Below are positions 1 to 64,000 of a stretch of DNA of 64,000 bases, piece after piece. A model generated the notes under the pieces. The model worked only from the letters and a program-made list of their open reading frames with translations, ran no database searches and was not told the DNA's origin. The stretch lies in NCBI GenBank assembly GCA_003963455.1, contig RXJA01000058.1:47946-111945 (forward strand), read 5' to 3'. Source of the stretch: Hyphomicrobiales bacterium. Lineage in GTDB: Bacteria > Pseudomonadota > Alphaproteobacteria > Rhizobiales > Rhizobiaceae. A program made the translations under genes and the position numbers. Numbering within the stretch: the first letter of the stretch is position 1; the number at the start of each line of letters is the position of its first letter.

Positions 1-294
1 CTGGAAGACCATCCCGATCTTCTGGCGCATCCTGGCCAGGTGCCGCTCGTCGGCCGGCTGCAGCTGGCCGTTGCGTTCCATGTGGTAGAGCTGCTCGCCA
101 TCGACCTGGATGTGGCCTCCGTCGATCTTCTCCAGGGTCATGAGAATGCGCAGAATCGTCGTCTTGCCGGAGCCGGACGGGCCGATCAACGCCAGCTTCT
201 CGCCCGGCATGACCTGCATCGACAAGCCGTCCAGCACCTTGAAGGTGCCGAAGCTCTTGGAAATGGAGTCTACCTTGATGATGGGCGCGGGCAA
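1..294 (-). CDS. ehuA: Polar amino acid/ectoine-type ABC transporter ATP-binding protein, truncated by window edge
   Basis: Reverse-strand translation from TTG at 294: MPAPIIKVDSISKSFGTFKVLDGLSMQVMPGEKLALIGPSGSGKTTILRILMTLEKIDGGHIQVDGEQLYHMERNGQLQPADERHLARMRQKIGMVFQ; Walker A GPSGSGKTT; directly downstream of MocR regulator as in ehu/eut loci. Confidence 0.75.
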   Translation of the reverse strand, partial: MPAPIIKVDSISKSFGTFKVLDGLSMQVMPGEKLALIGPSGSGKTTILRILMTLEKIDGGHIQVDGEQLYHMERNGQLQPADERHLARMRQKIGMVFQ

Positions 295-430
295 TCAATT
301 TCCCCGTTCTGGAGAAGCCTATGCCCTTAACGATGCGAAACGCGCTAAATCATGTCAATTGGGAAAATAATATCATGACAATATTTCCAGCACGGCACAA
401 TTTCAGGGCAATCTGCGCTCGGCTTGTGCA

Positions 431-1816
431 TCAGATCGCGAGCAGGAGATGCTCCGGATCGCCGAGCAGCAACTTGGCGACAACGCTGAGGCCCGCGCGC
501 AGTTCCCCCTCGGTGGTCGATCCGAGCGAGATGCGCACGGCCGGATGCCAGGATGTGTCGGCGATGCGGAACGAGGTGCCCGGCGCGATCGCCACGCCGC
601 GCAGGCGCGCCTGCGCGACGAAACTTTCCTCGGCGCGGTCGCCTGGCAATTCGAGCCAGAGATGCAGGCCGTCGCGGTGGACACGGTAATCGACGCCCGC
701 AAGCACCTCTGTCGCTATCTCCTGGCGCCGTCTCAATGCCGCGCGCTGCCAGTTAACCAGTTCCAAAGCCGTGCCGTCGTTCACCCAGTGGGTGGCGATT
801 TCCGCCACCATCGGCGTCGCCATCCAGTTCGAGACGAGATGACGATTGGCGACGGCCGCGACATAGCGATCGGGCACCGCGAGATAGCCGATGCGCAAGC
901 CTGGCACGGTGATCTTGGTGAATGAAGTGACGTAGAGCGTCCTTTCGGGCGCGAAGGCGGCGACCGCCGGCGCCCGGCCCTGAACCAGCGGCCCAAGCAC
1001 ATCGTTCTCGATGATCGCGATGTCGTGCTTGCGTGCGACCGCCGCGATCTGCTCGCGGCGTTGGGCGTCCATCAACGTCGCCGTCGGGTTGATCACCGAA
1101 GGCTGGACGAAGACGGCGCGGATGTCCGAGAGCCTGCAGGCCTCGTCGAGCGCCTCCGGGATCAAACCGTTGCCGTCGATCGGCAAGCCTTCAAGGTTGA
1201 AGCCGAGATAGCGGGCAAGCGGGATGAGCGTGTGATGGCCGATGGCCTCGGTGGCGACCGTCGACCCGGGGGGCGCGACGCTCATCAGCGCAACCGTCAT
1301 GCCGGCGGTGGCGCCATTGGTGACACTGATATTCTGCGGCGATACTTCGAGCCCGCAAAGCTTAAGCCACTCGACCGCGACTGCGCGATGGCGGGGAAAC
1401 ACCATGTTCGGCCGGAAGGACAGCGCTGAGCTGGCTGGGAGGTTCTCGGCCAGCCAGCCCAACCCCTGCTTGAGCTTGTCCAGATGCATCGGCTCGCAGA
1501 CCGGCTTCAGGATGGACAGGTCGATGACTTCGCCCAGCCGCTCAGGGATGTAAGGCGGTTCCGGCTCGCGGCGCTGGGTCTGCACGAAGCTGCCACGGCC
1601 GACCTCCCCTGAGATCAGCCCACGGCGGATCAGTTCCTCATAAGCGCGGCTGACTGTCTGAACCGAAAGTTTGAGATCGTCCGCCAGCCTGCGATGCGTC
1701 GGCAGCCGCGTGCCAGTCGAAAGCCGCCCGTCATGGATGGCGCGGGCGAACTGGTCGGCCAGCGAGAGATAGGCAGGACGGCGGATGAGTGCGGGATCTG
1801 GCTGCCACAATGTCAT
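431..1816 (-). CDS. enuR: MocR/GntR-type PLP-dependent regulator, EnuR-like (ectoine utilisation regulator)
   Basis: 461 aa; N-terminal wHTH (LSVQTVSRAYEELIRRGLISG) plus aminotransferase-fold domain with SFTKITVPGLRIGYL; next to ehuA-like gene. Confidence 0.8.
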   Translation of the reverse strand: MTLWQPDPALIRRPAYLSLADQFARAIHDGRLSTGTRLPTHRRLADDLKLSVQTVSRAYEELIRRGLISGEVGRGSFVQTQRREPEPPYIPERLGEVIDLSILKPVCEPMHLDKLKQGLGWLAENLPASSALSFRPNMVFPRHRAVAVEWLKLCGLEVSPQNISVTNGATAGMTVALMSVAPPGSTVATEAIGHHTLIPLARYLGFNLEGLPIDGNGLIPEALDEACRLSDIRAVFVQPSVINPTATLMDAQRREQIAAVARKHDIAIIENDVLGPLVQGRAPAVAAFAPERTLYVTSFTKITVPGLRIGYLAVPDRYVAAVANRHLVSNWMATPMVAEIATHWVNDGTALELVNWQRAALRRRQEIATEVLAGVDYRVHRDGLHLWLELPGDRAEESFVAQARLRGVAIAPGTSFRIADTSWHPAVRISLGSTTEGELRAGLSVVAKLLLGDPEHLLLAI

Positions 1817-1900
1817 GACATATTAGAGATCGAAATCAGTGCAATTGACAATCGAAATAATGCATCGTCATGGTGTCGCAGACGAAAGGCGGAACCTCGC

Positions 1901-2389
1901 ATGGCGGCTGCGAAACTCGACCCGATCGACCTCAGGATTCTCGACGCCATCCAGCGTGACGGGCGCATCACCAAGCTGGCACTGGCCGAGAAGGTCGGCC
2001 TGTCGCCGACGCCGTGCTGGATGCGGCTGCGCAAGCTGGAGAAGGCCGGCATCGTGTCCGGCTATCACGCCGCGATCGCCATGCGCGTCATCGTGCCGGT
2101 GGCGACGGTGCTGATGGAGGTGACGTTGGCCAACCATCGCCAGGCGGACTTCGACCGGTTCGAGCGCGTCGTGCGCGATGTCCCCGAGATCGTCGCCTGC
2201 TGGTCGGTGGGTGGCGGCGTCGACTATGTGCTGAAGGTGATGGCGCGCGACATCGATGCCTATCAGCGGCTGGTCGACGGCCTGCTGGAGCGCGAGATCG
2301 GCATCGACCGCTACTTCACCTACATCGTCACCAAGACGGTCAAGGACGAAACGGTTCTGCCGGTGGCCAACCTGTTGCCGGAGTCCTGA
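1901..2389 (+). CDS. Lrp/AsnC family transcriptional regulator (DoeX-like)
   Basis: MAAAKLDPIDLRILDAIQRDGRITKLALAEKVGLSPTPCWMRLRKLEKAGIVSGYHAAI...: AsnC HTH plus RAM domain. Confidence 0.9.
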   Translation: MAAAKLDPIDLRILDAIQRDGRITKLALAEKVGLSPTPCWMRLRKLEKAGIVSGYHAAIAMRVIVPVATVLMEVTLANHRQADFDRFERVVRDVPEIVACWSVGGGVDYVLKVMARDIDAYQRLVDGLLEREIGIDRYFTYIVTKTVKDETVLPVANLLPES

Positions 2390-2390
2390 C

Positions 2391-2438
2391 GTAGAGAGAT
2401 TGTCTGCGGCAGTCGGCCAATGGAGACAGTCTCTCTAC
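2391..2438. repeat. Inverted repeat GTAGAGAGATTGTCT / AGACAGTCTCTCTAC (15-bp arms, 1 mismatch)
   Basis: Arms at 2391-2405 and 2424-2438; followed by further AGTCTCTC-like copies at about 2454-2462 and 2480-2488, upstream of the 2520 dehydrogenase. Confidence 0.75.
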
Positions 2439-2519
2439 CTGTAGCGGCCGAAACAGTCTCTCTGTCTCGACCGCGCGACTAGTCTCTCCGCATCGCCTCG
2501 GCACCGGGAGACCCGACTG

Positions 2520-4013
2520 ATGTCCGCGCATTTCGCCCGCACCAACCACCATGAAGCGCTCGACCGCCTCGCCGATCGCCGGCTGCTGCGCGTGCTCGCC
2601 TATATCGACGGCCATTGGACCGCAAGCGAAGCCGCGGCAAGTTTTGAGGTCACCGATCCGGCAACCGGTGCCACAGTCGCCTTCGTGGCCGCGCTTGATG
2701 CCGACCAGACGGCGAAGGCAATCAACGCCGCGTCCCACGCGCTTCCCGCGTGGCGCTCGGCGCTACCGCAGGAGCGCTCGAGAATCTTGCGAAAATGGTT
2801 CGATCTGATCATCGCCGCCAAGGAAGATTTGGCGCTGCTGATGACGCTGGAACAGGGCAAGCCGCTGAAGGAATCGCTCGGCGAAATCGACTACGCCGCT
2901 TCCTTCGTCGAGTGGTATGCCGAGGAAGCGAAACGCCTCAACGCCGAAAGCGTCACCAGCCATCTTCCGAATGCTGAGATGAGCGTCCGCCGCGCGCCGC
3001 TCGGCGTGGTCGGCGTGGTCACGCCGTGGAATTTTCCGTCCGCCATGCTCACCCGCAAGGCCGCCGCCGCGTTTGCCGCCGGCTGCACGGTGGTGGCGCA
3101 TCCGTCCTCGGAAACGCCGCTGTCGGCCCTCGCCCTGGCCGAGCTCGGCGAACGCGCCGGACTTCCGGCCGGTGTCTTCAACGTCGTCACCGGCGACGCG
3201 GACACCATCGTCGGCGCCATGTGCGCCGATGCGCGGGTCCGCGCAATGAGCTTTACCGGATCGACCGAAGTCGGGCGGCTGATTGCCGCCCAGAGTGCTG
3301 CGACGATGAAGCGCCTGGTGATGGAACTCGGCGGCCACGCGCCGCTGATCGTCTTCGACGACGCCGACATCGACAAGGCCGTGACGATCGCGCTCGACGC
3401 CAAGTTTGCCACGTCCGGCCAGGACTGCCTCGCCGCCAACCGCATTTATGTCCAGCGTCCGATCTACGACCACTTCTGCTCCGCTTTCGCGCGCCGCATC
3501 GAGCAGCTCCGCGTCGGCAACGGGCTATCCACCGACGCCGAAATTGGGCCTCTGATGCATGAGCGCGCGATCAAGAAAGTCGAGGAACAGGTGGCCGACG
3601 CGCTCACCCACGGCGCGCGCTGCCTGAGCGGCGGCAAACGCCACGCCGCCGGGCCGCTGTTCTATCAGCCGACGCTGCTCGCCGATGTGCCGGACGAAGC
3701 GCTGATCATGCGCGAGGAGACGTTCGGCCCGGTCGCCGCCGTGGCGCCTTTCGATGACGAGGCCGAAGTCGTAGGCCGCGCCAACGCCACCGAATACGGT
3801 CTCGTCGCCTATGTCGTCACCGAGAACGGCGCCCGACAGGCGCGGATGGGCCGCGCGCTGGACTACGGCATGGTCGCGATCAACCGGGTCAAGATCACCG
3901 GCGCGCCGATCCCCTTCGGGGGAGTCAAGCAGTCCGGCATCGGCCGCGAGGGTTCGCGCCACGGGCTCGAGGCTTTCACTGATCTCAAATACCTTTGCCT
4001 GGACGTGGCCTAG
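2520..4013 (+). CDS. NAD-dependent aldehyde dehydrogenase (succinate-semialdehyde/aspartate-semialdehyde type, DoeC-like)
   Basis: 497 aa; VVTPWNFPSAMLTRKAAAAFAAGCT, SFTGSTEVGR, MELGGHAPLIVF, SGQDCLAANR active site; follows AsnC regulator. Confidence 0.9.
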   Translation: MSAHFARTNHHEALDRLADRRLLRVLAYIDGHWTASEAAASFEVTDPATGATVAFVAALDADQTAKAINAASHALPAWRSALPQERSRILRKWFDLIIAAKEDLALLMTLEQGKPLKESLGEIDYAASFVEWYAEEAKRLNAESVTSHLPNAEMSVRRAPLGVVGVVTPWNFPSAMLTRKAAAAFAAGCTVVAHPSSETPLSALALAELGERAGLPAGVFNVVTGDADTIVGAMCADARVRAMSFTGSTEVGRLIAAQSAATMKRLVMELGGHAPLIVFDDADIDKAVTIALDAKFATSGQDCLAANRIYVQRPIYDHFCSAFARRIEQLRVGNGLSTDAEIGPLMHERAIKKVEEQVADALTHGARCLSGGKRHAAGPLFYQPTLLADVPDEALIMREETFGPVAAVAPFDDEAEVVGRANATEYGLVAYVVTENGARQARMGRALDYGMVAINRVKITGAPIPFGGVKQSGIGREGSRHGLEAFTDLKYLCLDVA

Positions 4014-4044
4014 GCCATTCCGGAAACTTTCAGGAGTCAAAAAG

Positions 4045-5424
4045 ATGCTCGAACAGTCCAACGAACTTTCGGCCTGGGATCGCGACCACTTCTTCCATCC
4101 CTCGACGCATATGGGCACGCATGCGCGAGGCGAGTCCCCTGCCCGCATTATGGCCGGCGGCGAAGGCGTCACTGTTTGGGACAGCACAGGCAAGAAGAGC
4201 ATCGATGCCTTTGCCGGGCTTTATTGCGTCAATGTCGGCTACGGCCGCCAGAAGATCGTCGATGCCATCGCCGAGCAGGCCAAGAACCTCGCCTATTATC
4301 ACGCCTATGTCGGGCACGGCACCGAGGCCTCGATCCGGCTTTCCAAGATGATCATCGACCGCGCGCCGAAGGGCATGTCGAGGGTCTATTTCGGCCTCTC
4401 AGGCTCCGATGCCAACGAGACCAACATCAAGCTGATCTGGTATTACAACAACGTCCTCGGCCGGCCCGAGAAGAAGAAGATCATCTCGCGCTGGCGTGGC
4501 TATCACGGCTCGGGCGTTATGACCGGATCGCTGACCGGGCTGGAGCTCTTCCACAACGCTTTCGACCTGCCGCGCGCGCCGATCCTGCACACCGAGGCGC
4601 CCTATTATTTCCGCCGCGCCGACCGCTCGATGAGCGAGGAGCAGTTCTCGCAGCATTGCGCCGACAAGCTCGAGGAGATGATCCTCGCCGAGGGCCCGGA
4701 CACGGTCGCCGCCTTCATCGGCGAGCCGATCCTCGGCACCGGCGGCATCGTGCCGCCACCGGCCGGCTACTGGCAAAAGATCCAGGCGGTGCTGACCAAA
4801 TACGACGTGCTGCTCGTCGCCGACGAGGTGGTGACCGGCTTCGGCCGCCTCGGCACCATGTTCGGCTCCGACCACTACGGCATCAAGCCGGACCTGATCA
4901 CCATCGCCAAGGGCCTGACCTCGGCCTATGCGCCGCTTTCCGGCGTCATCGTCTCCGACAAGGTCTGGCAGGTGCTGGTCAAGGGCTCCGACAAGCTGGG
5001 CTCGCTGGGCCATGGCTGGACCTATTCGGCGCATCCGATCTGCGTTGCCGCGGGCGTCGCCAATCTCGAACTGATCGACGAGATGGACCTGGTGCGGAAC
5101 GCCGGCGAGACCGGCGCCTATTTCCGCGCCGAGCTTGCCAAGGCCGTCGGCGGCCACAAACACGTCGGCGAGGTGCGCGGCGACGGCATGCTGGCCGCGA
5201 TAGAGTTCGTCAAGGATCGCGACGACCGTGTCTTCTTCGATCCGTCGCTGAAGGTCGGGCCGCAGATTGCCACCGCGCTCGCCGCCAGCGGCGTCATCGG
5301 CCGCGCCATGCCGCAGGGCGACATCCTCGGCTTCGCGCCGCCTCTTTGCCTCACGCGCGAGGAAGCCGACATCATCGTCACCAAGACCGCCGACGCCGTG
5401 GAGAGCGTCCTCGCCAGCATCTGA
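4045..5424 (+). CDS. Class III PLP aminotransferase (aspartate aminotransferase family, DoeD-like)
   Basis: MLEQSNELSAWDRDHFFHPSTHMGTHARGESPARIM...; SGSDANETNIKL, VADEVVTGFGRLG, TIAKGLTSAYAPLSG. Confidence 0.9.
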   Translation: MLEQSNELSAWDRDHFFHPSTHMGTHARGESPARIMAGGEGVTVWDSTGKKSIDAFAGLYCVNVGYGRQKIVDAIAEQAKNLAYYHAYVGHGTEASIRLSKMIIDRAPKGMSRVYFGLSGSDANETNIKLIWYYNNVLGRPEKKKIISRWRGYHGSGVMTGSLTGLELFHNAFDLPRAPILHTEAPYYFRRADRSMSEEQFSQHCADKLEEMILAEGPDTVAAFIGEPILGTGGIVPPPAGYWQKIQAVLTKYDVLLVADEVVTGFGRLGTMFGSDHYGIKPDLITIAKGLTSAYAPLSGVIVSDKVWQVLVKGSDKLGSLGHGWTYSAHPICVAAGVANLELIDEMDLVRNAGETGAYFRAELAKAVGGHKHVGEVRGDGMLAAIEFVKDRDDRVFFDPSLKVGPQIATALAASGVIGRAMPQGDILGFAPPLCLTREEADIIVTKTADAVESVLASI

Positions 5425-5432
5425 GAAACGAC

Positions 5433-6542
5433 ATGAACGCCATGACCAGAACCATTCCCGCCACCATGGCCGCCGTGCAGCTTACCGGGCATGGCGGCTT
5501 GGATAAGCTCGTTTACCGCACCGATGTGAAAGTGCCCGCGCCGGGTTCCGGCGAAGTGCTGGTCAAGGTCAGCGCCTGCGGCATGAACAACACCGATGTC
5601 TGGGTGCGCCAGGGCGCCTATGGCACGGAGGAGGATGCCGCCGCCTTATCGACGTGGCGCCGGCAAGGCAATACGCTCACCTTCCCGCGCATCCAGGGCA
5701 CCGACACGGTCGGCACCATCGTCGCCGTCGGCGACGGCGTGCCTGCGAAGCATGTCGGCGAACGCGTCATGGTCGATTTCTCCATCTATAACCGCGACGA
5801 CGATTCGCTAGCCGACATCGATTATATGGGCCACGGCCGGGACGGCGGCTACGCCGAATACCAGGCGCTGCCAGCCGAGAACGCGCATGTCGTCGACACC
5901 GATCTGAGCGACGTCGAGCTCGCCACCTTCTGCTGCGCCTATCTCACCGGCGAGCAGATGCTGGAGCGCGCGGCATTGAAGGCCGGCGAGCGGGTGCTGG
6001 TCACCGGCGCCTCCGGCGGCGTCGGCTCCGGCATCGTGCAACTGGCGAGGGCGCGCGGCGCCATTCCTTACGCCGTCGTCGGCAAAGGCAAGGAACAGGC
6101 CGTGCTCGACATCGGCGCCGAGAAGGTCATCACGCGGGGCGCGGCCGACCTGCCCGCCGCCGTCAACGAAGCGTCTGGCGGCCAGACCATCGACGTGGTC
6201 GCCGATCTCGTCGGCGGCGCCATCTTCAACGACCTGCTGCGTATTTTGCGGCCAGAAGGCCGTTACACCACGGCGGGTGCCATTGCCGGCCCGGTGGTGC
6301 AGCTCGATCTGCGCACCATGTATCTCAAGCAACTGCAGTTACACGGCTCGAGCCAAGGCACTCGCGCGGGTTTCCGGCGCATTGTCCGCTACGTAGAGGA
6401 AAAGAAAATCCGGCCACTGGTCGGTGGTGTCTACAAACTGTCGGATTTCCACCGTGCCCAGACTGATTTCATGGCCAAGGACTTCGTCGGTAAACTGGTG
6501 GTGGTGCCGGACACCATGTGGGGCGTTGATCAGGATCGTTAA
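5433..6542 (+). CDS. Zinc-binding/quinone-oxidoreductase-type alcohol dehydrogenase family protein
   Basis: MNAMTRTIPATMAAVQLTGHGGLDKLVYRTDVKVPAPGSGEVLVKVSACGMNNTDVWVRQGAYG...VLVTGASGGVGSGIVQLA; internal part of ORF 4176-6542. Confidence 0.85.
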   Translation: MNAMTRTIPATMAAVQLTGHGGLDKLVYRTDVKVPAPGSGEVLVKVSACGMNNTDVWVRQGAYGTEEDAAALSTWRRQGNTLTFPRIQGTDTVGTIVAVGDGVPAKHVGERVMVDFSIYNRDDDSLADIDYMGHGRDGGYAEYQALPAENAHVVDTDLSDVELATFCCAYLTGEQMLERAALKAGERVLVTGASGGVGSGIVQLARARGAIPYAVVGKGKEQAVLDIGAEKVITRGAADLPAAVNEASGGQTIDVVADLVGGAIFNDLLRILRPEGRYTTAGAIAGPVVQLDLRTMYLKQLQLHGSSQGTRAGFRRIVRYVEEKKIRPLVGGVYKLSDFHRAQTDFMAKDFVGKLVVVPDTMWGVDQDR

Positions 6543-7027
6543 ACCGGATCAACCGATCGTGTTTCCGCTGAGCACCTCAGCTATTTCCGGTATTGGCGCA
6601 ATCGCTACTCCGAGCGTGATCACTCGCAGTCTCCGCTTCTCGGTCACCGGAGATTTGGATTGAGCGTCCGGTATGAGTCGCATTGCTGACCGGCTGATTT
6701 GGGGCCGACCGCGGACAGTCCGGTTCTGGCCGAGTATCTGAAGAAGCTGACGTTCAGGCTGCGACCCCACCTCGGACTTTTGCCTAGTCAGTCACGGCGG
6801 TGAAAACTGCCGTTTATTCGGTAACCGCTCGGCACGCTGGGCGGCCGACATGGGGACGAAGCTGCCGTAGAGTACCTGCCCGGGAACGGACGCCTTTAAC
6901 TTAAGCGGTCGTTCGCGAAGCCGTGATGATTCCACGCGGACGGCTCAAGCTCGGCGGGCAGCGAACGGGCCAGTTCCCCCCGGACAAAATTCGACGGTGG
7001 TCGGCTCGCCCAGTCAACGTAGGCGCC

Positions 7028-7702
7028 TCAAAGGAAGGTCGAGAACCATCTCGTCACGTGCCACTCTGCGGTGGAATTCGATGGGAGAACGTTGAAGCGG
7101 AATGCCACGCTGTGGTGTTGAACCAAATCTTGCACAGTGTAACCGAGCTGGTTGGTAATAAGGGCCGACTTTCCAGAAAGCCCGCATTCCAATGCCATGC
7201 CAATCGACGCCCGTCCCAGGGGCAACGAGAGCTTGCCGGTGTAAAACTTCATTTCTGCATGAATGGTGACGGCCGTATGATCGGGATCGCCCCCTGTGGC
7301 GCGACACGCGCTGGCGATGCTTTCCGGCAGCACGACAAGATCAAACTCATGAAGCAGACGCCCAGACTTCGTCGGGGGCGAAATACCGACGGGCGCCTGC
7401 CCAGAAACTTTTACTCCGAGGTGCGCCTCCAGCGGCGCCCTGCCTGCCTTTGTCATGCGCGCGAACGTGTAGTTGCGGGACGTGATCCGACCGGGACCAA
7501 GTCGAAATAGAGGCGCTGTGATCGCATTGCCCCAGCCATCGCGCAGCTCAAATTTCCAGCCTGCAACATCCGCTGCGCGCAGTAGCAGCGTCAACACGTA
7601 GGCCTCGTAGAGGTCGTGATCCTTCCCCTTGCTGGCGTATCCAAGATCGACTGACAGGCCGAGCGCGGCCTCGACGTTGGTCAGCAGGCTAGACAGGGCC
7701 AT
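7028..7702 (-). CDS. Hypothetical protein with PD-(D/E)XK-like motif, putative nuclease of SIR2-linked cassette
   Basis: 224 aa; HEFDLVVLPESI...VTIHAEMKFYTGKLSLPLGRASIGMALE gives D...E-x-K with a downstream conserved-looking GR; overlaps upstream gene by 14 nt. Confidence 0.6.
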   Translation of the reverse strand: MALSSLLTNVEAALGLSVDLGYASKGKDHDLYEAYVLTLLLRAADVAGWKFELRDGWGNAITAPLFRLGPGRITSRNYTFARMTKAGRAPLEAHLGVKVSGQAPVGISPPTKSGRLLHEFDLVVLPESIASACRATGGDPDHTAVTIHAEMKFYTGKLSLPLGRASIGMALECGLSGKSALITNQLGYTVQDLVQHHSVAFRFNVLPSNSTAEWHVTRWFSTFL

Positions 7703-8093
7703 CGAGGCGGCTCCTCAGCGCGGTGAACACCTCCCGGTGGGCAGCGAGATCCGCAAGTACCTCGCGGCGCTGAGGACCAGAAAGTGGACGCGACCCGACA
7801 TCCAAGCCTCCGCGATCCCTAGGAGTGAGCGCCTCTTCGCCATCAAGCCGTTCTGTGTCATCTGGTGTGAAGCGGATACCCTCACCGCCGAATATATCAT
7901 CTGCCGCTAACTCAACGTCGGCGAGATCGACGGTAACGATCTCGGCCGCAGTGATCAGCGCGAGCGCCCGCGTTCGCGGCGCGACCATAGGATTGAGCGA
8001 GTCCTCCGCTTCGACCGCAGCCCAGCCGAACCCCTTGCGGAACAGCAGTTCTCGCAGGTCGGCGATCAGTTGTTCGATTTCCTCGTCATCCAT
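7689..8093 (-). CDS. Hypothetical protein (134 aa) in SIR2-linked cassette
   Basis: MDDEEIEQLIADLRELLFRKGFGWAAVEAEDSLNPMV...; acidic N-terminus; 14-nt overlap with downstream ORF suggests translational coupling. Confidence 0.6.
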   Translation of the reverse strand: MDDEEIEQLIADLRELLFRKGFGWAAVEAEDSLNPMVAPRTRALALITAAEIVTVDLADVELAADDIFGGEGIRFTPDDTERLDGEEALTPRDRGGLDVGSRPLSGPQRREVLADLAAHREVFTALRSRLDGPV

Positions 8094-8223
8094 CGATCCT
8101 CAATCGCCGATCCGGCGAACCGCGGTCAAGGGGATCTGACATGACGACTGGGCTCGTCGAAACCGACCCTTTAGTCGCTGTAAGCGAAATGGCGGTAATT
8201 GGCCGGAAATTCAGCCGCGAACG

Positions 8224-9123
8224 CTATCTGTGCAGCCAGCCCGAATTTCCGTAGATCTCGGCATAACTTTCTGCTTCGATACAGCGGATGCCGACGGACT
8301 CGAGGAAGAAGTGCTTACCGGCCTGCCGGTCGTCACTTGGGTCGTCGACATAGACGTACCAAGCATCGTGCGCACGGTCGGGAAAGGCGCGGAAATACTT
8401 GGCCCGCTCGATCAGCAGCCAGCGCAGGAACACCTCGTTCTCGGCCAGCCCTAGGCCGACGAACAGCAGCGGCTTGTTGAAGACCAGGTGCAGCCAGGTT
8501 CGGGCGCCCTGCCATTCGCGGCGGTTCTTGGCGCGGAACAGATTCTCTTCGCTTCGGCCGTGAATCCAGCCGCCGGCCCGGCGCACCGACCCCATGTAGT
8601 GACTCAGACCGAGGCGAATGCTGGTCTTATATTTCGCCATCCCGTTGACGTGCCATATGCCGAAGTCGGCGCAAGGATCGTCGATCTCGTGCCGCGCGAA
8701 GTAGCAGCCCCACGGATAGAAGGCGGTGAACTTCGGGTCGCGCGGGAACTGGAAGTCGCAGCCGGCCGCTTGGCTCAGCACGTCGTCGAAATTGGTGGTA
8801 AGGACTGGCGCTCGATGGCTTAGCGCCCATTCCATGATCCGGCGGTGGTGCGGAAACGGACGCCAGTCAGACATCGACTTGCAGAACTCAGCCTGCATCG
8901 CGTCGGTGCGGCCATGCGACTTGAGTTCGACGACGTCATAGAATTCGGTGAGCGCGGTCCCCGGAGGAACAGTCATGACACCAGGGATGCAGTCGCGCGC
9001 TATGCCAATCAGTAGCGCGTCCCAACTGTTGGCCGTCGCAGCGTTGGCGTAACGGTTGATGCCGTTGCCGATCACGAGCGCCAGGTCCGGCTCGCGCCGC
9101 CGCAGCAAGGTCCCCAGCTTCAT
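8224..9123 (-). CDS. SIR2-like domain protein, candidate defence NADase/effector
   Basis: 299 aa; LALVIGNGINRYA nucleotide-binding motif, APVLTTNFDDVL, IWHVNG, LLFVGLGLAENEVFLRWLLIERAKYF. Confidence 0.75.
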   Translation of the reverse strand: MKLGTLLRRREPDLALVIGNGINRYANAATANSWDALLIGIARDCIPGVMTVPPGTALTEFYDVVELKSHGRTDAMQAEFCKSMSDWRPFPHHRRIMEWALSHRAPVLTTNFDDVLSQAAGCDFQFPRDPKFTAFYPWGCYFARHEIDDPCADFGIWHVNGMAKYKTSIRLGLSHYMGSVRRAGGWIHGRSEENLFRAKNRREWQGARTWLHLVFNKPLLFVGLGLAENEVFLRWLLIERAKYFRAFPDRAHDAWYVYVDDPSDDRQAGKHFFLESVGIRCIEAESYAEIYGNSGWLHR

Positions 9124-9514
9124 CCCCGTCTCCTCGGTCGATAAATCCTGCCGAAAGGGTACCGTGGCCAGCTAGCAAATCAATAATCCATGACCTCTAT
9201 CGGCAGTCTAAATTTGATGTTCCCCAAGTTTATCCAAAATCTAAACGGAAAAGTATTCAGATTTATCATGAATCGCTCCCATTGGCCGGGATGAGAGCGC
9301 ATTGCCGATAGTACCATCGGAGTTTCCGTTCGGCGGCTTCTATCACGACCGGAAGTTCAAGGGGACGATGAAAACGTCCAAACTCGTCGGGAGCCCCCAT
9401 CAGCGCGACAGGGCGGGTCGTGTCCGCTCTTGCGCTGGCCCCTCTTGGAAGCTGCCAGGCCGCGTTCCACCCCGTCACGGACTCGGCGGGCAAGGCTTCG
9501 CATTAGACTAAGAA

Positions 9515-9538
9515 GTCATCCGTACTGCGGCGGATGAC
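9515..9538. repeat. Small hairpin GTCATCCG-N8-CGGATGAC
   Basis: Perfect 8-bp arms at 9515-9522 and 9531-9538 in intergenic DNA. Confidence 0.5.
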
Positions 9539-9760
9539 TGCCAAAACGTCAGATTCGGTTTCTTCCGCTATGTTGCGGAAGGCAAGAGGGCAGACTGGTA
9601 GCGCGGAATTCGGTGTGGAGGCTGCACACGCCGATATGTCTTATATTGTCTTTTTTGATGCCTCGTTCGAGTCTTTCTAGAGCTGACAGAGGCCATGGGC
9701 GCTAAGCTGTGGACGTGAACAGAGATTCCCTGTGTATTACGATTAGGCGGAGACGGCACC

Positions 9761-9928
9761 ATGGGTAAACAACACGCAGATCAGGGCGTTCTGTTTGGTG
9801 ATTGGTTCCCCGACAGATATGCGGGGCCGATCATTTCCGATCCGGCAGTCGCCATCGTTGAACTCGTCGCGAATCCTCGACCAAGTGAACCATCTCCAAA
9901 GCGACATCTATCTATCGCAACGCGTTGA
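9761..9928 (+). pseudogene. N-terminal relic of a GHKL (HSP90/histidine-kinase-like) ATPase-type gene
   Basis: ATG-initiated: MGKQHADQGVLFGDWFPDRYAGPIISDPAVAIVELVANPRPSEPSPKRHLSIATR*; AIVELVAN resembles the GHKL N-box; truncated at once. Confidence 0.45.
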
Positions 9929-10175
9929 CCGGCGTTGCCGTCATCACATTTGATGAGCTGCTGAGAAATAGCCAGTCGTTCGCTTCTGGGTAAATGCAAA
10001 ATTCGCCTGAACGACCGATATGAGGCGCAAAGCTGCCGTCATCAGGCTAGTAGTCTGAAAAGGGGCCGACAGCAGAACGGCGGCTTCTTGGTGTCATGCG
10101 GGCCGGCGGTGCCGCGCCGGTCCCGCAATCGACGCATCGGGCTGGAGGTGCCGATACGCGGCGAGACTTGAACCC

Positions 10176-10856
10176 TCAGGCAACCTTGCGATCGGGCTGG
10201 CGCGCGAAGATCTCCTGGACCTTGCCGGCTATCGCCCTGCCGAGGTCGCGGTTGTTCTGAGCTGTGAAGTGGATGCCGTCGCAGCCGTCGGTGGTGATGA
10301 AATCTCCCGCATTGAGGAAATCGACCTTCGCGAAATCCGCCATGGCGCGATATTCGGCCGCCAGCGCCGCCGTCTTCTCATGGCCGCCGGCGAACATGCC
10401 CTGGAAGAAGGGATGCGGCATGGGTGTCAGCGGCGGTGGCGCGACCACCAGCGCCTGCGGCGCCGGATAGGGTGTGCCGATGCCGCCGGCGCTGGTGAGG
10501 ATCTGGCCCACGAGCTTGGCCATGCCGTTTGCGATCTCATAAGGCGTGCGGCGGAAGAACGACTTGGTGTCGTTGGTGCCGAGCATCACGATAACGAGGT
10601 CGAGCGGCAGGTGGCTGGCGATGGCCGAGGGCAGATAAGCGCTGCCGTTGAGACGCGGATCATTGGGATCGTCGAGGCTGGTGGTGCGAGCGCTCAAGCC
10701 TTCCTCGATCACATGATATTCTTCGCCAAGATCCAAGGCCATCACACCCGTCCAGCGGTCTTCATAGGCGTAGCGATGCGTCGGCGATCCCTCGATGACC
10801 GGAATCCAGCCCCAGGTCAGCGAATCCCCGAAACATAAAATCGATCTTTTGGTCAT
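10176..10856 (-). CDS. SGNH/GDSL hydrolase family protein (paralog 1)
   Basis: MTKRSILCFGDSLTWGWIPV... block I GDSL, VMLGTNDTK, DGIHF. Confidence 0.85.
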   Translation of the reverse strand: MTKRSILCFGDSLTWGWIPVIEGSPTHRYAYEDRWTGVMALDLGEEYHVIEEGLSARTTSLDDPNDPRLNGSAYLPSAIASHLPLDLVIVMLGTNDTKSFFRRTPYEIANGMAKLVGQILTSAGGIGTPYPAPQALVVAPPPLTPMPHPFFQGMFAGGHEKTAALAAEYRAMADFAKVDFLNAGDFITTDGCDGIHFTAQNNRDLGRAIAGKVQEIFARQPDRKVA

Positions 10857-10911
10857 GTCTTCAATCCATTTCCCTATGCGATTGACTGTTGGCCGTTTTG
10901 AACCTGCGTGC

Positions 10912-11865
10912 TCAGCCCGACCTTTGCCTGATGCCGTAGAAGATCGCCGCGAGCAGTATGATGAGGCCCTGCGCGATCAGCTTCCCGGGCTCGTCGACGC
11001 CAAAGGTGGTCATCACGACGAACAGCAGCGCAAACGACAGGACGCCAAAGAAGGGCCCCCAGACACCGCCTTCGCCACGCCCGAACACGACTCCGCCAAG
11101 AATGGTCGCCGCGACGGCCAGGATCGGCAGGTCGAGACCGACCCTGACGCTGCCGACGGCGATCGAGGCCGTCTGGACCAGGGCCGCAATGCCCGCGAAC
11201 AGGCCGGCGAGGGTATGCGCGAGCACTACCGTGCGCGCGACCGGGACGCCGGAGAAATGCGCCGCCTGCACATTCTCGCCCACCGACGTCACGAAGCGAC
11301 CGAAGATCGTGCGCGACAGGAACAGCGACAAGGCGGCCGAGAGCGCTACCCAGAAAATCACGGGCGTCGGCAACGGGCCGAGCTTGGTGTTGTAGATGTC
11401 GGCGAACATGCCGGGTACATCGCCGGGCGGCTTGCCGCTCGACAGATATTGCACGAACCCGACCAGGACGATGCCAACCGCGAGCGTGACGATGACGGCC
11501 GAGACCCGTCTCATCCCGACCATCAGCCCGTTGAAGCACCCGACGGTGAGACCGATGGCCAGCGCCAGGACAATGAAGAACGCCATGGAAGCGCCTGGAA
11601 AGACGCCGGACGAAATGGTGTAGTTGATGAGCAGGATTACGCCGCCGCCCGACAGGTCGATGCTTCGCACCCGCATCACCAGAAGCTGGCCGAGCACCAA
11701 TATGCCGAGCGGCGCGATCTGACGCACGAATATGCCCATGATGTTGAGGTTGAGCATATTCGGCCGCGCGACCCACAGGACCAGAATGAGCACGGCAAAG
11801 ACATAATAGGCCGGCGGGATGCGCAGCAGGCGGCGCATAACAGGACTGGCGAGCGCGACGGCCAC
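10912..11865 (-). CDS. Ribose-type ABC transporter permease
   Basis: 317 aa hydrophobic; VRSIDLSGGGVILLINYTISSG, AAHFSGVPVARTVVLAHTLAGLFAGIAALV, ILGGVVFGRGEGGVWG. Confidence 0.9.
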   Translation of the reverse strand: MAVALASPVMRRLLRIPPAYYVFAVLILVLWVARPNMLNLNIMGIFVRQIAPLGILVLGQLLVMRVRSIDLSGGGVILLINYTISSGVFPGASMAFFIVLALAIGLTVGCFNGLMVGMRRVSAVIVTLAVGIVLVGFVQYLSSGKPPGDVPGMFADIYNTKLGPLPTPVIFWVALSAALSLFLSRTIFGRFVTSVGENVQAAHFSGVPVARTVVLAHTLAGLFAGIAALVQTASIAVGSVRVGLDLPILAVAATILGGVVFGRGEGGVWGPFFGVLSFALLFVVMTTFGVDEPGKLIAQGLIILLAAIFYGIRQRSG

Positions 11866-12828
11866 TTACAACCCCATCTTCTTGCGCGACTGCAGGGCGA
11901 CCACCAGAAGCAGGATTGCCCCCTTGATGGTGGTCTGGATGAAGGGCGACACGTTTGTCAGGTTCATGCCGTTGGCGAGCAGCGCCATGACGAGCGCGCC
12001 GATAACCGTGCCGTGCAGGCTTCCGATGCCGCCGGAAAGCTGGGTGCCGCCGATGGCGACGGCCGTGATCGCGTCGAGCTCGAAGAGAAGCCCGACATTC
12101 GGGTCGCCCGAGACGATGCGGCCGGCAAGGAAGATGCCGGCAAGCGCGGCGAAACAGGCGCAGATCACATAGGCAAGCACGATGTTGCGCCGGTCGGCGA
12201 TGCCGAGATTATGCGCCGCGTCCTCCACGCCGGACGACACGCCGCCGCCGATCGCAAAAAGATGCAGCCCGAAGCGGGAACCGTAGAGGAGCTTCCAGGC
12301 GACCAGGAGGGTGAATATCCCCCAGAACACCGGCATGGGTACCCCAAGGAAAGACCCGGCCACGACGCTGATGACGATATCCGGCACGGTGCCGCCGGAA
12401 ACCGGCCGCAGCACTCGCGTGATCCCGAGCAGGATGTATTGTGTCGACAGCGTCGCGATGATCGGGTGCACATTGAAACGCGTGATGATGAAACCGTTGC
12501 ACAAGCCGACCAGCGCGGCCAGCACGAACACCGCCGGAATCAGCACCCAGGCGGGTCCGCCAAGCGCGAGCACCGCCGTCGTGAAGCTGATCATTGATCC
12601 GACTGAAAGGTCGAGCCCGCCGAGCAGGATGACGAACATCTGGCCGACCGCCGTAATGACGAGCGGCATCGCTTGCGGCACCAGATTGAGCAGGTTCTCC
12701 CCGTTGAGGAACTGCGTCGTCTCGAGGCTGAGCCAGAGCGCGATGGCCAACGCGATCAGCAAGGGCAGCATCCACATGCCCTGCCGCGATCCTCTCGTGC
12801 CCGTCAGGCGTCTGCTGATGGCTGTCAT
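11866..12828 (-). CDS. Ribose-type ABC transporter permease
   Basis: 320 aa; LLGGLDLSVGSMISFT, NVHPIIATLSTQYILLGI, AVAIGGTQLSGGIGSLHGTVIGALVMA. Confidence 0.9.
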   Translation of the reverse strand: MTAISRRLTGTRGSRQGMWMLPLLIALAIALWLSLETTQFLNGENLLNLVPQAMPLVITAVGQMFVILLGGLDLSVGSMISFTTAVLALGGPAWVLIPAVFVLAALVGLCNGFIITRFNVHPIIATLSTQYILLGITRVLRPVSGGTVPDIVISVVAGSFLGVPMPVFWGIFTLLVAWKLLYGSRFGLHLFAIGGGVSSGVEDAAHNLGIADRRNIVLAYVICACFAALAGIFLAGRIVSGDPNVGLLFELDAITAVAIGGTQLSGGIGSLHGTVIGALVMALLANGMNLTNVSPFIQTTIKGAILLLVVALQSRKKMGL

Positions 12829-14354
12829 CGGCGCTCACCTCCCGCCCCGTTGGCGTCCCCTTTGGCGCTGAGCGCGGCGCCGAGGATGTTGTGCTCCGTG
12901 GCGTCGGCCGCCGGCATTTCCTTCACGATCGTGTCGTTGTGGACGACGCAGATGCGGTCGCAGAGCCCGATCAGTTCGATCATCTCGCGCGACAGCACCA
13001 GCACCGCGCCGCCCTTGCGGGCAAAGTCGCGCAGCAGCCGGTAGATCTCGGACTTTGCGCCGATGTCGACGCCTCGCGTCGGCTCTTCGACAAGCAGGAT
13101 GTCGATATCGGCGGCAAGGTAGCGGCCGAGCAGCACCTTCTGCTGGTTGCCGCCGGACAGCGTGCCGACGGCGGCGCCCGGACCGCTGGCCTTCACCGCA
13201 AGGCTCGACATCGTGTCGGCGATCCGCTGCTGATAGCCGGCGGCCAGCGCCAGTTCCGACCGTTTCGAATGAAGCGCGGCGGCAATATTGTGCGCCACGG
13301 AGAGGCCGAGGAAGAGCCCGTCTTCCTTGCGATCTTCCGGCACGAAGCCGACGCCCATCGCCTGCAGCCGGCGCACTCCGGCGCCAGGCGGCACCGGCAA
13401 GGGCAACGACTTGCCCTTGATCGTCACGCGGCCGGCGAAAGGATGGTGCTGACCGACCAGCGAGCGCAGGAAGCGCTGCTGGCCCTGCCCTTCCAGGCCG
13501 GCCAGCGCGACGATCTCGCCGCGGTTGAGCTCAAGCGAAAACGGTTTGGAGCGCTCGGTGATGCGGAAATCCTGGGCCGAAAGCATGGCGGGGCCTGGTG
13601 CATCGCCTCGCTGGGGAAAAAGGTCGGCCAGTTCGCGGCCGACCATCATCGCGATCAGCGCGGCCGGCGTCATCTCGGCGAGCGGTCTGGTGCCGACGAG
13701 TTCGCCGTCCTTCAGGATCGTGACGGTGTCGCATATGGCGAAGATCTCGTCCATGCGGTGCGAAATATAGACCACCGCCTTGCCCTCATCCTTCAGCCTG
13801 CGGATGTGGCGGTTCAGCACTTCGACGTCGGCGGCATTGAGCGCGGCCGTCGGCTCGTCGAGGATGAACACGCTGGCGTCGGTCATGATGCCGTGCGCGA
13901 TCTCGACGAATTGCCGCTCGGCGATGCTGAGCCTCGAGACCAGTGTGCCCGGATCAAGCGTGAGGCCGAGCTCGGCAAGCGCCTTGCCCGCCTCGCGCCG
14001 CATGCTTCGATGGTCCACCCCGCCGAAAGCATTGGTCGGCTCCCGGCCGAGGAACATGTTTTCTGCGATCGTCAGATTGGGCAGTAGCGACAGTTCCTGG
14101 AACACGGTCGAGATGCCGGCTTCCAGCGCGTCCTTCGGCTTGTGGAAGACGACCTGGCTTCCTTCGCGGAGGATGGCGCCGCTGTCCGGCTGGTGGACGC
14201 CGGCGAGGATCTTCATCAGCGTCGATTTGCCGGCGCCATTCTCGCCCATCAACGCATGGACGGAGCCCGATTGAAGCGCGATCGAGACGCCCTTCAGCGC
14301 CGCCGTCCCGGCGAACGCCTTCCGGATATCCGACATTTCGACAAGGGTTTTCAC
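12825..14354 (-). CDS. Sugar ABC transporter ATP-binding protein (two ABC domains, RbsA/MglA type)
   Basis: Start placed at GTG 14354 (VKTLVEMSDIRKAFAGTAALKGVS); MGENGAGKSTLMKILAG, LDEPTAALNAADV, LSGGNQQKVLLGRYLA. Confidence 0.9.
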   Translation of the reverse strand: MKTLVEMSDIRKAFAGTAALKGVSIALQSGSVHALMGENGAGKSTLMKILAGVHQPDSGAILREGSQVVFHKPKDALEAGISTVFQELSLLPNLTIAENMFLGREPTNAFGGVDHRSMRREAGKALAELGLTLDPGTLVSRLSIAERQFVEIAHGIMTDASVFILDEPTAALNAADVEVLNRHIRRLKDEGKAVVYISHRMDEIFAICDTVTILKDGELVGTRPLAEMTPAALIAMMVGRELADLFPQRGDAPGPAMLSAQDFRITERSKPFSLELNRGEIVALAGLEGQGQQRFLRSLVGQHHPFAGRVTIKGKSLPLPVPPGAGVRRLQAMGVGFVPEDRKEDGLFLGLSVAHNIAAALHSKRSELALAAGYQQRIADTMSSLAVKASGPGAAVGTLSGGNQQKVLLGRYLAADIDILLVEEPTRGVDIGAKSEIYRLLRDFARKGGAVLVLSREMIELIGLCDRICVVHNDTIVKEMPAADATEHNILGAALSAKGDANGAGGERR

Positions 14355-14433
14355 GAAACAAGCACCGCTGCTTCCAGGAGGATTCCGTGGCGCAGGCGAA
14401 CATCGCGTCGCCCGCGCCACCATGGCGCAACCT

Positions 14434-15507
14434 TTATTTCTTGGCGTAGAACTCCTTGAGCTTGTCTTCGGGCAGCTCCGACGGCCACCAGACATTGGCC
14501 GAGAGATCGTCGCGATAGTATTTCTTGACCTTCTCGATGTCCCAGCCAGGCGGGTTGTAGTCGTAGTGCTTCTTCAGCTCCTTGCCTTCCAGCAGGGCCA
14601 CGGCGGCGCGGATGCCGGCCGCACCCTGGGCCGGGCTGTATTCCGCCGAGATCGACTTGAAGCCGTCGGCGATCCACTGGCCGAAGAAGCCGTTATTGCC
14701 CTCGCCCGTAATCGGCGGGATCTTGGCGCCGAACTGCTTGAAGACGTCGACACAGGCGCGCGTCATGTCGGCGCCGGAAGACCAGATGCCGTCGACCTCG
14801 GGATTGTTGAGGTAGAGCGTCTCGCAGAGCTTCTTGGCCTTGTCGTACTGCCAGTCGCCATGCTCCTCGGCGATGATCTTGACGTCGGTTCCCTTCAGCG
14901 CCTGCAGCAGGCCGTTGTAACGGTTGGTGTCTTCCGGATGGCCGGCAAGCCCGCGCAGCACCCAGATATTGCCCTTGCCGCCAAGCTCCTTGACCAGGAA
15001 GCCACCCATCACCTTGCCGAAATGCTCGGCGCCGCCCTGGATTTCGGTGGTGAAGGCGTCGCTCTCGATGCGGCCGGTGTGTACGATCACCGGGATGCCC
15101 GCCGCCACGGCCTTGGCGATGCTGGCGTCCGCCGAGGTCGACGTGACCGGCTGGACGATGATGGCGTCGACCTTCTGGGCGATCAGGTCCTCGATATCGG
15201 CGACCTGCTTCTTCTGGTCGAAGCCGGCGTCGAGCAGGATGAATTTGCTGATGCGCTTGTCCTTGGCGGCCGCCGCCTCGGCCTCATGCGCGACCTGAAC
15301 CGTCCAGGTGTTCGCGTTGACGCCGAAATGGCTCATGCCGATGACCCAGGGCGGATCCTTCTTGAATTTCCCCGCTTCGACCGTCGGATTGTCGCCGCCA
15401 CGGGCGGTAACCCCGTCAAGCAGCGATACGTCGTCGGCGAACGAGGGAGCGCTCCACATGGTGGTCGCGATCACTACCGCTGCAATTGATTGGATAATCC
15501 GTTTCAC
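14434..15507 (-). CDS. Sugar ABC transporter substrate-binding protein (periplasmic binding protein type 1)
   Basis: GTG start at 15507, signal peptide VKRIIQSIAAVVIATTMWSAPSFA; IGMSHFGVNANTWTVQVAHEAEAAAA; DAIIVQPVTSTSAD. Confidence 0.9.
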   Translation of the reverse strand: MKRIIQSIAAVVIATTMWSAPSFADDVSLLDGVTARGGDNPTVEAGKFKKDPPWVIGMSHFGVNANTWTVQVAHEAEAAAAKDKRISKFILLDAGFDQKKQVADIEDLIAQKVDAIIVQPVTSTSADASIAKAVAAGIPVIVHTGRIESDAFTTEIQGGAEHFGKVMGGFLVKELGGKGNIWVLRGLAGHPEDTNRYNGLLQALKGTDVKIIAEEHGDWQYDKAKKLCETLYLNNPEVDGIWSSGADMTRACVDVFKQFGAKIPPITGEGNNGFFGQWIADGFKSISAEYSPAQGAAGIRAAVALLEGKELKKHYDYNPPGWDIEKVKKYYRDDLSANVWWPSELPEDKLKEFYAKK

Positions 15508-15900
15508 TGAGCCATCCTCCTTCTCAAGCTCCACGAACCCTGGTGACCAGGGTCACGACTTCCCCATCGGCGTCCGGCCATGGCCAAACGCCGCATCTGC
15601 CGGGCGAACCCGGCACTACTCCAGTTCATTGCTCAACCCGCGCGCATGGCCGCTGGAGACAAAGCTCCAGCGTTGCCGCCATGGGTCATGGCAGCTGGTC
15701 GGCGCAAAAGGTTCGGGTCATTCCTCCCAGGCTCAGTTCAAGCATCGATCCTGCGGGCTGTCAATAATTATTCAGAGTGATGGATTATCTTTGCGGCTTG
15801 CGCTACCTTTCCACCGAATGGCAGGGTCACTGGATGCGGACGGCCGACTCTCGTCCGATAACTTCCGCAAATCAGAACCTTGGCTGGATCGGGGAGGAGC

Positions 15901-16551
15901 ATGCGATCGGTCTTGTGCTACGGCGACTCCAACACGCATGGGCAGGTCCCCGGCGGTACGCCGCTTGACCGCTATGGCCCGGCCGAGCGCTGGCCCGGCG
16001 TCATGGCAAGAGAGCTGGGCGTCGGCTGGCATGTCATCGAGGAAGGCCTCAGCGGCCGCACGACGGTGCGCGACGATCCGATCGAGGGAGCCCACAAGAA
16101 CGGGCGTACTTACCTCAGGCCTTGCCTGCAGAGCCATGCCGTTCTCGATCTCGTCATTATCATGCTGGGTACCAATGACCTCAAGGCGCGCTTCAACCAG
16201 CCGGCCTCGGAAGTCGCCATGGCCATGGGCTGCCTGGTCTACGACATCAAGGAGCTGAAGCCCGGTCCGGGCGGCAGCGTGCCCGAGATCATGATCGTGT
16301 CTCCCCCGCCGATGCTTGACGACATTAAGGAATGGCGATCGATCTTCGCCGGCGCGCCGGAGAAGTCTCGGCAGCTGGCGCTCGAATTCGAGATCATCGC
16401 CGATTCGCTCGAAGTGCATTTCTTCGACGCAGGCTCGGTTGTCACCTGCGATCCGCTCGACGGATTCCACATCAACGGACAGGCGCATGCCTCGCTTGGC
16501 CGTGCGCTGGCCCGTGAAGTCGAGGCAATCGGGTGGCCGGATGAGAGATAA
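15901..16551 (+). CDS. SGNH/GDSL hydrolase family protein (paralog 2)
   Basis: MRSVLCYGDSNTHGQVPGG...WHVIEEGLSGRTTVRDDP...IMLGTNDLK...DGFHI; strongly similar to 10176-10856. Confidence 0.85.
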   Translation: MRSVLCYGDSNTHGQVPGGTPLDRYGPAERWPGVMARELGVGWHVIEEGLSGRTTVRDDPIEGAHKNGRTYLRPCLQSHAVLDLVIIMLGTNDLKARFNQPASEVAMAMGCLVYDIKELKPGPGGSVPEIMIVSPPPMLDDIKEWRSIFAGAPEKSRQLALEFEIIADSLEVHFFDAGSVVTCDPLDGFHINGQAHASLGRALAREVEAIGWPDER

Positions 16552-16598
16552 ACGCGGCATACGGGTGTCCCGCACGACCGATCGCGAGAGGACGCACC

Positions 16599-17702
16599 AT
16601 GCCTGACATGCGCTTTGCGCCGCCCAACCCGTTGCGGATTGCGGACCGCGCCAGCGGGCTCAATGCCGTCAGTGTGCGCAGCTACAACGAGCGCCTGGTG
16701 CTGTCGCTGCTGCTCCAGAGCAAGGACATTACCCGTCTCGAAATCGGCGAGCGAACGGGCCTATCGGCGCAGACGGTCTCCGTCATCGTCCGCTCGCTCG
16801 AGCAGGAGGGGCTGATCGCCAAGGGCGAAGCCCAGCGCGGCCGGGTCGGCCCGCCGACGGTGCCGCTTTCGCTCAACCCTGAGGGCGCCTATTCGGTCGG
16901 AATCAGCGTCGGCCACCGGCAAGTGGAAGTTGTCTTGGTAGACTTCGTCGGTACTATCCGCTCCCACGCGGTGCTGCCGTTCTCCGCCACAGCGCAGGAC
17001 ACCAACCATCCGCAATTCATGAGCGCAATCGCCAAGGCCATCGCTGATCTGCCGCAGCATCTTCATTCGCGTATCGCCGGCATCGGCCTGGCCTTACCTG
17101 AGGACAAGGCAGAGCTCGAGCTGACGCCCAGGGCTGCTCGTGAGCGGTTTGACGCGCTTCAGGACGAGGTCGAGAGGGAGATCGGCTATCCCGTCTACGT
17201 CCAGAACGACATCGCGGCCGCGGCCGGCGGCGAAAGCATGTTTGGCGTGGCCAAGAACCTTTCGGACTACCTCTTCTTCTATCTCGGTGCTCACCTCCAC
17301 AGTCGGTTGATCCTCAATCATCAGATCTACAACACGGCCGCGGCAGTAAGTTATGACGTCGGCATTCTGCGCCTGGAACAGCAGAGCTTGAAGCAAGGCA
17401 GACAGACTTCCGCGCTCTGGGAAAGGGGAGCCGACTGGCCTTCATTTGGCGAAGCGGAGGTTGAGTGGCAGCGTGAACTGGTGGAGCAGATGAGGTCATC
17501 GATCTCGGCGTTGAAGCAATTCGTGCCGATAAATTCGGTCGTCCTGTCCTCTTACGCGCCGCAGGCGGTCTGCAAGGCAATCTGCCGCGACCTGGAACAG
17601 GCCGTACCTGACATAGCCGCTGTCGCGGGCAACATCGAGCATTCACCCAAGGCAGTAGGAGCAGGAAGCCTCCCCTTCAGCTCGCGGTTCATGGTTGGCT
17701 GA
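16599..17702 (+). CDS. ROK-family transcriptional regulator (HTH plus ROK-like domain)
   Basis: NERLVLSLLLQSKDITRLEIGERTGLSAQTVSVIVRSLEQEGLIAKGEAQRGRVGPPTVPLSLNPEGAYSVGISVG. Confidence 0.8.
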   Translation: MPDMRFAPPNPLRIADRASGLNAVSVRSYNERLVLSLLLQSKDITRLEIGERTGLSAQTVSVIVRSLEQEGLIAKGEAQRGRVGPPTVPLSLNPEGAYSVGISVGHRQVEVVLVDFVGTIRSHAVLPFSATAQDTNHPQFMSAIAKAIADLPQHLHSRIAGIGLALPEDKAELELTPRAARERFDALQDEVEREIGYPVYVQNDIAAAAGGESMFGVAKNLSDYLFFYLGAHLHSRLILNHQIYNTAAAVSYDVGILRLEQQSLKQGRQTSALWERGADWPSFGEAEVEWQRELVEQMRSSISALKQFVPINSVVLSSYAPQAVCKAICRDLEQAVPDIAAVAGNIEHSPKAVGAGSLPFSSRFMVG

Positions 17703-18166
17703 CCCAAGAAGCCAGGCCCAGATAGGAAGAGCTTCAGCCGAATGAGAGCGCGGAGCATTCTGCCGGGTGGCAACGTGGTCCTGCCTCCAACGCTTTGCCC
17801 CAGCTTGGTCTTGAGCGAGGCAAAAAGAAGATCTCGAGACTTGATGCTTCGATCTCCATGCGCGACAAGCTTCGAGCGAGCCCGTTTTGCGGGCTCGCTA
17901 AATATCACACGCGATCAGCAATTGACGCTGTTGGGAAACGCCTTCGCCATCGCGTCTCTCAAAACCATTGACGCGATTGATCGAGTTGAGAGATCGTCTC
18001 AAATGGGCGGTCTGCCGGCCTCCGATTACGGTTCGCACTAAGCGGTAAGCTGCCGTTCGCTTTCAGGTTTGGGCGACGTCCGTTCCTATGGCCGAGATGA
18101 GGCGCAAAGCGGTCATTGGTGATTCCACTTTTTCGAAAACGTGCGCCAGCAACAATGCCGTTTGAA

Positions 18167-21100
18167 TTACCGGAGCTCGTGGATGGCCACGTTAGGGACA
18201 ACCGACTTCGCAATCTCGCACAGGTGTTGATGATGCGTGAGGTAGATCACCTGGCCCACATTTGCCATCTCACTGAACAGTCGGAAAACTTCCTCCGACC
18301 GGAGATGGTCAAAGGTTTCCATGATGTCATCAGCGATGAACGGAACAGACGGCCTGAGCTTGGCAAACTCGTAATATCCGGCAAGCCGTAGAGCCAGGTA
18401 GAGCTGAAAACGCGCGCCTTTCGACAGAGCGTCGGCGACCTTCGATTGGCCATCCCGCTGCGTGGCAATGAGCACCTCGCCGGCCTTTACAGGCTGGGTC
18501 GTCAAGCCTGTGTACTGGCGGCGCGTGATCAGGGCGAAGGCGTCGGACGCCTGGCTCATCATTCCGGACCGGTGACGTTCGCGGTAGACCCGTAGCGCGC
18601 TTTCTGCCGACATGACGCCGAGCTTCAACTCGATATAGCGGGCAGCCTTCTCCTCGATTTCGAGAAGAACCGTCCGGCGCTCCGCATCGATCCGGGCGAC
18701 CTGGCTGTCGCCGCCAATCGCATCGAGCTTGTCCGTCGCCCGGGCACGGCGGACGAGTTGCTGTTGTAGGGCTTCATCGAGGTCGGCGAGACGCCGCTCG
18801 ATTTCGGCCTTTTCCACTGCCAGCCCATCGAGATCGACGTTCTCCAGCAATGAGCGCGCCTGGGTGAAGTCATCCAGGGCAATCTCGCTCATCAATCGTT
18901 CTTCAAGCTCGGCCATTGCGCTCCGCAGGCCGTCTCGCTCGCGAAGCCGTTCATCGCGCTCAGCGACTTCGGGCAGAGTTTTCACCCCGAAAGTATCGAG
19001 CACTTGCTGCTTGGTTATTTCGTGTGCCGCGATCTCGGCGTTCAATGCCTTCTGAACGTCTTGCAACTTCTGAACATCAAGTAGGAGATTCGCCCTCGAC
19101 TCACGGGAACGATCAGCTTTTTCTAGGCGCTCGGTCAGCCTGGCGCTCACCTGTTCCGGCGCCTCCTCGTTTGATGGATCCACGGCCTGCGCACCAAGCC
19201 GAGCCACCTCTTCTGCAAAGCCAGTCCTGTCCGCCTCCATCTTGCCTATGCGGGTACGCATGGCCTCACGATCCTGCAGAGCCTTTGAGAGCTCCGAGAG
19301 CTGATCGAGCACGTTGCCAAGCCCGGTTCCGGCGATGCCGTCTTCGAGCCAGGTGCCCTTCAGCGTTTCATTGACCTCGGCCTGCCATGCAGCATCTCGC
19401 CGCTCGGCTATTTCAACAGCGAGCCGCCTGACGGCCAACTCCTCTTCCTTCGCAGCGACGCTTCTTAGCGCCTCCGCTCGTTCCGCATCGACCTTCGCCT
19501 GTCTGTCGAGAAAGCGGTCGGCGGAGACAACCATGGCGTCCAGAACCTCACCGGCTTCCGGCTGAATTCCAACGCTTCGAAGAGCCGAGGCCAGCCCGAG
19601 ACGGATCCGCTCTCCTTCGGCTGTCCCGCGTTCAATTCTTGCGCGTGCGAGCAGAATGTCGTCAAAGGCGCCAAGCGCGTCGGCGCGCGCGGACAGCCGC
19701 TCCTCCAGAAGTCCGATCAAAAGGTCGAGCGACTGCGCCTGGCAATCCTGAAGCAGGGCGCAGGCCATTTGCCCAATTTCAATTGCGGCCGTTTCAGCGC
19801 GCCTGTCCAGCTCGCCGAGCTGGGCACTGACGCGCTCTATCGCCGCTTCGGTTTCGGTCGCCTTTTGCTTGATTGCACGCAGGTCCGCGAGCTCGCCGGC
19901 ATGAGCCAGGCGCGCCGCGCCGACATGATCGTCCCAGGCCAGAGCTGCGGCAAACACGTGTGCGGTTTCGACCGTGAGGTCCAGCCGGTGATTTCGCCAG
20001 GCCTCGTCCCTATCACGGCGAATGGCTGCGGCTGTCTCATCGTCGGCGATGTCGGCCGACGCGCGGACAGCGGCCAGACGAGCCGACATCGAGATCCGGC
20101 TTTGTTCATGCTCGGCCAGACGGTCGGAATAGACTGCCCTGTCCCTTTGAAGGTCGGCGGCCAGCTTCTTCCAGGCAGCCATCTGCGTCGGCATTGGGAG
20201 AGACATCTTCGAAAGCGCCTCCGCATCTCTCGACCACGGCCGAAGGCGCCGCATCGCATCGGCCAGTCTTGTTTGCCGCTCGTCCTCGAATTCCCGCGCC
20301 TCTGCGATTTCGCGTTTGTGACCACTGGCCTTGGCTTCCGAGGAAGCTGCCATCAGCCTGGCTCTTGCGGGCTCGGGCACCGCCCTCTCCTCGCCAACGC
20401 GGCCTCGCGCCGCATTGAACCCATCAAGCGCGGCAGCGGCCTCATCGCGGGCCATCCGCAGGCTCGTCGTGATGCCGGAGCGCTGTTCGACCATGGTGCG
20501 AAGCGTGCCGACCACAACGGCCGGCAGGATGAGTCGGGGCGGATCCTGTTCGGCCGACCTTCCAAGCGCGGCGAGACAGTTTTCTACCGTCTGGTCGAGC
20601 AGTTGGACCTCCATCTTGCGGGTCGGCAGGTCCATGCCCGCGGATAGGTAGCGCGCCTTGCGGTCGGCAAGTCCTCGCACCTGCTCCGAGATCGCCAGCA
20701 CGGCTTCGTCGACCGCAATTGCCTCGATCTTTGCCTTTGCACGATCGATCTCATCGGCATTGGCCTGGAGACGGGTTCTTAAGCGTGCATCCTGATCGAT
20801 CAATTCCGCGACGCTGCCACTCCAGGTCCTGGCAGGAGACGGCATGTCCGGCAGGTCGGCCAGCCTGCTTGCCTTGCGTTTGACTTCGGCAAGGAGCGGT
20901 GCGGCGCGCGCATATCGCTCGATCGTGGCGAGCCGCGCCGACAACGCCGCGCGTTCGGCCAGGCTGCGGTCATACTTCTCCTGAGCCTCGGCCCGTTCCG
21001 TCTCGAGCGCCTCGAATGTCGAGGCCAGCGTGTCGATCGTCTCCTTGCGTGACTTGAGTTCCGCGAACCGTTTCTTCAGCAGCGCGATTTCGGTGGTTTG

Positions 21101-21637
21101 GGCTTGCTTTCGGTGAAGCCCATCTGCTTCTGTTTCCAACGCGGCCAAGACATCGCTGGCATGTCCGAGGCCAGCGCTGGCGGTGAAGAGAAGCTTGCCG
21201 AGATCGCCACGCGATTCAAGGATCGCCTTGCCGCCCGCTTCCAGCGTCTCGTCATCGAGCGAGAACATGCTGCTGTAGGTATCGCGTGACAAACCCGCGA
21301 GGTGCGCCGAAATGGCAATTTCGCTGAGTGGCCGGCCTTCGGCATCGTGCAGTGAGTTGCTGCGACTTTTGGTGCGCGAAACGGCAAGCGTCTGCCCCGC
21401 GAATTCGAGCAGCCCGCCGACGCGCATCGAGCTATAGTCGTGCAGGAAATTGTAGCGGCTGCGCTCTTCGATGCCGAAGAGCAGATCAAGGTACGCGGAA
21501 AGCGCGGTCGACTTGCCTGCCTCGTTCAGGCCGAAGACGATGTGAAAATCTGGGCCTGAAGCCGGCTTCTCTCCAAAGTCGATCGCGTTATCGGTGAACT
21601 TGCCGTAGCGGGTCAGGTCGAGGCGCCGCAATCTCAT
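18167..21637 (-). CDS. YhaN-like AAA/SMC-type ATPase (SbcC/RecN-like)
   Basis: 1156 aa; MRLRRLDLTRYGKFTDNAIDFG...FGLNEAGKSTALSAYLDLLFGI; long coiled coil; C-terminal PSVPFIADDIMETFDHLRSEEVFRLF. Confidence 0.85.
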   Translation of the reverse strand: MRLRRLDLTRYGKFTDNAIDFGEKPASGPDFHIVFGLNEAGKSTALSAYLDLLFGIEERSRYNFLHDYSSMRVGGLLEFAGQTLAVSRTKSRSNSLHDAEGRPLSEIAISAHLAGLSRDTYSSMFSLDDETLEAGGKAILESRGDLGKLLFTASAGLGHASDVLAALETEADGLHRKQAQTTEIALLKKRFAELKSRKETIDTLASTFEALETERAEAQEKYDRSLAERAALSARLATIERYARAAPLLAEVKRKASRLADLPDMPSPARTWSGSVAELIDQDARLRTRLQANADEIDRAKAKIEAIAVDEAVLAISEQVRGLADRKARYLSAGMDLPTRKMEVQLLDQTVENCLAALGRSAEQDPPRLILPAVVVGTLRTMVEQRSGITTSLRMARDEAAAALDGFNAARGRVGEERAVPEPARARLMAASSEAKASGHKREIAEAREFEDERQTRLADAMRRLRPWSRDAEALSKMSLPMPTQMAAWKKLAADLQRDRAVYSDRLAEHEQSRISMSARLAAVRASADIADDETAAAIRRDRDEAWRNHRLDLTVETAHVFAAALAWDDHVGAARLAHAGELADLRAIKQKATETEAAIERVSAQLGELDRRAETAAIEIGQMACALLQDCQAQSLDLLIGLLEERLSARADALGAFDDILLARARIERGTAEGERIRLGLASALRSVGIQPEAGEVLDAMVVSADRFLDRQAKVDAERAEALRSVAAKEEELAVRRLAVEIAERRDAAWQAEVNETLKGTWLEDGIAGTGLGNVLDQLSELSKALQDREAMRTRIGKMEADRTGFAEEVARLGAQAVDPSNEEAPEQVSARLTERLEKADRSRESRANLLLDVQKLQDVQKALNAEIAAHEITKQQVLDTFGVKTLPEVAERDERLRERDGLRSAMAELEERLMSEIALDDFTQARSLLENVDLDGLAVEKAEIERRLADLDEALQQQLVRRARATDKLDAIGGDSQVARIDAERRTVLLEIEEKAARYIELKLGVMSAESALRVYRERHRSGMMSQASDAFALITRRQYTGLTTQPVKAGEVLIATQRDGQSKVADALSKGARFQLYLALRLAGYYEFAKLRPSVPFIADDIMETFDHLRSEEVFRLFSEMANVGQVIYLTHHQHLCEIAKSVVPNVAIHELR

Positions 21638-22893
21638 CGCGTCGCACCTGCCTTGAGCCGGGCCGTGACTAGGTCAACGCTTCCGGCAAGCACATCGTCG
21701 AGAAATTGTTCGAACCCTGCTTCGTCCTTGCCGACGAAGCCCCGCGCATCGGGTGGCAGGTCCGCGATCGTCTTCAACACGAATTCGCGCGCTTCCAACC
21801 GAAATGCTTCTGATGCCGCATTGGCGCGCATGGACTGCGCGAGTTCCAAGGTAGGATCGGCGACATCTTCCAAGGCCCCGATAACGGAATCCGAAAGATC
21901 AAGCTCCAGCTTCTCCACCCAGGTGTTGCCCAACTGCTCCGCTGTCTGCCCGGCTTCTGCGAGCGCCAGGTCCCGGTCGCGCATCAGCGACCATGAAAGA
22001 GCGGAAGTGCCGACCAGGCGAAGGCGGGCAACAAGGTAGCGCGAGCTGGCGACCTCGCGGGCTTGTTCCAGCCCTGCTCGGACGCGGATAGCCGCCTCGC
22101 TCCATTCGGACGTCCCGGTCAGATCGACACTCACCCGCTCGAACTGCGCGACACTGGTGAGCCTCTCCTCGATCTCCACGGAGCGATCGTCAAGAATGGT
22201 GACCAGCGTGACCGATTTCTCGCCCGCCTCATTGATGTCCCTCCCTTGAGGAATCCCTGGCATCACGAGCGTGCTGGCGCCGGAATAGACCTGGCGAACG
22301 TGGATATGGCCAAGCGCCCAATAGTCAAAGCCGTGGCCGTGAAGATCGGCGACGCTGCAAGGTGCATAAACGTCATGGCCCGGGGAACCAGCCAGGCTCG
22401 TATGCATGATGCCGATGTTGGCATAGCCTTCCTGCGGAGCAGCATATTTGGGCAGCAGGCTTTCGGGCGCTTTGGGGCTGGCGAAGCTCAGTCCATGGAA
22501 CGCTACGTCTATCCCCGAGCCAGGCTGCACCACAGATTGGCAGCGGCCGCCAAAGATCGTCACCGTGTCTGGCAAGACGAGCTGCTTGGTAATCCGCGAC
22601 ATGGCGTCGTGATTGCCGCGGATCATGTAGACCCTGACGCCGGCTTGATGGAGGCGCGTCATTTGGGAGGCAAAAAAGCGTGCCGTTTTCATCGAGGTCT
22701 GGTCGCCGTCGTAAAGATCGCCGGCGATCACAAGCGCATCAACCTGCTCCGCTAGGCACAAATCCACGATGTCGATGAACGCCTGACGGCTGGCATCTCC
22801 GACCAGCTCGGCAAGCTCGGGATTGCGCAGCGCAAGCGAGCGCAACGGCGAGTCGAGATGGGCATCGGCCGTATGGATAAATCGAAATGCCAT
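21634..22893 (-). CDS. Metallophosphoesterase/DNA repair exonuclease (SbcD/YhaO-like)
   Basis: ATG at 22893: MAFRFIHTADAHLDSPLRSLALR...LVIAGDLYDGDQTS...VYMIRGNHDAMS; 4-nt overlap with 18167-21637 gene. Confidence 0.85.
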   Translation of the reverse strand: MAFRFIHTADAHLDSPLRSLALRNPELAELVGDASRQAFIDIVDLCLAEQVDALVIAGDLYDGDQTSMKTARFFASQMTRLHQAGVRVYMIRGNHDAMSRITKQLVLPDTVTIFGGRCQSVVQPGSGIDVAFHGLSFASPKAPESLLPKYAAPQEGYANIGIMHTSLAGSPGHDVYAPCSVADLHGHGFDYWALGHIHVRQVYSGASTLVMPGIPQGRDINEAGEKSVTLVTILDDRSVEIEERLTSVAQFERVSVDLTGTSEWSEAAIRVRAGLEQAREVASSRYLVARLRLVGTSALSWSLMRDRDLALAEAGQTAEQLGNTWVEKLELDLSDSVIGALEDVADPTLELAQSMRANAASEAFRLEAREFVLKTIADLPPDARGFVGKDEAGFEQFLDDVLAGSVDLVTARLKAGATR

Positions 22894-23685
22894 GCTTAGC
22901 GCTCCCGGACCCGAACACAAGCTCGGGCAGATGCCGGCACCAGAACGAAGGCGCTCGACCGTCACGATGAGCGGTCAAAAGACATCTTGGTTTCGGTAGC
23001 AAAGTCGGGCGACCTTCGGCAACAGTGGATGGGAAGGCTGTATGAGACGGTTCCTGATGAACGTCATGATGGCTGCCGGCGGCTATCTCTGGACTGTCAT
23101 TCCAGTCCAATGTCGCGACGGTTACATGGCCGCCTTAGAGCGCGCGAGTACCCGACTCGATATCGTTCCGTTCGCCCGCTAAGGGCTTCGGTTGGTTCCG
23201 CGAGTGTCGTGTAGGCGACGAGGCTCGTGGGCACCTTCCCCGAGATGAGCTTGGCGGTTGGGATGTCCGGAGCAACCTAGCCCAGAAAAAAGCAATCGAT
23301 GCAGCCGCTCGTGCCCTACAAAGCACGACGGAAAGCCAGGGACGCTGCTGGCGTGAACCGGAACGCATGGCAAGATTGCGCGCCTTGCTGACGCGATCAG
23401 CGGCTGCTCGACTGCACCCAACCGGCCGCCCACGCTCTGGGTGTCGGCATCTATATGGCGGGCTGGCTTTGGATTTCTCCGGCTGAAATCGATATAGGAA
23501 TCCGTTCCTATTTTATTCGCCAGAGTCCATACTGCTCCCGAAACTTTTTCGGGCCCCGCTACATCAAAGTTTACAGACAGCCTCATTGCGAAGGGCGTAT
23601 GTTAAGTCAGTCAGCGGCCACTTGTACGGGCATCGCTGCTGGGAGCGATCATCATTCTCTCGCCCGCCACCAAGGAGGCAGAGAG

Positions 23686-23896
23686 ATGCAAAAGCACCTC
23701 AATCAACCCGGAAGACCTGGACGTGCTGAAGCGCGTTTTCGATGTTCTGTGCGCGGAGCGCGGTTGCCAGCCAGGTTCACCCGATGCCGAGGCGACGGCG
23801 GTCATGCTGGTCAACCTGTTCGAATCCGGCAGGACGACCGAGGAGGAGCTGCTGGATTCGGCGCGACCAGTCCAGGCATACCGGCAGGCCAGCTGA
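23686..23896 (+). pseudogene. Small protein gene apparently frameshifted in an A-run near the start
   Basis: ATG at 23686 then CAAAAG; removing one A from 23690-23693 yields MQSTSINPEDLDVLKRVFDVLCAERGCQPGSPDAEATAVMLVNLFESGRTTEEELLDSARPVQAYRQAS*. Confidence 0.5.
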
Positions 23897-24063
23897 GTAA
23901 GCTTGTAGCATCGGCACCCGGCCCGAGTTCACAGCGGCTTGGCCGTGGACCCCAAATCGCAGCCAGGCATTCTGTCTCGCGCACATGGGCCGTGGCGACA
24001 TAACGGCTGCCTTTCCTCTAAACCGGTGGGCACGACGCCATCAAGCCATGCCTTCGTCAGCAG

Positions 24064-24094
24064 CTAGCGGAAGGTTTGCGAAGCTTTCCGCTAG
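24064..24094. repeat. Hairpin CTAGCGGAA-N13-TTCCGCTAG
   Basis: Perfect 9-bp inverted arms at 24064-24072 and 24086-24094. Confidence 0.6.
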
Positions 24095-24360
24095 ACAGAT
24101 CCAATCAGTTCCAGCACCACATCAGCCCAGCCGCACGGGCGTGCGCCGCCGGGAGCCGCTTACCCATCAGACCGCGGTACCTGACATCAGCGTCCCACGG
24201 GGCGGAGACTCCCAAGAGCGCGATGCGCTCCGTCCCCGTCCGCAGCGGTACCGAGTTTGAACACCTGCGGTGAGACGCGAAACGGCCATTGGCGATGACA
24301 CTTTTCGCGTCGCAGAGAAAGTTTGTTAGCTCCTGATTCCGTAGTTCAGCAGCAGGCTTC

Positions 24361-24457
24361 ATACGCGATCGCGTATTAGGCAGATTTATGCGCGTTTGCG
24401 TATTATAGCAATTAATACGCGACCGCGTATATTGACATAACATACGCGAATGCGTAT
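24361..24457. promoter_or_regulatory. Four 16-bp palindromic operator-like sites at exact 27-bp spacing upstream of hipB-like gene, with -35/-10-like elements
   Basis: ATACGCGATCGCGTAT 24361-24376; ATGCGCGTTTGCGTAT 24388-24403; ATACGCGACCGCGTAT 24415-24430; ATACGCGAATGCGTAT 24442-24457; TTGACA 24432-24437 and TATGTG 24455-24460 with 17-nt spacer. Confidence 0.85.
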
Positions 24458-24478
24458 GTGGGGCTCTGGAGGCTTATC

Positions 24479-24733
24479 ATGACCGACCAGATCGCTCGTA
24501 ACGAAAAGCAACTCGGCGCCATTCTGCGTCGCGCCCGCAGACAGGCCGACCTCACACAAGAAGCGCTAGGCAAGCAAATTCACCTGCGCCAGGCCACTGT
24601 GTCCCGCCTTGAGGCCGGCGAGCCAGCGGTGCAGCTCAGTACCTTGATGGCTGCTCTCTACGCCCTCGACCTTGAACTTGTCGTTCGACCACGCAGCAAA
24701 GGCAGCGCCGCTGAGATCGAGGACCTGTTCTGA
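24479..24733 (+). CDS. hipB: XRE-family antitoxin/transcriptional regulator, HipB-like
   Basis: MTDQIARNEKQLGAILRRARRQADLTQEALGKQIHLRQATVSRLEAGEPAVQLSTLMAALYALDLELVVRPR; TGATG overlap with hipA. Confidence 0.85.
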   Translation: MTDQIARNEKQLGAILRRARRQADLTQEALGKQIHLRQATVSRLEAGEPAVQLSTLMAALYALDLELVVRPRSKGSAAEIEDLF

Positions 24734-26043
24734 TGGCGCGACGGCCGGTTCACCCGCCGCTCAATGTTTTCCTGAACGGGCGCCTGGTTGGTATGCTGCG
24801 CAGGGAATCGACTGGCGCCATAGACTTCCGGTACGCTGGCGAATGGCTTCAATGGCGCGGCACCTTCCCGGTCTCGCTCTCGCTTCCCTTGCGGGAGGAC
24901 CGCTATATCGGCGCGCCTGTGATCAACGTCTTCGATAATCTGCTTCCTGACAACGAGGCCATCCGCAAACGCGTTGCCGAACGCGTCGGCGCGGAAGGCA
25001 CCGACGCCTACAGCATGCTCGCCGCCCTCGGCCACGACTGCGTCGGCGCGCTGCAGTTCCTTCCCGATGGCGTCGATCCGGGCACTCCGGGCAGCAGTGA
25101 GGGTAAGCTCGTTAGCAAAAATGACGTCGCTGGAATAATCGAGAACCTTACCGCCGCTCCTCTCGGCCTCGGAGAGGACGGAGATTTCCGCATTTCAATC
25201 GCCGGCGCCCAGGAAAAGACGGCGCTCTTGCGCAAGGGGGGGCGCTGGTTCAAGCCGATTGGCACGGCGGCGACCACCCATATCCTGAAACCACAGATCG
25301 GGCGGTTGCCCAACGGCATCGACCTTTCCAACAGCGTCGAGAACGAATATCTGTGCCTCAAGCTCCTCGAGGCGTTCGGCGTTCCTGCCGCCCGGGCAGA
25401 AATTGCCGATTTCGGCCAGCGTCGCACGCTGATCGTCGAGCGATTCGACCGGCTGTGGGCCAGGGACGGTCGCCTGCTTCGCCTGCCGCAGGAAGATATC
25501 TGTCAAGCGCTGTCAGTGCCACCCACGCGCAAATATCAGTCCGAGGGCGGTCCTGGCGTGGTCGAGATTATCGAGCTTCTGAAAGGCAGCGATACGCCAG
25601 AGGGCGACATCGCTGTTTTCCTGCGCGCCTGCGTTGTATTCTGGCTGATCGGCGCGACCGATGGGCACGCCAAGAACTTCAGTATTTATCTCGGGCCCGG
25701 CGGGCGGTTTCGGATGACGCCCCTCTATGACGTACTGACCGCGCAGCCCAGCCTTGATGCCCGACAGATCCCTCGCAAGAAATTCAAGCTGGCAATGTCA
25801 GTCGGCAAGAACCGGCATTATTCGGTAAACGAAATTGTGCCCCGCCACTTGATGCAGACTGCCGAGATGGCCGGCGTGGGGACGCCTGTCATGCGCAAAC
25901 TTTTCGAAGACGTTGCCGCAAATGCCGAAAGCCAGTTCGAGACGGTAATCTCCTCGTTGCACCGCGGCTTTCCCGAGGAGATTGTCGAGTCGCTCAGGTT
26001 GGCTATAGGCAAGCGAGCGCCTCTGCTTGGCGCCGCGAATTGA
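24733..26043 (+). CDS. hipA: HipA-family type II toxin (Ser/Thr kinase)
   Basis: 436 aa; FVSLSLPLREDRYIGAPVINVFDNLLPDN-type N-terminus, ISIAGAQEKTALL, IVERFDRL, LIGATDGHAKNFSIYL, RMTPLYDVLTA. Confidence 0.9.
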   Translation: MARRPVHPPLNVFLNGRLVGMLRRESTGAIDFRYAGEWLQWRGTFPVSLSLPLREDRYIGAPVINVFDNLLPDNEAIRKRVAERVGAEGTDAYSMLAALGHDCVGALQFLPDGVDPGTPGSSEGKLVSKNDVAGIIENLTAAPLGLGEDGDFRISIAGAQEKTALLRKGGRWFKPIGTAATTHILKPQIGRLPNGIDLSNSVENEYLCLKLLEAFGVPAARAEIADFGQRRTLIVERFDRLWARDGRLLRLPQEDICQALSVPPTRKYQSEGGPGVVEIIELLKGSDTPEGDIAVFLRACVVFWLIGATDGHAKNFSIYLGPGGRFRMTPLYDVLTAQPSLDARQIPRKKFKLAMSVGKNRHYSVNEIVPRHLMQTAEMAGVGTPVMRKLFEDVAANAESQFETVISSLHRGFPEEIVESLRLAIGKRAPLLGAAN

Positions 26044-26365
26044 TCAAGGTGACAACCCCTTGTTTGTCGGCTTGGTCCTCGGAAAGCTCCAGCCGCATCC
26101 CAACCGGCTCATAACCTGTCATCGAGCGGCTGCAGGGTCGGATGCGCGAGGTGGTGAATGTGATTTCGGCCACAATCGAGTGCGACGGGCAGCGGATAAG
26201 GCCATCCACCGCCACCAGAACTGGCCATCGTTGGCGGAGCTTGTCGCCCAGAGGCAGGCCGAGGCAGTTTTTGGCGTCATCCGGGACCATGGGAACGAGG
26301 CGTATGGATGAAACTTTGCCGGCGCCGGAGGACTGATCCATTGCAAAGATGTTGCGTTTTGCCAT
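26003..26365 (-). CDS. Hypothetical protein
   Basis: ATG at 26365: MAKRNIFAMDQSSGAGKVSSIRLVPMVPDDAKNCLGLPLGDKLRQRWPVLVAVDGLI...; fills the gap between hipA and the next plus-strand gene. Confidence 0.4.
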   Translation of the reverse strand: MAKRNIFAMDQSSGAGKVSSIRLVPMVPDDAKNCLGLPLGDKLRQRWPVLVAVDGLIRCPSHSIVAEITFTTSRIRPCSRSMTGYEPVGMRLELSEDQADKQGVVTLINSRRQAEALACL

Positions 26366-26500
26366 GCTGTTCACATACACGCAACAAATCATCACAAAGC
26401 AGAAGGATATTTGCGTTGCTCCGCCTGGTCCGACAGGCCACTATAGAGATTCGTGGTGTTTTCCAGCTATGCAGATGCAGTGGGCAGCCAGCCGTTGTTT

Positions 26501-27421
26501 ATGAAATCCAGCATCGATCATCTGCCGCCGCCAAAGCAGCGTGAGCTGACCAGGACGGTGGAGGTGCTGCTTGAGGAATTCGACGACGCGCTAAAGGGCG
26601 CAACGGCCGATTTCAAGAAGCGGGGCCGCATCCTGAAGATCATTCTCTTCGGGTCCTACGCCCGCGGCGGCTGGGTCGACGAGCCGCACACCAGGAAGGG
26701 CTACCGTTCCGATTTCGATCTCCTGATTGTCGTCAACAATCGAAAGCTGACCGATTTCGCCTCCTACTGGCAGGCAGCGGCCGACCGTTTGATGCGGGAG
26801 ATCGACACTCCAGTAAGCTTCATCGTGCACTCACGCCGCGAGGTGAACACCGCCCTGCATGAGGGGCAGTATTTCTTCGTCGATATCCGCCGTGATGGAA
26901 TAGTCCTCTATGAGCTGGACGACGAGCCGCTGACGATTCCAAAACCGTTGAACGCAAAGGAGGAGTACAAACTCGCGATAGGGCACTCCGTCCGCTTTCA
27001 AAGGGCCAGGAACAACCTTCTTCTGGCAAACACGGCTCAAGCAGCAAATATGCTCAACGACAGTGCGTTTCTTTTGCATCAGTCGATTGAGCATGCGTAT
27101 GCTGGATTGCTGCTCACCCTTACGAATTATTCTCCCCCTTCCCACAACATCAAATTTCTCCGCAGCCTCGCAGAGGACCAAGCCCATGAGCTTGCTGAGG
27201 TGTGGCCTCGTGACCAGCAACGCTTCGTTGCCTGGTTTAACATCATCAACGAAGCCTACGTGAAGGCACGGTACTCGCCTCATTTCGAGGTGACCCGTGA
27301 GGCCGTTATCTGGCTTTCTGATCGCGCTGGGGATTTGATCGATAGCACGGAGCGCATCTGCCGATCCCGACTTGAAAAGTTGAGAAACGAGGCGAATGCG
27401 CCAACTCATACCGCAGGTTAA
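26501..27421 (+). CDS. Nucleotidyltransferase (MNT) plus HEPN domain single-chain protein
   Basis: LKIILFGSYARGGWVDEPHTRKGYRSDFDLLIVV = NTase GSxxRG...DxD; C-terminal helical HEPN-like domain (LLHQSIEHAYAGLLLTLTNYSPPSHNIKFL...YVKARYSPHF). Confidence 0.75.
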   Translation: MKSSIDHLPPPKQRELTRTVEVLLEEFDDALKGATADFKKRGRILKIILFGSYARGGWVDEPHTRKGYRSDFDLLIVVNNRKLTDFASYWQAAADRLMREIDTPVSFIVHSRREVNTALHEGQYFFVDIRRDGIVLYELDDEPLTIPKPLNAKEEYKLAIGHSVRFQRARNNLLLANTAQAANMLNDSAFLLHQSIEHAYAGLLLTLTNYSPPSHNIKFLRSLAEDQAHELAEVWPRDQQRFVAWFNIINEAYVKARYSPHFEVTREAVIWLSDRAGDLIDSTERICRSRLEKLRNEANAPTHTAG

Positions 27422-27657
27422 TGGATCAGCCGGCGTGACTTCCATACTGCCCTTTATGCGACTTTCGGAGCACACAGAGTGAACATCGTTTTGGCTGAGG
27501 CACAGCTGCGGTCCAAAGTGTTGTCCGAAATTTGTAGCATTTGACGTTGCCCCCAGTTTCTATCCAGTTTTGAGTTCGTTTCCGGCGTGGGTTGTGCCCT
27601 GCTGGGCGGGTGAAGCGAAGTGCTGCCGTAAACTTGTTTCGGCCACGGGCGTTGCAA

Positions 27658-29601
27658 TCAACGTCGCTTGCGGCCCGCTGGCGGGGTCGATCCGCGTTTG
27701 CGGTCCGCGTCGGCGATGACCGCGAACTTCGCGCCTAATGAAAAGCAATTCGCTCTAGCCGCTAGCAGGAGCGCATCGAGCTGCCGCACCCGGCGAACTG
27801 CGGCGCTGGTCTTATCGTCCTTGTTCATTTTCTCGCGGACGTTTTCTAAGACCGTTTCACGAACGCGCGGTTGTAGCACAACCACCTTTGTCTCCAGGTT
27901 TGATCCCAGCTTCGCAAGCATGGCGAGGAAGCTGTCTCTGTTCTTGAGCCGCTTGCCGTTGTGCCAGACGGCGTCCTTCAGCACTCCGCTGCCATTTGCT
28001 TTTAGCTTTGCCAGAAGCAACCCCCTATCGACGTGACGAAGGTTTTTGACAGCTTGTCCGACAACCACTTCATAGTCGGACACCGATATGTCCCGACCGT
28101 CCTTGCCCGAACCGCTGCCCTTGGCGTGAATAAGGGTCAGCAGCGAAGGTTTCACCTTATCGTCGATGTGGATGAAGTCTGCCGATTCACCAGCCCCGTC
28201 GTCACAAACAAGCCAGCCGGTCTGCTGGCCGCGGGACTTGAGATTCGGCCAGTGCCGAGCAATCAGGCCAAACAGGGACTTGTCGCTCTCATTGCCGGTG
28301 TTCTCCACGGCAAACCGCTTGCCGTCCAGCGGCTTCTCTTGCCAGTATTCCGTCTTGTCGGGCCACATCGGGACCCATTCCCAATCCTCAAATCTGGCAT
28401 CGCGAAACCTAGTCTCATAGATGTGACCGCGCGAGAATGTGTGGCCGGTGTCGAAGTAGACCGTTATGTTGTCGGCGTCCCGGCAGATTTTCAGGATCTC
28501 GGCTTTCTGCTTTTTCGAAACTTCACCTTCCACATCTTTGCTGCCCTGCTCCTTGACGATGGTTATTTTCGCTCGAACGTCGCCTCGCGGCCCCTGATGG
28601 AACTCGTAAGACAGGCGCCCTATCTTCGTATCGCCCCAGTAGACGTCAGCCTCGAAATTTGGGCCTCCTGCTGCCGCCGTCACTTCAAACCGCGCCGTAT
28701 CGCCAAACTGCTGCAGCCATCGCGATTCATCCTTGGCGGCGTCAGACTCCCCGTGGTGAATCTGTTCGGGCACGATGATGGCAACATCATAGGCGCGCTC
28801 GACGTTTGCCAGGCTGGTCAAGGGAGAAGCGACAATCGGGATCGGAGTCTCGGAACGAGAAGTATCGTCCATGTAGTCGGCCGCTCGGCGCAGGACCAGA
28901 TTAAGACCGGTCGTGAACTCGTCCCAGGTCCTGCTGGGACCGGTCCAGATCCTGCCGGCGCTTGGACTTGCGCCGACGACGGTGCTGGCAAGTTTTTCGG
29001 ACAGCTTAACCGTGCTGCGAACTGAACTGAAGAAATAGCTCTGATCTCCAAGCGGATCGAGTGACGACTCAAGCTCCAAGCCGGAAAGGATCTTTGAATC
29101 CGGTTTGATCGCGGTTCGGCGATGAGTACCCGTCAGCCAAAGCGTACGCACCCGGCCTTCAACAAAGGCCTTGTTGATCTCGGTTGGCGTCAAGCGGGTG
29201 ATCAAAGACAAGGGGCCGGCTGCGGCACTGGCGATCTTCTTTGCGATCGCACTTCTGAGCCCATTGTCGGAGAACGCCAGCGCAAAAAGTGTCTCACGCC
29301 TTGCCACGACGACCAGATGGTTGACCAGGTCCCTGAGATCTCCGTCGACGAGCCAGCTTGGCGGGCGCTCATCGACATAGCGTGTCCAAGCGATTGTGGT
29401 GCCATCCACCTCGACCGCCGTTCCTTGGGCATCGGGAAAGGCCAGGCTTGCCTTTTCCGCGGACTCCTTCGCCGCGTCCCGGATCGCAGCCAACAGCACC
29501 TCGGGCGCGGCGCCTGTCCCGCCGCTGACCTTGTAAAGCGAAACGGAAAGGTAGGGCGCACATTGTTCCTTGGAAACTGCCGTAGGAAGTCCGGGCATCA
29601 T
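27658..29601 (-). CDS. Large protein with C-terminal PD-(D/E)XK-like nuclease motif, partner of DUF2235 protein
   Basis: 647 aa; GWLVCDDGAGESADFIHIDDKVKPSLLTLIHAKGSGSGKDGRDISVSDYEVVVGQAVKN = D...hHAKG nuclease-like core; ATGA overlap with upstream gene. Confidence 0.6.
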   Translation of the reverse strand: MMPGLPTAVSKEQCAPYLSVSLYKVSGGTGAAPEVLLAAIRDAAKESAEKASLAFPDAQGTAVEVDGTTIAWTRYVDERPPSWLVDGDLRDLVNHLVVVARRETLFALAFSDNGLRSAIAKKIASAAAGPLSLITRLTPTEINKAFVEGRVRTLWLTGTHRRTAIKPDSKILSGLELESSLDPLGDQSYFFSSVRSTVKLSEKLASTVVGASPSAGRIWTGPSRTWDEFTTGLNLVLRRAADYMDDTSRSETPIPIVASPLTSLANVERAYDVAIIVPEQIHHGESDAAKDESRWLQQFGDTARFEVTAAAGGPNFEADVYWGDTKIGRLSYEFHQGPRGDVRAKITIVKEQGSKDVEGEVSKKQKAEILKICRDADNITVYFDTGHTFSRGHIYETRFRDARFEDWEWVPMWPDKTEYWQEKPLDGKRFAVENTGNESDKSLFGLIARHWPNLKSRGQQTGWLVCDDGAGESADFIHIDDKVKPSLLTLIHAKGSGSGKDGRDISVSDYEVVVGQAVKNLRHVDRGLLLAKLKANGSGVLKDAVWHNGKRLKNRDSFLAMLAKLGSNLETKVVVLQPRVRETVLENVREKMNKDDKTSAAVRRVRQLDALLLAARANCFSLGAKFAVIADADRKRGSTPPAGRKRR

Positions 29602-30758
29602 TGGACAATCTCGTATCTGGGTGGGAGATTTTGCGGCTGATAGGTCTTCACCAAAGCCATTCGGTCAAGGACCGATTGGTGGAGTTGCGCGCCATCGGGG
29701 ATAAGACGCGGCTCGCATCGCGGCAGATAGACGCCAAGGATTGAGCGGCGCCCTGGCCATTCACGTCGCCGTGCGCTTTTGGGTAGCCACTCCAGGATGC
29801 GCCAAGCACCTGTTGCCGACGGATGAAGATGTGCGCCAGGGTCAGGAGCTACGTATATGTGTTCGCCGCCTTTGGTCGGCTTTCCTTCCACCAGGTGACC
29901 GACTATGGTCGCGCCCACCTTAAGCCCGCAGGCGACGGCCTCATCGATTATCCATCGCAGAGGAAATTTCGACAGACCACTCTCTTCTTCGCTGAAGCCG
30001 CCTCCTACATCTGAATGGCAACCGGCAAACCAGACTTGTCGAGCATCCTGCTTGGGAGGATCCGATGTCGAAAAACGGTCAGGTCGGAATAATTGTCCCT
30101 CTTTCCAGATCTGCAGGCGAAACATACGCCTGCATTCGTCGATGGCGATGGCTTGCCGAAACGTCTCAACGCCGGGATTCTGGAGTGTATAGGGAAGCGC
30201 CTGCAAACTCGGAACATAAAAGCGGTCGGGACGAGGAACGATGACGGAAGCCACCGTCTCCCAAACACCGACGAATCGGATAGGCACCATCCTACCGCCA
30301 ACGATTCGGCGAAAATGCCATGCCACCGATAGATCCTCATGGTCCATAGCGGCGCGCTTGTACGCCGCGAAGGCGTATCCGACATAATTCAGTTGATCAG
30401 GTCGTAGCAGGCCTAGAAGGAAGATGAACCCTGCCAATACCCGCACGCTGTAGGCACCTCGGCTGAAGCCGAAAAGATAGATGCTGTCGCCCTCGGCGTA
30501 GTGAGTTGCCAGGAAGCGATAGGCTTCCAGCACGTCACTGTCCAAGCCGTATCCTGTAGCCAGACCCAAAACGCCCTTGGCATTCTGGCTGATGCGGCCC
30601 CAGGTCGCTGTTTGACCCAAGGTCCCGACGCCGGGATCGTAGTAGGCAACCTGCAGGTCATTTTTCTCAAGCGCCCTGTAGAGCTTAAGCACATTTGACA
30701 TGTTCACGCCAATTTCGTTGCCCGTTCCGTCACAACAGACAACAATATTCTTCGGCAT
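29598..30758 (-). CDS. DUF2235 family alpha/beta-hydrolase (T6SS Tle1-like phospholipase domain)
   Basis: 386 aa; MPKNIVVCCDGTGNEIG, YYDPGVGT, SIYLFGFSRGAYSVRVLAGFI nucleophile elbow, VWFAGCHSDVGGG. Confidence 0.85.
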   Translation of the reverse strand: MPKNIVVCCDGTGNEIGVNMSNVLKLYRALEKNDLQVAYYDPGVGTLGQTATWGRISQNAKGVLGLATGYGLDSDVLEAYRFLATHYAEGDSIYLFGFSRGAYSVRVLAGFIFLLGLLRPDQLNYVGYAFAAYKRAAMDHEDLSVAWHFRRIVGGRMVPIRFVGVWETVASVIVPRPDRFYVPSLQALPYTLQNPGVETFRQAIAIDECRRMFRLQIWKEGQLFRPDRFSTSDPPKQDARQVWFAGCHSDVGGGFSEEESGLSKFPLRWIIDEAVACGLKVGATIVGHLVEGKPTKGGEHIYVAPDPGAHLHPSATGAWRILEWLPKSARRREWPGRRSILGVYLPRCEPRLIPDGAQLHQSVLDRMALVKTYQPQNLPPRYEIVQ

Positions 30759-30941
30759 AGTGATGACCCCCTGGAGTCGGAGAATTGTAGCAAGGTTGGT
30801 TTGAAGCGCAATTATTTCTATCTAAAAAGAACTTGAACGATAAATCAAAACGCCATCTCGGAAAAAGGCGCTCAAACATCGCGCCTTGGGGGGATCCTCG
30901 AGGGTTTATGAAACACGCACTGTAATAACTGGAATAGTGGT

Positions 30942-32966
30942 CTAGCTTAGCTTTTGCAGGATGTAGCCTGGAAAGATGACCCGTTCGCAGTCGATTCTGG
31001 CGATTATCCCTTCGAGCGTTTCCAAGTCTTCGCTGGTTGAGAAAATGACCTGCTGATTGCGTTTCTTGGCGCGAGCAGCCCGAGCCAAGAGATTCTGAAA
31101 ACTTGGTCGAGATGATGACTGTTGACGCGGCTCGTCGAATACCAGCATCCCTGGGTGGTTGGTTTGCTTCCCGGTCGCAAGTTCGAGCAGACTTAGCTGG
31201 TAGGCCCACTTCAGTCTGATAGCGTCGCTCGCGGACGTTTCGAAGCCGATCTCGAACCCCTCTTTCTCGGGCCTATAGCTATCTTCCGAAATCGACAGCT
31301 CAGAGGGGGAGAACGTGCTGAAACCAAAATCCTTTGCCTGGCTCTGCACAAGCCCCGTTAGGAGAGTTAGTTTGTCCCGGTCGCGCTGAGACAGCTTTTC
31401 ATTCGGAATCTCCGCAAGCTCTTGCAGAAGTTTTCCGTATGCGTCCTGCAAAGTGCCAAGCCGGTCTAGGGCTTCTTCAAATACCGCCTGCAAGGCCTCG
31501 AGGTCCCGCATCCGTGCCTCAGCTCGGATGCGCTCTTCAATGATAGCTGCGGATGGGTTTGATCCTGGCGCTACCAATTCTGACCGAAGAAGCCGGATTT
31601 GGGAGTAGTAATCAATTAGATTGCGGCTCACTGCCGAGAGCTGATCTCGCCGCGCACTGTCCTCCGCCTCTTCTCTGACCAGGATATCCTCGAACATTTT
31701 TTTTTGCGACCGAATATACTCTATGTTGTCGGAGACTGGCATGACCGCAGAAACCGCTTCCTGAGACAGCAGTATGTCAACGAGCGCCTGTTCACAGGTT
31801 GGACATCTATCGGGAGTCAACGCAGCGGTGACACCTGAGTAGCGCTGCAATCTTTGAACATCGAGATTTTTCTGCAGATCGTCATCGAGAACGATGATCC
31901 GCCGCTGTAGTGACTGCATGTCGGCCAGCTTCAGCTGCTGGATGCCATGGATTCGTATTCGCTCGGCGTTTAGCTGGTCGACCTGTTGCGTAATCAGCTG
32001 AAGCCGTTGCGCCACTTCTTCCGAGTGTTCCTCTACCATTGGCACCGCTTTGGCGGCCATCTCAGCGATACTCGCTCTGAGTTGTGTGACGATGGCTCCC
32101 AGCGGCAGCCATTCGGTCCCCTCAACGATCTGTACATGAGCGTTCGACAATGCAGCGGGATCCGCGACAGGGCTTTCGCTCAATGCCGCGACCCGTCCAC
32201 CTCCCCGCGCAACGAATCGGTCGAGCTCTTGTCTGATGACAGACCACTCTTTTGAATTCGCTGCGATGCGTTCGGCGAGACGCTCTCGCTGTACCTCAAG
32301 TTTGTAGACGTCGAGGTCCATGATAAACTCGACCGCTCGCTTATGAACCTCTCGAATTCTCATATACGTTGGAATCGCAGCCGGCACCGCCGTCCAGCCA
32401 AACTTCTGCTCAACCCAGAACAACGGAAAGACGGTTTCCAGATACAGTTTTGTCTCTGGCGCGTCGTACCTTCTGACTTGCGGCAGTCGCCATCCTAAAA
32501 AGCCTTCAAGGAAGTGATGAAATCCGTCTTCTCGCTGGGCCGCACCAGGATCCAAAACGAAGAAGTTTTGCTGCTTGAGCCCCGTTGCTCCTTCCGAAAG
32601 CGCAGGTCCGAAATCAACCGTGACAAGGCGCGTGTCGGTGCTCGCCTTCACTGCGCGATTTACGGATATGACCTGCCCGTCTCCGTTTTCGATCTCCAGG
32701 GACACACTCGATTCGAGAACCTCGATACGTTTATCGTCGTCGGTGTTCAGGTAGGTCGTCATGGCGTGCGGTAAAGGGATTTCGCGCCGTGGGCTCAGCA
32801 TCCGCTCCAACCCAAGAGCATACAGCATGCCCTGCATGCAGGTAGACTTTCCCTTCGTGTTATCGGCCCACAGCACGGTCAGACCGGAGGCGAAGGGAAC
32901 ATCAGCGCCATATACGCCATCGGACGTTACCGCCCGAAGTCTCAGGCGTCGAAAGCGCAGCGTCAC
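30942..32966 (-). CDS. RecF/SMC-type ABC ATPase of ABC-three-component-like conflict system
   Basis: Start placed at GTG 32966 (VTLRFRRLRLRAVTSDGVYGADVPFASGLTVLWADNTKGKSTCMQGMLYALGLE); zinc-hook-like CPTCEQ in coiled coil; C-terminal MLVFDEPRQQ; GTGA overlap with upstream gene. Confidence 0.75.
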   Translation of the reverse strand: MTLRFRRLRLRAVTSDGVYGADVPFASGLTVLWADNTKGKSTCMQGMLYALGLERMLSPRREIPLPHAMTTYLNTDDDKRIEVLESSVSLEIENGDGQVISVNRAVKASTDTRLVTVDFGPALSEGATGLKQQNFFVLDPGAAQREDGFHHFLEGFLGWRLPQVRRYDAPETKLYLETVFPLFWVEQKFGWTAVPAAIPTYMRIREVHKRAVEFIMDLDVYKLEVQRERLAERIAANSKEWSVIRQELDRFVARGGGRVAALSESPVADPAALSNAHVQIVEGTEWLPLGAIVTQLRASIAEMAAKAVPMVEEHSEEVAQRLQLITQQVDQLNAERIRIHGIQQLKLADMQSLQRRIIVLDDDLQKNLDVQRLQRYSGVTAALTPDRCPTCEQALVDILLSQEAVSAVMPVSDNIEYIRSQKKMFEDILVREEAEDSARRDQLSAVSRNLIDYYSQIRLLRSELVAPGSNPSAAIIEERIRAEARMRDLEALQAVFEEALDRLGTLQDAYGKLLQELAEIPNEKLSQRDRDKLTLLTGLVQSQAKDFGFSTFSPSELSISEDSYRPEKEGFEIGFETSASDAIRLKWAYQLSLLELATGKQTNHPGMLVFDEPRQQSSSRPSFQNLLARAARAKKRNQQVIFSTSEDLETLEGIIARIDCERVIFPGYILQKLS

Positions 32967-33451
32967 AGGAGATCCTCCAGTCGCCAAACGCGCTTCATCA
33001 GCGCATCCGTTACTCGAGGTGCCACCTCGTTCAAGAACCGAGCTTCCTCCGTCAACGACTCCCCTTCCTCCAAGATTGCCTTGGCCATTTTCGCCCCCGC
33101 ATCGGTGAGAGACACTGACGTTCCCTTGTCAATCTTCACCAGCTTTAGAGCATGTGCGAAGGCTACGGCGCGGTTGAGTGACGGCTCTACGCGGACGGAA
33201 ACCTCCGTTGCCCGATATTTCCCAGCCAGTAGACCGCGAACTTCCTCACGACCCTCTGGCAGCCGGACGGAGTGAGCCAGAAACTGTAATTTCTGAAAGT
33301 TGGATTTCTTGCCGCGGCTGTGGAACAGCGCCAAGATAAGCACAGCCATGCCCCATGACATGCGTAGGTCGCCAGGAACGGGATCAGGACGCGCTATGTA
33401 GGTGAATGAGCCGCCCAATATAGCGTTGCGAAGGCTTGACTCACTGGGCAT
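32963..33451 (-). CDS. Small middle-component-like protein of ABC-three-component-like system
   Basis: ATG 33451: MPSESSLRNAILGGSFTYIARPDPVPGDLRMSWGMAVLILALFHSRGKKSNFQKLQFLAHSVRLPEGREEV...; overlaps both neighbouring genes. Confidence 0.6.
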   Translation of the reverse strand: MPSESSLRNAILGGSFTYIARPDPVPGDLRMSWGMAVLILALFHSRGKKSNFQKLQFLAHSVRLPEGREEVRGLLAGKYRATEVSVRVEPSLNRAVAFAHALKLVKIDKGTSVSLTDAGAKMAKAILEEGESLTEEARFLNEVAPRVTDALMKRVWRLEDLL

Positions 33452-34358
33452 TGGGGAAATCCAGAGGACAACGCATGATCCACTCACAGATCGAGCCATA
33501 GGCAATTTGTTCGGCATTCTCAGCGGAAAGACTCGGTGCTGCCGCTTGCATTGCCGAGATTAGCGCATCGAGTTCCGCATGGAGTATTTCTCCCGCCGAT
33601 CCACCTCGCTGCGGTCCTGCAAATTGTAAACGCCGAGCTCGGCTCCTAATTGCAGACATGACCTTCTCATGAAGGTCGGGCGAACCAGACCGCAAGGCGT
33701 CGAGTAAGGCGTTACCCGTGAGAAAGGATTTCACTGCTTCACCCACGACAGCGTCAAGTTCGTCGGGGTTGGCCCGCTTCTTGAGTTTCTGCGTAGCGTT
33801 AGCCAAAAGGTTGGACGAGCCGGCTACCCAGGTAGCAAGTTCCGACTGGGAGGGAGTAGGGATGGACAAGGTCACCTTCGAGAGGGCTGACATGCCCATG
33901 GCCACGGCGTCGCCGGGGAAAGCACTCGGATCTTGGATCATCACCTCAATTTCCGCATCCAGCGCTACGCAACCCGCACCTCGCAGATCCTTCGTCTTTT
34001 TCGCACAGTGAAGATTGACTTCTTTGCTGTCATGGAGGGGCGCTATCAAAACCCAATGCCTGATAGGAACTTCGTGAAACATTTTCGCGACTTCGGCATG
34101 GTTTTTTAGAAGCTTCCCGAGATCAATCGTTATCTTCTTCTTCTGGCGTTCTGCCCGAGTTGCAATATCTATAGGCTCTTCGACCGCATAACATTGGTAC
34201 GCGACCGACTCCTTTGTGCAATAGTAGTCTATTCCGTAATCCCCTTTGTGTTCCGCCGGGATCTTCTGCACGTGTAGCGGACCATGTCGGCCTTGAAGGA
34301 GGCTGAGAGCGAAAAGCTCCCAATCGTCTGGGTTCCAGACTTGAACAGCACTCGACAT
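33441..34358 (-). CDS. Effector-like component of ABC-three-component-like system, Mrr-like N-terminal domain
   Basis: MSSAVQVWNPDDWELFALSLLQGRHGPLHVQKIPAEHKGDYGIDYYCTKESVAYQCYAVEEP; GDYGID...YQC restriction-endonuclease-fold signature. Confidence 0.6.
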   Translation of the reverse strand: MSSAVQVWNPDDWELFALSLLQGRHGPLHVQKIPAEHKGDYGIDYYCTKESVAYQCYAVEEPIDIATRAERQKKKITIDLGKLLKNHAEVAKMFHEVPIRHWVLIAPLHDSKEVNLHCAKKTKDLRGAGCVALDAEIEVMIQDPSAFPGDAVAMGMSALSKVTLSIPTPSQSELATWVAGSSNLLANATQKLKKRANPDELDAVVGEAVKSFLTGNALLDALRSGSPDLHEKVMSAIRSRARRLQFAGPQRGGSAGEILHAELDALISAMQAAAPSLSAENAEQIAYGSICEWIMRCPLDFPNAQ

Positions 34359-34641
34359 CTTGAATGTTACCCCCCGAGGCAGCAATCTTACCGCCTAAAC
34401 GCCACAATTCAATACCGAGGCATATTAGTAGTTCGCCCCATTGCGGTTCCCTTGGTTTCGCTCCTGGCCTCTGGTCTGACGCACGCAATTTCTGAGAACG
34501 AGCTTGATGATCATTTGCGAATGGACCTCAAACGCCCACGAGCTTTGTCCAGTGCAGCGAGCCTGAACCGGCGCCGACCGGATGTTCCGATGTCTATCCC
34601 AAGTCATCTATTCGTCAGAGACGTTGGCGGCATCGTCTCCG

Positions 34642-35301
34642 TTAACAAAAGTTCGGGCGATGAAATCCTTCGCCAACAACCTCTCTTTCGAGAGCAGCCC
34701 GGCATCCTGCCTCGAAATCCGGCAGCTGGCGCAGCGTGTCGAGCCCGAACTGCGACAGGAAATTTTTGGTCGTCACATAGGTGTAGGGTGCCCCCGGCTG
34801 CGGGCTGCGCGGCCCCGAGGCGATGAGGTCCTGCGCGCGCAGCACGCCGATCAGGTCGCGCGACACCTCTTTGCCAAAGAAGCTCGATAGCTCGCCACGC
34901 GTGATCGGCTGGAAATAGGCGATGCACATCAGCACGAGCGCCTCCGACTGCGTCAGCTCTTTTGCCCCCTCGCCCGTGGCACTTCCGAAGGCGGCGTTGA
35001 TGGCGTCGCCAAAGACCTTTTTGGTTCGGTGCTGCCAGCCGCCTGCGACCGAGACCAGTTCGTAGGGGCGGCCGGCGAGCTCGGCGCGAATGTCGTCGAT
35101 GACCAAATCGAGATTGCAGTTTCTTCCCACTACCCGCACCAGCACCTCGCGCGGCACAGGCTCGCTGGCGGCAAAGATCACCGCTTCGACGCGGCCCATC
35201 CATTCGCGCCAGCGCAGTTCTGGCGGCAGGTGCTCGAGCTCGGTGTCGAGCAGCGCCGGCTGATCGTCTGGCTTGCGGCGAACGGAGGCTTGGCTCATCA
35301 C
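34642..35301 (-). CDS. ScpB-family protein (ICE-encoded paralog)
   Basis: 219 aa; RVEAVIFAASEPVPREVLVRVV, TQSEALVLMCIAYFQPITRGELSSFFGKEVSRDLIGVLRAQDLIASGPR, PYTYVTTKNFLSQFGLDTLRQLPD. Confidence 0.85.
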   Translation of the reverse strand: MMSQASVRRKPDDQPALLDTELEHLPPELRWREWMGRVEAVIFAASEPVPREVLVRVVGRNCNLDLVIDDIRAELAGRPYELVSVAGGWQHRTKKVFGDAINAAFGSATGEGAKELTQSEALVLMCIAYFQPITRGELSSFFGKEVSRDLIGVLRAQDLIASGPRSPQPGAPYTYVTTKNFLSQFGLDTLRQLPDFEAGCRAALEREVVGEGFHRPNFC

Positions 35302-36254
35302 TACAGCCCAAACAGCCGAAAGGTGGTGCGGCCCGATAGCTCGCGCACGGCCTCGAGTTGTTGCAGCCGTTCGAACAGCCGTCGCGCCGCGAAACGCGAC
35401 AGGTTTTTCGTCGTCAGCGAACCGGAGACGACGTCTTCGTTAAGCAGCAGAAAAATCACATCGCCGGCGCCCTTGGCGCGCAGCTTTGGCGCCACCCCCA
35501 GGAGCCTTTCGGCGCGACGTGACAACTCGGCGGCCAGCCGGCAGGCGCCGGCCGCCGCCTGAACCAGCGCGACGCAGACCGCGCGCTCAAAACCTTTTTC
35601 GCCCGGTCGGACGCGGGTGCCGCCGCCGTCGGTGCGGAAGGCCGGGCCAAAAGCCTGCGTCATCAACAGCGGCAGCGACCGCGGCCAGCGCAGGCTTTGC
35701 GCCAGCACCAGGTCGGCCAGCCACCAGGCCAAAAGCTCGGAGTCGGGCCGCATGGCGATGACGCGGGCGGCGATTGCTGCCGCGGCGAACGGCGCTGGTC
35801 GGCCACCGCGGACTTGGTCGTCGATCGCCGCGCACAGGTCGGCGAGAGCCTCTTTGTCCCAAGCGAGCCCGAGCAACTCGACCAACTTCGCCAGCCGTTC
35901 GACGCCGGCGGTGGGCGGCTGCAACGCCAGATGCCGCCAGGCGCCAAAAATGGCGCCGGCGGGACCGGGGTCGGCGCCGGCCGGACGCAGATGCCAGGCG
36001 TCGCGCAACGCACCTTCCTCCTCGGCGCGGCCGGCGATCCGCATGCTGGCGGCCGCGCAGCTGAGCGCCAGCCGCTGGCGCCAGGCGCCGGCCCAGGCAG
36101 GCTGCGCGCGAGCAAGCGGGTCGAGCGCGCCCAAGGCGGCGCCGGCCTGGAAGGCGGCGTCGGCGTCGCTCGGCACACCATTGACGGCGAGCGCCCAGGC
36201 CGGAACGGTCGGCGGCGTGGCGGGGCTGGTGGTCGCGGGATCGAGGCGAATCAT
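35301..36254 (-). CDS. DUF1403 family protein
   Basis: 317 aa Ala-rich; AGAALGALDPLARAQPAWAGAWRQRLALSCAAASMRIAGRAEEEGALRDAWHLRP; sits between ScpB-like and relaxase genes as in alphaproteobacterial ICEs. Confidence 0.7.
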   Translation of the reverse strand: MIRLDPATTSPATPPTVPAWALAVNGVPSDADAAFQAGAALGALDPLARAQPAWAGAWRQRLALSCAAASMRIAGRAEEEGALRDAWHLRPAGADPGPAGAIFGAWRHLALQPPTAGVERLAKLVELLGLAWDKEALADLCAAIDDQVRGGRPAPFAAAAIAARVIAMRPDSELLAWWLADLVLAQSLRWPRSLPLLMTQAFGPAFRTDGGGTRVRPGEKGFERAVCVALVQAAAGACRLAAELSRRAERLLGVAPKLRAKGAGDVIFLLLNEDVVSGSLTTKNLSRFAARRLFERLQQLEAVRELSGRTTFRLFGL

Positions 36255-36461
36255 GATTTCGAGGGTAAAATGGCCGTGCGCTTTCCGCCATCAATTTCGC
36301 CCCGAAACGCACAGCCTGTCGCGCGCCTAAAAGGAATGATAATGTTGCCCTATCAGTCGTTTACCTCACCATAGACTCTGATCTATTTGGATTAGGCGGC
36401 TAACTATTGTCGGTGATTGCGACCTCTTGGACCAACGCCGGCAGCGCCTCATGCGATCAGG

Positions 36462-38429
36462 TCACGAAACACTCGGCCCGCTCCTTTGCCGACCGATGGT
36501 CCAAGAAATCCCCTCCCTGCCCACGACTCCGGAGACCTCCTTTCCGACATGTCGGTCAAGCACTGGCCGCCACGGCACGAGAGTGAACTCACGCGATTTC
36601 TCAATGACGGCGTATTTCCCGCTGGCGAGTTCGACCGATCGGACCATCTTTCCTTCCAGCCGACCCCCAGGCTTTGCTTCGAAATAGGCGAGCCCAAGCT
36701 CCTCCGAGAGCTGGCCGGCAATCCGGTTCAACTCCCGCTGACGCAGGATGGAAATCATGCCAGCGCGATAGACGACCCGGTCCTGCTCCTCATGCGCGAG
36801 TCCTTGCGCAATGAGCCACTGCTGCCGTCGGGTTTGCGCTTCCCGCACCTCGCGGCCAAAGCCTGCGTCGCGCAAGGCCGTCGGTTGATTGGAAACCAGC
36901 TCCCGGTCCAGCCAGGTGGCGCCGTCGAAACCGACCTGCTTCTCCAGGGGAATTGGCGACAGCTTGTCGAGGACAACGGGCTCGGCCCTCGCCCGCTGAC
37001 GCTCATAGTGCGCAACCCGCTCCAGATGGTCTGGCGCAATGATCCAGGTGCCGTCCGGCTCCCGCTCGACGCCGCCCGTTGCGCGTCGGATCGCCTCCAG
37101 CCGCCGGACATGGGTTTCAGCAAAGCGTTCGGTAGCGGAAGTGTCCTGCCTCAGATGAATATCGACATTGTAGCGCCCGGCATTGGCCGCGGAGATGTCG
37201 GCGACAGTGCGGTCGATCTGCCTGGGTTCCGTGCTCCGCGGCGTGACACGGACGATACAGCCGTCGGGCGTCGGTTCAGTGGCCTCGCCTTTGCCGATGT
37301 CAATGTAATGGCTTTTGCCGTCCACGCCGTCGACGATGAGATAGTGCCGGTCTTGGATTTCGTCTGCCAGCCCGCGCGCGACCACGCTGCCGACGACAGG
37401 CTCGGCATTCTGTCCTGCGTCGTGGACGAGCACGTCGGCGGCACTGCGCGCGAGTCCCTTGCTGGTCAGTTCGCGATGCATGGTCTTGATGATATCACCG
37501 CGCACGCCCAACCGACGCAACGTTGCTTCGAGTTCATCGTCCAGGCGCCAGCGGCCCGAGCCGATCTCCGCAGCAAGACCCATCCGCTCGAGCTTGCGCA
37601 GACGGCCCTGATGCAACGTCTGGCGAAACGCGTCGCGGGCATCTGCCGAGACAAACCCATCCTCGTCCCGCATACGTAGCAGCTGCCGGTCGATGCTGGT
37701 GAAGCGTTCCTGCTCCATCTCCCGACGCAGGCGCTGCTCGATCTCGCGATCGCTGCGGGGACCGAGGTCCAGACTCACGAGCTCGGACGCGCGCTCACGC
37801 AAACCAGAGGAGATGTAGTCCCGAGCGATGACGAGATTCTCGCCGCGGTCGTCCTTTCCCCGAACGATGATGTGCGTATGCGGATGGCCCGTATTGAAAT
37901 GATCGACGGCAACCCAATCGAGCCTGGTGCCGAGGTCCTCTTCCATCTGCGCCATGAGGCGCCGGGTCAGTGGCTTGAGGTCGTCATACTCGATGCCGTC
38001 TTCGGCGGCGACGATGAAACGGAACTGATGCCGATCGCCATCGGCACGATCGATGAACGCCTTGCCATCGACGCGGTCACTGTCGGCGCCGTAGAGGTCG
38101 CCGGGCTCACCTTGCCGAGTGACGCCATCGCGCTGGAGATAGCGCAGGTGCGCACGCGCTCCGTCGACACCCTTGCCCGCCAGCTTGACCACTCGCGCCT
38201 TGACCACAACCCGTCGCTGTCGGAAGGCGGCGTAGCGATCGCGTGATTTCAGCAGGGCGGCCGCAGCCCCGCCGCGCCCCATGCGGCTGCCGGTGAAGCG
38301 GCCGCCACGCGCGGCCTTGCCGCCGGCGCGGTTGATCGCGACGCGGAGCTGACCGGCATAGCGTTTGCCGTCCTTCGAGCCGCGCGACCCAATTTTGCCG
38401 AGCCTCGGCCTGAATTCGTCATCCTGCAT
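36462..38429 (-). CDS. DUF3363/RlxS-type relaxase (VirD2-like)
   Basis: ATG 38429: MQDDEFRPRLGKIGSRG...; DHFNTGHPHTHIIVRGKDDRGENLVIARDYISSGLRERASELVSLDLGPRSDREI. Confidence 0.9.
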   Translation of the reverse strand: MQDDEFRPRLGKIGSRGSKDGKRYAGQLRVAINRAGGKAARGGRFTGSRMGRGGAAAALLKSRDRYAAFRQRRVVVKARVVKLAGKGVDGARAHLRYLQRDGVTRQGEPGDLYGADSDRVDGKAFIDRADGDRHQFRFIVAAEDGIEYDDLKPLTRRLMAQMEEDLGTRLDWVAVDHFNTGHPHTHIIVRGKDDRGENLVIARDYISSGLRERASELVSLDLGPRSDREIEQRLRREMEQERFTSIDRQLLRMRDEDGFVSADARDAFRQTLHQGRLRKLERMGLAAEIGSGRWRLDDELEATLRRLGVRGDIIKTMHRELTSKGLARSAADVLVHDAGQNAEPVVGSVVARGLADEIQDRHYLIVDGVDGKSHYIDIGKGEATEPTPDGCIVRVTPRSTEPRQIDRTVADISAANAGRYNVDIHLRQDTSATERFAETHVRRLEAIRRATGGVEREPDGTWIIAPDHLERVAHYERQRARAEPVVLDKLSPIPLEKQVGFDGATWLDRELVSNQPTALRDAGFGREVREAQTRRQQWLIAQGLAHEEQDRVVYRAGMISILRQRELNRIAGQLSEELGLAYFEAKPGGRLEGKMVRSVELASGKYAVIEKSREFTLVPWRPVLDRHVGKEVSGVVGREGISWTIGRQRSGPSVS

Positions 38430-38639
38430 CAGAGCCTCTTGCCGGTACCAAGCCAAATCAACGGCTTGCGTGAGATAACCTCCAGCCGCTCGAGGGAGCC
38501 TCCTTGGAAAACGATGTGCAGACAAGGACTTAGCCGCCTCCCGGAGGCGGTGCCTTTATCTTGCCTTCGCCAACCCGGCCCTCCGCCCCGCCCCGGTTCA
38601 CACTTCCGCCCCCGCCCCAGTCCAAACGAACGCATGCCC

Positions 38640-39326
38640 TCACCGACCGTCCGGCCGCGACGATCCCGCCGGCCGAGGCCCGAGCGGCACCAGAATTCCG
38701 CCACTCGAACCGCTCCAGGGAACGCCATCTTTCAGGAAAAACAGCTCGCGCCCGGAGGAAACTTCCGGCGCCTTCGGCGGACGGGATTTGCCTTTGAACG
38801 CCTCCATGTCGCCGGCGGAAACACCTGCCGCCTCGAGCTGCTCGAGATACAAAACCGTTTCTCTCGGCAGCGGTCTTCCACGCTGCAAATGCGCCTCATA
38901 GCGATCCGGTCCGGCGTTGTAGGCCGCGAACAGGCCGGGGAAGCCGAAGCGATCGAACATGGCGCGCAGATAGGCGGTCCCGGCCAGAATGTTGTCGCGC
39001 GGATCGGCCGGATCGGCCCCGAGACCATGCTCGACGCGCAGCTCCTTATAGGTCCCGGGCATCACCTGCATCACACCGATTGCGCCGGCGCGCGATATGA
39101 TCGGCCGCCCGTCGAGCATGGTTTGCCCACCGCTTTCCGCGTCCATGACGGCGTAGATCCAGCTTTCGGGAACACGGAAACGTTGGCCTGCTTCCGATAC
39201 GAAGCGCTGCCATCGTTCAAGCCGCGGACCTTGGGAGATGACGGCCTGCGGCGCGCCGGTCGCGGCGGAACAGGCGCATGGCGCGGCAGCGATCATGCCA
39301 AGCGCCAGGAGGGTCACTCGGTCCAT
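38640..39326 (-). CDS. Lytic transglycosylase (conjugation-associated)
   Basis: MDRVTLLALGMIAAAPCACS...SWIYAVMDAESGGQTMLDGRPIISRAGAIGVMQVMPGTYKELR...AYNAGPDRYE. Confidence 0.9.
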   Translation of the reverse strand: MDRVTLLALGMIAAAPCACSAATGAPQAVISQGPRLERWQRFVSEAGQRFRVPESWIYAVMDAESGGQTMLDGRPIISRAGAIGVMQVMPGTYKELRVEHGLGADPADPRDNILAGTAYLRAMFDRFGFPGLFAAYNAGPDRYEAHLQRGRPLPRETVLYLEQLEAAGVSAGDMEAFKGKSRPPKAPEVSSGRELFFLKDGVPWSGSSGGILVPLGPRPAGSSRPDGR

Positions 39327-39862
39327 AGCGGCACGAGCCTCCCGACGATGTTTTCGGCCGGCACCGGCCCGAAATACCGGCTGTCGAAGGAATCGGGAGC
39401 CGCGCCGTTGATCAGGAAAACCTTGTCGCTGGCAAGCGGCCGGCATTCGTTCCACCACGGCAACCGGCGGCCCTTGCTGTCAGTCTTGAGGCGGCGCGCG
39501 GCGATCTTGCCGCCGATGATGATCGCATCATTGAAGGCGCAGACATGCTCGCCCGGGAGTGCCGCGACGCGCTTCACCAGCGGCACGCCGCGCGGCAGAT
39601 AGCCGCGCTGGTCGGCGAGCTGGCCAATCATTTTCGGCATGCGCACAAGCACGAAATCGCCGGTGCGCGCCGCGCCCCGGCCGAGGCGATAGAGTCCAAC
39701 CGGCGCGCTTGCCGAGGCATTCCAGACCAGCAACGGGACCGGTTTGGCGAAGGCGGTGATCAAGATCAGGCCAAGGCCGATGCTCGCGGCGGCAAGCATC
39801 TTGCGCGCGCGAACGCGCCGCAAGCCGCCGCCGATCAGGTGCAGGGAAGGCCGCGCCATCAT
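39314..39862 (-). CDS. traF: S26 family signal peptidase (TraF-like conjugal transfer protease)
   Basis: 182 aa; WNASASAPVGLYRL, LVKRVAALPGEHVC, VFLINGAAPDSFDSRYFGPVPAENIVGRLVPLW. Confidence 0.85.
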   Translation of the reverse strand: MMARPSLHLIGGGLRRVRARKMLAAASIGLGLILITAFAKPVPLLVWNASASAPVGLYRLGRGAARTGDFVLVRMPKMIGQLADQRGYLPRGVPLVKRVAALPGEHVCAFNDAIIIGGKIAARRLKTDSKGRRLPWWNECRPLASDKVFLINGAAPDSFDSRYFGPVPAENIVGRLVPLWTE

Positions 39863-40104
39863 GACCGGCCTGCGCGATTTTCATTGGAGTCGGAGGCTGG
39901 CGGCCGGCCTTTCGACCAGGAGTCGAGCTCGTCGATGTGATAGCGGACGAAGCGGCCGTGCTTGCGAAATTGCGGGCCGTGGCCCGCAAGCCGCATCTTC
40001 TCCAAAGTCCGCTGGGACAGGCCGACATAGAAGGCGGCCTGCGCGGTGTTGAGAAACGGACTGCCCTTCTTGGCGCGGGCGGCGCGCTCGTTTTCGTCGT
40101 CCAT
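39859..40104 (-). CDS. Helix-turn-helix DNA-binding protein (AlpA/excisionase-like)
   Basis: AKKGSPFLNTAQAAFYVGLSQRTLEKMRLAGHGPQFRKHGRFVRYHIDELDSWSKGRP. Confidence 0.85.
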   Translation of the reverse strand: MDDENERAARAKKGSPFLNTAQAAFYVGLSQRTLEKMRLAGHGPQFRKHGRFVRYHIDELDSWSKGRPPASDSNENRAGRS

Positions 40105-40274
40105 GATGATCCTCGTTTCGCGTGATGAAAAACGGAAGCGAGGATCGGCGAAGGGGAGCGTCTGAGGGACGGGCGAAGAGTGGGCCGGGAGTTTTCGCCG
40201 CCCTCCGGCCGCGCCTTGTTCGGGATCGAAGAGCCCCCGCGCCGGTGGCGCGGGGACTTCGGGAGCTGGGGCCG

Positions 40275-40598
40275 TCAGTCGGCCGGGTTCCAGATGATGG
40301 CGTAGGTTTCGTCGTCATCCTGGCCGGCGGCGCGGCCGAGATTGGCGTAGAGTTTTCTCGGGCCGAACTCCGGGGCTGCGATCGACAGGCTCACATAGTC
40401 CTTGCCGGAAGCCTCGCCGGTCCTGATCCAGCCGGCGCCGACCTCGACGCCCTGCGTCAGCACCCGGAAGTCGGGATGGGTGTCGGCGCTCTTGGCCTGA
40501 TTGGGCACGATGGCGATGTCGGCGCGGACGCTGAGCGTCTTGAGCTGGCCCTTGTAGCCGCCGTTCTCCTGCCTGGTGACGTATCCGATCGCGGTCAT
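40275..40598 (-). CDS. DUF736 family protein
   Basis: MTAIGYVTRQENGGYKGQLKTLSVRADIAIVPNQAKSADTHPDFRVLTQGVEVGAGWIRTGEASGKDYVSLSIAAPEFGPRKLYANLGRAAGQDDDETYAIIWNPAD. Confidence 0.9.
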   Translation of the reverse strand: MTAIGYVTRQENGGYKGQLKTLSVRADIAIVPNQAKSADTHPDFRVLTQGVEVGAGWIRTGEASGKDYVSLSIAAPEFGPRKLYANLGRAAGQDDDETYAIIWNPAD

Positions 40599-41135
40599 TT
40601 GAAGTCTCCTTTTGCTTGTCGCCCGGGGACCATTCCCCCTGCGATGGCCGACCGTGATGGGCGCGTCCGGGCCGCGCGAACCCAACGGGCCGCAGCGACA
40701 GCGGAGGACCCGAGCGGGCAGCTTATTTGCAGCGAAGCGGGCGCGAGGAGCCGCCGCAGGCGGCGGGGAAAAAAGCTGATGGCCGAGGGTTTCGGGCGGG
40801 CCGGATCCGCCCATAGGTCATCAAGCCAGCGGCAGGGGAATGGTCCTGGGTGCCAGGCATTTGGAGACAGCCAGGCGCGGTCGCCCTGCCAGGCAGGGGT
40901 CAAGGCGGCGATGGGACAAGAGGCTTTGCGCCGTGCCGACGTTGCCATGGCGACCAGGCAGCAAGCGCCAGGTTGCCATCACCGGCCGGGTGTTTCGCGG
41001 AAACGATCGGCAGTGTGCCCGGCTGAGAAGGACCGGACGCCGCGCTGTCCGGAAGGCTTTTCCGGGCATGCGATGCGGCCCGGCAGACGGACGAGCGACG
41101 ACGTTCAATACCTCGCCGCCCGCCCATGCCAAAGA

Positions 41136-42866
41136 TCATTCAGACACGAACAGCATCTGCACCTTCGCCCACTGATCGGCGGTGCGGAAGCCGCCGCGTT
41201 CGGTGTAGCCCGACACCGGGAACGCCATCCAGCGGGGCAGCCAGCCATCGACTTGTTGGCGGCCGTTCTCGCCTGACAGGAAGTCGCGAATGATCTTCTT
41301 TTGCGTCTTCAGCTTCTCCGACGAGTTGCCCTCGGCGACATGCCTGCCGCCGATGTCGGCAAGCATTTCATTGGCGACTTGCCTGTCGCGCAACAGGTCG
41401 AAGAAGGCGTCGTCAGGCTGCCACAAGCCGCGCATGTCGAGGCCTAGATGGTTGCCGAGCGCCTCGACGATGGCACTGCCGGAGGTCAGCGTCTCGGCCA
41501 TGACCAGCGCGAGAATGCGCAAAACATCTTCGTCGGAAAGCGCCAGCAGACGGGCAAAGACGCTCGCCAGCGCGAAGTCGTCGCCGTTGCCGCCGGCGAC
41601 CGGACAATCCTCGTCAAGCGCGCCGAGCAAGGTCAAAACCGCGCGTTGCTTCCCGGCAAAGATCGCTTGCGCGTTGCAGGCGGCGATGCTGGCGGCGATC
41701 GCTTCATTGGCCGCCCGCTGCGGCTCGACGCGCACTGTCCACAGGCTCGAACCTACGATGGCGTGGGCTACCATCAGGCGCAATGCGGCACCCGGATGGT
41801 CGAGCAAGGCCGTGCGGACGGCCGCATGACGATGCAGGTCGACATAGTTCTGCATCGGTCCGCTGAGTTCCGGGCGCGACGGCTTTGCCGGCGTTTCGGC
41901 GCCCTCGCCGGCCTCGCCTGCCGTGCGGGCGCGCCGCGCTTCCTTGCGCGAGAGATAGCCCTCGTGAGCTTCGACCTCGCCGCGCTGCGAGATGGTGACG
42001 AAGACCTTGCCGCCTTTCTTCCTCGGTGTCTTTTCGTAGTCCCATGCATGGAAATACTGGCCGGGTTCGAGCAGGATGACATCCGCCCAGCCGGCCCCAA
42101 GCCAGGCCTCGCGCCTGGCGGCAATCGCCTCGTTCTGCTTTTGCCAGAAGAGATCGGCATCGGCGAAATAGCTGTCCTCGCCGAACAGGTCCGACACGAT
42201 CAGGCCGGGATAGTCCTCGATGGGGAAGAGCGCCACCTTGGTCGAGATCGACTGGCCGCCGAACAGCCATTGCTTCAATTGCCAGCCGCGCGGCGCTCGG
42301 CTGTCTGGATCGGCAAAGAGCGCCAGCCAGTCCTTCTGCTGCGCCTTGGAGGCCATGGTCAGATGCCGCACCGTCTCGGTGTCGATCTCCTCGCGGCGAT
42401 AGGCTTCGCGGATTTTGGGCAACAGATCGCCGAGCGCCAGAATGCGCTTCACCTGCGGCTCGGTGAGCCCGAAGGTGGCGGCGATGTCCGCAATGGCCCT
42501 CCCCTCCTTGATCAGGCGCGTAAAAGTCTCCCATTGCGAGACTTCGTCGGGGTCGAGACGGGCGATGTTCTCGATCAATGACGCTTCCAGCGCATCGGCG
42601 TCGTCGCCGTCCTCCATGATGGCGCAAGGCAGCGGCTCGGCCTCGCCGCGCTCGTCGGCGACCGTCCTGGCGGCGAAATAGCGCCGCCGCCCGGCGACGA
42701 TCTCGAACGTGTCGGGCGAGCCGTTGGGCCGGATCAGCAGCGGCACCAGGACGCCGCGCGCCCTGACCGACGGCAGGATGTCGGAAATGTCGGGCGCGCG
42801 CCTGGAATGGCGCATGTTGATCGCGGACACGCTCAACCGGTCGATGGAAACATGGGCAAGCTGCAT
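41136..42866 (-). CDS. ParB/RepB/Spo0J-family partition/nuclease protein
   Basis: 576 aa; LVPLLIRPNGSPDTFEIVAGRRRYFAARTVADE, ALEASLIENIARLDPDEVSQWETFTRLIKEG, FGLTEPQVKRILALGDLLPKIREAY. Confidence 0.9.
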   Translation of the reverse strand: MQLAHVSIDRLSVSAINMRHSRRAPDISDILPSVRARGVLVPLLIRPNGSPDTFEIVAGRRRYFAARTVADERGEAEPLPCAIMEDGDDADALEASLIENIARLDPDEVSQWETFTRLIKEGRAIADIAATFGLTEPQVKRILALGDLLPKIREAYRREEIDTETVRHLTMASKAQQKDWLALFADPDSRAPRGWQLKQWLFGGQSISTKVALFPIEDYPGLIVSDLFGEDSYFADADLFWQKQNEAIAARREAWLGAGWADVILLEPGQYFHAWDYEKTPRKKGGKVFVTISQRGEVEAHEGYLSRKEARRARTAGEAGEGAETPAKPSRPELSGPMQNYVDLHRHAAVRTALLDHPGAALRLMVAHAIVGSSLWTVRVEPQRAANEAIAASIAACNAQAIFAGKQRAVLTLLGALDEDCPVAGGNGDDFALASVFARLLALSDEDVLRILALVMAETLTSGSAIVEALGNHLGLDMRGLWQPDDAFFDLLRDRQVANEMLADIGGRHVAEGNSSEKLKTQKKIIRDFLSGENGRQQVDGWLPRWMAFPVSGYTERGGFRTADQWAKVQMLFVSE

Positions 42867-42955
42867 GGTCTTTCTCCTTTGTCTGGGCTGAAAAGCCCCG
42901 TCGCGAGGCCGAAGGCCGAGCGGCGGCGCGGGTGGTGTGCGCTAACTGGCGCGGG

Positions 42956-43363
42956 TCATTCCGCCCGTTCAGGCGGAAGCTCGGGTGTTCGGGCTGAAAG
43001 GACTGCGGCGGCCTGCCGCAAAAGCCGCTCGGCCTCGGTGATGAAGCCGGCGCGACGCGCCGCCTCGGCGTAGACCGAGAGCGGAAACCGCGCGGCGAAA
43101 GCGAGATCGCGCTCGATGCCGATGCCGATCGGTCCCTTGATCGCTTGCAGCTCGGCAAGGCTGACGCTGCCGAGTTCGGGGAAGCCGAAACCGAGATCGC
43201 AAAGGCCGAACAACGTGTCGCCGTCGGCGTCGAGCTCGGTCAGAAGCCACATTGCTGCTCCAACCGGATTGAACAGTTTGACGACCGGAACATGGTCGGT
43301 TTCGGTCTCGGCCGCGCCGTTGGCGAGCAGCCGGGCACGCAATTCGTCGGTGATCAGGATCAT
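42956..43363 (-). CDS. DUF2958 domain-containing protein
   Basis: MILITDELRARLLANGAAETETDHVPVVKLFNPVGAAMWLLTELDADGDTLFGLCDLGFGFPELGSVSLAELQAIKGPIGIGIERDLAF. Confidence 0.9.
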   Translation of the reverse strand: MILITDELRARLLANGAAETETDHVPVVKLFNPVGAAMWLLTELDADGDTLFGLCDLGFGFPELGSVSLAELQAIKGPIGIGIERDLAFAARFPLSVYAEAARRAGFITEAERLLRQAAAVLSARTPELPPERAE

Positions 43364-43422
43364 CACAAAGCTCCTTGTCAGAACAGGTCGAGTTGATTGC
43401 GGGCGTTCGGCGGGAGAAAGAT

Positions 43423-43662
43423 TCACTGGATCTTTCTCTGATCCGCCTCACCATCGAAGAGGCCGATATCGAGCGGCTTCTGCGCTGCGCGCGGACGCAT
43501 CGGTGCGTCCATCGGCAGCGACAGCCGGTCACGCGTGGTGACCCGCCTTCGCGAAGCCCGCTTCGGCGGGCGAAGGAAGGTCGGCCGGACACCGGGAACG
43601 AGCGTCTGCTCGCCTTGCGGCGTCGGCTCGCTTTGCGGCGGAAAGGGATCGCGCGTGCTCAT
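43423..43662 (-). CDS. Small hypothetical protein of ICE module
   Basis: 79 aa between DUF2958 and ArdC genes, 4-nt overlap with the ArdC ORF. Confidence 0.5.
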   Translation of the reverse strand: MSTRDPFPPQSEPTPQGEQTLVPGVRPTFLRPPKRASRRRVTTRDRLSLPMDAPMRPRAAQKPLDIGLFDGEADQRKIQ

Positions 43663-44621
43663 GCCGCGATCTCCCTTTGCGCCTCACCTTCCACATCGGC
43701 GTTGAAGGCGAGAAGAAAATCGGCGGCTTTCGAGGCAAGGCTTGCGGCACGAAAAATCGCGCGGTTGTCCTCGCGCAAAACCTCCAGCCAAGAGGCGATG
43801 TAGTCGGCGTGGCGCACGGTCGGCTCGATGCCGAGGGTGGAGCAGGTGAAGGCTGCCGTGATCTCGGCAACCAGTTCCTCACGCGCGTAAGCCTTGGTTC
43901 CGAAGGTACCGGAGAAGTCGCGGGCAAGGCGGGTCGGATGCCCGGTCCAGTGGCCAAGCTCGTGGAAGCAGGTGCGGTAATAGTTGATCTGTTCGAAGAA
44001 TGCCGGTTGCGGTGGCAGCTGAACGAAATCGGCGGACGGCATGTAAAAGGCGCGGTCGCCGCCGATGCGGATATCAGCGCCGGTTGCCCTGACCAGCGCC
44101 TCGGCCCGCGGGACAATCTGGCGCTGGGGCAACGGCTCGGCGTAGGCGTAAAAGTGTTCGGGCAGGCCCTCGCATTGCGCGACATTGAAGACGGTGAAGC
44201 GCTTGAGGAACGGCACCGCATGCGGCTCGTCGTCCTCTTGTCTGGCGCGTTCCTTCTCGTTCTTCGGGATGAAGCGGTCGGCGTGAACGATGGTCGTGCC
44301 GTGCTCGCCTTTGCGGACATTGCCGCCGAGCGAAAGCGCCTGCCGGAAGGTGAGCCAGTCCTGGCCCGGGTAACCGTGCTCGATGACCGCGCCCCACAGG
44401 ATCAGGATGTTGATGCCGGAATAGCCGCGCCCGGTGGCAGCATTCCTTGGCAGCCCAAGGCTTGCCTTGGCCGCGCCCCAAGGCTTGACCCAAGGTACGC
44501 GGCCCCGCTCCAGATCGGCGATGATGCGGTCCGTAATCTCCGAATAGAGGCTCGTTCGCCGCGATTCGCTCCTCTTGCCGCCAACGTCTCCGCTAGCGCT
44601 GCGTTTGCCGGTCTTGCGCAT
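43659..44621 (-). CDS. ardC: ArdC-like antirestriction protein (ssDNA-binding N-terminus, zincin-like C-terminus)
   Basis: MRKTGKRSASGDVGG...LYSEITDRIIADLERGRVPWVKPW; FHELGHWTGHPTRLARDF HExxH-type motif; YAREELVAEITAAF. Confidence 0.9.
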   Translation of the reverse strand: MRKTGKRSASGDVGGKRSESRRTSLYSEITDRIIADLERGRVPWVKPWGAAKASLGLPRNAATGRGYSGINILILWGAVIEHGYPGQDWLTFRQALSLGGNVRKGEHGTTIVHADRFIPKNEKERARQEDDEPHAVPFLKRFTVFNVAQCEGLPEHFYAYAEPLPQRQIVPRAEALVRATGADIRIGGDRAFYMPSADFVQLPPQPAFFEQINYYRTCFHELGHWTGHPTRLARDFSGTFGTKAYAREELVAEITAAFTCSTLGIEPTVRHADYIASWLEVLREDNRAIFRAASLASKAADFLLAFNADVEGEAQREIAA

Positions 44622-45215
44622 GATCTTGTTCTCCGCTCGCCAATCCCGCCGCGCCCTCCCCGCAAGCGGGGTGGGCGGCGAAAACGACCGGAAAGGCCCA
44701 CCGTCAGAGGTGGCCTGCATCCGCAGGACCGGAACGCCAGTGGAGGACCCTGAGCGGACGCGAAGGGTTGCGGGCCGCCGCGGTGGGCCTAGAAGGGAGA
44801 GCCGCCCACACCGCGCCGCCGGGAAGGCAAACAAAAAGGAACAGCGCCGCCCGCGAGGGCGGCGACCGTCACAGCCCGCCAGGGCTGCAGCGCCAGGGGG
44901 CGAAGCCGTATGCCGAGACCGCCTGAGCCTCGGCGAAGACGAGCGGGCTCGGTTCACGAGCACCCGGTGCGCGCAATCAGCGCGCAGGCGCCACTTTGCC
45001 GACGAAGTTCCCTGCGGTTATGCCGAAGCGGCCGGTGTAGTCGACGACATTTCCTTTAGGGACGGAAAGACTTCAAATCGCCGAAGCGGCACCTTCAGGC
45101 CCGCTAACGACTGCCCCGCGCGAATATCACGGAAACTAGGATTGGAGACTGCCGCACGGTGGTTCCGAGGCACGGGTCAGCCAACGCATCTGCACAGACG
45201 TCGCTTGGCCGCTGC

Positions 45216-45430
45216 TCAGCCGCGTTTTTGCACTTTGTCGATCAGTTGCGCTATTGCTTGGGCCGATACCGGCTTGCTGAAATGATAGCCCTGCATCTCG
45301 TCGCAATTGTTCTTGCGCAGGAATGCCACCTGATCGTCCGTCTCGACCCCCTCGGCGATGACCCTCAGATTGAGCTTTTGGCCGGGAGAGATCTCGGCGG
45401 CGGCGACGGCCTGATCGTTACCGTCACTCG
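45216..45430 (-). pseudogene. C-terminal fragment of EAL domain (c-di-GMP phosphodiesterase)
   Basis: KLNLRVIAEGVETDDQVAFLRKNNCDEMQGYHFSKPVSAQAIAQLIDKVQKRG*; no upstream EAL catalytic core. Confidence 0.75.
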
Positions 45431-45753
45431 CCACGACGCCTGGCGGCTTGGCACTTGAGCATGGCGGCGAGCTCGGCGGCAACCGTGATCACCGCCGCCT
45501 GAGCATCCATGACAAGCCTGGCGACGTCTCCGATGTTCGGGCGGCGTCCGGCGTTGATTGCGCGGGCCACAGAATTGAGATCGCCGGACATGGTGGAAAT
45601 ATCATCGCTGAGCAGACGAAAAATGGCGCCGTCGGCTTCGCTTAGGAAGGGATCGGCGCCCGCACCCTCGAGTGAGAGCAGCCGCAAGAAGCCAGACTTG
45701 GATGCGGGGCGGCGGCAAACGTTCCCGCCAAAATCGGCTGAATCTGACGAGGG
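45424..45753 (-). pseudogene. MobC/relaxosome-accessory-like fragment lacking N-terminus
   Basis: SGFLRLLSLEGAGADPFLSEADGAIFRLLSDDISTMSGDLNSVARAINAGRRPNIGDVARLVMDAQAAVITVAAELAAMLK; in-frame stop (TGA at 45754-45756) just upstream and no ATG in the open frame. Confidence 0.5.
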
Positions 45754-46434
45754 TCAGCCTTCCAGGCCGAGCCGCTTCATCACGGCAGTTGTCAGCCTTT
45801 CGCAGCGCCGACCGGCGAAGGGAAAGGCCTCGAGCAGCACTGGCCCGATTTGGTCATCCAGCGCCCTGCGCAGCAGCGCGCGGGCGCGGTGCAGTCTTGT
45901 CTTCACGGTTTGTGGCCGCACGCCGAGCAGTTCTGAAGTCTCTTCAATGCTCAGGCCCTCGATCACCCGGGCCACCAACACCATCCGGTAGACATCGGGA
46001 AGGCTGTCGGTTGCCCGTTCCACGAGTTCGAGGATCTGCCGTTGCGCCATGGTCCGCTCCGGATCGTCGCTGGGGTTGAGCGGGAACTGGATGATCTCGG
46101 CCTGCGGGTTCTCGGGCATCGCCACCGTTCGCCGTCTTTTGCGCAGGCGGCCGAGCGCTTCGTTGATGACGATGCGCGACAGCCATGTGCCGAGCGAGGC
46201 ATCGCCGCGAAAACTCTCGAGATGGGCGAAGGCCCTGACATAGGCCTCCTGGACGATGTCCTCGGCCTCGGCATCGTTGCGCACCACGCCGCGCGCGATG
46301 CGGTAAAGCCGCTGGTTGTGCGTCTTGATGACGGCGCGGAAGGCGGCGCCGTCGCGCGCCATGGCGCGCCGTGCCAATTCCAGGTCGCCAGAGGCAGCGA
46401 TGATTTCGGTCGCGTCTCGTTGAACGTACAACAT
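45754..46434 (-). CDS. ECF-type RNA polymerase sigma factor
   Basis: LYRIARGVVRNDAEAEDIVQEAYVRAFAHLESFRGDASLGTWLSRIVINEALGRLRKRRR; LPDVYRMVLVARVIEGLSIEETSELLGVRPQTVKTRLHRARALLR. Confidence 0.9.
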   Translation of the reverse strand: MLYVQRDATEIIAASGDLELARRAMARDGAAFRAVIKTHNQRLYRIARGVVRNDAEAEDIVQEAYVRAFAHLESFRGDASLGTWLSRIVINEALGRLRKRRRTVAMPENPQAEIIQFPLNPSDDPERTMAQRQILELVERATDSLPDVYRMVLVARVIEGLSIEETSELLGVRPQTVKTRLHRARALLRRALDDQIGPVLLEAFPFAGRRCERLTTAVMKRLGLEG

Positions 46435-46493
46435 CAGCAGTCTCCTTGCCCTTCAACAGATGCGTCTTGACAACAAGGGTTCCCGGAAATTCG

Positions 46494-47162
46494 TCATACC
46501 GGAATCGACGACAGGAATTCGCGCCTGAGATCGACGTTCGTGTCGAAAACACCAAGCATGCGCTTGGTGACCATGCGCGTGCCGTGCGCGTGGACGCCGC
46601 GCGATGTCATGCAGCCATGCTCAGCGACAAGCACGACAGCCACGCCACCCGGCTGCAGGGCACTTTCGATGGCGCGAGCGATGTCATCGGTAAGTCGCTC
46701 CTGTATCTGCAGGCGGCGGGCGCAGGCTTCGACAACCCTTGACAATTTGGAGATACCAACCACGCGGTTGACGGGCATGTAGGCGATGTACGCCTTTCCG
46801 CGGATTGCTGCCATGTGGTGTTCGCAAAAAGAGTGAAACGCGATGTCGTGCAGTTCGACCGCCTGGTCATAACCGCCGATCTCATCAAACGTCCGTTCGA
46901 GCAGCCCCGCAGGATCTTGTCGATAGCCGGCAAACCACTCTTCATAGGCACGCACGACACGCGCAGGCGTATCGACAAGCCCGGGCCGGGCGGGATCGTC
47001 ACCGGCCCATGAGATCAGTGTCTTAACCGCGGCCTCTGCATCGAAGCGCGTCGGACGAGCGCGTCCGACTGTCCTGGGCATGCCGTTTCCTGCTGAGTTT
47101 CCCTGGGCGGCGGCCGGCACGCCGTCTTCGGTGCCGTCCAGAATTTGCGAATGCAGGTCCAT
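46494..47162 (-). CDS. folE: GTP cyclohydrolase I (FolE)
   Basis: FHSFCEHHMAAIRGKAYIAYMPVNRVVGISKLSRVVEACARRLQIQERLTDDIARAI...VVLVAEHGCMTSRGVHAHGTRMVTKRMLGVF. Confidence 0.9.
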   Translation of the reverse strand: MDLHSQILDGTEDGVPAAAQGNSAGNGMPRTVGRARPTRFDAEAAVKTLISWAGDDPARPGLVDTPARVVRAYEEWFAGYRQDPAGLLERTFDEIGGYDQAVELHDIAFHSFCEHHMAAIRGKAYIAYMPVNRVVGISKLSRVVEACARRLQIQERLTDDIARAIESALQPGGVAVVLVAEHGCMTSRGVHAHGTRMVTKRMLGVFDTNVDLRREFLSSIPV

Positions 47163-47650
47163 CGGTCTCTCCGGTTCCAGGTTCGAACCATTGGATGCAC
47201 CTGGCGAGGATTGGTTCCCAACGGGCACGACACGGGGACGAAGGTTTCCAACCATGACGGACCATGGGAACTTTTCGAAAGGCACTGCACCCAGCTTCAT
47301 GTCCGGCGCACGATCAACGTACGCCGTCAGGGCCGTGACGGAGAACCGAGATGGCATCGCAACAGCCCATGGAAACCGACCCCGACCTCGCTATTGGTGT
47401 GTTCATCCTGCAATCGCTAGAATGCCCATGCCGCCGGTTAGCTGGCGGGCCTGGAACGTGTCTGGGGGTCGACAGCACACGTAACCACTACGGCGGGCCG
47501 CCGGCTTGCCGAGTCGTGATTGGCAGCATGGTTGCGCTGTTGCATGGTTGCGCTGTTTCCGGCACCAGGTCTGCATCGGGGTCGATACCGGCGAAGCTTT
47601 CCGACACGCGTGACGCGCGGGCCATGGCCGCACCGCGGCCCTAATCTGCG

Positions 47651-49669
47651 TCACGACGCGATGCGTGGTCGCCCTGTGGCAGTCGCCACGACGGTGGCTT
47701 CGACGAAACTGCGCTCGCCCTCGATCGTCGCCACCTTGATTTGCCGCGCGGTTTCGATCCGGGCCTGATCGGTGCCTGCACGCGCGGCAAGACTTGCCGC
47801 CAGGACGCGAACATGAGCCTCGGCGGCGGCCATCGCTTCGTCCTCGGTGTCAAAGTCGTCGAGCCGCTCGCCGGAATTCAGTCGGAATAGCCCGATCTCC
47901 GGCTGGCTGACGCGTGCTTCCGCCGACATGCGCACCTGCCCGACGACCGCGCCTAAGGCATTTGCCACGTCGGCGTGCTCGGCGATGTGGCAGTCATTGC
48001 CGATCAGGGGCGGCAGGCCGGCATAGTGGAGCGATGCTGAAGCTCCAAGGCCGATGACCGGCCGGTCGAGCATGATCGAAAGCCGCGCCATTCCGGGTCG
48101 CAGGCGAACCGCCCTCTGGACAAGAGGATTGGCAACGGAGACATCGCCGTCCAACCCATCCTCGGCAAAGACCGTTTCCAGGATGGCTTCGGCCGAACGC
48201 CGGGTGACGCAGCCAAGAACCATCTTGGAAAATGTATCCGCGTCTTTCGCGATTTGACGCCCCTGGCCATCGCGCCTGCGCGCAAACAACTCCGCCCCCA
48301 ATCGGGCCGCGACAGGGTCCCAGTTGGCCTGCCGGCCGAGCACGTGAGCGGCATCGGACGGCGTAAAGCCCACGATATGCACCAGACCGCGCGCGACCAG
48401 GCGATTGAGCGTCGCTACCTGTGAGGTCGACATGAGCAGTTCGTCGAGCGCTGCGGGTATAGCGGAGATACTGGCGTAGAGCCGAGCCTCCGTCGCTGTC
48501 AGGCCGGCAGCGAGGCGATCTGGAACCCCCGTGCGCAAGGCAAAGCGGCCATCGAGCCGGCCGGTGTTGGGCTTGAGCAATTGGCGCCGCAGATCCTTGG
48601 CGGGCGCATCGCCGTGCTCCAAGGCGGCCAGCGCCAGCGGCACGAGCCGGCGCGGCCCGAGCACGATCGCCGAGGTCAGTGACCGCTCTCGCAGCGAAAC
48701 CTCGGAGTCTCCCCCGAGGCCGAAGGTGCGCATGGCGACAGCCTCTACCATGGTGCGCTGGCCGCCAACGGTCGCGCCTTCGGGATCGAGCCGCAGGCGG
48801 CCGGCTTCCAGGACGGCGATGTCCGTGGTCGTGCCGCCGATGTCGGAAATCACCGCGTCGTCGAGGTTTGTCAGGTACCTGGCTCCGACCAGGCTGGCCG
48901 CCGGGCCAGACAGAATGGTTTCGATCGGCCGCGCACGGGCAAACTTTGTGGTGACCAACGTGCCGTCGCCGCGCACCATCATCAACGGGGCCGCTATGCC
49001 GCGCTTCTCGAGGAAACCTTCAGTGGCAACGATAAGGCGGTCGATCATCGAGATGAGGCGCGCATTGAGAAGCGTCGTCAGCGCGCGTCGCGGCCCGCCA
49101 AGCTTTGATGAGAGTTCATGCGAACAGGTTACCGGAAGCCGGGTGCGCTCACGGATGAGTTCGCGCGCCGCGATCTCGTGCTCGGGATTGCGAACCGCGA
49201 AATAGGACGCGACGGCGACCCCGGAGACAGTATCGGCAAGCCCCGGCAAAGCTTTCACCAGAGCGTCAAGCTCAAGGGCACGCGGTTCGCCGTGGACGTC
49301 ATGCCCGCCTCGGCAGAAGACAACGGGATCAAACCCCAGCGCCTCCGACAAACCGCCCCTGGCAAGGTCGGCTTCGGCGAAGCCGACCATCACCAGGGCA
49401 ACCCGGCCGCCCTGCCCTTCGATAAGCGCGTTGGTGGCGAGCGTCGTCGACATCGACACCAGCTTGATTGCGGCGGGAGCGATGGCCGCCCGGCCAAGGA
49501 CAGCGTCGACGGCGCCGGCGATACCTTGGGCGAGATCGTGCCGGGTCGTCAACGACTTGGCCTTCGCGACAATGCCGGCGGCTTCGGACCACAGCACGGC
49601 GTCCGTGTAGGTGCCGCCTGTATCGATGCCGAGATAGAGCGGAAAGGCGTGTCCAATGGCCGCGTTCAT
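47651..49669 (-). CDS. Hydantoinase/oxoprolinase family protein (HyuA-like)
   Basis: LYLGIDTGGTYTDAVLWSE, STTLATNALIEGQGGRVALVMVGF, DIGGTTTDIAVLEAGRL. Confidence 0.9.
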   Translation of the reverse strand: MNAAIGHAFPLYLGIDTGGTYTDAVLWSEAAGIVAKAKSLTTRHDLAQGIAGAVDAVLGRAAIAPAAIKLVSMSTTLATNALIEGQGGRVALVMVGFAEADLARGGLSEALGFDPVVFCRGGHDVHGEPRALELDALVKALPGLADTVSGVAVASYFAVRNPEHEIAARELIRERTRLPVTCSHELSSKLGGPRRALTTLLNARLISMIDRLIVATEGFLEKRGIAAPLMMVRGDGTLVTTKFARARPIETILSGPAASLVGARYLTNLDDAVISDIGGTTTDIAVLEAGRLRLDPEGATVGGQRTMVEAVAMRTFGLGGDSEVSLRERSLTSAIVLGPRRLVPLALAALEHGDAPAKDLRRQLLKPNTGRLDGRFALRTGVPDRLAAGLTATEARLYASISAIPAALDELLMSTSQVATLNRLVARGLVHIVGFTPSDAAHVLGRQANWDPVAARLGAELFARRRDGQGRQIAKDADTFSKMVLGCVTRRSAEAILETVFAEDGLDGDVSVANPLVQRAVRLRPGMARLSIMLDRPVIGLGASASLHYAGLPPLIGNDCHIAEHADVANALGAVVGQVRMSAEARVSQPEIGLFRLNSGERLDDFDTEDEAMAAAEAHVRVLAASLAARAGTDQARIETARQIKVATIEGERSFVEATVVATATGRPRIAS

Positions 49670-49773
49670 CCGCCCCCCTGCCCTGGATTAGGAGAAGTAT
49701 TGGAGGAAACTTGCCTGTTTAGCGGGGCTGTGTCCTTGACTTCGATTCTCAATTTCCCGGTCCTCGCCCTGCC

Positions 49774-50547
49774 TCAAACCACCGCGTAGGCGATGTCTAG
49801 TGGAACGCGGTGATCGTCCACCGCCCGAACTCCAGCAGTGTTTTCGGCCAGAACGAGCGATGCCTTCCGTTCCTGTTCCGACAGATAACCGCCCCACAAG
49901 GTGACCACGCCGTTTGTTACGGTCACGTCGGCTGCTCCGATCGATGGCCATGCTTCGGAACGTAGGGCACCGACAATTTCTCGCCTGATGCTCGCATCGT
50001 CACGGAATGAGACCGGGCGAGGCGTGCTTTGCCTGGCGGACGCGAGCACTCGCACCAGGTCTGCCCGGGCGACAACCCCCACGGCGCGTTCGCCGCTGAC
50101 GACGAAGACGCGCCGGGTGCGATTTACTTCCAGCAGCCCCGCGATTTCGTCGATGGGGGTGTGTGGCGAGACGGTGACCACCTGCTTTGTCATGACGTCG
50201 GTCACATGCGCGGAGTGCGACTTCAGATAGTCGGCCGCGAGTTGCGTGTTACGGCCCAAGAGATGGAACCACCACGAACGCCTAGGGGCGGCCGTCCCCA
50301 GTTCCGCCCTGTGAAGCAGGTCCTCTTCGCTTACGATGCCAAGCATCACGCCTCGGTCGATCACTGCGACCGCGCTTAAACCGCGCGTCACAAGAAGACT
50401 GCACACTTCGTCCAACGTGCTTTCTGGCCCGACAGCGACGACCGGTGACCTCATGATATCTCTTGCTGTCAGCGTTCGTTCTCTATCGGAAGGCCGAACA
50501 CCACGCCAAGAAAGCACCTGGTGGCTATCGCATTTGGACCTATCCAT
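49774..50547 (-). CDS. CBS-domain pair plus BON-domain protein
   Basis: TARDIMRSPVVAVGPESTLDEVCSLLVTRGLSAVAVID...DVMTKQVVTVSPHTPIDEIAGLLEVNRTRRVFVV...SIGAADVTVTNGVVTLWGGYLSEQERKASLVLAENTAGVRAVDDH. Confidence 0.85.
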   Translation of the reverse strand: MDRSKCDSHQVLSWRGVRPSDRERTLTARDIMRSPVVAVGPESTLDEVCSLLVTRGLSAVAVIDRGVMLGIVSEEDLLHRAELGTAAPRRSWWFHLLGRNTQLAADYLKSHSAHVTDVMTKQVVTVSPHTPIDEIAGLLEVNRTRRVFVVSGERAVGVVARADLVRVLASARQSTPRPVSFRDDASIRREIVGALRSEAWPSIGAADVTVTNGVVTLWGGYLSEQERKASLVLAENTAGVRAVDDHRVPLDIAYAVV

Positions 50548-50832
50548 GGTCTGCGCGCCTCATCGCGCCCAAGAAACATGTCCCCGATTTAAACCGTCGG
50601 CGCTTACCGCCGAATGTAGAGAAAGCTTCCTCCTTTAGTTTATGCATCTCAAACGAAATTTATTGCCGCTTCAATGCAACTTTCTTGCATCGAAATTTTC
50701 CTTCCCGAGGAGTGGCATCGACCCTTCCCTTTTGCAGGCTCGATATCCATTCTGAGGAGGTTGAGCCGCAGCGTGAGAACATGGTGGTTTTCAGCGACGG
50801 CTCGTGAGGTGTCTGGAACGGGGTATCTTACG

Positions 50833-51132
50833 ATGATCACTGGTGCCCAATGCCGCGCCGCTCGCGCCCTGGTCGAGTGGACGCGTGAAAAGCTCGCCAG
50901 CAATTCGGGTGTGGATGGGTTGGTCATCGAAGAGTTCGAGCGGCGTATCAGTCTTCCGGACCAGGAAATCTGCGACACGCTCCAGACCACGCTCGAACAG
51001 GGCGGCGCTGTTTTCATTGACGAGAACGGCGGCGGCATCGGTGTTCGCCTGAAACTCAACCGCTCGGAGGTCAAAAGGATCGGCGTCCTGGAGAATGAGG
51101 GCGGTATTGTTGGAACGGACGCCGTTCCGTAG
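50833..51132 (+). CDS. Small XRE/HTH-type transcriptional regulator
   Basis: MITGAQCRAARALVEWTREKLASNSGVDGLVIEEFERRISLPDQEICDTLQTTLEQGGAVFIDENGGGIGVRLK. Confidence 0.8.
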   Translation: MITGAQCRAARALVEWTREKLASNSGVDGLVIEEFERRISLPDQEICDTLQTTLEQGGAVFIDENGGGIGVRLKLNRSEVKRIGVLENEGGIVGTDAVP

Positions 51133-51204
51133 GCTCCGGCTTTGGAGGAGCGACCAATTCACCACTCCCTCCCAGATCACAATTTCACTGGCGACCGGAT
51201 AGCC

Positions 51205-51423
51205 ATGGAGAATGTCATGAAGATCATGTGGGGTGATCTCACCGAAGAGGAGCAAACAGCGCTTAAGCGCATGAATCGCGGACGTTACCCGGCTATATCG
51301 AAAGAATTGGCCGAACGGCTTGTGTTTCTCGGATTGGCGGAAATGAGACCGCATGGGGCCGGCATAAACAGGACTGGAAGAGAGTTGGTGATAAACACGT
51401 TGCTCGGCGCTCGCTTCGAATAA
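51205..51423 (+). CDS. Small hypothetical protein
   Basis: MENVMKIMWGDLTEEEQTALKRMNRGRYPAISKELAERLVFLGLAEMRPHGAGINRTGRELVINTLLGARFE; partial duplicate downstream. Confidence 0.6.
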   Translation: MENVMKIMWGDLTEEEQTALKRMNRGRYPAISKELAERLVFLGLAEMRPHGAGINRTGRELVINTLLGARFE

Positions 51424-51532
51424 CTCAAGGCTGGCTGCGCGGCGGTTGCAGTGTCTCGGCCACGCCGCCGTGCAGATCATGCTTGGTTGCTCGGATGCAT
51501 AGGATGCAAGTAGAAGATGCGTTAGGGCGGCC

Positions 51533-51626
51533 GATAGTCATGGAACGCGTCATGAAGATCAGATGGGGTGATCTCACCGAAGAGGCGTAAACTGCGCTTA
51601 AGCGCATGAATCGCGGACCTTACCCG
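51533..51626 (+). pseudogene. Truncated duplicate of the 5' end of the 51205-51423 gene
   Basis: catggaacgcgtcatgaagatcagatggggtgatctcaccgaagaggcgtaa...gcgcttaagcgcatgaatcgcggacc closely matches 51198-51291; in-frame TAA interrupts it. Confidence 0.75.
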
Positions 51627-51685
51627 CTCTCTGAACGCCTGCGAAAGCCTGCACGCGGAGTTGGCAGCCGCGTGCAGGCCTTGCG

Positions 51686-51808
51686 TTATTGCCGTTTGCC
51701 CGGCATCGAAGCTCGCGCCATCAGTTCCGACACCGAACCGATCTCGGCTTTCGGTTCCTTGATCTGCTTGGGCTTGCGGGCTTCCTTGTTGCCCTTCCTT
51801 TTCGCCAT
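51686..51808 (-). CDS. Very small basic hypothetical protein (40 aa)
   Basis: Reverse translation: MAKRKGNKEARKPKQIKEPKAEIGSVSELMARASMPGKRQ*; below the ORF-track length cutoff. Confidence 0.55.
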   Translation of the reverse strand: MAKRKGNKEARKPKQIKEPKAEIGSVSELMARASMPGKRQ

Positions 51809-52510
51809 GACGGCTTCCTTTCCATAGCGCCGCGCACGCTGAGTGGCACTCCGCGGCGTGGATGAAACAAGTTGTGAAAGGAAAATCCCTGGCCCGTCGT
51901 CCTTGGCTGCACGAGCCAGGGCTAGCAGCCGTTTTTCGGCCGCTTCCTGAAAGGAAGCCGGATATGAAGTAGCGCGGTCACTCCACTATCTTGGCCAGGG
52001 CAGCGGCGAAGTCAAACCGTCTTTCCCAGCAAACTGCGGTTGCCCGGGCGACATAAGGTCGCCTCGGCAAACGGGCTGTCAATAGCTATGTAAGCGGCAT
52101 GTGCGTGGTGACTTTCATCAAGGTTTCGAGGCTTGCCGGGAACGGACGAATCCCCTCCCGGGGCAGGCTTTCTCACCCTGATTTCCGCACCTGATCCTGC
52201 CTCGGGAAATCTCTACGACATTTGCGGTCTACCCCTGCGGCCTTACGCGTCGCATTGATGGAGCGTGTCATGAGAGCCTCCCTTTCACGGCTGATCTGCC
52301 GTCCTTGCAACCGTCATCTCCCCAAGTCGGCGAGCCGATGCCCCTGGTGTTTTTTGCCGATGATCGAATCCTCGCGAGACCTTTTCCAGTCCCCTCTTCG
52401 CCCGTCCGGGCTCGCATCTGCCACGGGGGCGCGGCCATGAAGTACAGCACGACAACAACACCGTCGCCGCGGCCGCCTCCAGGGCCGAGTATGCAGCGCT
52501 CCCCTGGCGC

Positions 52511-52950
52511 ATGAACTGCGATGGAAGAATGGAGGTGCTCCTCCTTCGCCCGCGCCTAGGCGGGCGGTGGGGCCTCCCGACTGGCAGGTATTCAGCAACA
52601 AGGACCGGACTTCCGTCTGCCGAACGGGCGGCATTCCACGACGCAGGCGTCACCGGACGGCTCGATTCTCAATCCCTTGGCCGCTACCGGACGATTCGGG
52701 TTCTGGCGCAAGGGCGCGAGGAGTTGTGCGACGTCACCGTAATCGGGCTCCACGTCTGGGGCACGCTGGTGAGCTGGCCCGGGGACACGAAGGTTCTGAG
52801 ACGATGGATGCCGTTGGCCGAAGCGACGACCTTGGTCGACGAAGCCGGGCTGACCACCGTGCTTGGCTCTAGCATGTCCGGCGCGACGGTTTTGAGAACG
52901 AACCGTCAGGCCGTCTCGAGAGCGCGCTTTCGTCGCTACCGATCTGTCAG
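52511..52950 (+). pseudogene. Degenerate Nudix hydrolase-like gene
   Basis: EYAALPWRMNCDGRMEVLLLRPRLGGRWGLPTGRYSATRTGLPSAERAAFHDAGVTGRLDSQSLGRYRTIRV...LRRWMPLAEATTLVDEAGLTTVL; Nudix box lacks REXXEE residues; ORF runs on into uspA-like DNA, end approximate. Confidence 0.55.
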
Positions 52951-53342
52951 AATCTTCCAAGCCTGCCCTGATGGTTGCCCTGCGATGGTTCGGACTGAGG
53001 CGATTGGGCCTCTTCCATGTGTTCGAGCCGACTTACCGCGGCTTCGCCCATGATAGCGCGGACTATGATCGACAGTTCGAAACGACATCGCTTGACCAAT
53101 GCCGCGACTTCCTCCGGGAGGTCGCCGGAAAGGAAGCCATCGCGAAGTTCGACGTGGTGGCCGGCCGCGGCGATCCGGTGATGGGCCTGCAGCTATTGAC
53201 CAACGACGCCGACACGGACCTCGTGATCGTCGGAACCCGTGGTCGGACGGGACTGCTTCATGCGCTTGTCGGCAGCGTGGCATCACGCATCATGGGCGCG
53301 GTTCCCTGCGACATCCTGGCGGTTCCCAGCAGGCAACGGTAA
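52930..53342 (+). pseudogene. Universal stress protein (UspA) domain, no obvious start codon
   Basis: Frame of ORF 52971-53342, upstream codons give AFVATDLSESSKPALMVALRWFGLRRLGLFHVFEP...TDLVIVGTRGRTGLLHALVGSVASRIMGAVPCDILAVPSRQR; an in-frame stop lies upstream with no ATG/GTG seen between. Confidence 0.65.
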
Positions 53343-53775
53343 CCCGGTTCGCGCCGTAATACGTCCCCCCTCGCCATCGAGGAGGCCGCGTGTCGTCTTG
53401 CCAGGGTGATGTGCCCGGATTTCCAGAACCGTGGACGGCTATTGCACTCGAGCCCGCCTAGGGCGGGCCCACCGCCGGCCCTGGTTCACCAAGCGACGTT
53501 GTGACTGAGTCTGCCTGGTATGACGCCTCTGGGAATCAAGCAAACTCGGGCTTGTCGGCCGGTGACCGGATGCCCTTCGTCGGCATCGACTTGCGGGACC
53601 TTCGAGGTCGAAGTCATCGCCGTCGGCCAAGCAGCATCCGGAGGCATCGCCCGGCGACCGGCGTTCTCCCGCGCCACTCTATCGCGGATACCGGGCCTGT
53701 CATTGGCGGACAATCAACGATAGCGTAGAAGCATAGAATGCGGCACGGTCGTACCCCCTCTGCAAAAGGAGAATG

Positions 53776-56700
53776 ATGGAGCTCTATTCGCTGCTTTTGA
53801 TCATCGCTCTTCCGTTCGCAGCAGGCCTCGCGGCCACCTTGCTTCCATCGGATTCACGCGTACACGCGACCTGGTTGGCGGGAGCAACGGCACTGGCCTG
53901 TCTGGCGTTGACGCTCGCGCTCTACCCTTCCGTCCAGGGCGGGGGGATTGTCCGGCAAAGGTTCGAATGGATCCCATCGCTGGGCCTCGACTTTGCCCTG
54001 CGCATGGACGGGTTCGCGTGGATCTTCGCGGCTCTTGTCAGCGGGATCGGGCTTCTCGTCGTCGTCTATACCCGCTACTACATCTCGCCACAGGATCCCG
54101 TCCGCCGCTTCCATCTTTTCTTCCTGGCGTTCATGGGGTCGATGCTGGGCGTGGTGCTTGCCGGCAACCTGATCCTCCTGGTCGTGTTCTGGGAGCTCAC
54201 CAGCCTCTTCTCTTTCCTGCTGATTGGGTATTGGCATCATAACCAGGCCGCGCGCGACGGCGCCCGCATGGCGCTGACGATCACGGCGGTCGGCGGCCTT
54301 GCGCTGCTGGCCGGAGTTCTCGTAATCGGTCATATCGTCGGCAGCTACGATCTCGACGCTGTGCTGGCGTCAGGGAACGCGATCCGGAATCACGATCTCT
54401 ATGTCCCGGCGCTTTTGCTGATTCTGCTAGGCACGCTCACCAAGAGCGCGCAGTTCCCCTTCCAGTTCTGGCTGCCCAACGCCATGGCCGCACCTACGCC
54501 TGTCTCGGCGTTCCTGCATTCGGCGACCATGGTCAAGGCGGGCGTCTTCCTCATGGCCCGGTTGTGGCCAGTGCTTTCGGGTACGCCTGAATGGTTCCTA
54601 ATCGTTGGTCTGGCGGGAATGATCTCGCTGGTCCTCGGCGCCTATTTCGCGATGTTCCAGCAGGACCTCAAAGGACTGCTGGCTTATTCCACGATCAGCC
54701 ATCTGGGGCTGATCACGCTGTTGCTAAGCCTCGGCAGCCCGCTCGCCGCGGTCGCCGCGATCTTCCACATGCTCAATCACGCCACTTTCAAGGCATCCCT
54801 ATTCATGGCCGCCGGGATCATCGACCATGAGACCGGCACGCGCGACCTGCGGCGACTCTCGGGCCTGTTCCGCTACATGCCGATTACCGGCACCCTGGCC
54901 ATGGTCGCAAGCGCCGCCATGGCCGGCGTGCCGCTGCTTAACGGTTTTCTGTCAAAAGAGATGTTCTTCGCGGAAGCGGTCGAGACCCATGCCGACTCCT
55001 GGCTGGACACCGCAGCACCTTACGCGGCTGTTCTCGGCAGCGCGCTCGCCGTCACGTATTCTATCCGGCTCATCCACTCGATCTTCCTCGGGGCGCCCCC
55101 CGAGAGCTTTCCGCGCGAGCCGCACGAACCACCCTTCTGGATGCGCTTCCCGGTCATGTTCCTGGTGGCGGCCTGCCTGGTTGTCGGCATCATCCCAGGG
55201 CTGACAATCGGACCGTTCCTGCAGGTCGCGGTGTCGTCGGTGCTTGGCGCCGCGACTCCCCAATACAGTCTGGCGGTATGGCACGGCTTCACCCTGCCAC
55301 TGGCGATGAGCGCGATCGCGTTGGCGGCTGGCGCGCTGCTCTACCTCCTCGCCGGCGACTACCTCGAGCGGTCCCAAAGCCCCCTTCTTTTCGGCCGGAT
55401 ACAGGGACAACGCATCTTCGAGCGGGCCATGGTCGCGATCTCATGGCGAGGCGCGCGTCTTGTCGAGCAGGTCTTCGGCACGAGGCGTTTGCAGCCGCAG
55501 ATGCGTATGCTCATCGTCGCCGCGGTTGCCGCCGCCGCGATCCCTCTTTTCGCCTCGGGGCTTGGTTTCGGAAGCTATAGCGGCGGGCATGATGATGTCG
55601 CGTTCGCCGGCCTTTGGGGCATTGGCATGGTCTGTGCGGTCGCTGCGGCGCAGCGGGCCAAGTTCCACCGTCTCGCGGCTCTGGTGCTTCTGGGGGGAAC
55701 TGGGCTCGTCACCTGCTTGTCTTTCGTCTGGTTGTCGGCGCCGGACCTTGCGGCGACACAACTCCTCGTCGAGATCGTGACGACTGTGCTCATATTGCTC
55801 GGCCTGCGCTGGCTGCCGAAACGCTCCGAAGCGCTGCGCGAGCCAAGTGGCCCGCTCGCCCGTGCGCGGCATTTCCGCGATCTCACGATCGCCGTCGTGG
55901 CGGGCGCGGGGATGACGGCGCTAGCCTACGCTGTCATGACGCGCAAGCCGCCCGACACCATTGCGCACTTCTTCATTGAAAAGGCCTACAGCGAAGGCGG
56001 GGGACGCAACATCGTCAACGTGATCCTCGTCGACTTCCGGGGCTTCGACACGCTGGGCGAGATCACCGTGCTTGGCATCGTCGCGCTGACCGTGTTTGCC
56101 CTGCTGCGGCGCTTCCGCCCTGCGTCGGACAGCATCGAGAGACCGGAGCAGCAGCGCGTGCAATTGTCTTATGACGAGGCCGAGCCGGACCGGGTGGCCG
56201 GCGCGACATCCGCGGAATACCTCTACGTGCCCTCGGTGATCATGCAATGGATGTTCCCGGTGGTGATTTTGCTGGCGGCCTTTCTCTTCCTGCGCGGCCA
56301 TGACGCCCCGGGAGGAGGCTTCGCCGCAGGCGTGGCGATGGCGGCGGGCTTCATCCTGCAGTACATGGCAGGGGGAACGGCCTGGGTGGAAGACCGGCTG
56401 CGCATTCTGCCGGTCAGATGGATTGGCGGCGGCCTTCTGCTGGCGGCCCTGACGGGCGCCGCCTCCATGCTGCTCGGCGACGCCTTCCTCACTTCATATT
56501 TTCGCTATGTGGACCTGCCGCTCCTCGGAAAACTCCCGCTGGCAAGCGCGACCTTGTTCGATCTCGGCGTGTTCAGTCTGGTCGTCGGCGCCACGGTGCT
56601 GATGCTGATCGCGATCGCCCACCAGTCGATCCGTCGCCTGCGGGCTGCTCGCCTCGAGGAGGAACGCCAAGTGGTAGAGGAGCGTCGGGAGTGGAACTAA
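53776..56700 (+). CDS. mnhA: Na+/H+ antiporter Mrp subunit A fused to subunit B
   Basis: MrpA signatures (FQFWLPNAMAAPTPVSAFLHSATMVKAGVFLMARLWPV, AYSTISHLGLITLLLSLGSPLAAVAAIFHMLNHATFKASLFMAAGIIDHETGTRDLRRLSG) plus C-terminal MrpB domain (FLFLRGHDAPGGGFAAGV). Confidence 0.95.
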   Translation: MELYSLLLIIALPFAAGLAATLLPSDSRVHATWLAGATALACLALTLALYPSVQGGGIVRQRFEWIPSLGLDFALRMDGFAWIFAALVSGIGLLVVVYTRYYISPQDPVRRFHLFFLAFMGSMLGVVLAGNLILLVVFWELTSLFSFLLIGYWHHNQAARDGARMALTITAVGGLALLAGVLVIGHIVGSYDLDAVLASGNAIRNHDLYVPALLLILLGTLTKSAQFPFQFWLPNAMAAPTPVSAFLHSATMVKAGVFLMARLWPVLSGTPEWFLIVGLAGMISLVLGAYFAMFQQDLKGLLAYSTISHLGLITLLLSLGSPLAAVAAIFHMLNHATFKASLFMAAGIIDHETGTRDLRRLSGLFRYMPITGTLAMVASAAMAGVPLLNGFLSKEMFFAEAVETHADSWLDTAAPYAAVLGSALAVTYSIRLIHSIFLGAPPESFPREPHEPPFWMRFPVMFLVAACLVVGIIPGLTIGPFLQVAVSSVLGAATPQYSLAVWHGFTLPLAMSAIALAAGALLYLLAGDYLERSQSPLLFGRIQGQRIFERAMVAISWRGARLVEQVFGTRRLQPQMRMLIVAAVAAAAIPLFASGLGFGSYSGGHDDVAFAGLWGIGMVCAVAAAQRAKFHRLAALVLLGGTGLVTCLSFVWLSAPDLAATQLLVEIVTTVLILLGLRWLPKRSEALREPSGPLARARHFRDLTIAVVAGAGMTALAYAVMTRKPPDTIAHFFIEKAYSEGGGRNIVNVILVDFRGFDTLGEITVLGIVALTVFALLRRFRPASDSIERPEQQRVQLSYDEAEPDRVAGATSAEYLYVPSVIMQWMFPVVILLAAFLFLRGHDAPGGGFAAGVAMAAGFILQYMAGGTAWVEDRLRILPVRWIGGGLLLAALTGAASMLLGDAFLTSYFRYVDLPLLGKLPLASATLFDLGVFSLVVGATVLMLIAIAHQSIRRLRAARLEEERQVVEERREWN

Positions 56701-57032
56701 CGCTTGCACTTGCCATCGGCGTTCTTACCGGATCAGGCGTCTGGTTGGTCCTGCGACCGCGCACCTACCAGCTCGTCATCGGCCTTTCGTTGCTTTCCTA
56801 CGCGGTGAACCTCTTCATCTTCAGCATGGGTCGCCTGCGCGCAGGGACAGCTCCCGTTCTGGGTGCGGACGGCTCGGGAAATCCAGCCGACTTGGCGGAC
56901 CCGGTGCCGCAGGCGCTGGTGCTAACTGCAATCGTGATAGGCTTCGCGACGACCGCTCTCCTGCTGGTGGTCCTGATCGCCGCGCGCGGCCTTACCGGCA
57001 GCGATCACGTCGATGGGCGGGAGTCGCGCTGA
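56691..57032 (+). CDS. mnhC: Na+/H+ antiporter Mrp subunit C
   Basis: GTG start 56691: VELTLALAIGVLTGSGVWLVLRPRTYQLVIGLSLLSYAVNLFIFSMGRL...DPVPQALVLTAIVIGFATTALLL. Confidence 0.92.
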   Translation: MELTLALAIGVLTGSGVWLVLRPRTYQLVIGLSLLSYAVNLFIFSMGRLRAGTAPVLGADGSGNPADLADPVPQALVLTAIVIGFATTALLLVVLIAARGLTGSDHVDGRESR

Positions 57033-58666
57033 TGGAGTGGACGCGACACCTCCTGGTCGTTCCGATCCTGCTCCCGCTAGTGGCCGGGGCGTTGCTGCTT
57101 CTGATCGACGAGTCGCGCCACACATTGAAGGCGCTGGTCAGCCTCGCTTCAACGATGCTCCTCCTCGTGACGACCGTGGTTCTGACGCGCATGGCGGATA
57201 GCGTTCCGGTCGAAAGCGGTATCGTTTCCTTGTCCTACGCGATCGCGAGCTGGCCCGCGCCGTTCGCCATCGTGCTCGTGCTCGACCGGCTGTCGGCCCT
57301 CATGCTCGCCCTCGTCGCCGTCATCGGATTGGCGTCGCTGGTGTTTTCGCTGGCTCGCTGGCACAGGGCCGGACCGCACTTCCACACCCTCTTCCAGTTC
57401 CTGCTGATGGGCCTTGCAGGCGCGTTCCTGACGGGCGACCTCTTCAATCTGTTCGTCTTCTTCGAGGTAACGCTGGCGGCGTCCTATGGCCTGCTGCTGC
57501 ACGGGTCCGGAGCATTCCGTGTCCGATCGGGGCTGCATTACATCGCGATCAACCTGGCGGCGTCGCTTCTTTTCCTCATCGGCGTCAGCCTGATCTACGG
57601 AGTGGCCGGCACCCTCAACATGGCCGACCTGGCGATTCGCCTGCATGCCCTTCCTGCCGGGGACCGGGTTCTGCTGCAGGCGGGTGCGGCGATCCTGGGA
57701 ATCGCCTTCCTGGTCAAGGCTGGCGCGTGGCCGCTGTGCTTCTGGCTTCCTTCCGCTTACATGGCCGCTGCCGCCCCAGTCTCTGCCATCTTCGTCGTTC
57801 TCACCAAAGTCGGCGTGTACGTGCTCCTGCGCCTGAGCCTGCTGCTCTTCGGCAGCCAGGCGGGCGAACTGACAGGGTTCGGCGGTACGATCATGCTTTG
57901 GAGCGGCATGGCGACCGTCGCCTTCGCGACATCCGGCGTGCTCGCCTCGCAGGCGATGGGCAGGCTTGCCGGCTACAGCGTGCTTGTTTCTTCGGGGACC
58001 TTGCTGGCCGCTGTCGGCATGGGAGACGCGGCGGTCGTGTCAGGAGCGTTATTCTATCTGGTCAGCTCGACCCTGACGACAGCGGCCTTCTTCATGCTGA
58101 TTGAACTGGTGGAGCGCGCGCGTGAACCTGGCGCCGACCTGCTTGCCGTCACTAGGGAAGCCTATGGCGAAGACAGCGGAGAGGACGAGGAACGCGACGA
58201 CGACGAGGTTGGCGTCGTCATGCCAGGCGCGCTCGCCATCCTCGGCGTGTGCTTCGGATGCGTCGCCCTTTTGCTCGCCGGCCTGCCGCCGCTTTCGGGC
58301 TTCATCGCCAAGTTCGCCATGCTGACGGGCATGTTGAATCTGGACGGGCTGGGGACTCCTGCCAGCATCCCGCCGAGAACCTGGCTGCTGGTCGCACTCG
58401 TCATTCTGTCCGGCCTGGCGGCGCTGCTCGCCATGATGCGCAGCGGCATCGGCACGTTTTGGGCGCCGCTTGAAGTCGTTGTTCCGCGTGTGCTGGTGGT
58501 GGAGATTGCGCCGGTCGTCGGGTTGCTGGCGCTTTGCCTACTTTTGACGATCAAGGGAGGCGCAATGATCGGGTACACTCAGGCTGCGGCCCTCTCGCTG
58601 CATGATCCTTCGAGCTACATTCAGGGCGTTTTAGGCCCGCAGCAAGCGCCTGCCGTTGCCAGATGA
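57032..58666 (+). CDS. mnhD: Na+/H+ antiporter Mrp subunit D
   Basis: 544 aa; GAFLTGDLFNLFVFFEVTLAASYGLLLHG, FLVKAGAWPLCFWLPSAYMAAAAPVSAIFVVLTKVGVYVLLRL, LLLAGLPPLSGFIAKFAML. Confidence 0.95.
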   Translation: MEWTRHLLVVPILLPLVAGALLLLIDESRHTLKALVSLASTMLLLVTTVVLTRMADSVPVESGIVSLSYAIASWPAPFAIVLVLDRLSALMLALVAVIGLASLVFSLARWHRAGPHFHTLFQFLLMGLAGAFLTGDLFNLFVFFEVTLAASYGLLLHGSGAFRVRSGLHYIAINLAASLLFLIGVSLIYGVAGTLNMADLAIRLHALPAGDRVLLQAGAAILGIAFLVKAGAWPLCFWLPSAYMAAAAPVSAIFVVLTKVGVYVLLRLSLLLFGSQAGELTGFGGTIMLWSGMATVAFATSGVLASQAMGRLAGYSVLVSSGTLLAAVGMGDAAVVSGALFYLVSSTLTTAAFFMLIELVERAREPGADLLAVTREAYGEDSGEDEERDDDEVGVVMPGALAILGVCFGCVALLLAGLPPLSGFIAKFAMLTGMLNLDGLGTPASIPPRTWLLVALVILSGLAALLAMMRSGIGTFWAPLEVVVPRVLVVEIAPVVGLLALCLLLTIKGGAMIGYTQAAALSLHDPSSYIQGVLGPQQAPAVAR

Positions 58667-59148
58667 CCCGTGCGCTGCCCTACCCCATTCTCACCGTGGC
58701 GTTGCTGCTGACCTGGATGCTGTTGACGTCATTCTCGCCCGGGCAGTTTATCCTCGGAGGGCTGATCGCTGCCTTAGCCTCCCGGGCGATGGCGGCGCTG
58801 CAGCCGTCGAAGCCAAGGCTGAGACGGTGGCAGCTGATCCCCCGCCTTGCCGGGATCGTGGCACTGGACATACTGCGCTCGAACATCGCTGTCGCACGCA
58901 TTGTACTCCAACGCGGCGGCCGCAAGCGCAAATCCGGTTTCGTCGCCATACCGCTCGACCTTCGCGATAAAACGGGGCTCGCCGTGCTCGCCTGCATCGT
59001 CACCAGCACGCCCGGGACCGCATGGGTCGAGCACGCCCAGGATACGAACATCCTTCTGATCCATGTTCTCGACCTCGTCGACGAGCAGGGATGGATCACC
59101 CTGATCAAGAGCCGCTACGAAAGTCTTCTCATGGGGATATTCGAATGA
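58663..59148 (+). CDS. mnhE: Na+/H+ antiporter Mrp subunit E
   Basis: MTRALPYPILTVALLLTWMLLTSFSPGQFILGGLIAALAS...VLACIVTSTPGTAWVEHAQDTNILLIHVLDL. Confidence 0.92.
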   Translation: MTRALPYPILTVALLLTWMLLTSFSPGQFILGGLIAALASRAMAALQPSKPRLRRWQLIPRLAGIVALDILRSNIAVARIVLQRGGRKRKSGFVAIPLDLRDKTGLAVLACIVTSTPGTAWVEHAQDTNILLIHVLDLVDEQGWITLIKSRYESLLMGIFE

Positions 59149-59426
59149 CCGCCATCATACTCCTTTGGTCCGTGACGGCCGCACAGGCCATGCTGGTGGC
59201 CGCCATGGGCTGCTACACCTACCGCTTGATCCGCGGCCCTCGCGCGCAGGACCGGGTCCTCTGCCTCGATGCCATCTATGTGAGCGCCATGCTTCTGGTA
59301 CTCACGGTCGGCATTCGCGCCGGAAGCCCGATCTATTTCGAGGCGGCCCTCATCATCGCAGTGCTGGGCTTCGCCTCGAGCGTGGCTTTGGCGAAGTTTC
59401 TCATGCGCGGCGAGGTGATAGAATGA
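59145..59426 (+). CDS. mnhF: Na+/H+ antiporter Mrp subunit F
   Basis: MTAIILLWSVTAAQAMLVAAMGCYTYRLIRGPRAQDRVLCLDAIYVSAMLLVLTVGIRAGSPIYFEAALIIAVLGFASSVALAKFLMRGEVIE. Confidence 0.92.
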   Translation: MTAIILLWSVTAAQAMLVAAMGCYTYRLIRGPRAQDRVLCLDAIYVSAMLLVLTVGIRAGSPIYFEAALIIAVLGFASSVALAKFLMRGEVIE

Positions 59427-59818
59427 CACACTCTGGAGCACTACCCGCCTGGGCGGCGCTGCTGACAGCTTTCCTCGTTCTGCTGGGCGCGGGACTGACC
59501 CTACTCGGCGCAATCGGAACCCTGAGGTTCGGCAGCTTCTTCGAGCGCGTGCACGCTCCGACGCTGGGTACAAGCTGGGGTACAGGCGCCATCGTGCTCG
59601 CGTCGATCGTCTGCTTCTCGGTGCTGGGTTCGCGCCCTGTCGCTAATGAACTCCTGATCGGCGTCTTCATCACCGTCACAACCCCCGTCACGCTGATGCT
59701 GCTCGCACGCGCAGCCCTTTATCGCGACCGGGCGGAGGGAAAACCGGGCGTGCCTGACCGGTCGGTCTTGCGACCGCCGCGTGGCCGAGACCAGGGGGAA
59801 AACGGCGGCGACCAATGA
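59423..59818 (+). CDS. mnhG: Na+/H+ antiporter Mrp subunit G
   Basis: MTHSGALPAWAALLTAFLVLLGAGLTLLGAIGTLRFGSFFERVHAPTLGTSWGTGAIVLASIVCF. Confidence 0.92.
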   Translation: MTHSGALPAWAALLTAFLVLLGAGLTLLGAIGTLRFGSFFERVHAPTLGTSWGTGAIVLASIVCFSVLGSRPVANELLIGVFITVTTPVTLMLLARAALYRDRAEGKPGVPDRSVLRPPRGRDQGENGGDQ

Positions 59819-60225
59819 ACCCGCCGGACGGCATTAGCGCCGTAGTCCGGGTCCGACTGTCTTGGCTCTAAGTTCCGATAGCTGGCCCTATTTTGAGTTT
59901 TCCTGCCCTTTATACTGCTTCGGCTTGCGGGCTAGGCTGCGCTCGAAGCCAAGTTCGCAGTATGCTGACGCTCGCTTGCGTTGCGCCCCGAGTATCGCCA
60001 GCGCGCGGGATTGCCAGCGTCCGAAGGCCGCATCCGGTGCGGACCCGTGGAATAGGCAGCTTTCAAGCCACCCAGAGTACTCATCGAGCAGCGTTCGACA
60101 CCGGGCTTCTGCGCTTCAGTAACCGCCAGCCGCCTTCGCAGCTATTCCGAAGGCTGCGATGGCGTCTCGCCATTAGAGGCATCCCGAGTAGGACAGAACA
60201 ACAACGACGATCCTCTGACATAATT

Positions 60226-61083
60226 TCAGTTTCGGATAGTCGGCACCACAAAAACATCCACGTCGACCGATCGCAGAATGCTTTCTGTGACACTTCCTAG
60301 AAGTATCTTCATGAGGCCCGAACGGCCATGCGTCCCCATCACCAGAAGATCGGGCGCCACCTCGTTGATCGCTTCTATAATCGCTTCGACGGGGCCCCCT
60401 TCCTTAATACGCAGCGACCAGTTGTCCACGCCAAAGTCGTTCGCTTCCAGAAACGCGACGAGTTCCCTGCCGACCTGCAACCGCTCCGTCGCTACGTAGC
60501 GCGCTATCTCGTCCTTGCCTATTCCAGCATTTGACATTTTCCCCTTGGCGAACGCGTCGAACCCATGGACCAGCGAAAGATTGGCGTTGCCTATCATCCC
60601 AGTTTCCTTCGCCTTCTTGATTGCGCGCGCGGACGGCATGGACATGTCCACGGCGGCCATCAACTTGTTGTATGAATGTTCTACCTCCGCATTCACCATG
60701 AGCACCGGGTATGATCCCGTACGGATCACACGCTCAATGGTCGTTCCGACAAAAATATCGCGTAGCAGCTGTTTGCGGTGAGCACCCATGACAATGAGAT
60801 CGATCGAACGCGCCTCGGCCGCCCTCAAAATGCCGTCGAAAGGATCGCCGGCAACAACCGCTGAATCACATTTAAGCCCCTGCAACTCGGCGATCGAGAC
60901 CATTTGTTCTTCAAGATATCTCAGCGCCTCCCGTTCTTCGAGATCGACCAAGGCTGAGGGCTGGTCGTCATCGACGACGTGGAGGAGGGTAATTTCCGCG
61001 GCAATGTCCCTGGCCAAGACGCCGGCCCGCCGCAATGCCCGTTGCGAACGGGTGGAAAAATCTGTCGCTGCAAGGATCTTCAT
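60226..61083 (-). CDS. Tandem UspA-domain universal stress protein
   Basis: MKILAATDFSTRSQRALRRAGVLARDIAAEITLLHVVDD...LIVMGAHRKQLLRDIFVGTTIERVIR...LLVMGTHGRSGLMKILLGSVTESILR. Confidence 0.92.
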   Translation of the reverse strand: MKILAATDFSTRSQRALRRAGVLARDIAAEITLLHVVDDDQPSALVDLEEREALRYLEEQMVSIAELQGLKCDSAVVAGDPFDGILRAAEARSIDLIVMGAHRKQLLRDIFVGTTIERVIRTGSYPVLMVNAEVEHSYNKLMAAVDMSMPSARAIKKAKETGMIGNANLSLVHGFDAFAKGKMSNAGIGKDEIARYVATERLQVGRELVAFLEANDFGVDNWSLRIKEGGPVEAIIEAINEVAPDLLVMGTHGRSGLMKILLGSVTESILRSVDVDVFVVPTIRN

Positions 61084-61497
61084 TGTCAGCTCCCTGTTCT
61101 TCGTTCGGCACAGTTGATGATGCTCGCGCTTGGCATCCTAGGCGGTCGCTCCACCATGCTGCAACCGCCCGTCAATATCCCTCCGGAAGTTATCGAGCGC
61201 CAGCATCAGGGTTCCGGTGGTCGTCGGTCGCCTTGACTTCGCGAATTACTTCACCAACTATACATATATGAACACCGCAGCCAAAATCCGTCGTGATTTT
61301 CTTTTCCGGGTTTGCCCCATCGCGGGATCGTAACCCCCGGCCCGGCTGCCAATGCGCCCCGAGCCGAGGGGCAAATCTAAATCGACATGTGAAGATCAGC
61401 AGGCTCCACTGCTTTGGCGCAGCTGCGATCAATTTCCGAAATCGCCTGTCCCGCCATCTTTGATGGCGGCTGAGCCAACATAAACAAGGGCATTAGA

Positions 61498-61962
61498 ATG
61501 CAGAACAACTTGAAAATCCGGCGTAAGCCAAATATCCGGATCTCCCAGTCCGACCATGCGCGTTTGTCAGCGCTGGCGAGCACGTTCGCCGCACGAAACC
61601 CGGAAGCGTCTGACGAGCTCCTGGCGGAACTCGAGCGTGCGCGCGTTGTCGCCGATGGCTGGGTCTCTTCCGGCACTGTCCGGATGGGCTCGACTGTGAC
61701 GTTCAAGCCCGACTCCGGCGATCGCAAAACGGTCACGCTGGTTTATCCAGGTGAAGCCGACATTTCTGCAGGCAAGGTTTCAATCCTGACGCCGATCGGC
61801 ACCGCCCTGATCGGCCTCTCGGCTGGACAGTCGATCATGTGGACCGCCCGAGACGGGCGCAGGCACGAACTGTTGGTGCTTGGCGTGAGCCATCCCGCCC
61901 CGCAAGACAATAGCTCCGGCCGCCTGGCGCCTGCCACTCCAGCGGTCGCGGCGAGCCTCTAG
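61498..61962 (+). CDS. Rnk-like GreA/GreB-family regulator (nucleoside diphosphate kinase regulator)
   Basis: MQNNLKIRRKPNIRISQSDHARLSALAS...GSTVTFKPDSGDRKTVTLVYPGEADISAGKVSILTPIGTALIGLSAGQSIMW. Confidence 0.9.
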   Translation: MQNNLKIRRKPNIRISQSDHARLSALASTFAARNPEASDELLAELERARVVADGWVSSGTVRMGSTVTFKPDSGDRKTVTLVYPGEADISAGKVSILTPIGTALIGLSAGQSIMWTARDGRRHELLVLGVSHPAPQDNSSGRLAPATPAVAASL

Positions 61963-62120
61963 ACATGGGCGTCTCCGTCCGTCTCCTCAATCACGCAGGC
62001 AGTCTGATCGCGGGAGTCTGACCCCTGGGCCGGGCCGGTCCGGCGCAGGGGATCTTTCCATACCACCCGATCAATTCTTGTTGCCGGATCGCCTTTCACT
62101 GGTCCGGCTGGAGACATTTC

Positions 62121-62678
62121 ATGTCCACTACCGATAGCTGCCAACTGACCACCAAAGACTTCACCATTCTTGAGGTGCTAAGAGACCGCCACCCAATGCG
62201 CGATGAGGCCTTCTGGGCTATTCTCCAACGAAAGATTTCGAGCGCTGTCGTAATGTTTAGGGATGACATCCCGGCAAACGTCGTGACCCTCAACAGCCGC
62301 GTGGCCTATCGGGTGAACGACGGCCCTGCCGAAACCCGCATAATCGCACATGACCAGATGCGCGGCCTGGTTGGCATGCTGTTGCCCATAACCAATCTGC
62401 GCGGCCTGGCGTTGCTCGGTCTGGCCGAGGGGCAGTCGATCTCCATTCCGACTGCGGGCGGTCACCTGGAGATACTGACCGTGCATGAAGTGGTCTATCA
62501 ACCGGAAGCGGCAAGGCGTGAGAGGCTGAAGCTCGCGGGAGCGTCGGAACCGCGGCGGCCGAGCGAGCCGGGTCTGCGCGTCGTCCATCGTTCCGATGAC
62601 CCGCGCGACAAACCTGGCAACGGGGTTGCGGCGGGCTTCGACGCCGGGTTCGACGACCCGGGTCCGTCGGCTGCCTGA
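62121..62678 (+). CDS. Second Rnk-like GreA/GreB C-terminal-domain protein
   Basis: MSTTDSCQLTTKDFTILEVLRDRHPMRDEAFWAILQRKISSAVVMFRDDIPANVVTLNSRVAYRVNDGP...LGLAEGQSISI. Confidence 0.85.
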   Translation: MSTTDSCQLTTKDFTILEVLRDRHPMRDEAFWAILQRKISSAVVMFRDDIPANVVTLNSRVAYRVNDGPAETRIIAHDQMRGLVGMLLPITNLRGLALLGLAEGQSISIPTAGGHLEILTVHEVVYQPEAARRERLKLAGASEPRRPSEPGLRVVHRSDDPRDKPGNGVAAGFDAGFDDPGPSAA

Positions 62679-62686
62679 GAACCCGA

Positions 62687-63232
62687 CTATCCCGAAGGCT
62701 GTGAAGGCGGGTAGACAAGCGTCCCGTCGACCCTTGCCCTCACGCCGTCGGTGAGTTTTGCCGACTCCACGTTGTCATGGCCCATCAGATGAAAAACGGT
62801 TTCGCCGTGGCTGATAAGATAGTCAGCCACGATTCTCCGGTGACAGCGCCACCAGAGCGTTTCCGAGCACATGATGGCACACCGCCGTTGCCTGCCGAGG
62901 GCCACAAGCCGGTTCAAGCCGCCATGAAACTCCGCCGAGAGCGCGTAGTCGGCGTAGTTGTGAAAACTCTGGTTGATCCAGAATGCGTTGAGCGTTGGCG
63001 GAATGTCGTGTGCCTTGCCGCGCAGGCCACCAAGCTCGGCAATGTGTTCATAACCGATGCCGAACGCCGACAGGCTTTCCGGAAGCACTTCGCTGTTGAA
63101 TTGCGGATTGGCCCGCGATCGTCTGACGGTCCTGATGTCGACCACCAGGGCGACTTCTCCAACTCGCAGCAGTGCAACGAATTCGGCAATCGACCGGGTC
63201 GAGTGGCCGATGGTGTAAAATGGATAAGGCAT
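62687..63232 (-). CDS. DUF488 family protein
   Basis: MPYPFYTIGHSTRSIAEFVALLRVGEVALVVDIRTVRRSRANPQFNSEVL...CAIMCSETLWWRCHRRIVADYLISHGETVFHLM. Confidence 0.9.
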   Translation of the reverse strand: MPYPFYTIGHSTRSIAEFVALLRVGEVALVVDIRTVRRSRANPQFNSEVLPESLSAFGIGYEHIAELGGLRGKAHDIPPTLNAFWINQSFHNYADYALSAEFHGGLNRLVALGRQRRCAIMCSETLWWRCHRRIVADYLISHGETVFHLMGHDNVESAKLTDGVRARVDGTLVYPPSQPSG

Positions 63233-63294
63233 GTTCGGTCAATCCGTGGCGATGCGTCCTTCCAGCCACGTTGCTTCTCGCCTGGGAGGAACGA

Positions 63295-64000
63295 TCATTT
63301 CACAACTTGCTTCAGGCCGCGTAGCGCCGCCTGCACGTCGGCTCGCGTCTCGTTTGCTTCAGCATAGACGGCATAGGCCGGGTAGGTGAATTCCGGCGCG
63401 CCCTCCAGCACTTCCAGCTGCCCCGCCTCGATATGCGGAGCCGCGGCGCCCCTGCGGAAATATCCCATGCCACCGGCGCGCAGGATGTAGCTCAGACCGA
63501 GTGGACCGAGGCCGACCATAAGGCCCGGCTCGCCAAAGGCGGAGGAACTGGCATCGTGCTGGGCCGCAAACAGCGGCCCCCAGTCGACATAGACATAGTG
63601 CTTGGAGTCCGCAGGTTCTCCGTCTGTGTCTGTCGTCCGGACCAGGATGAGTTGCTCCTCGAGGAGAAGCTCTACCCTGAAGCCCGGGAGCAGCTTGGGC
63701 GCGTAAAGCACCGCGATATCAAGGACCCCGGTCCTGAGCTGCTCGATGAGTTGGTCCGGCACCCCGACCTGTGCTTGGATGGCAATTTCCGGCCTCGCCT
63801 TCCTCATCCAGACCAGCCAGTCCAGCAGAAGCGGGTTCCAGAGGCTCAACTCGCCGCCCAGCGCCACGACGCTGGTCCGTCCCGAGGGGATCGCGAGTTG
63901 ATGGCGAGCCCGCTCCCAGATCTGCACGAACGACTGCGCGTACCGCTCGAACTCGCGGCCCGCCGGCGTCAATTGCGCGCCGTTGCGGTTGCGGATGAAG
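63295..64000 (-). CDS. LysR-family transcriptional regulator, truncated by window edge
   Basis: ...FIRNRNGAQLTPAGREFERYAQSFVQIWERARHQL...LSLWNPLLLDWLVWMRKARPEIAIQAQVGVPDQLIEQLRTGVLDIAVLY; frame continues past window end. Confidence 0.9.
   Translation of the reverse strand, partial: FIRNRNGAQLTPAGREFERYAQSFVQIWERARHQLAIPSGRTSVVALGGELSLWNPLLLDWLVWMRKARPEIAIQAQVGVPDQLIEQLRTGVLDIAVLYAPKLLPGFRVELLLEEQLILVRTTDTDGEPADSKHYVYVDWGPLFAAQHDASSSAFGEPGLMVGLGPLGLSYILRAGGMGYFRRGAAAPHIEAGQLEVLEGAPEFTYPAYAVYAEANETRADVQAALRGLKQVVK

Follow-up and report, generated by a model that had tools for sequence, protein, structure and literature searches.

Two overlapping genes in the window, as we call the whole 64,000-nucleotide stretch of Hyphomicrobiales DNA analysed here, may together form a small defence module on a mobile defence island, in which a candidate nuclease is combined with an exchangeable hydrolase. 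We put this reading forward tentatively; a defence role for the pair is likely, and cooperation between the hydrolase and the nuclease is inferred. The two genes and the operon next to them are laid out as follows:

29598..30758, minus strand: gene for a DUF2235 / Tle1-like alpha/beta hydrolase of 386 aa (open reading frame and PF09994 match)
27658..29601, minus strand: gene for a 647-aa protein, with an N-terminal region of unknown fold and a C-terminal PD-(D/E)XK-like domain
29598..29601, minus strand: ATGA stop/start overlap of the DUF2235 and 647-aa genes, read from the sequence
30942..32987, minus strand: LmuB of the neighbouring Lamassu (PADLOC LmuB, E 2.6e-103)
32963..33517, minus strand: LmuC of the neighbouring Lamassu (PADLOC LmuC, E 6.7e-19)
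33441..34385, minus strand: LmuA of the neighbouring Lamassu (PADLOC LmuA, E 8.1e-28)

Arrangement of the pair and its defence island

The plus-strand tcat at 29598-29601 reads ATGA on the coding strand, its TGA ending the DUF2235 gene and its ATG starting the 647-aa gene. An earlier, sequence-only reading of this DNA had described the overlapping genes with their GFSRGA and HAKG motifs, which we confirm, and had placed them in a defence island, which is borne out by the Lamassu operon upstream and by HEPN-nucleotidyltransferase (HEPN-MNT) and HipA genes further out. Its proposal of translational coupling fared less well, for the overlap is present but private to one lineage: among relatives, only Mesorhizobium sp. 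CU3 (L002) shares it, and other pairs of DUF2235 and 647-type genes are spaced about 60–70 bp apart. Scans for sigma-70 promoters and terminators returned no more hits than in shuffled sequence. The operon, in the order LmuA-LmuC-LmuB, lies directly upstream of the pair on the same strand, with 183 bp between LmuB and the DUF2235 gene; it had gone unnamed in the sequence-only reading.

Recurrence of the pair and exchange of partners

DUF2235 and 647-type genes are neighbours in about nine loci (the window, L002, L003, L005, L006, L007, L066, L118 and L119), several copies being broken (L005, by an IS; L006; L066). A distinct pair, made up of DUF2235 and PDC-S71 (a PADLOC family considered below), was seen in another two genomes, the intergenic distances being -4 and +3 bp. 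Conservation as neighbours, which had been set beforehand as a point on which the proposal could fall, is thus found, but neither gene is restricted to this association: 647-type genes have no DUF2235 beside them in L004, L008-L012, L086 and L120, and DUF2235 is found alone (L055) or beside Septu, CBASS or PDC-S71. In six of 51 DUF2235 loci, all found without using the 647-aa protein, a protein with the core domain is encoded no more than about 6 kb away, against a background of 3 of 41 related genomes with the core domain, the window's own genome counted. In the DUF2235 tree there are at least three places where DUF2235 lies directly upstream of a 647-type or PDC-S71 gene on the same strand.

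Partner exchange downstream of DUF2235 is seen at 90% DNA identity. Loci L005 and L016 share a CBASS-DUF2235 block at this level, and the homology stops at the 3' end of DUF2235, beyond which the genes differ. More broadly, CBASS cyclases, CapP, Cap5 and Septu proteins are encoded near DUF2235 genes of clade A and are missing from most clade-B neighbourhoods; the clade-B control omitted five loci (the Septu carriers L015, L064 and L097, together with L106 and L107), as well as some neighbour genes of other loci, and so establishes the lack of nearby defence genes for most of clade B, not for all of it.

These patterns bear on two other explanations. It is possible, if rather doubtful, that two independent defence genes are merely co-travelling, the 647-aa protein acting as a single-gene nuclease defence in the manner of PDC-S71 (whose 'S', we take it, denotes a single-gene candidate in PADLOC naming) and DUF2235 being separate. 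The occurrence of each gene type without the other, the end of the L005/L016 homology at DUF2235, the usual non-overlapping spacing and the single-gene status of PDC-S71 in PADLOC would all fit such independence. What argues against it is the repeated same-strand arrangement in the DUF2235 tree and the frequency of the core family beside DUF2235, which is far above genome background, although island clustering could explain part of this excess.

Alternatively, DUF2235 might serve the upstream immune system (Lamassu in the window, CBASS in Agrobacterium and Rhizobium plasmids) as an accessory or as a second effector, and precede the 647 gene by chance. The orders cyclase-NucC-DUF2235 (L058 and L105, with a gap of 16 bp in L058) and Cap5-DUF2235 (L003, L005 and L016, gap about 100 bp) are consistent with this, as are the shared CBASS-DUF2235 block with its differing downstream genes and the 183-bp same-strand interval after LmuB. 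However, the upstream system varies among Lamassu, several CBASS types and none, the L002 pair being without any, and in both the window and L002 the gap on the upstream-system side is larger than that to the downstream gene. We consider such an accessory role unlikely, and return to the reading of the pair as a defence module.

The 647-aa protein and its nuclease-like core

No family in Pfam, NCBIfam or PHROG was matched by the 647-aa protein. Its residues 466-495 read CDDGAGESADFIHID...LTLIHAKG and belong to a conserved C-terminal core with the following features:

27862..28224, minus strand: conserved nuclease-like core, about residues 460-580 (profile match and invariant residues)
28177..28203, minus strand: DDGAGESAD motif, residues 467-475 (D468, E472, A474 and D475 invariant)
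28120..28128, minus strand: HxK motif, residues 492-494 (invariant; corresponds to the (E/D/Q)xK position of PD-(D/E)XK enzymes)

When searched as a profile, the core was also found in PDC-S71 proteins and as the C-terminal domain of SF2 helicases; in L097, 12 bp separate the end of one such helicase gene from a DUF2235 gene. In an alignment of 20 diverse core sequences, six of them SF2 helicases, H492, K494, Q516 and K519 are invariant along with the four residues of the DDGAGESAD motif, so that all 20 present the residue pattern of PD-(D/E)XK enzymes: acidic residue(s), then H492-x-K494, then Q516xxK519. These acidic, HxK and QxxK residues remain invariant even at about 17-20% identity and across the helicase fusions.

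The PADLOC model of the phage-defence candidate PDC-S71 (PADLOC-DB 2.0, PDLC05077) matches only residues 459-526 of the 647-aa protein (E 1.1e-9), which gave no full-length match, compared with a full-length match at 1e-117 for the L058 protein; identity to PDC-S71 members is 17-19%. Collinear similarity between the N-terminal half and PDC-S71 is weak (probability 8.7%, E 0.0038) and is taken as a hint only. The 647-aa protein is a divergent relative of PDC-S71, in a sister family that the PDC-S71 model barely reaches.

Structure prediction, named beforehand as a test of the nuclease proposal, gave models too weak for naming a fold, both for the whole protein (four-sequence alignment, pLDDT 37.5) and for the C-terminal domain (pLDDT 55.8, pTM 0.57); viral collections yielded no relatives. 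A Foldseek search against the PDB returned no match at E <0.001; the top entry, Cap4 (6vm6; E 0.17, prob 0.12), is not counted as evidence. The predicted helix-strand-strand-strand-helix-strand order of the C-terminal domain nevertheless fits PD-(D/E)XK. Several other matches were set aside: the core sequence profile found only armadillo-repeat proteins in the PDB, which we dismissed as repeat-driven chance; an AP_endonuc_2 match (E 0.013) was under the cut-off and rejected as chance; and an HKD phospholipase-D reading of HAKG was rejected, the D and the remaining motif not being conserved.

It is very unlikely that the core is an inactive structural or binding domain, derived from PD-(D/E)XK or from another fold. 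The lack of a Pfam or PDB match, the low confidence of the models and the fact that no known member has a measured activity would be compatible with inactivity, but the retention of the putative catalytic residues at such low identity, helicase fusions included, and the predicted order of secondary structure elements argue against it. The PD-(D/E)XK-like core first proposed from the sequence stands with regard to its conserved residues and their order, its sharing with helicases and its PDC-S71 match, and makes the protein a candidate nuclease.

The DUF2235 hydrolase

The 386-aa protein is a member of PF09994 (DUF2235) with a Tle1-like catalytic domain, the profile being matched over its whole length (1-287 of 287) at E 9.8e-77 and 258.5 bits against a cut-off of 27, and it comprises little more than this domain. 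Its nucleophile is located as follows:

30462..30464, minus strand: nucleophile Ser99 of GFSRGA

This GxSxG serine and the GxHxD residues H248 and D250 are invariant in 54/54 DUF2235 homologues; both motifs are on the list for Tox-AB hydrolase 1 (PMC3482391). Position 167, in GVWDT, is D in 53 of the 54 homologues and E in the window copy, and from its spacing is presumed to be the acidic residue of the catalytic triad; the E of this copy counts against the module reading. No close homologue was found in phage or viral collections, and a phage origin was rejected as phage records held no match.

In the literature searched, by titles and abstracts, DUF2235 enzymes appear as T6SS weapons against other cells or as polymorphic-toxin domains, and none is apparent there as a component of antiviral immunity in the cell that makes it. 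The claimed absence of T6SS genes holds for the parts of the window examined, and none is annotated beside the plasmid relatives of the pair, but two TssK (PF05936) pieces lie on other contigs of the same genome. Although these pieces and the membership of PF09994, the Tle1 catalytic family, could point to a T6SS-delivered Tle1 lipase with an unrelated 647-aa neighbour, this is very improbable given the near-minimal size of the protein, the lack of any vgrG, PAAR, DUF4123 chaperone or immunity gene seen adjoining DUF2235 in the window (a setting in which the Tle1 locus of PMC7245790 differs), the location of relatives in plasmid defence islands and the lack of close homologues in the phage and viral collections.

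A possible mechanism and its wider meaning

If the pair is a defence module, the 647-aa protein would be its core, the N-terminal region presumably sensing infection and controlling the C-terminal domain, which would act as a PD-(D/E)XK-type nuclease on phage or cell nucleic acid. DUF2235 would be an ester hydrolase of the Tle1-like type, a modular addition upstream that is made together with the nuclease, most likely as a second killing arm against membrane lipid in the infected cell, with abortive infection as a possible outcome. The earlier suggestion of an abortive-infection pair of hydrolase and nuclease thus gains from the island, the recurrence and the core residues, and loses its exclusivity: since the same type of hydrolase adjoins CBASS, Septu and PDC-S71, it is better seen as an exchangeable accessory than as a fixed half of the pair.

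A more speculative extension, which we think could be true but would not presume, is that a clade of DUF2235 hydrolases is an immune component common to several unrelated systems (CBASS with Cap5 or NucC, Septu, PDC-S71 and the 647-type), where it would supplement nuclease-based immunity with a second way of killing, aimed at the membrane. The 647-aa protein would then be the founding member of a nuclease family so far unrecognised, with a core that also occurs in SF2 helicase fusions. An immune part exchanged in this way would join two fields and explain why DUF2235 genes keep turning up next to CBASS and Septu operons, and the core of the 647-type, PDC-S71 and helicase proteins would be a nuclease domain that Pfam lacks and that could be annotated in many proteins.

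Comparison with known systems

With Tle1 and Tox-AB hydrolase 1 (PF09994) the 386-aa protein shares the full catalytic domain, GxSxG and GxHxD, and differs from them in lacking neighbouring genes for T6SS delivery or immunity, in its length of 386 aa, in its defence-island setting and in the E at position 167. Lamassu, upstream of the pair in the window, also precedes PDC-S71 in Thioclava (L116) and lies by the pair in Rhizobium sp. Khangiran2 (L118), there on the opposite strand; the pairs of L003 and L007 had no Lamassu gene next to them. The window Lamassu has its own LmuA, and the genes of the pair are neither LmuA nor LmuB. CBASS with Cap5 (HNH-SAVED) or NucC has a DUF2235 of the same clade directly downstream in five loci, whereas next to the pair in the window neither a cyclase nor a SAVED gene turned up; among the surrounding genes, which include no oligonucleotide cyclase, the HEPN-MNT gene gave only a marginal match (Cyclase, E 0.045), and the N-terminal half of the 647-aa protein shows no similarity to Cap5. 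Septu (PtuA-PtuB) elsewhere fills the position of the 647 gene directly downstream of DUF2235 (L014, L015, L016, L064), but the 647-aa protein has neither ATPase nor HNH and stands in for PtuAB by position only. PDC-S71, for which our literature search found no describing paper, also occurs without DUF2235 (L114, L116, L117); it resembles the 647-aa protein in overall size, in order and in a C-terminal core with identical invariant residues, and it too sits directly after a DUF2235 gene (L058, L059).

Gene pair and surroundings

A sequence-only reading had proposed that a hydrolase and a candidate nuclease might form a translationally coupled abortive-infection pair. Both genes are borne out by the sequence, on the minus strand and sharing ATGA at 29598-29601, and each occurs once in the source genome. 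They lie directly downstream of a Lamassu defence system that had gone unnamed.

Genes of the Lamassu system (PADLOC) and of the pair, in order of transcription
33441-34385 (-), LmuA, E 8e-28
32963-33517 (-), LmuC, E 7e-19
30942-32987 (-), LmuB, E 3e-103
29598-30758 (-), DUF2235 gene, 386 aa
27658-29601 (-), gene of the 647-aa candidate nuclease (647 protein)

The three Lamassu genes (30942-34385, -) look complete and overlap one another, with 183 bp separating the end of LmuB from the DUF2235 gene. Beyond LmuA, a run of ScpB-like, DUF1403, DUF3363 (relaxase-type), SLT transglycosylase and S26 peptidase genes (34642-39862, -) looks like part of a conjugative element carrying the island. Downstream of the pair, on the opposite strand, are a HipA gene and a HEPN-nucleotidyltransferase fusion, the latter a single 322-aa protein (26453-27421, +) with the HEPN domain behind the nucleotidyltransferase (MNT-HEPN-like); MNT and HEPN are usually two separate genes. 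Lamassu, HipA, the HEPN fusion and the conjugative-type genes together mark this as a defence island, probably carried by a mobile element. Further along, an SbcC-like AAA_27 ATPase (1156 aa) and a metallophosphoesterase (443 aa), their ORFs overlapping by 4 bases (18167-22965, -), resemble an SbcCD/YhaON pair.

As had been assigned, the 386-aa product is a DUF2235 protein: it carries the full T6SS_Tle1-like catalytic domain and scores 258.5 bits with PF09994 (cut-off 27). S99, H248 and D250 are invariant in 54 DUF2235 homologues, while position 167 (window 30258-30260, -), by its spacing the likely catalytic acid, is D in 53 of them and E in the window copy only.

The 647 protein

The 647 protein belongs to no Pfam, NCBIfam or PHROG family, and its sole PADLOC match is to PDC-S71, an untested phage-defence candidate family (residues 459-526, E 1.1e-9). 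Thirteen sequences, at 17-76% identity to the window copy, can be aligned along their length, and D467, D468, E472, A474, D475, H492, K494, Q516, K519 and N520 are among the residues invariant in all 13. Searches with a profile of its C-terminal part show that PDC-S71 proteins share this domain, as do SF2 helicases (~1000-1150 aa), which carry it at their C-terminus; eight residues (D468, E472, A474, D475, H492, K494, Q516 and K519, window numbering) are invariant across 20 such cores. They follow the pattern of PD-(D/E)XK enzymes, with HxK replacing (E/D)xK. The earlier likening to nuclease cores agrees with this pattern and with the predicted order of elements (helix 443-450; strands 461-467, 473-480 and 487-494; helix 507-521; strand 570-576), although we infer the fold itself, since structure prediction gave poor models (pLDDT 37.5 for the whole protein, 55.8 for the domain) with no significant PDB neighbour. 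The protein is probably a nuclease.

Conserved motifs also mark the N-terminal 400 residues (e.g. KPDSKxLSGxELExxLDPLGDQxY). This region shows weak, collinear similarity to the PDC-S71 N-terminus and has no other known relative; a Cap5-like identity was rejected, as it is unlike Cap5. We regard the 647 protein and PDC-S71 as sister families.

The core-bearing SF2 (ResIII-type) helicases occur in six comparison loci from other genomes (L087, L088, L097, L103, L015 and L003:9990-13412), and that of L097 ends 12 bp before a DUF2235 gene.

Recurrence and partner exchange

Besides the window, a 647-type gene directly adjoins and follows DUF2235 in Mesorhizobium CU3 (L002), Rhizobium CCGE510 (L003), Rhizobium sp. 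Khangiran2 (L118), Agrobacterium plasmids (L005, L006, L119), Phaeobacter plasmids (L007) and a Shinella remnant (L066). The ATGA overlap is common to the window and L002 only, the gap elsewhere being ~60-70 bp, and the genes are broken in L005 (by an IS element), L006 and L066. The arrangement recurs, but 647 relatives also occur without DUF2235, both close (Ruegeria L004, near a contig end; Sinorhizobium medicae L120, a shortened copy; Roseibium L008) and distant (L009-L012, L086). In Roseibium (L008:4798-8881) the usual place of DUF2235 is taken by two genes, one for a PhoD-like phosphatase and one for a 251-aa protein outside any known family; the 647-type gene and then a CBASS operon come next.

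DUF2235 in turn keeps other company. In L058:6914-11874 a CBASS cyclase, NucC, DUF2235 and PDC-S71 follow in order (gaps 32, 16 and -4 bp) in an apparent single operon; L105 has the first three (assigned by clustering with L058 genes), and L059 has DUF2235 then PDC-S71. Septu PtuA-PtuB genes follow DUF2235 in L016 (scanned) and in L014, L015 and L064 (by clustering with L016). In L003, L005 and L016, DUF2235 itself comes after a CBASS operon that includes Cap5 and CapH/CapP-type genes. A stretch of 5951 bp running through CBASS and DUF2235 is shared by L005 and L016 at 90.2% identity; identity ends at the DUF2235 3' end, beyond which one carries a 647-type gene and the other PtuAB. Their DUF2235 proteins are sisters on the tree (support 99/94), where the 647, Septu and PDC-S71 groups each fail to form a single clade. 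Closely similar blocks with different downstream genes, together with this tree, therefore indicate that DUF2235 changes partners.

CBASS cyclases, CapP, Cap5 and Septu proteins are among the neighbours within 5 kb of DUF2235 genes of clade A, while around 22 clade-B genes matches are mostly to restriction-modification, each in single members; the contrast is one of degree, since the clade-B control omitted five loci, three of them with Septu genes. Clade B, a second DUF2235 lineage (loci such as L067, L068, L074, L081, L082 and L084), is apparently chromosomal and without a defence link, and adjoins, in many genomes of the family, a conserved ~1160-1190-aa gene that from size alone looks SMC-like. 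Of 51 DUF2235 loci collected independently of the 647 protein, six have a core-domain protein within ~6 kb (one, L066, being the 647-pair remnant), while among related genomes the core occurs anywhere in 3 of 41, counting that of the window. This nearness is far above random placement, but clustering of defence genes in islands could account for part of it.

Distant DUF2235 genes were seen in two further settings: on a Bradyrhizobium plasmid (L100:6046-9806), where a caspase-family gene follows after 8 bp and then a 503-aa gene, and in a unit of three genes with neighbours overlapping by 4 bp (L101:3117-7086, L103:2940-7086), the other two encoding a protein of no known family and an MBL-fold-like protein (428 aa).

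Proposed role and known systems

Context and kinship with PDC-S71 make a defence role for the pair likely, and we hold this with good confidence. Most likely the 647 protein would act in defence as a nuclease, sensing infection through its N-terminus, and DUF2235 would be an add-on hydrolase that damages membrane lipids once defence fires; that the two cooperate functionally is a tentative suggestion.

Among 35 papers naming DUF2235, with few subscription papers or preprints covered, no title or abstract points to antiviral immunity and no paper mentions CBASS; one, a T6SS pangenome study, also contains 'phage defense'. Within the same coverage no paper combined Tle1 and CBASS. This gap is not proof, since most subscription papers and preprints lie outside that coverage.

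DUF2235 has been described as a toxin domain, an alpha/beta hydrolase that acts on lipids and bears a GxHxD motif (PMC3482391), and in Aeromonas as a T6SS phospholipase whose gene neighbours VgrG, immunity genes and a DUF4123 gene (PMC7245790). In contrast, all three kinds of neighbour are absent from the window locus, and, as had been claimed, those parts of the window that were inspected showed no T6SS gene; TssK pieces lie on two other contigs of the source genome, so this absence concerns the window only. DUF2235 as a hydrolase and PDC-S71 as a listed defence candidate were already known, and what is novel is a variation on them, in the form of the 647 family and its link with DUF2235.
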